Source: Tubiluchus corallicola
Taxonomy: Eukaryota; Priapulida; Priapulimorpha; Priapulimorphida; Tubiluchidae
Length of the DNA: 64,000 bases
Direction: 5' to 3'
Assembly: GCA_030141605.1 (NCBI GenBank)
Contig: JAQGDQ010000137.1
Coordinates: 124,001 to 188,000, forward strand
The translations under genes were made by a program, and so were the position numbers. The notes below the pieces were generated by a model. It saw only the letters and a list, made by a program, of their open reading frames with translations, was not told the origin of the DNA and did no database searches. The first letter of the stretch is position 1. Every line of letters begins with the position of its first letter. Below, piece after piece: positions 1 through 64,000 of this stretch.

Positions 1-543
1 GCATTACATAAACATTCATTTTACGGCAATTCTATAAACAAAAAGTTACAAGCTACAAGAGGTTACATCATCATCATCGAGTAAATAAACTGACAACTAC
101 AGTTAAAAATTTATTAAATACTGCTACTAATAATAAAATATAATTGAATACGACATACTACTATTTGCTTGTTTTTTTTGAAAATTACGTTTTAGTAATT
201 ATAAAATTAGGTACTCATACTTTGCAGTTACTAATAGTTTTTTATGTGAGTAAAAGGAACAAAATTATATTATTACTCATTAAATATGGTAAATATGCAG
301 CTCAACCGATTCATAATAAGAACATCATTGCAGACTGAGGTGGAAGAAATAAGAAAAATTAGTCAAGCCTATCACAAGTTTTTTTTATAAGAGAAAATTT
401 ATTATATTTTGTTTTTAATTTCTGTTAGAATCTGCCTGTGTTCTTTAATGCAGACTCTTTGGCTGGATTTAACATAAAACATAAAAGCTACAGCAGTATT
501 AACTTTGGATAGCATGCCTTATGAAACTCATTACTTACTATAC

Positions 544-3500
544 CTGTTCTATCTGTTTGCTCCAGATGGTAACTACCTCTTCTATTTGTTGTAAAGCCAG
601 GGGATTCGTGGATGCCCGCATGCAATCCGACATGGACTGCAATTCACTGAGGTCATACGTCTCGCACTTCTTGAGTTCTATAGCACCTTTGATACTACCC
701 TGAGCACCTACATGACAAACGCAAACAAAATATACGCAACAAGATTGTTCAGCAGAAATAGAAAAAACTTCACATGGTAGATGATGGCAATTAACCATTG
801 GCAGAGACATAAACAACCACTGCACAACAGAGGTATTGTCATTTCATTTTGGAATAACCTATAACAGCATCCTATCCTGGGAAAACTGAACACATGCAGT
901 CAAAACATCTCATCGCATATCACTCTCATTGTATAAACACACTAAGTGCACCGTATTTACAAATAGGGTATCTGGTAGCCCACTGAAATAAATCTGATGA
1001 GTTCAAAGTATGTCAGCTTATACCTTGAAATGTTCTAGTATACACCGGACATTTCATTATATAATATATTCTAAACCATAAGGGCCTCAGTGCAATAAGT
1101 ATAGGGTCCGTAGTATGGGGCCCCTGTACAACAAGCATAAGGCCCTAAGTATGGGGGCCCCTATACAATAAATATAACCCTCTATACATGTTAGATACTG
1201 GAAACATATATATCCTATATATATATATATATATATATATTTGGGAAACTGAAAGATGCCAACATTTCTACAAGTTTACGTAGGGGCCCATTCATGAGTT
1301 TGGCCTAGGCCCACAAGTAGGTAAATCCGGCCCTGCACATTTAAAAGGTCATACATCCTAAAATCATTTCCTTTTCGTTTGACTGATGTGATAATATGTT
1401 AAACAAAGTGGCAAACACATTGCATTTTATATCTAAAGCAATTCTCAGCTATTTTCCAAGATTTTTAATGGCTGAAACAAAATATGAATGGCATTCAGTG
1501 GCATTATCTCTGCCTTTTTGAAAGCAATTTTGTTTTACAGAAAAATATATGGAAATTCTGGTACCTTCTAAGAAGTTGAGAAATCTGTTATAAGAATCCA
1601 TGAATTTCCTGGTAGTCTTAACACCCTGTGGGCTATCATTCAAGGCTCCCCAGTCAGCATTTGAATAAACTGGAGGACTATATATTTCTGTTAGTAGTTC
1701 ATGTATTGCCACAAGAATGCCAGACGGATCTTCTGGGTCAACTTCCATAGAACCGGAAAGTATTTCCTAACATATAAATGTAAGAAATCATTGACACATA
1801 ATGTGACGAGGTTAATATCACATCGTTAGGCATGTGCTGTCCAATAGCTCATGTTGAGAGGCAAGTTTTCAAAATAGCTAACTGCCAAAGAAGCAGTACG
1901 ATATAAGCCACAATTTAACAATAAAAAAATGAAAACTTAAACATCATCTATACCAACAAAAACACAAGGCTGTGTCAAAACACAAACTGTGCAAGTAAAC
2001 TACTATTCGCACTACTACAACACAAGACATTAATAAATACAGTATCTAAATAATTGCTTCAATGCCATTTAAAATGGGAAAGCAACCATTTAGCAAACCA
2101 AAGAAAAGTTATTTATGGAGATATATGTTAGATATGCCAATATTCACTGTGGAGTGAAAATAATTAAACTAGTTTGAAGAAAAAGAAAGTGGAAGTACTA
2201 GATACCAAAATGTACTTTAGAGAATATTTAAGCTTAAATTCAATGTCCTAATTGTACGTGGCCCATAATAAATTCTGTCCATTGGTTGTTGTAAAAACTT
2301 TTAATGGCGTTCACCAAAGAGGCAGTTTATTTTTTCTGAAAAAGCCGGCATTATACTATCACTATCTAGAGACTATTTAGAAAAAATAGTGCAAACTTTT
2401 ATTAGTAACACAGAAGCGACAACGAAAACTTAGAATCTATGGTACTTATCACTGATACAATACTATAACATAATTAATTATGACAGCTGTATGGAGAGGA
2501 CTGTAAAAAATAAGAACACAGTTCGCAGCTTTAAAAGCTGCTTTGTTGAAAATGTTTTGTGTTTTAAGTACAGACTGCATAATTCGTTGCATCAGTAAAA
2601 CAAACTGAGTGTACTTCAATGTGGTATGTACCAGGCATTCACAATGGTATTCACAACAACAACTGCAGTAATGCAGTAATTTCATTTGGAGACTCCTCAT
2701 ACGATCAAGCTGTTTTTGTAGATGTGCCACTACTATAGACAATTACATTAATAAATTTTACATCTTTCTTATAATGTAGTAGAACTAAATACCTATAATT
2801 TATGCACACAATTTTTTGCCAAAGAAAATCTGCTTATCTTTACTATTTTACTTTGGTCATTATAAATAATTAAACATTCAAAATGTAGCTTACTAAACAA
2901 TTTTATCCTCTAATAATTGAAAATTAGAGACTTTCTAATAAATATTAAAACTAGCTTTCATAAAACTTATATAACTCCTAAACAATATTTGTTTAAAATC
3001 AACATTTCACCTCATGGATATTTTTAGGTGTGACATGTACTTCCGATCGAATTCGAATAAAAAACACGCATTTTCCATTCAGCGCCTCATCGGTGCCATC
3101 TGTTATGAAAAGTCTCAACAATTTACCTCTTCTCTGAGTTGGGTAAACTCTTCCACAGTCTGTAAAATAATATTTAAAAGATGGTAATGATTAGACTTAG
3201 ACAAAAAATACCAAAAAATCACTAACAACTAACAAAAACTGGAAAAACTAATTACATACAAACAAAAATAAAATTTTTTTATAATTTTTAATTTAGTCAT
3301 ATATGTCAAAATATGAGAACATTTCTTTATATAAATTGTCAATTGCAAGACAAAGGTTGATACACAGCTGGATGTAACACAATTAATGAGAATGTTAGCT
3401 CTGCTAGAAACATAATTTAATTGAACTCTTGTTTACTTAACAAAGCACAATAAGTCGTTATCTGAATAGAGTCTAAATAACTAACAAGAATTTAATAGAT

Positions 3501-6500
3501 TTAAGAATAATTATATGAAAGTGAAAATGAGCTTATACTGTCTTACCAGCCACGGCCAAAGGGTCACTTTCTTGATAATAGAAGAGAATAATTCTTCGGC
3601 CTCGCTTAGCAAAAAACTCATCCATTAAATCAAAGTGCTGAAAATTTCCATATTATTGATAAATACGAATTGATAACTACTAGACAAGATTTTAAAACTT
3701 GCGTCTACAAAAAGTTCATCTATATGCAAAACAAGAAAACTTTAAGCATGGAACAAACAATTTGGGACTGCTTGTAATAGTTTTCAACTTTGCCTATCAC
3801 TCACTGCTACACGTGTCACAATTTTCACTCTTTCCCATGTTTTTGGTAACGATGTCTGAGGACATCCCAGCTCAATAATGATCCCATATCTTCTCCATCC
3901 TCTTAATATTTCTTTACCACACATACAATCATACACATAGTAAGCGAAGATCATATATTTTAAAAGGACAATCTTAAAGGAAAACAGGACCCATCTGAAT
4001 CTATAGCTCAAAACAATCTAATCTGTAAAATATTGAAAGGGAACATGCTATTTTTTCAAGAATGGCATGAAAGGATTATTACTGCAGAAACGTTACTTTG
4101 TGTATGGTTGCGATGTAGTAAGCATGTTTGAGATCTCATGCATAAGCACAGCAGTAAACTTGAAATTTGATTTTTAAAATTAAAATTTGCCGAGTTTTTT
4201 ATGTGGTCTACTGTACTTCAATTTTCGATTTGCAAAAATGTGCAACAGGCTAGTGAAATGTTTGTGCTGCTGAAAATTATGTTCAGCTGTGATGTCACCA
4301 CTAATTGGGCTGGTTTGCCACTAATTAAGTTATAATCTATTACACTCTGATTATAATCTGATTGCAAGTTATCAGAAACACTTTGGCATTATTATAGGTG
4401 TTAATATATATTGTACTTTTTACATACTTTAAAAATAAGGTGAGATATGAAAAACCTTCCACACAACCGTGACATCTATTTGGTGGGTCTCATTCACAAC
4501 TCATGTGCAGGACAATATTTACAAAGCTTACAAATATTAACAATTTACTATGTGAATTAAAAATCAAAATGACAACACACTGTGCCACTTATTCAGTTTA
4601 TGTTTTGTATTGTATGTATTGCATGTTTGTTAAACTAACACCTAGCTTAGCTGCATTTTGAAAGACTTTGTAGATCAAAAATTTAATTTTAACTTTGATC
4701 AGACGCTTGTATTATGATTTGCATTATTCAGAGATGTACGGTAAAATGATTAAGCATGCAAATAGAGTTATTTCTGACTGCAATGTCTCCTTTGCATCTT
4801 AGAATCACTTCACCCAGAAGCAAAGCCAGAATTCTGTTACCGATTTAGTTAACGCTTGCATCATTTTCAACACATTACGAAGCACAGACTAAAGTATTGT
4901 GGTCAGCCAGACAGAATGGTCGGGAATTTTTATTCTTGGACTTATCTGGATGTTTACACTCGAACTTAAACATATGCCTAGCGGAACATTCTCTCTATGG
5001 TATTTAAAAGAATGATACAGAAATTACTTAAGATTATAATTGAGCATATCCAGCTGATGTTTTGCAACAAGCAGCTATACCAAGCAAGCCCTGTCATTTA
5101 GTGCCGATCTTGGCTTGCAAATGCTAAGACGTGTAAAAATAAGTCATATCCACTGACCAGGGCAAATTTTCTGTGAGATACCATGTTTCTCAGAAATACT
5201 ATCACATTTAAAAAAACTTAAAACTTTTCACATTTCAAATGGGAATGACACAAAATTTTACAGGTTGATATTAAAACACTACACTGTTTGGTGTAATTAG
5301 TCTGTGTGGAAAATTAGACTCATACACACCAATTTTAAAGTACATTTTTTGTATCTTTGTCTGGTGTTTAATTAGTCTGTGTCCTGAAAATAGTGGCGAT
5401 TAAAATTTAGAAAGTTATATTACCTCGATTTTTTTCTCTAGAGATTTAGCTTCGTCTCGATTTCGGTTTATTTAAATAAATTCGATCGTGACGAGCAAAA
5501 AAACTGGTTTTTATAATTTGTCATTTTTGTCCAACAAGCGCCACCATTACGTAATATAACCAACCCTCACAAAACCAATTGACAATTTTTCAACAAAATT
5601 GTTTGCACCTGGTAGGCTAAACTACCCAAAACAGACTAACCACACGAAACAGTGCAAATGAAATTCCGGAACCAGGACAAATTAATAAAATCTACACGTC
5701 ATTTTCAAATGTTCCGAAACTTAGAGGGTAAAATTAAAAACAGTGTCAGAAAAACTGAAAAGTAAACCCTTGCCTTTTGGCTATCTAGAATAAATTCTTC
5801 CACAACTGCCGAATCCAGATCCAATCTATCAGCTACCATTTCTAGCAAAAACCTGTGAGTAGCAGAACCCAAAAAATTTTTTCTGGAATCCCTTGCTTCT
5901 TTAGCTTGAGCCTGGAAAAGACCAGATCACAAGCTCAAATGTAGCTTTTTAGCAAAACTTTAAAATGCAGCAATAAGGTTGACCTACAAACTGGAGCATC
6001 AAAATACAATTTGCAGAAAATGAAACCACGGGACCGTGCAATTTAAATCAATTTAAAATTAATTAATTAATTAACTAAACAGTCCTAATTAATTAGCTAA
6101 TTAATGATTTAATTAGTGCAAGAGATCCTAATATCATCCTACCAGACTTCAACTCAGTTGGATAAAATTTACAATTAATTAATTAGCTAAACAGCTATAA
6201 TTAATTAGGTAATTAACGAATTAGTCCAGGACATCTTAATATTAACCAAATTTTAACTCAAACTGGATAAAATGTAAATCCATTTGAAATTAATTAATTA
6301 ATTATAATCAACCACTTAATTTCTATAGAAAAATTTTTGCTTCCACCCAAGCACATCCTAACTTATTATTTTACCAAATATCAACTGAGTTTGACAAATA
6401 TTCAGGTGGAGTTGCAGAAATGTGACAGGCAAACTGAGTGAATCATAGGATTTTTTCTAATAACCAAGCCTACGTTCGGGAAAAAAATTGAGGCAGTTAT

Positions 6501-8424
6501 GATAAAAATAACATGCAGGTAAATAGCTAAACTGTTTCAGTGCAGTGTAGCGCTACAGGTGTGATGCCCAGGACAGAACACTTATGAATTTAATTTTACA
6601 GCCTCTTTCTATTGAACTTGAAGTATGCTAAGATTTTTGTTTCACAAATATTTTACTAACATGTACTCTCACAAAGTTTGCAATGTGATTTCAGTTTGCC
6701 AACTATAATTTTCTTAATTATATTTGGCTTTCATAAGAATAGAATTATCCATATTTGGTACATAAGTGAACTTCTCAAAATATAACTTTACTGTTGACCG
6801 GTTTCGAACAATTACTGTTCATTTTCAAGACATCTCAAAAAATTATGTATCTACCAAACAATAACTGAATTGAACTTCAAAGTTGTTTGTACATTCTGAT
6901 AATTTATTTTTGTTTTTACATGCCTTATACAGCCAATAAATTTATATGCCAATAAACAGTAATTGCTCATTCAGATGCCTTGAAAATGAACAGTAATTTT
7001 TTTCATTCAGATGCCTCACAAATGAACAGTAATTGTTTGAATGAAGAAGTTATATTTGGTAAGACTGACTAAAAGCAGTGTGGTGGGAGCGACAGGGGGC
7101 AATCGCCCCCTGGTGGCAAGGGTGAGTGTGGCACAAAATTTGTCTAGAGTTCAATGACTGTTTATTATTAATTACTAATCCGACATTAACAAAACAATTA
7201 ACAAAAGTTTTCAAATTACAACAAAACTGCTTTTTCAGAAATCATCCTAGCTGACTTAATTACTACACAGCCTAGAAAAAAGGCTAATGTTGTTACTTAA
7301 CGGTATGTGAAGAGTGTCATGTGGCTTAGCAGATAAATAATTTTTGAGAAACAGCGGTGTTTCTCTAATGCCGATTGTATTATTGTGAAAATCTGTAGTG
7401 TTCTGTACCTTAAGTCATAATCTTTGCATGTTTTAATGCTGGAGCTGAACATTTAAGGACTGTAAGTTACTCTGGTGCCGTACTGCAAATTCTTGGAAAA
7501 AAATCATTTATCTTTATCCTACGATCTCGAAAAAAGTTGGGCTTAGAAACGCAAAACAAACTTGGTTTTTGGGCCAACAAAGCATGTGATGCACATTTTA
7601 ATCATATAATTTATCCCATATCCTAATATATACATATATATTTATAAAAATACGTATTATAATACATTGTTTATTTCTGATTATATATATGTGTGTGTGT
7701 TTGTAAAAATTTACGAGTGATGATGACAGCACTAGCTCTGTCGAAATGTTTGACATGATTTTTAGCTATGTAAATTAAAAGTTTTAATAAAGTTGTGGTG
7801 TTTTAACTATTATACGTGTAGCTTCACCCATGAAACAAATGATCAAAGTATTAAAAGGGTAGGACGCCAGAAGTTTTTTTGCCCACACGCATCACAAGCA
7901 CTTGCTACGATGCCACTAGCTCGAAATGCAAATTAATTACAAATTACCTCTTTCTCCTTTAATCTTTCAGCTTGAGTTTGCAAGGAAAACATAGTGCTTT
8001 TCTTCCTTGTTCTAACAGAGCCAGAGCTACTTCCAGACCTTGAATATCTACCCGTACTTTTGGTACGTTCATTGCGAGGTAGGCTCTCCGAATACTCCAG
8101 GGAACCAGAGTCTTGCATCAGCTGCAAAAATATCACCATAAGTGAATGTCTCATGAAGCACGAAAATTTTTTTCATCACAGCAAATTTACTGTCATGTTT
8201 TTTCAACAGCAAGACACATGCAGTGCATAACAAATAGATTTCAAAAATAGCCGCACTTTTAAGTAACACGGTTGTAGTTTTTAGAAAACTACAAGTTCAG
8301 CAAATCAGCAAAACTGTTAGTAAAAAACTGACTAATAAACTGCAAAATTTAAGAACAAGATTGTCATCACACATCAAGTGTTAAAAGCACATTTACTCAC
8401 CGAATCAGTCGTGTCCTTACTCAT
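544..8424 (-). CDS. Axonemal dynein heavy chain, DNAH5/DNAH8-like, N-terminal part (3' end beyond window)
   Basis: Seven coding exons on the minus strand: 8401-8424, 7948-8121, 5774-5911, 3547-3637, 3011-3159, 1565-1766, 544-707 (314 codons, open at the left edge). The start MSKDTTDS sits in a 24-base first exon. Residues ~9-65 are low-complexity and basic (RSGSSSGSVRTRKKSTMF). From ~70 on, the protein reads like the tail (DHC_N1) of outer-arm dynein heavy chains: IILFYYQESDPL, LFITDGTDEALNGKCVFF, ADWGALNDSPQGVKTTRKFM, EGAQGSIKGAIELKKC, VVTIWSKQIEQ. Known role of the family: a force-producing subunit of ciliary outer dynein arms; this region assembles with other heavy and intermediate chains, while the motor lies further C-terminal. 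The intron after exon 3 uses a GC donor. Family level is fairly sure; DNAH5 versus DNAH8 is from memory of the family and not certain. The gene lies head-to-head with an unidentified coiled-coil gene. Confidence 0.78.
1080..1335 (-). mobile_element. hAT-like transposon remnant in dynein intron
   Basis: Read on the minus strand, the segment starts CAGGGCCGGATTTACC, the terminal motif seen in many animal hAT elements. Further in it carries short repeats of the type GTATGGGGCCCCT (about 1110-1170) and a (TA)n run at 1216-1240. I could not find a matching 8-bp target duplication at the other end, so this is probably a truncated end rather than a complete element. Confidence 0.45.
4255..4425. repeat. 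Dispersed repeat A, copy 1
   Basis: About 170 bp inside the dynein gene. The same sequence occurs in inverted orientation at about 11462-11600 in the coiled-coil gene. Shared blocks include AATGTTTGTGC, the AAAATTATG/CTCAGCTGTGATGTCA region, CACTTTGGCATTATTA and GGTGT...GTAC. It has no coding potential and its family is unknown. Confidence 0.6.
6055..6405. repeat. Imperfect tandem repeat, about 115 bp x 3
   Basis: Three successive degenerate units start near 6055, 6173 and 6288. Each opens with AATTAATTAATTA, passes through a CATCCTAA-like block and ends near a TCAACTGAGTTTGA-like block. It lies in the dynein intron between 5912 and 7947. Confidence 0.6.
6800..7043. repeat. Inverted-repeat element (MITE-like)
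   Basis: A block AATTACTGTTCATTTTCAAG-ACATCT at 6810-6836 occurs inverted at about 6971-6998 and again inverted at about 7003-7034. It is preceded by GACCGGTTTCGAACA, a motif often seen at the edge of small invertebrate repeats. It is non-coding and lies inside a dynein intron. Confidence 0.55.
7093..7112. repeat. Perfect GC-rich palindrome
   Basis: CAGGGGGC, a four-base loop AATC, then GCCCCCTG: eight perfect base pairs. It is the only strongly GC-rich hairpin in an otherwise AT-rich intron of the dynein gene. It could be a transposon end or a structured RNA stem; nothing else identifies it. Confidence 0.7.
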
Positions 8425-9350
8425 TTTTCTAAAGAGGTTAGGTATCACCAACCTTACATCAGCCTTATTTTTTTCGAATAAGTTGCTTCACTGACAAAAA
8501 GTGGTGCTGTAAAATGTAAACATATATATATATATATATATATATGTTTACAAATTTTATACTTATGATTTTATATATATATATATATATATATATAAAA
8601 TCATAAGTATAAAATTTGTAAGCAGATGCATGCATATATATATATATGTGTGTGTGCATCTGCTTACTTTTTTAAATTAAACTAAACATAGGTCAAAACA
8701 TAGAAATACACATATAATGAAGTATATCTTCAAATGCAACATTTTTGTAATGCTGTGCACAAATGTTCACCAATCATATATACTTTTGCACTAAAACCAT
8801 GCTGCCAAAAAACATTCCTAAATCCACACTACATACTAAAATCTTATGCAACACATAATTAAGCCAGCAATTAGATAACAACATACCACAATGCAAATTT
8901 GAAGCATTAAATTAGGTCCATACTCCGTATTTTGCCTTCCTAAAATCAAGATGCTGGACTTGGTAAATGAAACATACATACATGTACAACAGATCTGCTG
9001 ACAACGGTAAGTACAGCGTCAATAATTGGTACAAATAAATAAAATCTCAATTAACAAAACACTGCGCTGTAGGCTATAAAATTAAACGCAAACATTCGTA
9101 AATCTTCGAATCACTATTAATAGTATGTGTGCATCTGCGCATCTGTTTGCGCAGGCGTTGCCATGACAATAGCTCCTTAGATGCGACCACGTGATGCGAC
9201 AGTAATTTAGCAAAGGAAGAAAAACTTGTCATTTTACTCATTTCCGTAAAAAAATGCCATCGTTGGTTTCTACGTAGCACAAGTGACAACAACTTTATAA
9301 ATTTATAGAATCGTGTCACGTTTTTCATCTGTTTGCTCTGTCTCAATCAA
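8425..9350. promoter_or_regulatory. Shared upstream region of dynein and coiled-coil genes
   Basis: 926 bp separate the start codons of two divergently transcribed genes, the dynein heavy chain (minus) and the unknown coiled-coil protein (plus). The region must hold both 5' UTRs and promoters. It contains the palindrome chain at 8515-8667. I could not recognise a specific factor site such as an RFX X-box by eye. Confidence 0.5.
8515..8667. repeat. Chain of three adjoining palindromes with (TA)n loops
   Basis: Hairpin 1 (8515-8552) has arms TGTAAACATATA and TATATGTTTACA. Hairpin 2 (8548-8621) has arms of about 30 bases from TTACAAATTTTATACTTATG and its complement, closed by (TA)n. Hairpin 3 (8618-8667) has arms GTAAGCAGATGCA and TGCATCTGCTTAC, with TA/TG repeats between them. 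Adjacent hairpins share their boundary bases, so alternative cruciforms are possible. It lies 91 bp upstream of the dynein start codon. Confidence 0.8.
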
Positions 9351-12300
9351 ATGGCAGCAGATCTCCGGAAATTAAAGCAATTAGATTTAGACTTAGAGGT
9401 ATAGTGATTATCTTAAAACGTGAAGATGAAATGATTCTGGACATCCATTAACGATAACACAGCTTCAGTTTTAATCTAAAAATATCTGTAATCTGCATCA
9501 TTTGAAATATGCACTTATTCTAACGGAGTTATTACGCAATGTGAAAAGAAATTTTTTATAGCAGTGCGTGCTAGACACCTCTACTGCAACATCAAGTAAC
9601 TGATATATTCCACTCAACCTCAAAGAAATTTCTCTAACCCTGTAATCATTGTTTACAAATGTATAATGAAAGTATGTTTGTCCAATGTCTGATTTCATAA
9701 TTCTGTCAGTAATTCTGATTTAAGGGATGCATTGCTTTTGCTCACTCAGAATTTTTTAGGCCAAATGTAGAAAAGTGAAAATATGGAAAATGTACCACAG
9801 AAGTCTTGTGTCTAAATTTTCTAATGGTATTGATGGCACTTATCTGGCAACATTGTAATATAATAAGACAAGAGTTCCATAGGCAAAGGGTCCAATAGAA
9901 AAAATGGATTTATAAGCAGCTTTTCTGCATCTACGAATGTCCAAGGTAAACTTATGAGACACAGCCACAAGAAGGGTAATTTAAGTCTGCTTACTAACTG
10001 GTTTGGTCATTACAGCAGTTTGCGTGTATAATTTGTACTTTTCATGGTACAGCTAACGATAAACATCCTTTCTTGTTCATTTTGTCATCAAAGAAACAAT
10101 AGAAACCAGAAATGTGCCATGGAAAATGCACAACATGCTAAAATTGTATTTCAGTAAAATTTGGTTGAGAATTCTTGTTGAAGACTAAATTACACTTTTA
10201 CTATCTAATCAGTTGCATTTTAATTAGTGGTTATTCGAGTTTAGTAATTAGGACAGAATGGATGACCAGACCTAGGTGCCCATTTTGGTTATTAGGTCTG
10301 GTTATCCATTTTGGTTGGCTGGGCTCCAGTACTGGGAATGCTAAAGAATTAATGATAAATTACTAACTTTTCTAGAATTCAGTGTACATGGCATTCCTCC
10401 CACATTTTAGTTAGTCTGAAAAATTTTGCCCTTCTGATTAATTTTCTCTTTAGAACTGTATAAAATGTTTTCCCCAAACTTTATAGGAAACCAAATTTCA
10501 TATAAAGGCACAAAATGTCAGTGTTCCAGTCAAAGGGATGCAAAAACATTACAGCAATAAAAAAATCATGTTTAAGCCCAGGATAAAACTGGAAGAGTGA
10601 AAAATCATAGCTAGGAAATTCTAAAAGTTCGATTGTCACTGTAATATAATATAACTGGCCAAAATTCAGATTGGACAAACTGTCATACTGCAATATTGTG
10701 TGAATAAAACATAAGAAACTAAATCTGAACTTCTCTTACAATTTATGGCTTTTGACAACTTTCTGAATTTTCACATTTATAAGAATGATTAACTTAAAAG
10801 TGTTTAATAATAAAACGTAATCTGCTTTAGGAAAATGATGCTTCAGACATTGAACCCCATGTTGCTGAAAAGAGATACCTGTGGAACTCTTTTGCTGACA
10901 ACATTGTTCATGCAGCTCGTTTGCGAAAACAGAAGAGTGGAATTAAGCGACATCCTGGGCATTTTCAGGTAACTACACAATAGAATGTCGTTCCTTTAGC
11001 TGCTAAAATGTATTTACTGATTTACTTCCAAGATTCTTTGTTATTATTACTGATGTCTTGGCTCTTGGTGGGGAACACCAGGTGTGCATTTTCAGCATAA
11101 TTCAGCCACAATAATAATAACTTTTGTTTAAAGTTGACTTTTGGATAAACAAGTAACATAAGCTCAAAAAGCTTTTAATCTAATGTAAATAACAATTCTA
11201 ACTAACATAACAGAGATTATTAGTAAAAGCACTTTTACCCTAAGTACCACACACCAGGCAGGGCAACAACAGGTACCATTTTTAGTTTTTGGTATGATAT
11301 GACCACGGTATTGCACACACTACCTCTCAGATGAATAGCTACCCATTAGACTATACAGTGTGACGAATTACCATGAAATCAAGACCATAGTGTCACAAAT
11401 GATAAGCATTGTAGGAAAACAGGATGATTATTCATATCCAATCCTGTTTTAAAATATTGTAAAAAGTACACACCTGTAATAATGCCAAAGTGATTCTGGT
11501 AATTAAATAATAGGTTCAAAACTTAGTTAATGGCATTCGAGCCCACTGCTACCAATGACATCACAGCTGAGCATAATTTTCAACTGCACAAACATTCTAC
11601 GAGTGTTTTACACAAGTTTACACAAGTATCTAATTTTCCTTTAAAGCTTACAAGTTGACATTGAAAATTCATTCACACGTAATGTCTAATAATTAAAGTA
11701 TTTGTGCGAAACTAAAAAAACTAGGTGACTATGTCAAGACTCAGATTCAAACCTACAGAAAAAGAAAAAGGCTGTAATGCAGTATTGCTTTTCTCATTTT
11801 TCAATAGTTTACAGTCCTGTTTCCTCGTGCAGTTTTCTTAACTTGTGTGAAACCCTGAGTGCGTGTGCATTTTTAACTATTACAATCTTTGATAGCTGCA
11901 GAACTGTGGCCAGTATAACCAAGGGGAAAAGCCTCTCAGCCATGGATACAAAGGTCGCCATTATGAGGTCAATGTGAATGTCAACCTACATCGGACTTCC
12001 GAACAATTGACTAGGATTGTAATTGCAAGGTACGTAGCTGAAACATTAGTAGTGTGTTTCATTTGTCTGCATCACCAGTTAGTAGTATGTTGTATTTTGA
12101 TCTGTGTCATCAATTAGTAGTATGTTTAATTTTTGTTTGTACAAACAGTTATATATAAGTGATTATTAATACGTTAGGCTGTAATGCAAAAGAAATGCAT
12201 GTTACAAACTACGATGTATGACAATTACTTGTTAGTAATGAGTTAAATACTAATGTTAAATTAGTAATACTACATACAATCAATTGATGGAGAATGATGC

Positions 12301-15300
12301 ATAGATTTTATACAGTCTTGGATAGTTTGAACCGATGTAACATTTTGGTTGTGGTTTAGTTGACAGGATCCGAAAAAAAATGTTGAAATGTTTACTTGAC
12401 TACTCAAGTTATTTATGTTAAACGGGAAAACATTTTGTTGATATAGCTGGATTAGTTTTTCCTCAACGTTCATTCTACTAATTGTATTTATAAGGGACAT
12501 TCGAGCAAGTAATTTTATACTATTTCTTGCAAAGAGCCACAGGTACAATTTGAGTTAACTATGTTCCCAGTTTTGTTTCGTGATTGTTGAGATCCTAATT
12601 TAATTGAGTATGTCTAATTTGGGTATGTGTCACTAGTTAGTTGTACGCTTCGTGTGTTTTTGAGTTTCAATTGAGTTTGACCGAATGCACATGACTTAAT
12701 TGACCTCATAACTTGTACATGACAGACTGATAACATGTCATTGTCAAACCCATGCCTTGTGTATATCGTTGTCATGTTTCTGGGTGCTTTTTTGTCTGGA
12801 TAGAGCAAGAAATGTAGGATAATGCTTTACATGATGCAAAATGTTCTTGGACAAAGGAACATAGAGGAGTATTCACAATTTTCTTACCTGCACAGTTGCA
12901 GATGCTGGTATTTTTTTAATTGTCGAAATACACCCTACCTAGGATAATTATAACAAAATGTTTACGGACAAATATCAATTTAAACTGCAAGATTGAGTGC
13001 TAACCAATTCATCTTCTCAGTACCACTGTCACTAGACTGAAAATGTACGAATTCCTTGGAATTGTACATTATTTTGCACATAAATTACAATAAATTCATT
13101 TTATGGAATCAACGACTTTTACAGATTCTGGAATGATCAAGAAATTGCATTTGAGACTGACCAGTGATGAAGGGCTAAACTGATCAATCTGTAGTCAATA
13201 ATTATTGGTGTTTGATTAACTATTAGGCTAAAAAGGCTATAGCCTAGGCCCTAAATTTTGATATGCACTCGGAGTCCTGAGACCTGTGATCAGTTAAAGA
13301 GATATGCTATTTACTAAATATGGTAAATAAATTATTTAAACTGCACATCCTAAGACAAGTTTTTCTTTTCTGTGTATTACCAGTAAGCACTTGAGTGGTT
13401 CAGTTGTATTGTATACAAAATATTTCATTTTCACTCTAGACTGAGACATTTGGACACAGCTTGCTTTGCCACATAGGCAACTTGGGACTGTTTGTTTTGG
13501 ACGCAGGTAATTTGGCCATATAGGTCATTTGGACATATGCCATTTAGACACACAAACTTGGCACTTGTAAGAGAACATTTGGATATGTGCAGCTTATTTC
13601 TTGTTCACTGGTTTACTAACTTTGGCCATTTCTGACTGACAAACAGCAACTCGGCTCTTGGTTAACCTAGGTGAAAACGCATGACAAACAAGGTCATTAA
13701 ATTGCGAGTAACGATAACGGCTATTGATAAGTCTTTTTTCTAATTTTCCAGAAGTTAACAGCATTTTAGACAGTGCATGAGTATATTTTTAAGCCAATAC
13801 TAAAGTTATGACTAATTACGCACAAGTTTTTCCAGAAGTATGCCGTGTGAATACATTTCAGGATCGACAGTATAGCACATTGGATGTATAGTTGTGCACA
13901 GCATTCCATTTTTAATACTCTTAATCTGCCCCTGTTATTTGTGATCATGTGGAAGCACAGTCATTGGGTACTGGTTGATCAGTTTCTCCATAGCTGGTAA
14001 TTCAGGAAGCCAAATGTGGCAAAAGCATCAATCCCTCCGTCTGTGCTGGGTAATTTCTGACCACAGTTTGTAATTTTGAATCATCAGCACTAAACCATAA
14101 TAAAACTACTAACTTCCCAAATAAAAGTGCTAAATAAAACAAATGACTACAAAACTCAGAACAGTAAATACAGGACACCATTATACTTGTAGGGAAGTAG
14201 AACTCGAACAGAGCAGACGAATAGCAACAGTGAGAGAAACTAGCAAATTAGCACAAGATGTTCTACGGCCTCTGAATGAAGAATTCAAGAAGTGCATTTT
14301 TGAGAACGAGGTAGCATTTGATTAATCGCTGCAGATGCCACGGATAGCAGTTAGGCCTGTAACGTTACAATAATGTATCATTGCATAGTGATATCTTTTT
14401 TTATTATACGCGCATCACTGATGCAGCAATGTATCAATCATTATAGCATCACTGATACAGCAGTACATCGTGATGGCTTTTACTATGATATATGCATCGC
14501 CACACGTCCACTCCTATTGTGATAATCTAGAAAAATGATATTTAGCAAATTAGCATGCGCTTGACCTTGAAGTAATTCAAGGCTCAGCTGTGGAATATAC
14601 TGTAGATCTCTCAGTCAGTGCAATGAGCAGCAGTTGACCTGACACAGACATCTTAAAGTAGCCAAAGCGGTTTAAGAAAATGCAAGATGTTCCATTTATA
14701 GTAGGCTAATTGCACTGTTTGCACGAAAGGGCAAACATGAATCAGAAAATGCACAAGCAACTTTTAAAGCAAAACTATTGATATGTTTGCTTTTCTGGTG
14801 GCTTGCAATGCAAACAATAGCCTACACATTACACAAGTAACAAACAATTTGTCGAGTTATTTTAGCATTTATTATCAACAGCTTCATCTAGTTTTTTTAT
14901 AAAGCCTGCAAACATTAACTCCGGTGTATCCTGATGTGTGTCATATCATGTTGGTGTATCGTTATGACCTTGATAGCAATATCATAAATTAACTTAACGT
15001 TTGCTCTTAGTTTTTAAAGTTTGAAATTGGTTGCCGTTCTGTTTAGCAGGTGTTGTAATTTCCCAGAAACATTTTGCAGGTTCGAGAAGTTAACCAAAGT
15101 GCCGCTGTCTGCTTTCAATCAGAAGACAATAAAGACAAGGTATTGAATGAAATGATGCAGAAGCGATTCGATTTAGAACGGCAGGAAACTTTGGCAGCAG
15201 AGCGGAAACGTCAGCTCGACTTGCTAACTTTTCTTAGCAAGGATGATGCAGAGCTTGACAAGGTAACAATGAGATATATATAAAGTTAGAGGCAACCAAA

Positions 15301-17877
15301 ACATTCCCATTTTACAATATGCTCATAGCCTTATTCTTATAACTCGTGAGTTTTTAGAAAAGAAAGTTTTTCTATAATTACAGCAGTTAACAGTAATCAA
15401 AAGATGTACATGTGCTGTTATACTTGTCCTCGATATCTTACATGTTAAGATTGTTTCTTTCAGTTAGATGATAAGGAGTTTGTATGTGACATGCGTGACA
15501 TAAATCAGAGACTAGCCCTTGTGCAAATAGATCTTGTTACTGCTGCCCGCTATCTTGAGGTATGTGACATACTTCAGGCTTACAATTTTCAACAGTTTCA
15601 ATATCATTAAATTTTAAATTACATTATTGTGGGAATTTTTATTTATTTTTCATATAGCAACATGGCAGTGACAAAAACTGCTTTTGATCCATAATTACTG
15701 TATTCATTCAATTCTTCATTTAATCAAAAAATCTGTACATTCAGTTTTTGACATGTCCAGATTGTTGGCACTTGTGCACATTAATGGTTATCCTTGGTCA
15801 AATGGAACAGTAATGTTCTTGGTAATAATAAATAGCAAAAAAGCGTAGACGTTTGCGTTCCCACTTGGAATACAAAAAATTACTTTTAAAATGCCTAGTA
15901 CTTTGTAAGGAATCTTATCATTGCTTAACAATCTAGAAACAAAAGTAGAAATACAGTTTATAAGCCATACGTTTAACATTTCATTTCAGTAGACATTAAA
16001 AATGTGACAGCTGATATCACACTTTCAAAGCAAAAACACATTTTAAACAATACTGAATATACAGGCAATTAAAAATTAATTGCGCAGAAAGACAATTTAT
16101 TTATTATATGACGAATTGTCCATGACGATGATACAAGCTATCGCCCAAATACAAGTCTAAAAACAGACAATCAAAATACGTAACATCGACAGAAGTAATC
16201 AAAACAGTCGGGTATTTTTGTTTGACAATATTATTTGAAGTCTTGCCTTAGTGCTGCTTTTACGGAAAATAAACCCTTCGTTTTCCAGGAAGAGCAGCTG
16301 CAAGAAGAAGAAGAGAAGCTGAGGGTGGCAAGAGATGTGAAAGATATTTGTAATTACGAATTATCTAGTGCTATGCAAATAGTTCGAAGTAAGACGCAGG
16401 TAACTTGAAAAACTTTTCTTCATAGCAATTTATTTTTAATCTGATGATTTAAAAAAGCATTATGTATTCCTACTTATTGTGTAATGATCTACACAAGTTA
16501 CTGTAAAGTTGGTACAGTATCTGAAAAAGCTGCTGTGCAATGCCTTGTTTATTACATTTGTTGTCGTTGCACTATTGTCTCTTAATGTAAAAAGATCTGA
16601 TAAAAGGTAAATGTGAATAGATCTGAGAAAAAGATAAAGATAAAAGTTACAACCTGCGTATTTTTAGGAGGAATGTGAGAGACAAAGACAAATTGATGAC
16701 CTAATGAACGATACCCTCACAAAAGACATGAAAAAGCTATATGCCATGGTTTTTAAAGAGCTTGCTCAAGAGGAATTACTAAATCTTTTTGTAGGAATAA
16801 AGGTGAATATATTCCATTCAAGTGGTGGAAGTTCAGGATAAGGAATAGATTAGCTGTTGTTTAACAGAAATGAGATTAAATCATTAAGCTACTCTAACAT
16901 GTGTTCTAATAGTAAAGCATTTGTTACTATATTCACAGGAAGACACTACTCAAATTCCAATATTTTTCTCGCCAGAAAAGAAGCAGATTCCAACTAAATG
17001 TGCGCACAAGTAAGTACTCCGGACACTGTAAGATACTAACGTGTTTTCCTAACTCAAACTATTCATTAAAGAAAAATATAAACAGAAATGATATAGGAAT
17101 TAATTGCACTCAGCATTTGCTGGTGAGGGGGCATGTGCAGCTAGCAATGATGTCATAAGTGGGAGGAATTTTCTAACAGTATAATACATCCATGAACATT
17201 ATGACTTGTCTGCAGAGGCTCAAATTGAGATACAGTACTGCCGTATAATAGTCCTGTAATATGAAACAAACAAGTTAGACATATATAAAGTCACAATTTC
17301 AAATTTGACTATCTGTGTTTTAGTATTATTACATATTTCCAGTTTCGTAATCATTTTTGCACGTCATTTTTGCTTATCGTTTGGTGTTTGAAGATAAGCT
17401 TTTGGATAAATTTAATGGCTAATCTTTTAACAATAATGCTTTTTTAACCTGCATGCCTAAAAGATAATGATTTATTAAAATTTAGTGCATAAGTAAATCT
17501 TCTAGACATTTTTTTGCCAATTTGTGTAACAGGGAGTTTAAAAGAGTGGATGTTAGTGAGCGTGCAATAAAAAAAGCTCGACGCACAAGGAAAACAGAAG
17601 GAGTGAATCAGCGAAAAGATCCGACTAGGAAAAAAGAATGTGTGCAACATCAGCCTGTAGAAATATCAGTTTGTAATATTTTAAAGTAAGTAGCCAGTGC
17701 TCATTAACTTTAGTCTCTCAAATTTTAGCATGATAATCAATAAACGCTTCTTAAATGTAGGGATGTAATCTTTTCCACACATTGCCAAGATATAAGAGAA
17801 AAAAACAGTAATTGGTTTCTATTCTTGTCAATCATTTTTTATTTTACAGGGATGATGTTGTAGTCAACAAATTTTGA
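9351..17877 (+). CDS. Unrecognised coiled-coil protein, 402 residues
   Basis: Eleven exons: 9351-9398, 10831-10968, 11902-12029, 14193-14310, 15080-15262, 15464-15559, 16289-16399, 16668-16802, 16939-17009, 17533-17685, 17850-17877. All have AG/GT borders and compatible phases, 1209 coding bases in total. It starts MAADLRKLKQLDLDLE; the ATG is the first in a short exon ending in a good donor. Residues ~17-100 are mixed and basic (ARLRKQKSGIKRHPGHFQ). About 105-305 is strongly charged and helical (EVELEQSRRIATVRETSKL, EEQLQEEEEKLRVARDV, EECERQRQIDDLMND), as expected of coiled coil. The last ~95 residues are basic (RAIKKARRTRKTEG). There is no signal peptide or membrane segment. Length and helical character resemble ciliary microtubule-lining proteins such as tektins or RIB43A proteins, but I cannot match their motifs. 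The divergent dynein neighbour makes a ciliary role plausible; that is inference only. Confidence 0.8.
11200..11330. repeat. Dispersed repeat B, copy 1
   Basis: Similar in the same orientation to about 31395-31525. Shared blocks are GAGATTATTA, TTTACCC/TTCACCC, CAACAACAGG/CAACAGCAGG and TTTGGTATGAT. It is non-coding, inside intron 2 of the coiled-coil gene. Confidence 0.5.
11460..11600. repeat. Dispersed repeat A, copy 2 (inverted)
   Basis: The inverted counterpart of 4255-4425. On the minus strand it reads AATGTTTGTGCAGTTG, then GCTCAGCTGTGATGTCA, then CACTTTGGCATTATTACAGG. Confidence 0.6.
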
Positions 17878-18159
17878 AAGTGAATAGGATCATTGGTGAA
17901 TACTTCTTAAGACTTTGTTTTAAAAACTTGTACTGTTTTTATTAGAAATACAATTTATACAGCATGATCATATGATTATGAGTTGAACAAAATAGATTCA
18001 TATACAATGTTTCTGTTAGTGGTTATTATTTTTACTTACGCTTTTAATGCTTAGCTGCAGGCAACTAAGCAAACCTAATTTTCAAAACTTGACTGGTTAA
18101 TGCTGATGTAGCATTATAATTAATGTCAATCTGTAGCAGTCTTCAATTAAAATTCACTG

Positions 18160-18632
18160 TGTTTTGCACATGCAGACACTGCACATATTGTTTAAAACAG
18201 TAAGTTTTCTAGGTATTAGATAACATTTATTTTCTAATAAATGTAAAGTAAAGAGGTCAAAAAACTAGTTCATGATTTCTCTCATAACTTATACGCCAAA
18301 TTTTGTTACTTGTGTCTGTTCTTACTTTGACTTTGTTTCTTAGTATACAGTTTTCTGTTATGTGTGTTTATTTTGATACTGTAATTCATTTCAATTTGAT
18401 AGTATATAGCTTTTCCATGCCATGAGCTTTTAATTTTTCGATCGACCCAAATGTCCTAGAACAGATGTCATAATTGCCTCTTACTGTTGATTTTAAAAGA
18501 ATTTCTATTCAATTGTAATTAAGTTATTTGCACTGGAACTTGGAGGCCATTTTGCCTTTGCATTTTTTTATTCTTTTCATTAATTTTCAAGCTGGCAACT
18601 GTTTTTTTTGGATTCAGCATAGTCAATGTTTG
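18160..18632 (+). repeat. Dispersed repeat C, longest copy
   Basis: About 470 bp. Its first half is repeated at 24320-24560 (shared AAACAGTAAGTTTTCTAGG, AGTAAAGAGGTCAAAAAACT and CATGATTTCTCTCATAACTT). Its second half is repeated at 21905-22130 (shared AACAGATGTCATAATTGCCT, GGCCATTTTGC and GGATTCAGCATAG). It is non-coding. The copies are in the same orientation and all lie within 6.5 kb. Confidence 0.75.
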
Positions 18633-19906
18633 CTTGTTAATATGTATAACCTATAAAGTGACTTGATACTTATAGAATCATGGTGAAAAGGTAGATAAAT
18701 ACTTAGTGGAACACCCATGCATTATTGATTGTTAATCCATTAATGACATATATTTTTTGTTAGTTTATATACCAATACAAATACATGTTTGTACATGTGC
18801 GCCAGGTGGCGGCTGTAGTTTTTTAAGAATTGCTCGTTTTATCAATTTTAGGAGTACATTTTAATTGGGTTATATGGGTCATGGATAGCAAGTTATATAT
18901 ATATACTAGTCAAATTTTGATCAATGCCGTGCTGATTCTTATATGCTGAGGACATTCACAATTATTGTTCCATAGCACTTTTTCGTAAGTTGAAGAAGCC
19001 AGGTATCAGCCATGTTAAAATACAGTTTTAGTGGAGTAAAGCTGCTTGGACCCATACCGAAAACAAAATTGACTACCAGTGCAGTACGGTTATCAACAAG
19101 TTTATTTCAACATATAAAGAGACTAAATATCTTAAATCAATCATTTGCCACATGTAGTGAAACCAGGGCTGGTATTGAACATGGATTGTCAAAAAGAGAT
19201 TTAGCCTATGGAGTCAATTCCACAAATCTACACCACATTAAAAGGCAAAAATGTTTTAACCTGGATCAGCTGAATGTTTCATGGTCGAAGCTTGTTGCAT
19301 TTGGCCTATTTAGTGTTTAAGAAACAAGATTAGGAGGATGTGCCAACACTTAATTGGCGAAAATGTCCATTTGTGTGCCAGTCACTGTAACGTTACTTGA
19401 GTAACATGATGGCAAAGCCAGGCCAGATTTAGTAATGAGTGGGTTTAACTTCAAGGTTTGATGGTAGGCATCATGGTGGCATGACTGTGCAGTTCAGAGA
19501 TGGGATCAAATTACAACTGGTGGCATCAAATTTCAAGACTTCATTTAAATTTAGTGAAATGGTGTGTTTGGATAACTAATAAGAAAATTAATTTAATTAC
19601 TGTGTACAGGACACCATACTCCGTGCTAAAAAACTATGTACTGTAGTAGGCCAGTAATTTAAAGTATAAAAATATGAATGTGACGTCATGGCTGGCTTCT
19701 CTCTACTTTCTTTATACCTAGACAGGTTAGTGAGGGAATTCCGGTTTTGATACGACGCGGACCTGACATATTGCTGTTATAATTTTTTCTATGCCGTCAT
19801 GCTACTACTTCGAATTAAAATAAAGTTTTAAAAATAAGTTACAAACGAATTCGAGTTTGTTAAGTACATAAATTGTAGCAGGGAGTAGGTAGGGTGCAGT
19901 GCGTGA

Positions 19907-20683
19907 AACTACTTCGAAATTACGATAGCGTCTGCTCAAACAAGCATTGAAACTGACGTTCATGATGAAGTCAGCCACCGAAGCAAAGATGAATCATACC
20001 AAGTTCGAATCCGGGATATAAAAAAAGAAAAGAACGTTAAAATTTCGCTCAGCAAAATGTGCAGCAAATTAGCGACAGTTTTGTTACTGGCAGACGATAA
20101 AGAGATCAGCAAATTACTAACGGAGATAGAGAATAAGCGAGAAGAGCTCTTCGGGGTTATTAATCAATTAGCTGAGATCGCCACAGAAATGAGTGAGTCA
20201 GACATAATTGAACAATTCGAAAATGCGACAGAACTGGTTTTCGAAAATGCAAACGAAATAATCAGCCAGGCTCAAAAAGTATTAGCATCTATTGTTGTAC
20301 AGAGACTTTCGTAAGCTCGAGAATGCAGTACAGTTCAACCTTCTGCTCGTCTGAAATCTAGGCCAGTAAATTTGTCACGCACAGCTGACGTGAGCGCTAC
20401 TGTGAGACATATTACAGGTACGACTGATGTAAACAATACAGCAGGGTTTCAAAATACAACGCCCGTACGAAACACTACGAATCCATTTGATGATGATTAC
20501 TCGTTCATTCAAGATTGTTCAGAATACGTCAACCCGTTCACTCCATTCACAGCAAATTCTGCCAGCAGAGATAAGTGGCAACAGCAAAATAATTTGTTGT
20601 ATTGGTTGTGTGAAGCTGATTATTGGTGTTTTAGGGATGGCAAAACTGTGAAGAGTCAGATTACAAAACTACACGTTTATTGA
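19907..20683 (+). pseudogene. Gag-like ORF of a retroelement, interrupted
   Basis: A single reading frame of about 258 codons is broken by one in-frame TAA at 20312-20314. The first part is charged and helical (EIENKREELFGVINQLAEI); the second is rich in Asn and Thr (TTDVNNTAG, RNTTNPFDDD). This general pattern resembles the N-terminal part of LTR-element gag proteins of the BEL/Pao type. No zinc knuckle, protease or reverse transcriptase follows, so the assignment is weak. Codon use is less AT-biased than the surrounding DNA. The frame ends inside the LTR-like block beginning at 20595. Confidence 0.35.
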
Positions 20684-21040
20684 ACATCAAACACAATAAA
20701 TATAACAAATAGTAATGCCAAGCCCCCTGATCTAGTCTGTTCTCCTTCAGCACCCAGACTCAATCCCCAGAGCTGGGCGCATCACGAGGCTTGTATATTG
20801 TGCGCCGAGCTTCGACGCCTACGCTTCGGCTCTGAATCACTTGCTCGCGTGATACCACTCCTTAACTGGCTTCATGCCAGCATTCATCAACACAATTATC
20901 TATCATAATCTACCGCTGTTAACGTAGTTTAACAGGTCCTCTTTACTCTTCCCTTTCTAATAAAGAATTTATCGTCTTGGGGCTGGCTAATTTTAGTCTA
21001 CGTATGTTATAGAGTTGTTCACATACATTTTACGCCTACA
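20595..21040 (+). mobile_element. Probable solo LTR
   Basis: 446 bp starting TGTTGTATTGG and ending ACGCCTACA. It is more GC-rich than its flanks and contains TTTATTGAACA and AATAAA near 20668-20700, as in an LTR R region. The flanking five bases are TAATT and GAATT, matching in four of five, as expected for a slightly eroded target duplication. It interrupts the gag-like frame. There is no second LTR in the window. Confidence 0.45.
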
Positions 21041-21904
21041 GAATTAAATATTCAGCATAAACATGCAATAGATAGTGTGATGATCATATAAATTTAAATA
21101 CACAGAACATTGACTGTTATGCAGTTGTTCTATAATGAATGTTTTTTAGACTTAGACTTAGCAGAAAGTTGCAGTATCTTAAGGAGGTGTTGCCATCTTT
21201 TGGTTGTTTGCCTCTAAAAATAATTTACCCATTTCTTAACCTGTTTACTGTACTATCTATTTACATACCATTTACTGGGTTTCAACTAAAGTTAATGAGG
21301 TGTAACAGGAGTCCTGCCTATTGTACGTTGGACAGTAGTAGTACAGGTTTCATAGTCTGCTGGTGAAGTTCAGATTTCAAATTTCATAATGTACTTTGTT
21401 AAGGTATGTTTGCTTCAAATTATATTTTGAGGTTTTTTGACTTACCTAAACTGAGGTTACTGCTTTAAATTTAATTTTTGTTGTAGTGTGTTAAACCTAA
21501 GTGAATTATTAAGTTCTAAATGTTGCTTTTTATTATTTCAGACTGCAATTCATGTTGAACCCCCCCCTCTACACCGCCTTCACTTATTTTTTTGAGCACA
21601 GTAATAAAGGAAATCAACCTGTATCAAAGTGTTCATCATTTTTTATTGAGGTTATGGGTTACAACATGCAGACAGACGAACTGGACAAAACAGTAACTCA
21701 TTTTTCTGTTTCTTAATTACTAATAATTATTTTACAAGAATAATCGTGCACTTTCATTGATACGTTAGGTCAGCATAAGTGATTAGATTTTGTTTATTTA
21801 TCATATCCTGCTGTTTGTAATCTTTACATTTTGTAATGTTTAATAAATGAACAAATAAAAGTAAAAAACACTATAGGCTATATTAATTACTGTTCATTTG
21901 TTTA

Positions 21905-22130
21905 GCATATAACTTTTTCTATGCCATGCGCTATTACTTTTCAATCAGGATCCAGCTCTCCTGGAACAGATGTCATAATTGCCTCTTATTGTCCATTTCA
22001 GAAAACTTCTGTTCAATTATAATTACATTTGTTGCACTAGAACTTGGGAGGCCATTTTGCGTTTTTTTCTTTTTCGTTAAATTTTTAAGCTGGTGACAGT
22101 TTTTAGGATTCAGCATAGCCAAGGTTGCCA
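21905..22130 (+). repeat. Dispersed repeat C, 3' half
   Basis: Matches 18406-18632 over its whole length with scattered substitutions (CTATGCCATG, GGAACAGATGTCATAATTGC, TTGGGAGGCCATTTTGC, GGATTCAGCATAG). Confidence 0.75.
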
Positions 22131-22474
22131 TACATGACAAAAATGCTTGAATCAATGTTGATTATTAAAAATAATAAAATGAGACGAGCTTTCTGGTACA
22201 AAACAGATAATGCGTATCTTAAAGATTCCTGCATAAGTTTAATATTTTAAAACTTGACTTGTAACAATTCGTTTTTTCAAAAGTTCCAAAACCTTGGAAA
22301 CAATTGTTTGTTTAAATTTGAAAACATCGACAGTAGATGCAGCAACTATCAACATTTTGGCGTATTCGAGGAGTGCTCGATAATGAAAGTAGAACAGGCC
22401 AAAAAAATTCTTAGAAATGACCGCATGTGAAAGATCCGAGAACCACCGCAATACCACATTATTATTGCACTAGT

Positions 22475-23056
22475 ATGGAACTGTTAACTGCAGTTTTGTA
22501 TCTGCTTACATGGTTCTACTTTGACGAATGTCTCTCTACACTGATCTCTACTTCTTCGCCTATTGCGAATGTATTTGACAGCGCAACAGAACTGTCTACT
22601 GAACCAAGCATTTGAGGCGGAGAAGAAGTTAAAGAAAGGAAATTTCCTTACATAGTTTTTCTTCTTTTGCCGAGCAATTGCGGAGGAATCCTCATTGATA
22701 ATATTTGTCTTGACAGCAGCTCATTGTTTTATGTATGTTGAAAAACCCGGAGAAAACTTAAAAGTCTATATTGGGCACAACACTTTAAATAACTCGCCAA
22801 TACGACATTGGATCAAGTGGTATCATTTACACGCCCTATTTGATCCAAATGCAACCACGACATCGCCTTAGTGCGATTAAACAGGCGTGTTGAGTATACT
22901 GTCATTCTTGGAGGTGACCAAGATATTTGGCCTGCTAAACTACCCTTTTGTGAAAAAAATTATATTAACGAAGAAGTTATTATAGCTGGATAGGGAAGTC
23001 ATGGGAAGCCGGATGTTCCAATACGAAGTATTCCCACTCCCCCCCCCCCCGAAATA
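22475..23056 (+). pseudogene. Trypsin-like (S1 family) serine protease pseudogene
   Basis: Starts MELLTAVLYLLTWFYF, a signal-peptide-like segment, then a short pro-region. The activation site reads SI, a TGA stop, then GGEEVKERKFPYIVFLL, and continues CGGILIDN. After a frameshift near 22700 comes FVLTAAHCF with the catalytic His. After a second frameshift near 22848 comes NHDIALVRLNRRVEYT with the catalytic Asp. VIIAG is then followed by TAG where the family has Trp. The frame ends at a poly-C tract (about 23038-23050), so the third containing the active-site Ser is missing. It has two stops, two frameshifts and a truncation, and is clearly non-functional. The absence of introns suggests a retrocopy or a single-exon parent. 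Confidence 0.85.
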
Positions 23057-24241
23057 GGCCCTGTGTGGCATAGCCTTGAGTGCGACAACATAGCCGATGT
23101 ATTAAGTCAGCTTTTCAATTTTGATATCAGTGTTCTATTTTCTGATACACGAGGTGCAATTTACTAAAATCATTTTATTGTCGCTATTTTATTAAGGTTT
23201 CTCATATATCAGAATCTTAATGCAGAGTCATGCATTACTTAAACGTAGCAAGATTCTTTGCCACTGGCTATATCAAAGTCATGGGTTAGTCTCAAAAATA
23301 AATGTTGCCTAAAGCTGGTCGAGATCTTGTTTGTCACTTAGTATAAACTCAGCTAAATGGATGATTATTTTTCGTCATTTTAAATACTGCGTGGAGAGTC
23401 GCACATTATTGATTATTATTGGGTACGAATGGCTGGTTCCAATGTGGCTAGATAGTGGTTGAGACATGGCTTTGTTTTCTTTCTCAATGTGGTTTTTGGG
23501 TTACTAGTTTGCAAAGTAACTTATAAAGCGGACTATTTTGGTGGGATGCCAGTCTCGCCCTCACTGTTCATGTACGTAATAAAGTTTTAGCCAATTTCTA
23601 CATTGCGGCAGCACAATAGAATTACTGCAAATTACTCCCTATTCTAGAATTTTACAATGAAATGGATTCCATAGCAAGGACAAATGGTGTTATAAATAAC
23701 GTATTCATAAAAAATGAATTTATTTATTTAGATTTAGAGCCCTAATTACAAACTAGCCATACTCCACAAAACTATATTGCACATAAAAACAACTCATATA
23801 TCGTCACACAGGGACGCAGCGTTCCAACGAAGGTCGAATGAATGACTTATACGATACTAGAAGAGCGTCAACGTTTTTAGTAACAACAAAAACGAAATGT
23901 TATATTTGGTACTTCAAAAGCTTTGGCATGCTATTCATACAGTAAATGGAAAATTTTAGGTCTGAACACACAGCTAAGCACCTGTTACCTAAGTATTTGC
24001 AGCTTGAGTTGACTTGTATCTTTGGGAGCAATTAATATTAAATCTGCTGTATTTGCTGCCCCATTCGTCATGTACATTCTCCTGGGTAAATTTTTCCACC
24101 ATTTTATTATTTGAGCCTTTTTCAAACCCCAACTTCTCTTTCTCAAGTACACCCACTTCTCTAGTTTCATCATCTTCACAACCAAAGAACTGGTCTAGTT
24201 GCGAATACTTAGCAAACTGTTTTGCTGTTCAATGTCTATTA

Positions 24242-24302
24242 AGGCTCTGCTGCTGTTAACAATTATGTGGCTCAGCAGTAGCCTTATCCACAAGTAAGCT
24301 AC
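24242..24302 (+). repeat. Short CTGCTG/CAGCAG repeat, copy 1
   Basis: About 60 bp, GGCTCTGCTGCTGTTAACAA then a short spacer and GGCTCAGCAGTAGC, so the ends are partly self-complementary. It recurs at 28899-28960 and 29249-29306. Confidence 0.65.
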
Positions 24303-24319
24303 TACGGCTACTGCAAATT

Positions 24320-24560
24320 GATTGTACATATTGTTTCAAACAGTAAGTTTTCTAGGTATTAGAAAATATTGCCTTTGAAGCAAGTAAAGAGGTCAAAAAA
24401 CTAATTCATGATTTCTCTCATAACTTATACATGATATTTTGTTACACGTGTCTTTTCTTACTTTGACTTTGTTCTCTCTAAGTATAAAATTTTCTTTTAT
24501 ATGTGTACTTATCATTTTGTAATACAGTAATTCATTATACTGCAATTTGATAACGTTCTA
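24320..24560 (+). repeat. Dispersed repeat C, 5' half
   Basis: Matches 18165-18400 (AACAGTAAGTTTTCTAGGTA, AAGAGGTCAAAAAACTA, ATGATTTCTCTCATAACTTA, TTCTTACTTTGACTTTGTT). It directly follows the CTGCTG repeat, so the two may be parts of one element. Confidence 0.7.
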
Positions 24561-25440
24561 CAGTAAAATAATGCAGTAAATTTGAACTTTATCATCCTGT
24601 ATTTGTGGTCGACATGCTGAGATTTTAACTTTATAAAACAATTTGATTCAGTATCATACTGAACACTATACTCGATATAGAAGCGGACTTGGAATTGTGG
24701 CATTTTCGACAAGCTCTAACTCACTGTACAAATATTACAGTTTATTTCAAATATCTGTCACTTTCCTATTTTTCCATTAAGTTGGGACGATTAGGACCAA
24801 AGTTATGTTTCACGGAAGCTACTTTCCTAGTTGGGTTCTTTGCAAGCGACTGTATGAGTTTACAAGTCAATTTTCAATTTTATCACTTATGCTCTTACTA
24901 GCATATCACTTCTGTTGGTTTGTAATATAAATAAGATAATACGTGCACACCGTGTATAAACAATAAATGTGTACTGTTGTGAGTGGCATACTGAATACCA
25001 GTTCAGTTCTTTATTTCATTAAATAGAAAAGCAACTTACTTAAGATCAGAATTAAGAAAAGAAGTTTTTTGGCACAAGTTAGAAGCACGTCATGTGAAAA
25101 CTGTTATAAAACGCAGTTATAAAACGCTATGAACTTATTGCAAAATTTTGGCGCAGAAAACGTGACAATGCGAACACGGTATTATAGTACATCAAAAATA
25201 TATGCTTAAGTAACAGTTTTAACTTCAGTTTGCTATAGGGGTGTAAGTTCATCTTGGTAGACACAAATCTTGTCTGAAAGTGAAAAAATATCGATAATTT
25301 TCGACATTGCACTGGTCTTACATTTAGTTTATTCATAAATAACGACGTCTTAACAAAGTAGGATATTAAGAATCTTTGTAAACACAGACAATGAAATAAA
25401 CTTCTAGGATAAAGTACATTTGGCAATTCATATTCACAGA

Positions 25441-25446
25441 TTTATT
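25441..25446 (-). terminator. Candidate polyadenylation signal of ZWILCH
   Basis: AATAAA on the minus strand, about 306 bases past the ZWILCH stop codon. Position and sequence fit, but cleavage cannot be confirmed without transcripts. Confidence 0.4.
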
Positions 25447-25751
25447 TACATACTAAGCACTTTTTCATACAACATAATTTTTGGAACTTGCAGTCACAAA
25501 GTAGTGAGACTTCTTGCAATCACAGACAATAAAATCAAGTGCTACATTACTATACTTTTTGGAATTCTCGCAGACAAATGTGTGTATACAGAACTAAGAG
25601 CACATGATGTCCACACCCCACAGTATAGTTTTAAAAATTTTTGCACTTGCAGATTTACAGATATTGCATTTGGCAGCTTCTATTAATGAAGTTTCAACGT
25701 TTTTGATATCATAAACAGAAATGGCACTGGCTTCACACAATATTATGACAT

Positions 25752-28700
25752 TCACGGACACTTCACTAAGCTTTGCTTTGTTAAAGTACAGTAATATGGC
25801 TTTTTGTGTTCATCTGTCATTGAGCTTGCACTCCCTCCTTTAATAACTGGCTCTGGTTCTACACAAAAACAACTTAGCATTAATCTTCTACAAGCTAAAA
25901 AATGAGAGTTTTAAAGTGCAAGTACTTTTGTGAGTGACTAAAGGATTTACACTAAGCAGTACAATCGTAAAAATTCTGTAGGAATTGTAAGAAGTCTATA
26001 GAACAAAAGTGTTAAGAGGTCCTAATAACAATCTATTTTAATATCAATTCATGTTAATAGTAATATTTGTCTTACTCATTTTCAGTGCTTAAAGGGCGTC
26101 GGGTCTGTCCGTGTCGCAGACCAGGAACCTAAAGTTATAGACCTTGCACCACACAGGCTGTTATAAAGTCTTAGCCATTCAACGTTTATACAATTATTCT
26201 TATATAAAAAGTCCTACACCAAAATCAGTTGTGCAGCCATCCTTAGCTATAAGCCCTTACAAATTTATGTAATTAACAAGAATGACAAGAGTATTTAAGT
26301 AATAGTACTATTAAAAGTAAAAGATCATAATAATTGCTTATTGGGCTTATAAAGTATCACAAATCACAAGGCACTGCAATTTTTTGATATGCCCTGAAAA
26401 TGATGAAAAAAGCAGATATATAGTCAATTAAAAGAAAGAAATGATGACTTTTTAAATGAAAATGATTTTGTGTTTGTGAATATGATGGAATATATGATTG
26501 TTGTCTGACTCACAAGGCGATTAGCCACAAAAGAGAATGATATTAATTATGTTATTAGTTTGATGCTTCAAAGGACCTGGATGGGTGGTTTGACAGTGGT
26601 TAAATGAGCAGAGAAGAAAAGTGTTGCTTTTGAATAAAAACCTAAATTCCATATCCTTAAAGGTGAAAAACATTTGAAATACTGCTTGCTGAGCTGCCTT
26701 TTTTTATTAACCTTCCAACGTTTGACTGACTGGAAATACGTAAAAACCAGGAAAATGCATTGGTTTCCAGGGCTCGGCCCCAGATCTCGCTGGTGAAGCT
26801 TACTGTTCTTCCCAAGACCCGTTACTTGTTTTTATTCTGTTCACCATGAAACACTTTACCTAAATATATGCACTTTAAGCACTGCTCACTTCACAATGAC
26901 TGTATTGATTGTTTTTTTTCAGTTTACTTAGAATCAAAAGTTTGTTTAGTATGAGGACATTTTCTAGAAAAACATTTGGTTTCACAGCAAGCCTTTAGGC
27001 ACCAAATCAATGCAGTTTGAGAAACTTATTTGCTCAGTGAATTAAAATAACAAACTATCTGTTTTATGTACTGTCTGCATACAAACAAGGGATGGTTAGC
27101 ACAGTCAGTCACCAGTTGTCATTTCAATTGCATTTACGCTGACAAGAAGGGTGGGCTACACAAGATGTTCATGCTCGATTGTAGACCAACCCACATTTGC
27201 ACTGAATGACAGTGCACCACAAAGTGCTGTGCATGGTATTGCCACACCACAACACATTGCATGAAATAGCACTGACTTATCATTAATAACAGTTACACTT
27301 TTATTTATTATTTTATTACAATTTTTCTTCTGCTATTTGCCTATTAGTTTTCCCATTTTTGCCTGCTGTTTTTTCTTTTGACTTGCTCATTTTTGTTTGT
27401 TTTCACTTCTGTTTTGCTACCACTACCTGTTTATCTTTGCCTTCTTTGCCATTACCTATTTTCCTAATGTTTTTACATGGTCCTCTAACAGGCTCTAGTA
27501 GCAGTTGGTTTACGCAAAACAAAAATGTCTAGAATCTTTGTGGAAGTGCAGCCACTTAGAGAAACTATTCTACATGCTTAGTAAAAGTAGACTCACCCTC
27601 TTCTACAAGAACGTGACTAAATGGGGGCATAACACTGAGCTCATAGGAAGTGGTGACTGGTTGTGTCCCTGATTCATCCACAATATCAACTTTCCATAAG
27701 ACTGCTTGTGACCTGCGAATATAACGTACTAAATTTTCGGAGAATTTTATGCAATTTTGCACATATTACGTGTTATTTATGCTGTACCAGAGAAGAAATC
27801 TGCTTTGCTTTTGTCTTTCACAACATAGACGTATTGTCATTTGATGATTTGTGGAGAAAAAGGAAGACAAATGAAACCTGATGTTCAATGCAATATTTAA
27901 CCATTTTAAAACATTAAAAAATACAAGTTAGTTTGACAGGTGTAACAATATGGCTATGCAAGCTATATTTTTTACGACTCATGTCTAATCTAACCCATAC
28001 AAATCTAAACAAAACACGTAATAGCACATTAATAATAAGAATCACTGTATATTTCTGAAGACTTGGTCTTCCATTTAATTCAGTTGTTTTTTACTCAAGC
28101 TCCAGTTTAGGAGCACTTATTTCTTCATTTTGATGTTTCGAAACTAATACTAACATATCAAAACAAAATCAGCCCAGACACATTATCATAATGTTGACTG
28201 TTCTGATCAAAGATGTAAACAATAATTCAATGAGATTTTCTCACCTGTAACAATGAGCAATACACTTAAGTCAATGAAGTCTGCCTACCTGTAACAATGA
28301 GCAATAACTTCTGTAGTTGGCACAGGAAACAAAAATTCAGGATTCTTGCACTCAGATTTTTCCATTTGTTTTAGAGCCATTCTATAATACAGAAGCGTTA
28401 TACCACTCATAAAAAATTAGATAAAACTGATGTAATTATGACAGTACTAATTAAAGTAGTAATAACAACAGTACCTCATATGTCAGTTTTAATCAGTTTG
28501 CATTCTTTATAGTTAAATACTCATTTTAATATGAAATAGTAGACAAGCATATAAGCCTTACACTATTTGCAATTAAGAATTACACTATTTGGTATGCAGT
28601 TTCACAATTACATGTCCAAAATATACGAATATACAAATTTGAATCATAGTAAAATATTAGAAATAAGGAAATAAAAAGTGCAAAACAGACATACTAAAAC

Positions 28701-31700
28701 GTGTCTTACTCTTCACTTCTACATATAGAGGCATTTTCTCATTGCTCTCCTCTTTATTAATGTAGTTTTTGTATCTGGCGCTATTAGTAAAGACACTTTT
28801 TGCAATTTCCGGTTTTATGCCACCGAAGGCTTTAATTGTTATTGATCTATCTGCGATAATTAGATAAATGCTACTGCAAGAAAGTTTTTTAATTAACGGA
28901 AGGCTCTGCCGCTATTAACAATTGTGTGGCTCAGCAGTTGCTTTATCCACAAGTAATCTACTATCAAGATGTGACAGAAAAACTTAGTTTAACCAACAGT
29001 TTGTTGTTTAAAGCATTGTCAAATGATGAGCTCTCGTTCATTCCTCACTATCATTGTTAGATAAAACTGTGTGCGAGTTACAAATATTTGCAAACTTGGC
29101 TGCTACTCTTATAGAAGAGGTAGTGGGACATGCACCTAGAAAACACAAAGTGCCTTTGATATTCGGGTAACCTTTGTGGCACAGCCTTGATTGCTAAACT
29201 GCTGGCTTGAGTGCAACAACACAGTCAATGTATTAATTTTTAATTAATGGAAGGCTCTGCTGCTATTAACAAGTATTTGGCTCAGCAGTTGCTTTATGCA
29301 AACAGTAAAACCCATAAGCAAAAGGATAATGCATCAGTAATGTCTTAAGAAGTCACGTAAACCTAAAAATTAAAGAATTACTCTTATAGCATGGCATCCT
29401 AGGCAACTGCCTAGTTTGCATAATTGGAGTCGACCATAGTTAATGATCTTGCAAAAATTGAAAGGAAATGCGGATATAAAAAACATGGTCTTGTAGTCTA
29501 AACTTTACCTTGCATTACACTACATTGCTTTGCATCACTTTGTTTACCTAACACAGGATCCAAGCGTTTGTTCACTCAGCGCGAGGTACATTTTGCAACA
29601 CAGCAACATTTCAGCTACTATGTGCATTCTCTTCAGTAGACACAATTGTTGAGGAAGGTCCACTCCAGCTTGCAAGTAGTTTGTTAAATGACACATTCGA
29701 ACCACACCCAATGCTGAAAATATTTCAGAGGTGCAAATCTGTGATTTAAATAAGTAAAACTTTAAAAAAATTTATAATTTATAACATACTTTTACATATT
29801 TGTTTTTTAATGCATGAGATTGTTGTAAATTCAATTTCATTTCATTCTTTACAAAACAGCGCCGTGTGTCATAAAAAGGGCATTTGGGTTTAAAGGTGTC
29901 TTAATACAATGCACTAAAACCTTGACAAATAGTAACTACCAATCTTTTCATTTGGAATGCTCACTTGTACGAGCCAACAGGGCACTAAAATACCAGGAGT
30001 AAGCTACTATCAAGACGTGTATAAGTACTTACAAAGAAAAGCAGCACTATAATCCATTCTCAGTTTTTGAATTCCCATTTCTGCCAACAGTTCCAATGGT
30101 ACCGTGCCTGCTAATGTAGGAGCAGATACTTCACCGCTGTAGGAATCGTGCACAAATTTTGCCACCTTAGTCTCGTTATCCTTGCGCACCTGAGCAGATA
30201 AAATACGTTGATCAAAAACTAGAATAAATGGATCAAAGCTAATTACTTGAGCAGTTTCTTCAGCCTTGTGTTTTGCTTAAGATAAGTATTACTGGTCCTA
30301 CACCAAAACTATGTAAAATATTGGGCCAGTGTAATTATTTAATTGATATTAAAGACTAGTAGTTTCAGTAATCATGGTAGCTAGATTTTTAACTTTATTA
30401 GCTTACCTAAACTGCATTGGATAAACTATAATGTTATTTTAACCATCTGTTAAATATTGTGCATGACTTTAAAAAAAATTTCATTAATGCAAACAAAAGC
30501 TTGTTTATATTGATGAAAAAATAACACAAATTCATTTTGAAAATGACCTGAAATACAATGTTAAAATATTTTCAGTAAACTTCAGTCAACAAAACTAAAT
30601 GAGATTTCGTCATATCTTGCACATACCATTGGTAACACCAATGACGTCTGGAGCGCATTTGTTACAGCCTTCAAGCTAGAAGTCAGTTCAGCATACGATG
30701 TGCAACCTTAAACAAAATATGTAAAAGAAAACACAGACTCATTTGATAAAGAACACTTTACTCACTTAATAAAATTATTTACATTTACAACTAGTATTGG
30801 GAAAACACTTGACTAATAACTAATGAGATATCGATTTAATTTTATGTAGTCAAAATTAGAACAAAAATATTATAACAGGTCTGACAGTTATTGCAAATGT
30901 TAATATCCTAAGGCAAGGGAATAGCAGAGTGGTTTTGATATGAGTTTAGCTGTGGAGAGCTAAGAAATTTCAAGCCTAGCAAACCAATGGATCGTTGACT
31001 GCTGTTAATAACGAAATCAAGGTCGTTTGATCTGCCGTATTTCTCTTGCTGAAAAACACTGTAAACATCTCTGTCAATTATCTTCGACAAAGAGCTCTGT
31101 TCTAGTCCTGCTTTAAATATGAAATTTTATTGGGATGCTAGCATACCTATTCAGTCATGCAAACAGTGATATATTTTGTAGTCTGAATGTCAAGGAGTGT
31201 TTGTGAAGAAGCAAAGCACTGTTCCACAACTTTTACTAGCAGTTTTTTTAGAACAAACACAACTTTATCGGAGCTATTATTATATTAAAATAGGATAACA
31301 ATTCTATAAAACATGATAGCAATTTATTTAAAGACAGCTTTAAATCTGACAGACAACACAAGCCTGCCATAAGGCTCTTACTGTAAATAGCAAACTACAC
31401 CTACATAAGAGAGATTATTAATAACCCATTTTCACCCCAAATGCCATGTGCCAGACACAACAACAGCAGGTATGGTTCTTTGGTATGATTCAACCACATT
31501 ATCGAAGAACATAGTATTCGTTAAAGCCAAACCAATAACATACTTAAAAATATAATTACGTACAACAATTTTTGTTCAATTAATACCAATGAAAAACACG
31601 CAAGAACTTAAAGGACAGATTTTATACAGAAATTTACATAAAAAAGTGAAATTGTTCAGGGTCTCATTACAGAGGAGCATCACTAAGAACGAGCTACATT

Positions 31701-34700
31701 CTGGTCGTGCCACAATGATACTTGTTAAAAACGAACATGGCGTAAAACTAATGTATCTATACCTGCAAGTATTTCCCACAGCTGATCAGTGAAGTCCATG
31801 TCTGATCGCTGTAGAAGAAGCATACCATCAGAATTCACTTGCATTGTCACATCAAGCAAAGTTGGCTCGGCTGCTTCGATGAAGGTAATATCACCTTCAA
31901 ATTCTGGATTTTCAACATCTAAAAAACATCCAAAAAATCCTGTTTAGTATATTTAAAGCTTCGTACAGCCACTCAGCCTACACGTGCTCCAAACGACAAT
32001 TAAGACTATGAATAGCTGCTACTTGTAGCTAAGCCTTGAATCTAGCAGCTTTAACAGCTATTAAATTTATATCAGTTCGGTAATGAACCTTAGCTGTAGA
32101 GGCAACTGCATGCTACTCTTAAAATGCATGCTTCTTATTATAAAACCTCAACCTTAACCTCTATAAAGTCACTTGATACAAAACCTAAATCTTAATTTAA
32201 ATACCAAAACTGCTTTTCTGTTTAAGGGTCATTGTTTTTACAACAGAACAGCTGTTATTCGGCAGCAATACATTCTGTTTTGTCTTGACTGGCAATATAA
32301 CAGAGTAGATTTATTATATAACAGAGTAGAGTTTCGGCATATCAGGTATATTGGCAGATAGTGATAAGCAAGGCTTGCAGTATACCTCATATTTAAGACA
32401 TTATGGACATTTGCAAAAACCAAATGTTGGTATTATATCAAAGCTGGCATTAAAGTGATAGCTGGTATAACAAGATTTGAGTGTACCTTTCATTAATTTT
32501 TTTAGTCTTTTTTCGACAGATGATTCCTCTGCAGCCTTTGCCCACGTGATGTTACCAGTTTCCATAGCAATCACTAATTCCTATAACAAATGATAATGCA
32601 TCATAATTCAGCATAACAGCATTTCTTTACACGGCTAGAATGGTAACATAATGTTACATAATTTAAATAGTAAACATTAGTATTCCATGCTCACTATGTG
32701 TTTTAAAGGAGTGCCACACTTATAAAAACTGCTTTTTAATCAGACGCTCTCACATTCACTAATTCCTATGACAAAAAAGCACCAATTCAACAGTGAGACA
32801 GCAATATGATTTTTTTAAACAGCCAGTGTATGGTTAAAAACTACAACATGATTTAAACAGTAAACATTAGTTAGTTATCTTCTATCCCCATTATCTGTTT
32901 AGCAGATTGTCATTCTTACAAAGCATCATGTAGATGTGATATGCATGCTTGCAAAAAATGACCATAAGTCGGCATAGTTAAAACTATGTTATGATGTTTC
33001 AAAGCAGAATGCACCAAAAATTGGGTCAAATATGAATTTTTGTTTTTGTAAAAACACAAAAGATGCAAAAAATTCAATTTTACGAAACCTTTCCCTCTTC
33101 TATGGCTACAACCTAGCATTGCAATTGTGAAAAAACATTTACTTTTAAACTCCGATAGTAGCTCGCGGCAACAGTCATTTTGCTCGAGTTTTTCCTGTTG
33201 CCAAGCCCAGATCTTAATTCTGGAAGAGCCATCTACTGGATTTAAACATAACTGCACGGTACTCTTGCAGGGTCCATAAAAACCGACCTTTGTACGGTTG
33301 CCAAGTGTTCAGCAGAAACACAACAAAAAACAATGGCTGACTTTAACAGCGATATTCTCAAGATTACATTTTTCAGCATGCAAATTACTTCAATCTGGAT
33401 TATCTCAGCTTAGAAAAAACATCGAGAGATGAACTTGGTATCAAAACGATCCTCATGAATTGGAATTCAGGATTTGTGAATAGCTAGAAAAGCTTAACTG
33501 CAGTCTTATGGACATTTCTGTTATGCAAGTACACATACATTAATATATTACCTCAATCAAATGTAGTTCCATGTATGACTTATGCATTGGACTAGATGGT
33601 CCACCAGGCACAACTTTCATATTCTGTAAACCAAAAAAGAAAACAGCAATAGACAACACATAATTAACATTAAACTAGACTTTTTTGTAAATCAATAAAT
33701 AAAGCTACTCACAATAAGTGTAAGTGAAGTAGATGCTGGAATTTCTAGAATGCTAGCAACTTTTGACCATTTGAAATCCACCATAATCTTGCTGTTTCCA
33801 GTGGCTTCTAAATCACCCATGATAAGATAACTGGCAGAGGCTTTTGTTTCCTAATTTAAATAAAAAATCATAATCATGTTAATAAATAATAAATGTTGTA
33901 GCGATGTCACCTTCGCCATAATCAAGTGTTCTTAACCATGCTGAGCATAGCTTATAAGCTAATTTCTTCTGCTATGCTCATAGCCTGTCACCCACCACCA
34001 TTTTGCTGTGTCAAAAGTGTGTTTTTCATTATAGCTCAAAAAAGGCTACTGTTCACTACACAAAGATATGATGCTGCAAAAATGGCTACTGCTATATCAG
34101 AGTCACATTAACCAGTCAAAAACGGAGGAACAAAGTATTGCGAGAGATTGTAATCAGTCACGGAAAATGTGTAAATATAGGGAGAACTCTTCTAAATGCT
34201 GAAAATTATATTAAAAATAGAAAGCAGCAAGCAATGCATGCTTTTCTCCAACACATCAATGTATTAACTAACAAGAAATTAAGTCTCAACACAAAACTTC
34301 AATTATTTAATGAACATATTATCAGCGTATTCATGTACAATAGTGAAACAGGGGGTATAATGATTATTCAAGAAAAGCAAGTCTATGTGTTTCATAGAAA
34401 TCTCCCCAGGAAAGTTTTAAAGATAAGATTGCTGTGTATAATGAAAAATGAAGATTTATACACTAAAACGAAAGAAATTCATTAGAGTTCAAAAGTCAAG
34501 TTCCGAAGATTAAGATGGCTAGGACACGTTTCAGATTACCAAGTGAAACACCAGTAAGAATCGCCTTAAAGAAGCCTTAAAACCTTGCAAATTATGACCT
34601 GGCAAACCAAAAAAACAACTTGGACAGCTAAGACAAATAAAGATGTTCAACAACTTCAACCAAATCTAGCTTTAGAACAGAAGCACTTTAGCTGCAGATA

Positions 34701-37476
34701 AGAGTGGGTGGAATGATCTTTTAAATAGTAATGACACAATGTCTACAACAGATGAAATGAGACTTTGATGATGATGATGATGATGATTATATGTCATAGA
34801 GTGACCTAAAAAATAATTCAATTATTCACTGCGTGATTAAAGATTTCATACTTGAAGAAATTATACGGGGCTAAAATTTTTAGCAATAATCTGTTTTATT
34901 TTGTACAAAGTAGAAGTCTTTTGTGGTAAGTCTTTGTGATTGTAATGCAGATGTGTGCAGTTAGCACAATTCTTTAAAGTGAGCTCATCATGTTGGTATC
35001 AAGACATTAGGGGCCTTCAGTGCAATGCACTAGCTACATCAACATTATCGCTGGGAAAAAGTCCATTCTAGTAAAATTACTTGATAAAATTTGTAAAATT
35101 TGTTGAAAAAAGAAACACATTCACTAATGTTTCTAAACGCTTACTGAACTCAACTTTGTTTACAACACCAGACATGAACTTACTGTGATGTTTTCAACTG
35201 CAACTGAGTTAAATTTCAACATATAAAGGCAAATAAAACACAAATTACATGATTAAATTAAAGTTTAAAAATAAATTGGTAGTAATATTAAATACCCAAA
35301 AAGTTAAAGAGTAAAACGCTGAAGATAAAAATACTACACAAACAAAAAAAGAAACAGTCACTTGTGTTCAGATTCTCTATCGAAAGATCTTATTCTTTGC
35401 TGAAAGTTTTCAAGAAACATTATAAAACATCTTTTACTTCAACTGAACTACATTGATTAAATGAGCAAATGGATAAATAAAGTCAACAAAAGCTACTATA
35501 CTTTGATAGGTTCTGATAGGTTAGACTGTTACTCAATGCCACTCTATGTTAAACTCCAACTTGTCAACAGTGTGCCCTAATTTTCGCATCATTGCTCCTA
35601 CCTCTGGCCCTTAAACAATCTAAGTCCATATCCCAAGTGTCTACTTTGCAAGTTTTGTGACTTTAAGTATTACAGTTTAAGAATTGTCCAATGTTATGAC
35701 TCGATACCTAACAGGAATGACGAATGATGAAATCAGTGAGTGGGTTCTCTCAGAATCCGCTGCTTGTGGATTAAAAACTGTAAAACCAAGAGTGGATACG
35801 TACTTGCTTGGCATTCCTCCCATAGAAATGTGAACCCATTACTCCAGACAGGTTCAGCATAGCTTTGTCATTCTGAACAAAAGGTCCTATAAAATAGGAA
35901 ACAGTAATAAAATATCTCTCAGAAACACTTACACAGCTCAACAAACGACTGATGGCAAAAAATACAGATCACTTGAAAGACTGGAAATGTGAAAAAGTTG
36001 GAATACAGCAGCCCAGACTTGAACCAGGGACCTTCTGCACACAAAGCAGATGTCTTAGACCACTAAGCCAATGTATTCCTCAGCAAATGAGGCAGTCGAA
36101 AGTTCACGCCTTATAACTGCTAACTAAATTCAGCATTTTGCTAGATAACTCACACTAGAGTGATTTAATTTTTAGGCAGGCTTATGTCAACTTGCAACAC
36201 AATGCAACTGAAGACCTGGCAACTGGTGGCATCTGATACGCCGCCAGTTCCGAGGATACCCTGTCAACACGCAACTCATCTCAGTTCCAATGACTAGCTC
36301 ATGTTCTACTCGTGCCATACGGTATCCACCCAGTTTTACAATGATTGTTGTCTGGTAACGTGGTCTGGTCAGAGATTTTTTTCATTGCGTACACTCACTT
36401 GTTGTAGGCCAGAGCAATGTTGCAAATCGCGGGAACTCGTATCTTCCTAGTTGCTGGAAATCAGTAGCAGTCAACTTGAGCTAACTATCTAGTTACCACA
36501 AGTACATCAACAAAGTAAAGCATTTAAAAAATAACACTCCAAGTAAAAAAATTACCTGTTGAAAATATGTTATATGTTGATAAATAAGTGTCATTCCTAT
36601 CACATATAAACATTCTTCCAATATAAACAGTATGTTCTTGATCCTTCCCATCACAAATAACCCAGAGTGGTGGTATTTCCTTGTCGCCAAACACAGTCTG
36701 TTTACATTTTGCAAGCAGTGCATATTTTGATAACAAATTTCTGAAATAAAACAGCTTTTTTGAGTGCTCAGCATATCACTGATTGTCCTGCATAGTAAAA
36801 ATTTTTAATAATAACAAACTAGAAGAAGCAGAATCATAGTTTATGTAATTCTAGAAAATGCAGACTGTTTAGCAGTTCATTTCTGCAAAGTTGTCTAGCT
36901 ATTTGTAACTAACAACTGTAACACGAAATCCTTGATATAGACTATAACAACTGCAACATGAAATCCTTGACATAAACCATAACAACTGCAACACATAGAA
37001 GTAGAGATGATTTTAATGTTTAGCAATAAACTTAATTTTTAAAACGAGTCGTGCACCATTACAGGAAATTCTGAGAAACGCACTGGAGAATGAGCCAACA
37101 TTAGATAATTACCAATCTCCTTGACACAGCATGATTTATCTAAGTCCATCACAATCTTAAAGCTGCTACATATTTTAACAAAGTACTTGTAACTTCAATA
37201 TGTCAGATAAACCAATAATTTAATCAATTACACACCTTGCGATCTCAGAGCCTACTGGAGAAAAATCTGTGCTGCGATCACATGACACCTTTCGTTTTTC
37301 TGGTGTTTTCACTTGTCCAGTTGACAGGTCAAGAAAAGAAACCTTCAGGGGAGAACCTCCAAAGTAAAATGGTGAGTCCACTGAAAGAGGTGAGTTCTGG
37401 TCACTGTTAGGATAGCTGCGTTCATCTGCTAGTGTCTGAAGTAACAAAAAAAGTTAAGTTGTTAACATCACTTTAT

Positions 37477-37515
<39 letters not shown>

Positions 37516-40500
37516 CGATTTTTAAATCCATTATCTATTAATGTATGACATTACACAATAAGATTTAATAAATTTCTTATTAAGCATTGCAGGACTGATG
37601 TGACAAGGCACTTCATCACTAACACTAGGCCTAGATAACACTAAGACGTTGGAATAATATCAATGTGTGCTAAAAAAAACTCTGCTACTAGTATAAATAA
37701 CCCCAAAAGAAATTTTAAAAATGAAATCTCTAAATATATAGAATAAATCAATTTCACTAGTTTGGCCACCCCTGTCAGGATTCATTACATTGCTGCTTAT
37801 GTCAGTTTCTATATTTCGCGTTACTTCATACAGACCACCATCACATCTTTCTTTCTATTCTTCTGTAACTTTTCTTTCCTACTCCTTTACTCCTCTTTTT
37901 TCTTTTTCTCAGTAAGCATTCAGATATCGACAAAAGTATTGTTTGCTGTCAAATAAGACATATACAGCAGTAAAAAGTGATGCGAAATAGGTAAAACTAT
38001 CTACAAGTGTCGTACAACTAAAATTTCATTTAAACCTTATGCATTGTGCAATAACGTTTTTTGCAAAAACCTTTTATATCAAAATTTTTATACCAAGTAA
38101 AACAGCTCGCAACAAGTCATTACTTCTTGAGCAACCTATAGGCCCTTTGGAGCTTGGCAGTTTGGGTAGATAATAAATATGTTATTACCAATTAATCAAA
38201 GCCTTTTGAAGTGCTATGCTGTAATGGTTGTTGTGGATGTATTTAATAAATGAAATGAAATTAAAAAATGAAATAATAATAAAGTGAAAACATTGAATGC
38301 CACCACAATGTGATATAAAAACCCAACATGAAGGAGTGTGTACATTAGGATACAGAGACAAACACTCTGCAAGACAATTAGTATACTATAACACTATTCA
38401 GATAACATAAATGCAAACAAAATAAATACTAATTGCCAAACAAATACTGACCAGAATGGTAGCATTTAAAATTATGGTAAAACAGATTGTAAAATATTAT
38501 AAAACACTAAAAAAGATATAAAACTGCATACAAAAAAGAGCATTGCGTAAGATGAGGTGAAATAACGACAGCCAACAAAAAATAACAGTAATGATGTAAA
38601 CAACAATTAAATTTATAACAAAACAGAATAAAGACTTTTCCAATAACCATCTTACATTATAAATAACATTACATTTCTTTCTAAAAACTACTTTTGTATA
38701 GCGAAAAGACAAAGTGTAAATGGTTCATTTTAACTGTACCTCAGACTGTCCTGATCCTGAACATTTACTATCACGTTTGCGCAACTGTGCTAAAAAATAA
38801 GGAGACGCTTCTTTGCAGCTGGAAGAGCTCAGCTGTTGAATGGGGGAATTATCACTGCAAACACTGATGCAATATTCCTAGAAAACAGAAGACAGTTTTG
38901 AATTAGAGCACTGTTTCCAGAGGTCACATATTCGTTCACAGTCCATAATCAGCATATACTCAGACTATAGGAAAATTGCAAATGCAAGTGTTTCTTGATA
39001 ATGCTGTGTAAGCTTCACTTTGCAGCGACCTTTGTTTTACTTGGCATAAATTTTTTTGAGATATCAAGTTTTTGCAAAAAAAGTTACTGCAGAATGCATT
39101 AGCTTAAAATGAAATTTTAATCGCTACACCTTCAGTTGTGATTAGGGAGGATGTAGCTGCCTACAATGCAAGTCTGGTTAAGAAAGCTGTTTTGCTGATA
39201 AAACTGGAAAAAAATTACACAGTCTGAACTCTGGATAGAAAAATCTACGTAAAAGCGACTCAGACTGTTCAGCGTCGTAGAATCAGAATCCTGAACGAGT
39301 TGAAAAACCTGGATTGTCAACAGTCATCGAGTGGTGCTACAGTGTATCATCAATCCAAACCCGCAAATCCATGTGTCCTTTAAGCATGTTACACGGAGCC
39401 AGTATTCTGCATCTCAGTGAGTAACAATGCTGTTATTATCTGCACTTCAGAGATCTTAATGCAAATGAATAAATTGTAGGCCTAATAATATTGGCCTATC
39501 AATGTAACTTAAAATTGGTTGGTGTTTATTATTATTTTTTATTGTTTATTCCTTTCACGAATAAGTTAATGCATTTGGTTATTTACAACACCTACTACAT
39601 GATTGTTTCTTGAACTTATGAAGTTAGTGTGTTTCGTTATCTGCAGTAACCAGTACTTGTTATTTTTTGAACTTGCAAAGTTAGCGTGTTTAGTTGCTTG
39701 CAATACCCAGTACAGGTAATTTTTTGAACTTGCAAAGTTAGTGTATTTAGTTATTTACAATACCCAGCACTGATTATTTTTTTTTTGAACTTGTGAATTT
39801 AGTGTGTTTAGTTACATGCAATACCAAGTACTGAGTGTTTTTTTAACTTGTGTCACAGTTGTTCTTGACACGTGATATTTTGATACCTCAGTTTTAGTTT
39901 GCGACACACTTGGCCTAGAGCACAGTAGTAGTGCTGGGAGAATTTTTTTCAGCGTGTGCATTACTTAATTTGGTAGGACCCGGTTGTTAGGTTCTGATGT
40001 ACAGCACATACTTTGATACAAAATGTTTTACCTTGGTTATCGACATTTTCAAGCTGCCTTTTTACAGTGTTATTTTTAAATGTGCATTAATTTTGTCAAA
40101 TTGTGTTGTACAATATTAATTTATGTTTAATTTGGTATGTATCATTGGTATACGTCACGTCTTTGGCATAGGGTGATTTACTAATCTGTTACCTCAAGAT
40201 TGGTGGTAATCCTCTTACTTTAAATTCGCACTTTGCAAAATTATTTCAAATTATAAATCAGTATGGGTATTATCATATTTTGCTTTTTTCTTTTTTTAAT
40301 AAACACTTTGTTCATTATTTGCCCTTGTTATGGCTTGAAATTGAGGTCACTGCAATATTTTAATAATTATATAGTTTGTGACTGCATTTTCTGCTGTGCC
40401 TTGGTATGAATACAAAGCGTCTTAGTTGTGTCTTGCTAAGAATCTTGCTTATAACCTTTGTACATTTCAATGTGACCACTTTTGCGTAAATGTTAAGCAA

Positions 40501-43500
40501 TATCCAGGAGTCTGGTGGTTATAGGTAATTGAAAATATTAGCTAAACGCCTGTACCATTAACACTGCATAAGGCAACTATTGGTTTATTTGCATATGCAA
40601 AACATTTTAGAACACCATCATACATACAACACATGTCCACAGTCTTAACTTTGAATTCATGTGGTTTGAAATGAATCTTACAAACTTAATTTTATACATG
40701 TGTTACCTTTCTCCTACTCAAGATGCTCTTACCGAGGATGAGCTTATAAATCAGTTACAATTGTCTCATTATATGCTAATTAGCAGCTTGTCAAATGTTC
40801 GCTACGGATTAATGCCAAGTGTGCAGTATGGTACCCTCCTGATGGGGAAAATCGTTTTGGTTCCAAATTATATGCATTTACTATTCTGAATCAACTTTTG
40901 CAGTTAATAACACATCCTACCCACATTTCTGATGTGTCTAGCTCTTTGACTGAGCATATTTTAACTGATGGTACCGGATTAATAACAGGGAGTGGTGTTA
41001 TGTCACCTATATATACAGCTGATCATAGCTCAATTTGTGGTAAAATGCTTATAAATATTCCAATTGTAGTTTCCTACCAAAGAAAAATTTTCTATTCTAA
41101 TAGAGCAGATTGGTGTGGTTTAAATCAAGCTATTCACGCTACTGATTGGAATTTAGCTTTTTGCAAATGAAACTGCTGAATCTGTTTGTGCTAATTTTAT
41201 TACTAACTTGTCAAATTTGATTGAAGACTATGTGTCACATAGAACCCTAACCATTCAAACTGGGACAAGTTGTGGATGAACAACTACATCAGAAAATTAA
41301 GAAAAGCTAAAGAAAAATCTCATAAATACTACAAACTGCATCAAACTGCTGAATCTTGGGAGAAATGTAAGAATACATATAATAATTCTTTAAAAAAGGC
41401 AAATGTGATTATATGAAGAAACTAAATTCTAAATTACTCAATCCACAAACCTGCCCCAAGGTCTGGTGAAACAGTGTCAAATCATTTTATAAAAGCAAAC
41501 ATGACTTTGTTATTCCACCACTTAAGTTAACAACTGTGTTATGGCTGATACCAAGCTCAAATGTAGTACATTTAACAAATATTTAACTGCAATAATGCCG
41601 TACTTCCTCCTTTCTCTTTGGTCACTGATAGTGTTTTGTCAACTGTTGACCTGTCTGAGCATATAGTTAGTAATTTCTTGAAATGTGTAAAACTCGGTAG
41701 ATCAACAGGGCCCGATTGCATAAATAATATTCTTTTGAAACAATGTTCTCAGTCGTTTCTGTGCCTTTAACGTTATTATTTAAAATGTCTGTTAACAGTG
41801 GAATTTTCCCGACAGTATGGAAAACAGCTAATGTTACTCCTATATTTAAAAAAAGTGATAGAGAACTTACTAATTATCGGCCAATTTCTCTACATTTCTG
41901 TGTTTCTAAACTCTTTGAGTGGACTGTGTATAAAGAACTTAACAGTTATCTTGTTATTGACAATAATCTGTTGAATGAGTGTAATTCTGGTTTCAAGCCA
42001 GAAGATAGTACAATCAATCAATTGGTATCTATTGTCCACAAAATATACTCTGATCTAGATGCTGGATATGAGGTACGGGCAGTTTTTCTCCATGTAAGTA
42101 AAGCTTTTGACAAGGTTTGGCACAAAGGTCTCATATTCAAATTATCCCAGCTTGGCATCAGTGGTCCCTTATTACGTTGGTTAGCTTCTTATTTATTTGG
42201 TCGTAGTCAACAAGTAGTTATGGAAGGTGCCTCATCAGATTCTTTGTCACTGGCTGCTAGGCAGCCTCAGGGCTCTATTCTAGGTTCTCTTTTGTTTCTT
42301 GTCTACGTAAATGACATTACTCATAATATACAGTGTGACATACATCTTTTCATAATGGATACAGTTACAGACCCAGTAGTTTCTGCAATGCATCTAAATT
42401 TCGACCTAGAGACCTTGCAGCACTGGGCTAATAGATGGTGTGTTACCTCTAATCCACAGAAAACTGAAGTAATGTGCTCTTCTCTCGTAAAATCCAGCAA
42501 CGTCATCATATGCCAATTTATCTTAATAATATAGCTTTAAAACATGTTAGTAGTCATAAGCACCTAGAGATGTATTCTACATTCTATATTTCCATTTATG
42601 TACCTTTTATAAAATTGTGAATCACTTAGCTCTCCAGTACTTTTTTAATGTTTTGCCTTCTCGTGTAAGGTATATTACATTGTATCCAATCCGTAATAAT
42701 GAAAACTTTTCTAATTGCACCTGCCACTCAACTGCTTTTGCTAATTCTTTTTTTTGCCTCAGTTAAGTGCTGGAATATATTTCCACTTGATGTCAGTAAT
42801 TCTAACACGTTAAACATCTTTAAATCTCGACTACAGAATCACATGCGTTTTAATAGGTGGCTTACTTACTTTTCAAGTGGTACTCAAAATTCATCTATAC
42901 ACCATATTAAAATGAGAGTTGGTTTTTGTCAACTTAATTATGATTCAATCCTCAGAAAATGAAAAAATCCCAATGGGTAGCTGGTATCACCTAATTGTCA
43001 ATGTGGTTCTGCTTATGAAACAGTAGGTCATTACTTAATTAGGCTAGACATGACTTATTTACAAATCTCTGCACTCTTTTTTTCAGCTTTTAACATCAAT
43101 GTTTACAGTCTTGCAACAAATAAACTTGCACGTTTGTTGCTGCATGAGAACCATAACCTAGATAATTCTGTGAACACTCAAATTTTTGTCTTTGTGCAGT
43201 CTTTTATTTCAAACACTAAGTGCTTTAATAGTATTAACTTTGTTACTCTTGTTACATAGTAATGTTTATATTTATTGCAACATTTTTTGTACATTGTGGT
43301 CACCACTATTCTGCATCTGTATAGCGTTTGCTCCCACGAGGGTAGAACATATCTCAGTTGTAAAACTGTCCGCTTCAAACCTAGCATATATTACATTTTC
43401 AATAAATTATATTTAAACCAAAGAATTAGTATACTTCCACAATTTGGCACCCTAGGCTACTGCCTAGTTTGCTTTAATGGTAGAGCCGGCCCTGCTTAAC

Positions 43501-44499
43501 TTAGTTTTTCTCCTTTAGCGTGTGGCACCGGTCTTATTTGAAAGTGCGCTTTTGTTGTCGAGGTACAGAAACCAGATGTTAATTGATCACATACAGATAA
43601 CTGGTTACTAGCAGACTACTGAAAATACATGCGAAATACAGTGCTATCAGATTACCTTTTGACTTTCAGACTACTATATGCGATGTGCATTTCTTAATAG
43701 CTTTGTTGTAAAAGCAGCTTCATGGTTATATATTAGTAAAAAACAAGTCTTTCATACCTAGTTAAAGTTCCAGAAGTAGAATTACATTATTTGACCTTAC
43801 CTGTACCCTAGAGTACACATTGTTACACACACTAACACCTGCATACAAAAAGTAAAAAACAATTAAGTAAGAACAGAAGAATTTTCATCTTACCCCAATT
43901 ATCTGCTCACTGTTTTTCTCTAGGCATCTGAAACACAACAAAACAACATTTTCACTGACTCATAAATGATATATAAATGTTTTTTTACGAATAAATTTAA
44001 AATATTCATTAACATGCAAGCTGTGTAAGTTCACGTTTGGGATATTTACAAAAAAATGCTAACAACATCCGCAAAACGTCTTGTGATATAATCAGCTTTA
44101 TTAAACTAACATGTCAACAGGCAAACAAACAAACCAACTGACCAACCAATCAATTAAAGGTTTATCTGTAATTAAAATAACAAAGATTTTCACTACCTGG
44201 ACATGTGTAGCTTATTAACTAACTTTTATACGTTTGTTTTTTTATATATATTGAAATATACAGCACTTGTTTTCTTGTGAGATGCATTTGCACGATGTAG
44301 GGGCTAGTGCCCATCTAACTAGCAAATGGTGAGGAGAAGGAAAAGGAAAAAGACGGTGAGGAGGAGACAGTGGAATAATAATCTAATGACAGAGCAAAAT
44401 ACAACACATTCAATAACAACCAGAAGTCACTCAAATTAACTACATTTACCTCTTCAGAGCAGATGCAAAATCATTTGCAATGTTGTCTAAAGGTGGCAT
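25752..44499 (-). CDS. ZWILCH: Kinetochore protein Zwilch (RZZ complex)
   Basis: Sixteen coding exons, high to low: 44450-44499, 43894-43927, 38740-38877, 37236-37435, 36556-36740, 35804-35886, 33713-33850, 33552-33623, 32487-32580, 31763-31918, 30627-30706, 30033-30189, 29548-29713, 28289-28381, 27597-27712, 25752-25858. Total 1869 bases, 622 residues (human about 590). Matches to human Zwilch seen by eye: IPPLWVICDGKD (human LPPLWVRCDSSD), QRSDMDFTDQLWEIL, FVHDSYSGE, AGTVPLELLAEMGIQKLRMD, FLFPVPTTEVIAHCY. With ROD and ZW10 it forms the RZZ complex, which recruits Mad1/Mad2 and dynein-Spindly to unattached kinetochores. The chosen ATG lies 9 bases into exon 2 (44450-44507); MPPLDNIANDFASALKRCL aligns with the human start. 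A 5' UTR exon ending at 47227 is likely. Introns are rich in transposons. Head-to-head with RPL4. Confidence 0.93.
28243..28306 (-). repeat. Duplicated exon end and splice donor in ZWILCH
   Basis: The 20 bases at 28287-28306, which include the end of a coding exon and its donor, recur at 28243-28262, 44 bases downstream in transcription. Both copies read GTTACAG followed by GT (GTAGGC used, GTGAGA duplicate). Use of the second donor would add 44 bases with an immediate in-frame TAG. Confidence 0.8.
28899..28960 (+). repeat. CTGCTG/CAGCAG repeat, copy 2
   Basis: GGCTCTGCCGCTATTAACAA then GTGGCTCAGCAGTTGC and TTTATCCACAAGTAA, as at 24242-24302. It lies in the ZWILCH intron between 28382 and 29547. 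Confidence 0.65.
29249..29306 (+). repeat. CTGCTG/CAGCAG repeat, copy 3
   Basis: GGCTCTGCTGCTATTAACAA then TTGGCTCAGCAGTTGC. The block at about 29165-29235 just before it resembles 23055-23110 next to the protease pseudogene (GTGGCA-AGCCTTGA ... CAACA-AG-C-ATGTATTAA), so both belong to a scattered family. Confidence 0.6.
29393..29439 (-). mobile_element. hAT terminal fragment
   Basis: On the minus strand: CTATGGTCGACTCC, then GCAAACTAGGCAGTTGCCTA and GGATGCC. It matches the hAT end at 43437-43494 over the CTAGGCAG..GCCTAGG core; the CAGGGCCGG terminus has mutated. Confidence 0.5.
31395..31525. repeat. Dispersed repeat B, copy 2
   Basis: Same-strand counterpart of 11200-11330, inside the ZWILCH intron 30707-31762. 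Confidence 0.5.
34138..34790 (+). mobile_element. LINE 3' fragment (reverse transcriptase tail) with GAT-repeat end
   Basis: Opposite in strand to ZWILCH, in its intron 33851-35803. The frame 34138-34485 gives NRKQQAMHAFLQHINVLTNK, LNTKLQLFNEHIISVFMYNS and VFHRNLPRKVLKIR, the connection region after the reverse transcriptase of APE-type LINEs. After a frame change, RRLRWLGHV and WNDLLNSNDTMSTTDEMRL follow, then (GAT)n at 34767-34790, the usual tail of this class. It is 5'-truncated and frame-broken, a dead copy. Confidence 0.8.
36000..36079 (-). repeat. tRNA-like sequence (degraded tRNA or SINE head)
   Basis: On the minus strand, seven perfect acceptor-stem pairs (GGAATAC/GTATTCC), a five-pair anticodon stem TCTGC/GCAGA around the loop TTTGTGT, an A-box-like TGGCTTAGTGGTCTAAG and a B-box GGTTCAAGTC. 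Five extra bases separate the T arm from the acceptor stem and the T stem relies on wobbles, so it is unlikely to be a functional tRNA. The loop would place TGT (Thr) in the anticodon. Confidence 0.6.
36911..36988. repeat. Tandem repeat, about 38 bp x 2
   Basis: Units of the form ACAACTGCAAC-TGAAATCCTTGA followed by ATA-AC-ATA, in a ZWILCH intron. Confidence 0.7.
37479..37514. repeat. (AAT)n microsatellite
   Basis: About twelve AAT units in the ZWILCH intron between 37436 and 38739. Confidence 0.9.
39560..39850. repeat. Tandem repeat, about 65 bp x 4
   Basis: Four imperfect units, each with TTTTTTGAACTTG, AAGTTAGTGTGTTTAGTTA and CAATACCCAGTACTG. They lie in a ZWILCH intron about 1 kb upstream of the LINE coding remnants on the same strand, so they could be part of that element's 5' region. 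Confidence 0.75.
40650..43260 (+). mobile_element. Decayed LINE with endonuclease and reverse transcriptase remnants
   Basis: A non-LTR retrotransposon of the APE class, antisense to ZWILCH in its intron 38878-43893. 40898-41170 resembles the end of the endonuclease and linker (LITHPTHISDVSSSLTEH, SPIYTADHSSIC, YSNRADWCGLNQAIHATDW). 41743-42534 is a 263-codon reverse transcriptase frame: WKTANVTPIFKKSDRELTNY, NYRPISL, KAFDKVWHKGL, QPQGSILGSLLFLVYVNDI. The motif A aspartate is His (FLHVSKAFD) and the motif C FADD is lost (LFIMDTV), so it is catalytically dead. 42699-43250 carries a C-terminal part (LDVSNSNTLNIFKSRL, HHIKMRVGF, a Cys-His cluster). Several stops and frameshifts separate these pieces. 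Confidence 0.88.
43437..43494 (-). mobile_element. hAT terminal fragment
   Basis: On the minus strand: CAGGGCCGGCTCTACCATTA, then CTAGGCAGTAGCCTAGGG. This is a classic hAT terminal inverted repeat with its subterminal palindrome. No partner end was found nearby; related to 29393-29439. Confidence 0.65.
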
Positions 44500-45383
44500 T
44501 TCATTGGCTGAAACAAAAATTAATTTTATTAATTCAATGGAAAGCAAGAACATCCAAAAACAACAACAGACACCTGTTCAAATGCATTGCACAAGAGGTT
44601 CGAGGCACAAGAACCCTACAGTGTGTTAACAAGGGAAAACAAAGAAATGCTAAAATGGAAATATTCCAGTAGGTTTTTCCTTTTCTTCCTGCAGCCACTT
44701 TGTAAAAGAAACCACTTAAAGCAATGTTAGATACTGAGTTTAAATCACGTCTCGCTCAGCAAATATAACTTGATCATATGCCTTTTCTTTCTGTTTAAGA
44801 TGCTTTCAAATAAGAATTTTACCACTGTTTCATTACAATTACTGGTAGAACGTTGCTAACTGGGTCATTGAAATTCAGTTTGATTAAATTTTATTGCACA
44901 AATACAATAATGTACCATAGCAAAAAAATACAATTACAAAAATACAAAAAAACAAGTACAAGAACAAATACAATTATGCAATGTTGCAAAAACATGAGTT
45001 TGTACAAGTTATTTATTTACTTAAATAGTCTACTTAGATCTAATAACATTTCTCTAACAGCACCAAAGAATTTTCGCTTAGGCCAAAACTCTTCACCTGT
45101 CTAAATAAATGATCATTTCTTTCCACTTCAATAATTTTTTACAGAAATAAATCTCAGCAACTCCTTCTGCAATGTCATCAAAGTAGTGGAGCCATGTTTC
45201 CTTAGGATTGAAAGTGATGCTCCATTGTTCATCATATTTTTAACATTTCTCTCAGATGTCTGTATGAACTAGCTAACAATGATACACCATCAGCATACAC
45301 AACTGTACCAACAAAAATTGATACCAAATGTAATGTGATAACCAAACCCAGCCATTACGTTACTGACAAATAAGATCATCGAT

Positions 45384-46136
45384 ATTATATACAGTGGCGG
45401 ATTATGATTTTATGGGCCTTAGGCTTGAGCTTGGAACGGGCCTTTTAAATGTTGCTACACTGCTGAGCTGACGTGTTTTTGTGGAGCTCTCGTCGTTTGT
45501 AAGTTTGTTTAATTTTATGAGTTTTTGCCCACCGATTGTGATAAAAATTATATCTTCTTGATCCTTGAGTTGTGGACTAGGACTATATAAACACGATTAC
45601 AGCTTGGTGAGTTTCTGGGTTAGATGTCAACTAAAATAAGCCAATCAGAAACTCAAAAAGTAACTTTTGTTTCTTACTAATTTGCAGTGGGGAACGATCA
45701 TTCTCTGCTCTGAAAAGGATAAAAACTTATTTACGGTCATCTCTAAAGGATGACAAATTAAACAATTTATCACTGATGCATATTGAGTCAGATATGTTGA
45801 AAAAAATGGACTTTTCAGAAATTATAACTGACTTTGCCCCCAGAAAAATTCGGAAACTGAAATTTTGAACTTAAACTTAAACTGTGTAAACGTGAATTGT
45901 GTAAACTTAAATTGTGTAAACTTGATTTGTGCAACCCGATTTGAAATATAGTGACTGACTTTTGAAAAAAAAAGTTTTTTCTATATTTTATTTTGGCGGG
46001 CCCCTTGCTCTTTTGTCAATTTATTTTTTTTACAAAAAAAATTTTTTTTTCGTTTTATTTTACCGGGCCCCTTTTGATCCCGGGCCTTAGGCTTCAGCCT
46101 ATTCAGCCTATAGGGCTATCCGCTACAGATTATATA
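45384..46136 (+). mobile_element. hAT transposon, internally deleted, with perfect 8-bp target duplication
   Basis: The element proper is 45392-46128 (737 bp). The flanks 45384-45391 and 46129-46136 are both ATTATATA, the 8-bp duplication diagnostic of hAT. Ends are CAGTGGCGGAT and, inverted, CTGTAGCGGAT; GGGCCTTAGGCTT occurs near both ends. Inside, about 45690-45868 encodes the transposase dimerisation region: GERSFSALKRIKTYLRSSLK, DKLNNLSLMHIESDM. The rest of the transposase is missing, so it is non-autonomous. It lies in the first ZWILCH intron. The perfect duplication suggests relatively recent insertion. Confidence 0.92.
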
Positions 46137-46506
46137 GCATACAGTACAAGAGGTAAAACTCCACCCTGCCTATCTCCAGATCTAATAGGAAATTCATCAC
46201 TGTAATTATTAGACCACCTAATCGAGGCAGAAAATTTAATATACGAGTTTGATCATTTGTTTGTTTTTAATAGTATATGTTTGCTTGTAGTTGTATTAAG
46301 CTACCATGCCTAGCTGACCAACCCCTGCTAACCAGCCGTGAACTTCTTGGAGTAAATTGCAACCCTGCAATCTTCCATTGTACAGCAACGCTGTACAACT
46401 AGTGTTCGGTGCTATCAAGACGACGATGCGAATGATTACTATACTAATTAGTTAGCTAAATTATCTATGTAATTCAAATTATACCAAAAATGTTAATTAT
46501 TGTTAC

Positions 46507-46748
46507 TACTAACACTGAAAATAACCTTTGGCACAAAGCTTTTATGAATTAACTTTATATGTATGTACTGTATTGTGTTTTGTTAATGTACATTATATTC
46601 ATGTATTTGAACAATAAATTAAATAGTAACACTGAAAATAAACCTTTTGCACAAAGCTTTTATGAATTAACTTTATATGTATGTACTGTATTGTGTTTTG
46701 CCAATGTACATTATATTCATGTATTTGAGCAAATTGAAAATTAAATAG
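46507..46748. repeat. Tandem duplication, about 120 bp x 2
   Basis: 46507-46626 and 46627-46748 are nearly identical (AACACTGAAAATAA, GCACAAAGCTTTTATGAATT, ATGTATGTACTGTATTGTGT, AATTAAATAGTA), differing at a few positions and by small indels. It lies 500-700 bp from the RPL4/ZWILCH promoter region, inside ZWILCH intron 1. Confidence 0.9.
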
Positions 46749-47214
46749 TACGTATCACATCGAGATAAAAACTTAACTTATACTAAGTTATAGCAATTTA
46801 AATAAGTGATAACCATTGAAATACTCTACGGATTTTAGATTTAAGTGGAAAAACTAAATACAGATTTATATTTTATTAATAAGTAAATGTGCTTAACCTT
46901 TCTACTTAAACCTAGAACCTTTAAACTACCACAAAGTTTTAATTTCGTACAAATTTACCGCTAAAAACCTAGACAAGCGTAGAAATGAATGTTCACCGTA
47001 CAACACCCAATAACGTTGTGGAAAGATAAAAAATAGTTATCAATATTAAGATAAGACATTTCATCAAAACTTAAATTTTAGAAAATATTACTCAATAAAA
47101 GCTTTTTCGTAAATGCTTGCAATAAAATTTTATTTTTTACTGCATAAAAATTGCTTCTTTCCATTAATCTAATACCTAAGATGACGAATCAACGGTTGAA
47201 TTTACATGCGAAGT

Positions 47215-47330
47215 AATATAACTGACCTGCCAAGTAAATCCTCCTTTTCGTGTTATAGTTGGGTTACGAGGAAGACTGGATTTCTAATAGAACATTTCAA
47301 GACAGTTTATGTAGAAATGGTATATTGCAT
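47215..47330. promoter_or_regulatory. Shared ZWILCH/RPL4 promoter and first exons (tentative)
   Basis: On the minus strand GGCAG/GTCAGT gives a good splice donor at 47227/47226, a likely end of the ZWILCH 5' UTR exon. On the plus strand CTCCTTTTCG at about 47241 resembles a 5' TOP start of ribosomal protein mRNAs. An ATG at 47317-47319 is followed directly by GT, so exon 1 of RPL4 would carry only the start codon; joined to exon 2 it gives MASALARPL, close to human MACARPL. A competing ATG/GT pair exists at 48014-48018. Transcription start sites are not proven. Confidence 0.45.
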
Positions 47331-50300
47331 GACTTTCTTTGCATAGTGTTATTGTAAGAAAACTTTTCTCAAGTGGTAGTTTTTGCTAATAATAAACTAC
47401 CATATGTTATATTGTAGTATTCTGTTCACTCAGTTTTTACTGCAATGCTTCATTTCATTTCACGAGAGCCATTTATGAATTGAATTGAATTGAATTTAGA
47501 TTATCATATCTTCTAAGTCTAATAAATATGCTCATACGAGCTGTTTACATATCTGCTATCCTACCTACTGCTGTATTTACAATTAAGGATTTTAATTCAG
47601 ATATGCTTGAAAAATTGCATATTATTAAAACACTCCAGATTTATGTAATAAAGAGTAATTTTTACAGTTTGTGAAACATGACTCCAGTTAATTATTAGTG
47701 GTTTGCATTTAAGGATTCAGAATGGGGGCATTCAACTCATTATAGTATGACATTTAACAGCTAAAGATGCAAAGTCTCCTGAAATGCTGTTCTAGTCATC
47801 TCTTCCAAATTTGTATTTATTAATTTTCTCATCACATTCTTAATTGGGTTTATGATGATGAAAGTCCTTTTCCGTCCATCCTTGGATTAACCTCTTTGCT
47901 GTTACAGCGTGTGTTTTTACTCAACATTTCAAACTAATTTTGTGCTTTACCTGTATTTTTATTTTACATTTTATTGCACTGGTTATTGTAATTCGCCATT
48001 CACTTGACACCGAATGGTAAAATGTTCAATTAGCATTGCAAAACTAGAATAATGAAAAGTTATTTCTGATTTAAAATTCGTTAATAAGTATGACCTGACC
48101 TGGATCTGGCTTAACGTAGTTAAAGGAAAGCTGCTTAAACATATAAGTTAGACTTGAGGTCAAAAACCTCCTGCAATAGATCTTGGCATTGCAAATCTGT
48201 ACATTAAATTGATATTGTCATGATTGTGACTTATTAATGTTAAAGATATACATATACGATTCACGAGCAGTTTACTGCATGATCAGATTTTTGCATTAAT
48301 GTTTATTAAGCTTGTTATTAATGTTCATGTTTAATTGTTTTTAGGCATCGGCTTTAGCCAGGCCATTAGTGACTGTGTATAATGAAAAGAATGAACCAAG
48401 TGGGTCGTCTGTCGCCTTGCCTGCTGTTTTTAAGGCTCCAATTCGCCCAGATATCGTCTCTTTCATCCATAACCAAATGAGGTGTAACAATCGAATTCCG
48501 TATGCTGTGTCAAAATCTGCAGGTACAAACAAATCAATTGCTGCACTTTTGTATCGATTTGTTTTTTTATATTAATTTGTTCAAAATTACAATTTGTAAG
48601 AATGTGGTGAACTTTGTTTTCCTATATACTTATGCTAAATTACATACTGCATGCTAAATCTGACATGATATTGATCAATGATGCTTAACTATTGTTCAAG
48701 TAACTTAACAAAAATCTCTTTCCAACCTGGCTGCCTAAGTTTGCAGTGTAGTTAATAGTGCACAAGCATTGATAGAGTAGCACAAGAGGTCTGTCTCCAA
48801 TGATGTTATTTAATTCTGCCATATGAAGGTACAATGAAATCATTTTTCCGTTCCACACTGAGGAGACATTGCAGAGTGATGCAAAAGATTTGAAGACATA
48901 AAGATAAAAGTAGTAGCATAGTGTATGTAATACATGTTTCAAAAGTATAATGTTAATAAACTGTGAGTTAGTACTTGATATAGTTGTGCAAAAAATGCTT
49001 TTGCTTGGTATACTTTCAATGTGTGCTTTTAGCATATAGTTAGTAGTGACTGCATTGTCTGTATACAAAATGTGGGGCATTTTATGTTACTTGTGTGGTC
49101 GCATTATTTTGTGGCATTCATTAAATTGCAGTTTTTATTGTTCTGTAGGTCACCAAACGTCGGCTGAATCTTGGGGAACTGGTCGTGCTGTTGCACGTAT
49201 TCCCAGAGTCCGGGGAGGTGGAACCCACCGTTCCGGCCAAGGTGCGTTTGGCAACATGTGTCGCGGAGGTCGAATGTTTGCCCCAACCAGGACTTATCGG
49301 CGTTGGCATAGAAAAATCAATGTTAATCAACGTAGGTATGCCATGTGCAGTGCCATTGCTGCCACTGGAGTTCCAGCCCTGGTAATGTCAAAGGGTAAGT
49401 GAGATTTATGACTTTCTAAAGCTTTTTTGAATATTGTTTTAAGTAATTACTTTAAAAATGGCTTTTCCTTGATGTAATAATTTTGTAAATTATGTGGGTG
49501 TATATGTATATTAACTTTTAGCCATGTGCCCACACTTTTGGTATTTTTTTACTTTAGTTTTCGGTTGAATCATGTAAACGCACAAAAGCGGTACTACATT
49601 AGAAAGTCTAAAAGAAATTTCACATCCACTAAGACTTGAACCCGGAACCTATGCTTTCCATTACACTTTTGGCTTAGGTTGTTGCTAATCTTGTGTGAGT
49701 GATGACATTGTGGCTTTGCACAAAAAATGTGGTATTTTGGTGATGAAAATATCTTATTCTTGGTTCGTGTTGTTGATTTTTAGTGATAAACATGAAGTTC
49801 TGATAACGTACCACATTTTGATCCATTGCCCGCTGCTACGCATCTCAGAGTATAATGAATAATCATTTAAATGTTTTCGTGTTTGTTGTTAGGTCACAGA
49901 ATAGAAGAAACTCCTGAAGTTCCCCTGGTCGTAACTGACAAAATTGAGGAGCTAAAGAAGACGAAGGAAGCAGTCGCTGTGCTAAAAAAGTTTCGTGCTT
50001 ACACCGATATTTTAAAAGTATGTTTTTTGTCTCTGTTTTTAACCACTTCGCTGCTTCTATGACGAGAATCTTCCATTATTCCAGCTGGCTTGTATGATGA
50101 GACTCTACCATAAATGTAACATGCTAGCCATGATATCTATGCCAATATAATGATGTTTACATATGCCATGTACATTTCCTAGACAAGTTACAGAAAACAT
50201 ATAGTGGTGTTATCCTTCATTGGCTAAAATGTTAATGTGTAAGGCACAAAACTGTATTTTTCTTAAAATTTCTTTTTTAGCCAGTTAGAATGCAGATTTT

Positions 50301-53300
50301 ACAGGTCATGATGTTAGGGGCTTTGTGAGGCATTTTTGGATTTCAAAAATACACATCTTTGGTGTTTTAAATTGACATTGTAGAGATACTGTAGGCTGTA
50401 ATCATAAGGCTGAATTAAAGGTTAGCTCAAAATTTACTATCATTTCACTTGGTACTTATCAATTTGGGTGTATGTGAAATTTCTTGCTCTGTATTCCTCT
50501 GATTTTAGTGATAAAACTTTGTCTATTTTTTCAGATAAACTGGTTTTCCCATTAATACTTAAGTTATAGTTAATCTCCTTTGTTTTCTATCTCAGGTCAT
50601 GAAATCGAAAAGATTTCGAGCAGGTAAGGGTAAAATGCGAAACCGGCGTCGTGTTAAGCGATTAGGACCTCTTATCATTTACAGCAAAGATAACGGAATC
50701 CGACATGCTTTCAGAAATATTCCAGGTCAGTCACCATTTAATTCGACTTTCATTTTTGGTGTTGAGATTAATTATAGGTATTGCATCATTCAGTTGATCA
50801 TGTTGTTACAGAATGAAATGTGACATGTGTCAGTGATGAGAACATTTATTCTTCATGGTCCGTGTTGTTGATTTATAGTGATAAACACGAAGATCTGAGA
50901 ACATGTCACACTCTCATATTTCAATTGTGTTGTATTTTACTTGAAAATACTGACAGTTCATCGCCTTACAAGTGACAGTTGTACGTGCAAGTATTGAAAC
51001 TTTTAATTTGTAAAAATCATTTTTTAAATACAATTTGGAACCTGCACGATGCATTCCAATGCATTCATATTGTCTAAGGCAGGGTCCTACTCAGATCAGA
51101 TAGCCGTGCCAGGACCAGAACCTAGCACATTGTCAAGGCTACACCTCTAAAGTGAGCCATTCAATTGACAGAGATGTCTAGTCACATTAATGCGTTGTTA
51201 CATCCTCCCACCGCAAGGTAAACAGCCAGTAAAGGGAATTTCAAAGCTGTATTGAAAAAATGAGTGTACCTATATTTCCTATCTTTGACAGTGTTTAATG
51301 AACTTCACCGCGCAATTATATTAATTTTATCGGTAATGCTTTGAATTATAACTTCTGTTTTATCCCATTAGTACTATCTGGTGTTCTATTAGTACAAGAA
51401 TGACATGGAGTTCTTATTTTTAACAGGAATAACACTGATTAATGTTACTCAACTTAATCTGTTAAAAATCGCGCCTGGTGGCCATGTTGGACGTTTTTGC
51501 ATCTGGACAGAAAGCGCGTTTCGCAAGTTAGACATATTATATGGCACATGGAGGAAGCCTTCTCGGGCAAAAAATAATTACAAGTGAGTGCCGTATTTGT
51601 TAGGTAATAGAACTGCCTGATTTCAATTCGGAAATCTGAGCTTAACTTTATCACTTTTGGAAAAAATGAATGGTCCAATGTTAAGTTTATGTTTTAGAGT
51701 TATTGTGTACTAAATGTAACTAGAAAGTTTACTATGTGCTATTTTACTATACAAAAAAACTTAGTGGAGATTGTGTACTTTTGATGCGTATTCTCTCTAA
51801 AATCTAATTATTTCAGTTTGTTTCAATTTGTTGTTTGAATTTTTAAGCATGGATTTAAAAATGAAACATCTCAGTTTGTTTTACTATATAGTGATCATTT
51901 TTTTACATTGTAGTCTTCCAATGCCTAAAATGTCTAACAGTGATCTGTCAAGGCTTCTTAAAAGTGAAGAAATACAACAGGCAATACGACCGCCAAAGTA
52001 AGTAGAACAGCGGCAATATTTTTATTATGATATTGTTTAATAGTGTTAAACTGTTGTTTTATAACTTGATGAAAAATTTATTTATGATGTCGTTACCTAA
52101 GTCTGCCATTAAATATTGGTAAAGTGGCATGTTAAAAGATCTGTCTCCAATGATGATATCTAATTCTGCCATATGACAGTGCAATGAAATCATCTTTCCG
52201 TTCCATACTGAGGAGACATTGCATGAATTGTTGTGACTTTTTGAAGGATTTAAAGACATATGGATAAAAAAGTGGCAGCTTAATGTAGGTGTGTTAAATG
52301 ATGCAAAATTTGCGATATGGTAGCGGTACAATGTGGTATTTTTTCCAATGATACAATATCAATAATCTGTTTGATAAGTAGACGATACTGTATAATAAAT
52401 TATTTACAATGATGAAAGCAATACTGACTGTGTGGTGAGCTACTGTACAAGGAGTCTCATTGTATGGATTGAAACACTGCATGTTTTTGCTGACTGTTTC
52501 CCGATTAACGTATAGTTACATGTAATGTATGACAAAATTTTCTTTTTTGTTTAGTCATAAAATAATGTTAATGTGTGAGCTGCGCAGACTATTATATTAT
52601 ATGTAAATCTATTATTACGTAACATATTTATATGGACTGCACTGCCTACAGGTAACTAGGGAAATGTCTCTAAGAATACTGCAATTGGCATTGTGTGTCA
52701 CTAAACTGATTAAAGACACCCATTATTGCCGAAAGTACAGGAAGGTTATTCAAGGAACTTTATGAATAACATGCTTTTTTAATTTTTTGCAAAATTCCAG
52801 TAGATAAATGAAAAAGCAAAAAGATGTGAACTGATTTTATAAAGGTGAACGATAATCGGTAAATCACACCAAATTTTACACGATAACGATATTGCTAGAG
52901 TAATATCAATACGTATCGTTAGCGTCCCTAGCTTAATGCATGTAATTTGTATAGTAATCAGCATATATAATCATTGTACAGGTAGGACTATTGACATGTT
53001 CAATGTAATTGCAGCAACAATATGACAATTACATAGTTTTTGTGTAACTTGTCTGACATTGCATATGTTTACAGTAAAGTTGTGAAGCGTCATGTATTGA
53101 AGAAGAACCCATTGAAGAATCTGCGTGTGATGTTACGTCTTAATCCACATGCTGCCGTTCTGAAGAGAAATGCCATACTGACGGGGCAGAAGCGCAGAAG
53201 AGAAAAAGATGCAATTCTCGCTGAAAAACGTGGGGTATGTGTACATTTTCTTTTGCCCTTAGGCACTTCTTTACTTGTGCAACTGTGGCTTCCTATGTTT

Positions 53301-53949
53301 TGTAAGTTGAACTGTCCATCCGCTTTGATTCAGGATGGATTTATTTCTCTTTTATGAAATTCGACAAAGTTAATACCTATGAAGAAGCATGTAGATGCTG
53401 TTCAAATGTAGCACAAATCCATGAAAATTCAAAATTTTTACATTTCTGTTTTATTGCTCTATTAATGCCTCCTTTTTAACTTTGAGCCAAATTCACAGCA
53501 ATGGTATTTTAGGCCTTTTCTGTGTAATACAGTTTAATTATTGACAGTCTAGGATTTTCAGCCTAATTGCAATCCATTTTAAGCTTTAAATATCTTGATA
53601 ATTCTCCCAAAAGGGAGGTTTGAAGCTCGAGATAGGGATTTTTTTGCAACCAATATTGTACGTCAAACCTTTTTATATCACTTACTTTAGGACTACAAAA
53701 AAGTTGCCAATATAGCCAGATGAATTGATATATGTGTATCTGTGCGAACATACGAATTTTGTTTTGCTCAGAATTTGTGCATTAAGTTTTGTTATAACAA
53801 GGTTTGATTATATAATAAAGAGATTGATTTGCAGAACATGATTTTGCTGTTGATTGTTTGCACTTTCTTTCTTTTTTCAGTTGTCAACTGACGACAGCAC
53901 TCCAAAAAAAGGCAAAGCAACAGCGAAGAAAGGCAAAAGCAAGAAGTAG
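47317..53949 (+). CDS. RPL4: 60S ribosomal protein L4 (uL4)
   Basis: Exons: 47317-47319 (tentative, ATG only), 48345-48522, 49149-49394, 49893-50017, 50596-50725, 51427-51583, 51914-51997, 53075-53234, 53881-53949; 1152 bases, 383 residues (human 427). Exons 2-9 are secure. Matches to eukaryotic L4: [132 protein letters not shown]. It is a large-subunit protein whose extended loop lines the peptide exit tunnel. The lysine-rich tail ([14 protein letters not shown]) is shorter than in vertebrates. Introns at 48523, 49395, 50726 and 51998 carry one box C/D snoRNA each. AATAAA lies at 53992. Confidence 0.97.
48792..48868 (+). ncRNA. Box C/D snoRNA, unidentified family, copy 1
   Basis: Lies in the RPL4 intron 48523-49148. 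The terminal stem TGTCTCC/GGAGACA is perfect; the C box ATGATGT (48800-48806) has one deviation from consensus; the D box CTGA is at 48858-48861. It shares TAATTCTGCCATATGA and TTTCCGTTCCA-ACTGA with the copy at 52142-52218. I could not assign the rRNA target. Confidence 0.82.
49570..49685 (-). mobile_element. tRNA-derived SINE, copy 1
   Basis: In an RPL4 intron, antisense to the gene. It has a B-box-like CCGGGTTCAAGTC and the tail TTAGACTTTCTAAT then GTAC and GCTTTTGTG. Head and tail match the plus-strand copy at 56659-56785. Confidence 0.6.
49728..49815 (+). ncRNA. SNORD18: U18 box C/D snoRNA, copy 1
   Basis: Lies in the RPL4 intron 49395-49892. Terminal stem TGTGGTA/TACCACA, C box GTGATGA at 49740-49746, D box CTGA at 49800-49803. 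The guide TTGGTTCGTGTT differs from the usual U18 element TTGGTCCGTGTT by one C-to-T change that still allows a G-U pair with the 28S rRNA sequence AACACGGACCAA. U18 is also intronic in vertebrate RPL4. Confidence 0.92.
50821..50908 (+). ncRNA. SNORD18: U18 box C/D snoRNA, copy 2
   Basis: Lies in the RPL4 intron 50726-51426. Terminal stem TGACATGT/ACATGTCA, C box GTGATGA at 50833-50839, D box CTGA at 50895-50898. The guide TGGTCCGTGTT is identical to the human U18 element against 28S rRNA. It shares GTGTTGTTGATTT-TAGTGATAAACA-GAAG with copy 1, so the two arose by duplication. Confidence 0.93.
52142..52218 (+). ncRNA. Box C/D snoRNA, unidentified family, copy 2
   Basis: Lies in the RPL4 intron 51998-53074. 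Terminal stem TGTCTCC/GGAGACA, consensus C box ATGATGA at 52150-52156, D box CTGA at 52208-52211. The likely guide next to box D is ATCTTTCCGTTCCATA; an upstream block TAATTCTGCCATATGA is identical in both copies. No target is assigned. Confidence 0.87.
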
Positions 53950-56900
53950 TCGGCAGCTGTACTTCTTGTATGTATGGAAGATGGAAATCTAAATAAATTA
54001 CCTTCTTCCCGGGAACATTTTGTTTGTGTTTTAATTTATTACACTTCATCTGTATTGCTAGTACATTATATTCCACAAAAAATAGCAAAACCACAAGGTT
54101 TTATTAACAGGTACATAATTTATTATTATATATTTACACAACAACTTAACATAATTATTATTCTACTGGCCTGATTTTAAACGACAGCAAACCAGTTTTT
54201 CTTTTAGGTGCTAGCAATGACTAGCTGCACACACCTGCAATAATAGCACAACAAATTTAGGTTACACCAACAAGAGTAGCATTGGGACAAGTACAAATCT
54301 GAAGACTTTGACAGAGAAGACCAGGTGCATCTAACAGTAATCAAAAGTGAATATTTAGTTCAACTAATATCATTGCATTTTCAGTGACTTAGTATAAAAG
54401 CATTATATATTTTTCAATTCGTTCCAGCAGGAAATAAGGTTGCAGGCCAATACGTATCATAAACTGCTAGACAGAAATGGGTTATAATGACGGCACTTTG
54501 ACCAATAACAAATGAATAGAATTATTGTCACAACACAGGAAACGGACAGTATTAGTGTAGCAATTGTTCACTATTCCGACAAGGACAGTCATGCAAAAGA
54601 CAGCATACCCTCAGATTGACATATCAAATTTATGCAGGAAATGATGGAACAAGGCCCCCTTAACACTAATTTCATTACGCATCTAAATCTCACTGAAAAT
54701 TGTGACTAACATGTACATAACATTTTACATATATTAATAAAATGCAAACACCTTGGATATGGCACTTTAATAGTTGATTTCTGTTTAACCAATACACTCG
54801 TCAGTTATAAAATATTCTGCAACCAGCGGTACATGATTATCAAATTGTATTGCAGTACAGCGATGGTCTATTCTATTCTATAGTATTACAATAGTTGAAA
54901 TCAGTTTGCCGTAATTATATAGCTTTAAAATGTGTTTCCCTGAAAGTTTGCAAAACAGTGCATATATTTACTTGACTGCATCTTGCAATGTAAAGATTCA
55001 TTAGCCTGTAAAAAGCTGTAGGTAATAATACAGTGGAGTAGTTAGGCAAAAAGGCAATCTATCCCACATTTTGCACGTGCTTGTGCAGATGTGATCAATA
55101 AGTGAGTGTTCACTAAAAAATCGGCTTATTGTTTAAATAAATATGCTAATAAATTAACTGCCTAAAATACCCTGTTTACAAAGTAAAAGCAGTATTTATT
55201 TTACTGTATGTTGAGTATTTATCTTACACGATATATTTTCTTAAGTATGCATACTACAACTTCAAGGTGCTTACAACAACTAACATTAACACATGTCGCC
55301 CTTTTAAAAGACTTGTCCTGAGGCTAAAAAATGTGTCCCAAACATTGTAATTCTGGGGATAACAAATATACACTCCGAAAGTCCCAGAAAATAATTTCTG
55401 TCTTGAACCTACAATTTGATAAGGTACGAATTGTAATCATTTAGCATCAAACTTCTGCCAGTAGTATAATCTCAGCCTTCCTTTTGAGACCCGAGTTTTG
55501 GACAAAAAGTTGCTTCCAAATCCAAGTAGAATACATGTACTAAGTTAATGTGATCTAAGATTTATGAATACATCAAGTAAATGTCGAGTTCATAAATTAT
55601 TCATGTCATAAACACACTATTTTCAGCTACAAACTCAGGACTTCAAGTAACGTACATCAAAATGCTTATAAAGCACTTGGGAGTATTATGTAATAAATGT
55701 TTTAGAAGTGAATAAATAAGTTCGCTTCCACACAATAATGTAAAAACTGTTTTACATCTGATTTAACAAGTATACATCACATTTACAATTATATCCTTGC
55801 AGGTTTATACAATATCACAAGTTTACTAAACTATTTATTGCAAAGCATTGGAATGTTAAAATGCATAGCAAGGAATCAAACATACAGTTTTTGATTTTTT
55901 CATACTAAGAACCATTAATTATTAAACTTAATAAATAAGCTTCAGCAACATATAATTGAATTTTTAAGTACAAAGCGTAACAATAATTAATACTTGAATG
56001 TCACAAGCTCAATCATCAAAAATTATTACTTGAGTGGATAAGATGGCTTATTTTTAATCAATGCATACATAAAGATTTGTTTATGCACTTTGCATTTGTC
56101 AAAAATAAGACTGCAGGAAAAATTTCAACAAGTGCTAAAAAACAAATTTTAGATGAAGAAAATAGACAAGGATGTAGCATAATAGGAGCAAAAAGTCAGA
56201 ACAAAGCGAAAAAAATGAGAAAGTTTTTATTGAAAAATAGTAAGTTATTAAAGAAACAAACACTGATCTGTTTGGAATCTCACCTTAATGCTCTCTGCAC
56301 TTCTTATTTTTGTTGTGAAAGAATCAGACAAATGTGAATGTTGTAACTGTGACAAAGGGATTTAATTGTCACTGTGTTCCTAAAAACTAAGTCAAATGGC
56401 ATTCTATTAAGCATAAATTTGCATAATTAGAGCCAGGAAGATAAAAATGTAAACTTTTCATGAATTAAGTTTTTAACACTAAATACACCGGAGGCTGAAC
56501 AACACATGATTTTCAAGTGAAGTAACATTTTCATTTAAAAAGAATGTTCTAAAACTTGCAAAAGTTCAACTGTTAGCTATAGAACAGATTTTTCTAAATA
56601 CTCATTTGAAAGACTTCTAGTGCCTTATAGACTAAATTTCTGAGTCTAAAAAAATCAATTGCCTCTGTGTGGTGCAGTGGCTAGCATAACTGCCCAGAAA
56701 GCAAAATGTTTTGGGTTCGATTCACAGTACAGGTGCAAAAGTACTTAGACTTTCTAATTTGATACTGCTTTCGTGTAACCAAATGTTTTCCCTTTATTGG
56801 GTTTGAATATCGTTAATTATAGGTGGTGTGGTTGGCACAGATGCTTACTTGATATTAAATTTACATTTTGCCATTTCTTTGTCACAACTTCAGCATTTCC

Positions 56901-57042
56901 CACACTTTCCAAGTGTTGGTGGTCATTCTAAGTAGATGGCACTGCTGCTCTGACTGGTGTTAAAATGAGAAAACATGTCTACAGTCAACCAAACAATATA
57001 ACATTATGGTACACAACAATGTCGAACCTAATGAAACTAATC
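53950..57042. other. Intergenic region between RPL4 and LYSMD1-like gene (tail to tail)
   Basis: Contains the RPL4 3' UTR with AATAAA at 53992-53997, AT-rich sequence without recognisable coding exons, and one SINE at 56659-56785. The two genes converge here. The 86-codon ORF at 56077-56337 is lysine-rich, without a domain, and I do not call it a gene. Confidence 0.6.
56659..56785 (+). mobile_element. tRNA-derived SINE, copy 2
   Basis: A-box-like GGTGCAGTGGCTAGCA and B box GGGTTCGATTC in tRNA order, then the tail TTAGACTTTCTAATTTGATA and CTGCTTTCGTG shared with 49570-49685. Confidence 0.7.
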
Positions 57043-60000
57043 TCACAATTCGAATATATCATCATTTCCGTCCTGTGCAACTTTACGTAGTGATGACCGT
57101 ACGTGCTTTGGTGAGGGTTTGCAGGTTATACACAAGTCTGTCTCTTGTATATCTGGCGTTCGCCCTAACCGAGGGCTGTTAAGTAGTCGAGCCGTTTTCT
57201 GCTTTTTCTGCTTTTTAGGTAAATCCGGATCATGAAAACTAAAATCAACAAACAACAAGGGTAAATAAACTTATAATAATATGTATTTGTGTTTCACAAC
57301 AAACACAAAGACAAAAGGCCACCTAAAGCTACAGACCTAAACATTGCATTTATACAGTTTACAAATGAAAGCATTCTCATTTGGGTACATGTAACAAATA
57401 CCGGTTTCATATTTCCTTGGCACATAGCTTAAAGGGATTTTTCTCCACAACCACGTGCCTAGAATATGTTAAATATCTCTCCTGATAAAAAGAACTTTAA
57501 TACATGATCGTATATTTTTCTACGCCATGCAAAGCTTCATTGGTTCAAGTGGCTAGCTACTGTCAAATGGCCAGAGTCACTCAAATAACTAACAGTCAGA
57601 AAACTCAGTGGATAGTTTGTGAACCTTATTTTAAAATGCACCAAACAACAGAAAATAGAAAATTGTACCATGGGTGCTCATTTCTAAGAAACTATAATGA
57701 TGGACTTCTGAGAAAACTTAACAAGTACTATTCAGATTTTCATATTACTTCTGGTTTGACCAAGAATTTTGGAAAATCATCATAAAATGAGGGGGTTCGG
57801 AAAAATCTACATATAACATTATCGAGGCTCAACTCTATGTAATGAAGGAGTGATTCAATGCAAATTTACAAAATCCATTTAAAAAACAAAAAAAACTTTC
57901 ACAGATTTATAAGATTTTTTATATCCTAACTTGTTTTACAAAACACTACAATATCTACTGCTAATTTGTAAAACTTACGATGAATCTGACTCCATTTTTT
58001 CGACTTGACTTCGAATCTGTGCTGTTGTACAGTCTATTTTTTGTAAAAAGTCAAACACTGTCATTTCTGGCGGTTCTTCGTGCACTGCACCATCAACTGG
58101 TGACTCGGCAGATATATTTTGATTAGATGAACTCAACGATGAATTTGAATCCGTCGTAACACTACATCCAGCACCATTGGTTTCCGGTACCCAGTCTGCC
58201 GACAAAGGATGACTAAGCTGTTCACTTGAAGATGAAGAGGAGGAAGAAATTTTTGGCCCAGCCGATACCGGAGGTGATACACCGTTTGTCCTTAAAGCCA
58301 GGTACAGTTCTTCCTGTTCAATTGGCACAGGTATCTTTAACGTTTCATGTAAAAATAAACTGTCATTTGTCCATAAACGATTTGCCCGCTTTATTTGTTC
58401 CATCTAAAAGACAAGAAACAAACACGCTATCATGCAGTAGTTCAAGCTTCAAATTCTTCACTGTGAATGGGTTAAATGTCCACCAATTTCCCACATTTAT
58501 GTCTGTGGTGGCTGCCTCAAGGTTGCTTAATAACAAAAGACCTTCATTTAATAACTCTAAATGAATAGATTTTGCCACAACAGGACTTGGGGGATTAGGC
58601 AGACCGGTTACTACATACAAAAGGAACAAAGGGCACTGGTGAACTAACAGGTAGCTGGTCTATTAGCTTTACTGGACATAAGAACAATTTACACCTGGTT
58701 CTGTCAATTCAACAGCCTTGAATCAGGGTAATCTGAAATTGCTACTCTGGTCCAGTCATACCTAATTACAAAATCTTTAATTTAAAAGAACTTATAACAC
58801 AGTAATGCATTCATGCTCAAAGAACATCAAACTTTACATTTGGCTCACAACATCAAAATTATTTGTTATCTAGAGTCTATACTTTGACTTTTCAATTATA
58901 ATCCAGAAATTAATACTATAGTAAGCTTATCATTAACTTACTATGCTTGTGCCTAGTCTCACAAGAATTAGTTCTAAGAAATAAACTAAAAAAACACTGA
59001 GTTAGGTTTTCTAAGCACCAAAATAAATTGCAGTTCTGTTGCAACTTATCCCATTAAACATGAGAAACAATCACCAGAAAAAAAAGCATACAAAAATATT
59101 TATACAAAAAATACAAAAATGAAAAGGTACTTAAAGGAGAAGAAAAGGGAATCTTAAAGTCTGTCCCAAAAACGTTCAATACGAAGTTATATTAATTAGA
59201 ATTATGCATACCTGTCTGGAAAACTTACATAGCTGGAAAAGAAAATTCTTAATTGAAATTAAGTTTGGTACGTACAAGTGTTGTTCTCTGCTGTCTGCCA
59301 TGGACAATGTAATGGTTTAGCGATTTAAGTAGGTGACTGTAGATAAAATGGATGATTTAGAGTTTAGCTGCACAGTTTATACAAATTATACTGGCTACAC
59401 TGAACATCAGCCATCTAAGTTTTTCATCAAATTTTCATTTTACAACAAAAGCAAATATGAATGTTCAACAACTGCATGAAGTATAAACACTTTCCAGCTT
59501 CGGGGATAATTGACTGACATTAATCGAAAATGAAGTGAAATATTTAAATTAAACTAGATTGCTGTTTATGACCAAGTCGTAAACTTAAGATTCTGCAATA
59601 TCACTGTAACTGCAAGTGCCGACTTAATCTCTATTTCAACAACATAATTTTGCTATCGGTGAATTCCCCATGCTGATTATCTAACAATTGCATTTTGTTT
59701 CATTGAAATTGCAGATCGTGACATCTGATCCATGACCTTGGGTCAGGGTCAATATGGTTGCCCTCATGTTAGACACAACGTGCTCTTAAACACACACAAT
59801 GGAAGGGGTAGATCTCACAACACAACCAATTAATGCATAATAATTGTTTATTCCTGATAGAGATATAAATGTTATAAAGATCTTGTGTCATTTACAAACA
59901 AACCATCTCCAATTATATCCGCTAACAACCTGATGCTTATTGCGATATGTCGATTCCAACAGTGGAATCGTGTCACCCATCCGCACTCATCAAAATCTAA

Positions 60001-63000
60001 CACAGAAAGGGCAAATAAATTGCGCCTTCGCTCAATCACATGGTTTACCGACATACACACATCGGAGCATTGTTTAATGATTTTGTTCATCGCCGTGGTC
60101 AATGTATCGCCACTATCTCAGCTTTAGATATATAATTGAGGACTAGACTAAAACAATGAAATTGGCTTCAGTCACAGTTACAGTCAACCAGGCCTACCTA
60201 TAGATTCCTTTCAATTTGTCTCGTCGAAACCTTTCACTTGATATATTACAAGTCACAATTCTTCCAGGCTAAAAATCACCTGTGACAACCTATCCAGTTT
60301 CAGTTTTTGGCCTCTAGCAATAGAAATAAGCAATGTTCAGTCATGTATAAGAAGTTGGGCCATTTAACCACATACCAAAATTTTTGGCCCTAACAAAAAT
60401 TGTAGGAGCAAATAGAGCCTAACTAAAAAAGATGTATGTCTGCTGTCCTAGTCTCTTTGACTGAGGTCATCGCTCGGTAAGCCATTGTCTGAAGCCAGCC
60501 CCCAGTACCCGCCCTTTTACCTTTGCAAATTTCATAATTCCAGTTTATTTATTTTTGCATTTATTGACAAAACTGTTTTAACACTTTTGGCAATGTCATG
60601 TGACTACTTGTCTAAAAATACTGCACATCTACTCTTACTCTGTTACAAATACATGCAAAAACATTGACTCCTTGTCCAATACTATAAGAGGAGTTGAGTG
60701 ACAAAGCCGTTCACCCTAATTTTCATATTTTGCTCCTATCTCGGAACTTTCATAGACGCCAATTTCTGAAAAATACTTAATGCTTGTGTTACCTGCACGA
60801 AAAGAGTTTTGAATTTAACTCAAAGCCCTAAAAGGAGTTGGGTAATAATTGAAACACTGACCAATGTCCACTGTACTTGACCCTAATGCTATATGCAGAA
60901 TCTTACCGGGTAATTCATTTTTCCAATACTTAGGTACATCATTCTTTGAAATAACTATGAAACTACAGCCAGATTAAAAAATATTTGAAAGAGCAAAAAA
61001 ATAATGTTGTGGCAAAAAAACTAATGTAAATATTTTTAATTTGTTCAGGGAATAAGTTGTTGCCATATTGCTAGATACAATGATTTTTTAAGTTACATTT
61101 CATAAACGTAAATTTTAGATAAATTTGCTAAATTTTTGTGCCAATTCTGTTTTGACAGGCAGTGGTAAGAAGTGAGAAAAAGTTGTGTTAATACATGGCT
61201 GGCCTATAGCTTACCCAAATACGCTTAAGGGACAGACAATGGATATATATCTGCTGCACTAACTAGTAATGGTACGTTACATTCTCTGATCATAAGCTTT
61301 TATTTTAAAGTGTATTAAACCACCAAGAGTTCTTAGACAAATATCATTGTCATTCAATATTCACAGGATTTCAGCTACTAGATTTGACAAAAGTAAGCAA
61401 TGATTAAGTAAGATCTGGAAAGACTGATGGAGACCAGGGACAAAAGTTTATTCTAATAAATTGTTATAAACCTGTACAGTTATAGTGCATTATATAATAT
61501 ATTAAATAATGCTAAATTCAATCTTATCTTTCAGATTCAAAAGGACCTAGAGCTGAACTTGGTTATTTCACATGCAAAAGGCCAACAGTGAAACTAAATT
61601 TTACATGTGTTATAAAACATCCATTCCACCTTTGCAATTTCAGATTAACAAATTTCTTTAACAGTAAAATTGGGGCAGCAATCTCCAATCCCAATTTAAA
61701 AAAAAGGAAAAAATGATGAAAGGACACAGTTTAGATTGGTCAAAAGGTAGTTAACAATAGCGAAAAACATGGGTCAACGAAAGTAATAGAGGGGTGCAAG
61801 AGAAAGGACATCGAATGACAAACTGTCCCTCTATACAAAGCAGTCGTTCGTCCTATTTTGGAATTTGCATCAGTGGTGTGGTCATTAGCAGTTTGTAACT
61901 CTCAAAGATGCTTTGGAGAAAACTCAAGACAGATGTATGAGGCTAGTCCATGATGCAGATCCTGCAGTTATGTCCACTTTGGAACAAAGCCTTGCAAAGT
62001 CTAAAAGACCTGACCACAACGCGGTTATTGACGGTCTCTCCTCAACAATTTGTGAAATTGCGGCAGATTTGATGTGTCAACTGTTTCACTATTAAGTGAA
62101 TTTCAAGGGCCCACAACACGAGAAGAGAAGAAATGAGGTCTGCTATTAGTGTGAGAGTATTGTACAAATAATTTAGAATTGTGTCCACGTAAATTACGTA
62201 GTGGTCTAGAAAAAATTTGTCACTACGCAAAACAGAACTCCCACTAATGACTTTATAACAGTTAATAAGATCTATAGTATCACAGCATTGTTCAAGAGAA
62301 GATACAGAGTCAGGTTGAATATCACAGGCCAGACTAATACATCTCCATTGAGTTCTTTCTAAAGCATTTTAAGAGTAACATGCTATGGTGACCAAACAAC
62401 ACGTATATTTTAGTATTGGCCTAACTACAGCTTTATAAAGATGTACAATAACTTTTGCACTATGTGATGAAATGCAGTGTTTTATCATTCCAATGCGTCT
62501 ATTAGCCCGAGAAATAATATACTCAATATGTGAGTTCCACTTCAGGTTGCTTGAGATTAATACCCCTAAATCACGTACAACTGATTTTTCTTCAATAACA
62601 CCATCTCTCAGATAATAAGGTATTACAGAATTAAAATGAATACAAGTGAGCTGCATTTACTACGTTTGAGGAACATTAACATAGTTGTCACACCACCGCT
62701 TAATTTCAGACAGGTCAGCTGGTAAGATCTCTTGATCAGAGGAATTTCTAATTGGACGGTAAGGTTTTATATCACCAACAAACAGTGTTATACATGTGCA
62801 GGGAATACATAGTAACATCACTGATAAATATAAGAAAACAATAAGGTGCCCGACAAAGTCCATTGAGGAATGCCACTGGTTACATTTCTCCAGGAAGTGG
62901 TTACACCATTTCCCTTCTGTGTGTTAAAAAATAATGAAATCATTGGAGTAGTTTCCCTCTTATATCAACAAATTCCATTTTCAACATGACACGACAAAGA

Positions 63001-63957
63001 GGAACGGAATCAAATGCTTTTCTAAAATCAATATATAGAATATCAATTGATGGGAGAAAAGGGTCATCAAAGAATTGGGACCAGTCATTTAAGCATTCGA
63101 GAAGATTTGTTATTGTGGAGCGTTGTGGTAAAGAGCTGTGTTATTATTGAATTGGCCAAAAGATAGGAGGAATTTTAGTACATCGTCTTACAAAAGAGAT
63201 TCAAGACATTTAGAGACAAGAGAAGACAGAGAAATAAAACGTAATTCGTCACATGTCAAGTTGGTGCTAGGTTTTTTGGGGATAGGAGTAACATTAATAC
63301 TGATCTTGTCAATTGTTATAAAATTATGAAAGGACTCTCAGTTTTACAAAAAAAAGATTTTGTAAAAAGACCATGCAGAGAACTACGAGGCCATGATTCC
63401 CAAACTCTTCATCGAATATAGCCGAACCAACATCGGTTTTCATTTTTTTTGTCTCTCGTGTGGCCCATCCAGGGAACTCCCTCTCATCGATAAATTTTAA
63501 ATGAATATGAGAAGGGACTCATACGAGTCGAACTCTAGGTCCCGGTGTCATTGTAAAGAAAATTGGTTGTCAAATCATTTCATTGTTTCGTTGTCACTGA
63601 GGAAACAACGAAATGACTTGAAAACCAATTGGTCCTTCGTTATCCTTTCTCTTGCGCCCCCCTATTACTTTCCTTCACCCATATTTTTCGCAATTGTTAA
63701 CTAAATATTCTAATTATAGGTTATGTCTTGTATTCACGAGATAAATAAGAAAATGTTTACCACTATCTAATGTAACTTACAGAAACAGCATATTTCAAAG
63801 CAATGCCTTGAAGGGTGTCATCTGGGGCAACGGTATGACGTATAACTGTCTCAGTTCTAGAAAATGTATTAGCCGCAGTGCCGTATTTTGCTTGCTGACG
63901 CACGTAATGACCCAAAGATTGGGTTTCTTCCGTATGACCAATTTCTCCGTCGGCCAT
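57043..63957 (-). CDS. LYSMD1: LysM domain-containing protein, LYSMD1/2 family
   Basis: Three exons: 63781-63957, 57979-58403, 57043-57238; 798 bases, 265 residues. It begins MADGEIGHTEETQSL; an in-frame ATG at 63999 exists upstream but MADGE fits the family better. The LysM domain spans residues ~38-83: VIRHTVAPDDTLQGIALKYA then VSMEQIKRANRLWTNDSLFL, with the family signature DTLxGxALKY and MEQIKRAN across the exon 1-2 junction. The middle is a serine-rich low-complexity linker (SSSSSSSEQ). DFLQKIDCTTAQIRSQVEKM resembles the second conserved segment. The C-terminus DDIFEL matches DEIFKL of human LYSMD1 as I recall it, and so favours LYSMD1 over LYSMD2. There is no signal peptide or membrane segment; the cellular role of the family is poorly known. 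Intron 1 is 5.4 kb with LINE debris. Confidence 0.9.
61748..61815 (+). repeat. Inverted repeat flanking LINE debris, left arm
   Basis: 68 bp matching 63636-63703 in inverted orientation (TAGTTAACAAT, GCGAAAAA, GAAAGTAATAG, GCAAGAGAAAGGA). The arms enclose 1.8 kb holding two LINE tails. Confidence 0.75.
61816..62095 (+). mobile_element. LINE tail fragment, plus strand
   Basis: In LYSMD1 intron 1. Translation near 61830-61890 gives LYKAVVRPILEFASVVWS and, after a frame change, DALEKTQDRCMRLVHDADPA, a conserved stretch downstream of the reverse transcriptase in many LINEs. It is a short, frame-broken fragment. Confidence 0.75.
62150..63170 (-). mobile_element. LINE reverse transcriptase fragment, minus strand
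   Basis: Same strand as LYSMD1, in its first intron. In order: a KAFDSVPLCRVMLKMEF-like motif A region (about 63000-63040), LFVGDIKPYRPI in place of the FADD box, LSEIKRWCDNYVNV (62660-62710), VVRDLGVLISSNLKWNSHI and LYKAVVRPILKYT (62369-62600). Frameshifts and stops break it and the catalytic FADD is lost. It converges with the plus-strand tail at about 62100. Confidence 0.8.
63561..63630. repeat. Hairpin, 29-bp arms
   Basis: AATTGGTTGTCAAATCATTT (then CATTGTTTC) pairs with the complement of GAAACAACGAAATGACTTGA (then AAACCAATT), with three mismatches in 29 and a loop of about 12 bases. It directly adjoins the right arm of the 68-bp inverted repeat and is probably part of a small palindromic element. 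Confidence 0.8.
63636..63703 (-). repeat. Inverted repeat flanking LINE debris, right arm
   Basis: Inverted counterpart of 61748-61815, with most positions identical over 68 bases. Confidence 0.75.
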
Positions 63958-64000
63958 ATTGCGATCAGTAGAGCAGAAAAGCGCAAAACAGCTGAGCATT

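What the first reader, a model, noticed from the sequence alone, without database searches (positions are those of the whole stretch)
44450..48522. ZWILCH and RPL4 head-to-head, as in human
Here ZWILCH (minus) and RPL4 (plus) diverge from one region near 47.2-47.3 kb. In human chromosome 15q22 the same two genes are adjacent and head-to-head. If this is an invertebrate, the pair has stayed together since an early animal ancestor, which suggests a selected bidirectional promoter linking a ribosomal protein gene and a spindle-checkpoint gene.
Basis: partly seen in the sequence, partly recalled or inferred. Interest (0 to 1): 0.7.

Follow-up and report, generated by a model that had tools for sequence, protein, structure and literature searches.

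The report
Divergent ZWILCH–RPL4 pair in a lophotrochozoan
In an unnamed invertebrate, probably a mollusc- or worm-like lophotrochozoan, the spindle-checkpoint gene ZWILCH and the ribosomal gene RPL4 lie next to each other and point apart, as they do in human, which is best read as an old gene pair that stayed together; the shared control region is likely but not shown.

Summary
The two genes are real, adjacent and divergent. Joined ZWILCH exons (minus strand, 27.57-37.44 kb) match human Zwilch at E=4.8e-50, and RPL4 (plus strand, 48.35-53.95 kb) matches animal uL4 chains at about 1e-175. Neither has a second animal copy detected in the assembly. The host is a lophotrochozoan: it carries Post1- and Post2-type Hox genes. 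So the pair seen in human also exists on the protostome side, and common descent from a bilaterian ancestor is the simplest reading. The human neighbours SNAPC5 and TIPIN are on other contigs, so only the pair is kept.

RPL4's start codon lies in an unidentified upstream exon. Secure coding exons are 10.9 kb apart, with transposons between. However, a CpG-preserved zone at 46,701-47,300 (observed/expected 1.23 against a window mean of 0.51) carries a TOP-like motif also present at RPS6 and RPS8 starts. That fits one shared promoter there. Selection on it is inference. Such pairs are a known class; modest interest.

The parts
27566..37435 (-). ZWILCH, securely identified coding exons, about 12 exons from 37,435 down to the stop near 27,566
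   Evidence: Pfam Zwilch over cut-off; joined exons match human Zwilch 7qpg_B at E=4.8e-50; exon ends have AG/GT sites
44450..44507 (-). Possible further 5' exon of ZWILCH (NEMPPLDNIANDFASALKR), uncertain
   Evidence: good acceptor and donor, but no significant similarity and phase does not fit the next known exon
46701..47300 (.). CpG-preserved zone, the proposed shared promoter
   Evidence: CpG o/e 1.23 (window 600-bp mean 0.51, sd 0.21), TG/CA 0.92; second highest of the window; controls
47154..47162 (+). CTTCTTTCC, TOP-like candidate start of RPL4
   Evidence: TTCTTTCC occurs 3 times on both strands of the window and also close upstream of RPS6 and RPS8 start codons
47317..47319 (+). One candidate RPL4 start codon, ATG at a weak donor (the alternative is 48,014)
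   Evidence: donor score 2.7 (48,014: 4.0); known RPL4 donors score 4.9-10.6
45392..46128 (+). hAT-like non-autonomous element with 8-bp target duplication ATTATATA, inserted between the genes
   Evidence: about 40 other places in the genome scored, up to 98% identical; terminal repeats and target duplication read directly
41728..42534 (+). LINE reverse-transcriptase fragment between the secure ZWILCH exons and RPL4
   Evidence: RVT_1 E=4.2e-20
48345..53946 (+). RPL4, exon 2 to the last exon (exons at 48,345; 49,149; 49,893; 50,596; 51,427; 51,914; about 53,076; about 53,880)
   Evidence: match to animal uL4 chains at about 1e-175; consensus splice sites
49735..49807 (+). SNORD18-like snoRNA in an RPL4 intron
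   Evidence: 31.3 bits, E=0.015 in a 13-kb search, below Rfam's gathering score of 41
50828..50902 (+). Second SNORD18-like snoRNA in another RPL4 intron
   Evidence: 32.3 bits, E=0.0084, below gathering score

Best explanation
This is an ancient divergent gene pair, ZWILCH and RPL4, inherited from a bilaterian ancestor and kept in this lophotrochozoan. Most likely both genes are transcribed outwards from one unmethylated promoter zone at about 46.7-47.3 kb: RPL4 to the right, and ZWILCH to the left through one or more unrecognised 5' exons. Gene identity, adjacency and orientation are shown. Common descent and the shared promoter are inferred. The likely reason for retention is that a break between the genes would separate one of two essential housekeeping genes from its promoter; no special functional link is needed.
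For: ZWILCH and RPL4 identified at E=4.8e-50 and about 1e-175, each detected as a single animal gene here. Lophotrochozoan Hox complement. Human and pig neighbours listed together in PMC6904466, PMC7313177 and PMC9593086. One CpG-preserved zone between the genes, the second highest of the window. RPS6 and RPS8 of the same genome show such a peak just upstream. TOP-like TTCTTTCC inside the zone and near both RP control starts. SNAPC5 and TIPIN on other contigs. Putatively ancestral bidirectional promoters of housekeeping genes are documented in chordates (PMC6292497).
Against: No transcript data. Secure coding exons are 10.9 kb apart. First exons of both genes are unidentified. RPL5, a third control, shows no CpG peak. 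A high CpG ratio also occurs at 19.75-20.35 kb over a 135-codon open frame, so it is not specific to promoters. No other animal genome could be searched, so common descent rests on two points.
Confidence: 0.62

Rival explanations
1. The genes are ancestral neighbours kept by chance or slow rearrangement, with two separate promoters several kilobases apart.
For: Gap of 10.9 kb between secure coding exons, filled partly by mobile elements. Lophotrochozoans keep many ancestral gene blocks in general (93% of novel bilaterian blocks, PMC8851819).
Against: Only one CpG-preserved zone reaches the window's top values between the genes; the stretch 44,401-44,600 has no CpG at all. Human neighbours on the other side are not kept.
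Confidence: 0.28
2. The pair arose independently in this lineage and in vertebrates.
For: Only two lineages are compared, and the surrounding human genes are not shared.
Against: A given pair becoming neighbours twice by chance is very unlikely in genomes of some 20,000 genes, and the orientation also agrees (inference, not computed on data).
Confidence: 0.05
3. The adjacency is an assembly artefact.
For: The assembly contains bacterial contigs.
Against: The window has no N, both genes lie on one contig, exons run in order, and composition is uniform.
Confidence: 0.03

Closest known systems
Human RPL4-ZWILCH pair at 15q22.31
   Same: Same two genes, adjacent; divergent orientation as known for human (orientation from general knowledge, neighbourhood from PMC6904466, PMC7313177 and, for pig, PMC9593086)
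   Different: Here the gap holds a hAT-like element and LINE pieces, and SNAPC5 and TIPIN are on other contigs
Ancestral bidirectional promoters of chordates (372 cases in the amphioxus study, PMC6292497)
   Same: Divergent housekeeping genes kept as neighbours over long times
   Different: Those were defined with CAGE or 5'-to-5' neighbours; start sites are unmapped here, and membership of this pair in that list was not checked
RPL4-hosted U18 snoRNA genes of vertebrates
   Same: Two SNORD18-like sequences lie in RPL4 introns here
   Different: Scores are below Rfam's gathering threshold; a SNORD47-like sequence also occurs twice

Membership tests
ZWILCH orthologue | Zwilch domain and similarity along most of human Zwilch | tested here: met
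   38.2 bits over a cut-off of 25; E=4.8e-50 to 7qpg_B over human residues 168-558, plus a weak stretch at 102-160
ZWILCH orthologue | Complete gene model with start codon | tested here: inconclusive
   N-terminal exon not identified
RPL4 (eukaryotic uL4) | Sequence similarity along the conserved body, spliced and intact | tested here: met
Conserved divergent gene pair | Adjacent genes on opposite strands, 5' ends facing | tested here: met
   no recognised gene in between
Conserved divergent gene pair | Same pair and orientation in other lineages | not testable with these tools
   No animal genomes held; neighbourhood in human and pig from papers, orientation from general knowledge
Bidirectional promoter | Transcription starts less than 1 kb apart | tested here: inconclusive
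   One CpG-preserved zone at 46,701-47,300 fits, but no start site is mapped
Bidirectional promoter | Co-expression or loss of both transcripts on deletion | not testable with these tools
   No expression data

The most novel reading that the evidence does not exclude
A single promoter has tied a ribosomal protein gene to a kinetochore checkpoint gene since the bilaterian ancestor, under selection for joint control of growth and division.
Probability: 0.15. Interest if true: 0.5.

Novelty: new member of a known kind. Interest (0 to 1): 0.27.

Why it matters
If the pair is shared by protostomes and deuterostomes, it is a clean test of why some gene neighbours stay together for over half a billion years: of the human block tested, only these two genes are kept, and one is a strong growth gene while the other is needed for division. 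It also gives an easily assayed promoter. It does not introduce a new kind of system.

Tried and rejected
Exon 44,450-44,507 as the start of ZWILCH: looked good by eye, rejected as proof because of its rank and phase. An open frame at 37,042-37,194 was first included as ZWILCH and later dropped, because exon 37,236-37,435 joins directly in frame to 36,556-36,740. RPL4 start codons at 47,206, 47,317 and 48,014: none convincing. Mitochondrial COX1 for identifying the phylum: no match. Literature on a ZWILCH-RPL4 promoter: none found in the held papers. The bacterial promoter scan is not informative here.

Full report
What is in the sequence. The plus strand from 48,345 to about 53,946 encodes RPL4 in at least eight exons; the exons extracted have consensus splice sites. 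The joined protein matches animal uL4 chains in the Protein Data Bank at about 1e-175. The minus strand from 37,435 down to about 27,566 encodes ZWILCH. Pfam's Zwilch model has a single match in the whole assembly and it lies here. The joined exons match the human Zwilch chain 7qpg_B at E=4.8e-50, and the two chains of 3if8 as well. The genes diverge, with no recognised gene between them. The query used included one stretch (EIGNYLMLAHS...) that I later removed from the model and the doubtful 44.5-kb exon, and it lacks a stretch between about 36.5 and 33.9 kb for which I have no firm exon; none of this changes the identification.

Copy number. The RPL4 family model hits seven places in the genome. 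Three are bacterial operon genes on contigs of different composition. Three hits on two contigs form a mitochondrial-type L4, apparently in two haplotypes. The remaining hit is the window's gene. So one cytosolic RPL4 was detected, but the search tool warns that missing matches do not prove absence.

Which animal. 118 homeodomain matches were found. Thirty loci were fetched, and most gave a readable homeodomain. By comparison with sequences I know, they include Hox1-, Hox2/3-, Hox4- and Hox5-like genes, Lox/Ubx-like genes, and genes of the Post1 and Post2 type (L011, L022), which are typical of lophotrochozoans. This reading rests on recognition and not on a tree. The species is unknown.

Where the genes start. 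The first base of RPL4 exon 2 follows a consensus acceptor, with TAG in frame just before it, so the start codon is in an upstream exon. Within 44.4-48.3 kb only two ATG-GT junctions occur in the right phase without extra residues, at 47,317 and 48,014, both at weak donors. It has good splice sites, but its similarity to the human N-terminus is at background (rank 101 of 3,604 segments), and its phase does not fit exon 37,236-37,435. The human N-terminus used in that test was recalled and not fetched. Secure coding exons are therefore 10.9 kb apart.

What lies between. A hAT-like element sits at 45,392-46,128 with the 8-base target duplication ATTATATA. About 40 other places in the genome match it, up to 98% identical, so it is a young insertion. 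A LINE reverse transcriptase lies at 41,728-42,534. By eye, further LINE pieces flank the hAT element; Pfam did not confirm them. A tandem duplication of about 106 bases lies near 46,510-46,730.

Promoter evidence. CpG is depleted in this window (observed/expected 0.52). The 600-base stretch 46,701-47,300 has 1.23 with no excess of TG and CA, the second highest in the window, against a mean of 0.51 and sd 0.21. In genomes with gene-body methylation such zones mark unmethylated promoters (general knowledge). As controls I fetched the upstream DNA of three other ribosomal protein genes. RPS6 and RPS8 have peaks above 1.2 just upstream of the coding start and RPL5 does not; the RPS8 stretch also holds a simple repeat. 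The motif TTCTTTCC, a TOP-like start, lies upstream of the RPS6 and RPS8 start codons. It occurs three times in the window on both strands together, once inside the zone at 47,155. The motif was picked after looking, so its weight is modest.

Comparison with human. Held papers list RPL4 and ZWILCH in the same 15q22.31 block (PMC6904466, PMC7313177) and in the order SNAPC5, RPL4, ZWILCH in pig (PMC9593086). Their divergent orientation in human is my own knowledge. Here SNAPC5 (a weak 28-bit hit) and TIPIN lie on other contigs. Downstream of RPL4 is a LysM-domain gene resembling LYSMD1/2. So the pair is shared and the block is not. Whether the human neighbours are ancestral is unknown, so their absence here is only mild support for special retention.

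How it most likely works. Two essential genes share, or flank, one promoter zone. A break inside it would harm one of them, so the pair is kept. That requires no functional link between ribosome and checkpoint. Many such pairs are known: 25% of neighbouring amphioxus genes are arranged in bidirectional promoters, enriched for housekeeping functions, and 372 were judged putatively ancestral (PMC6292497). I could not check whether RPL4-ZWILCH is in published lists; the main paper on ancient animal pairs is not held, and no held paper found discusses this pair's promoter.

Verdict. It is a good new example of a known class.

Noticed in passing
window 49735-49807, 50828-50902, 48795-48865, 52145-52215: RPL4 introns carry two SNORD18-like and two SNORD47-like C/D snoRNAs (below Rfam's gathering scores); vertebrate RPL4 also hosts U18, so the host relation may be old.
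   Followed up: partly
window 45392-46128: Young hAT-like element with an intact 8-bp target duplication; about 40 other copies scored genome-wide, encoding only a piece resembling a transposase C-terminus.
   Followed up: partly
window 57975-58403 and 63766-63999, minus strand: LysM-domain gene resembling LYSMD1/2, convergent with RPL4; its first part coincides with another CpG-preserved stretch (63,351-63,950).
   Followed up: partly
window 19751-20350: Highest CpG ratio of the window (1.38), over a 135-codon open frame of unknown kind at 19,907-20,311.
   Followed up: no
L003 (G000:C1820:849671-850237): The assembly holds bacterial contigs; one over 850 kb carries a Bacteroidales-like ribosomal operon whose L4 is at most 70% identical to any genome found, so probably an undescribed associated bacterium.
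   Followed up: partly
L010-L031 (Hox-type homeodomain loci): Hox genes lie on several contigs (for example C1190, C1217, C412, C1986), which hints at a broken-up Hox cluster or a fragmented assembly.
   Followed up: no
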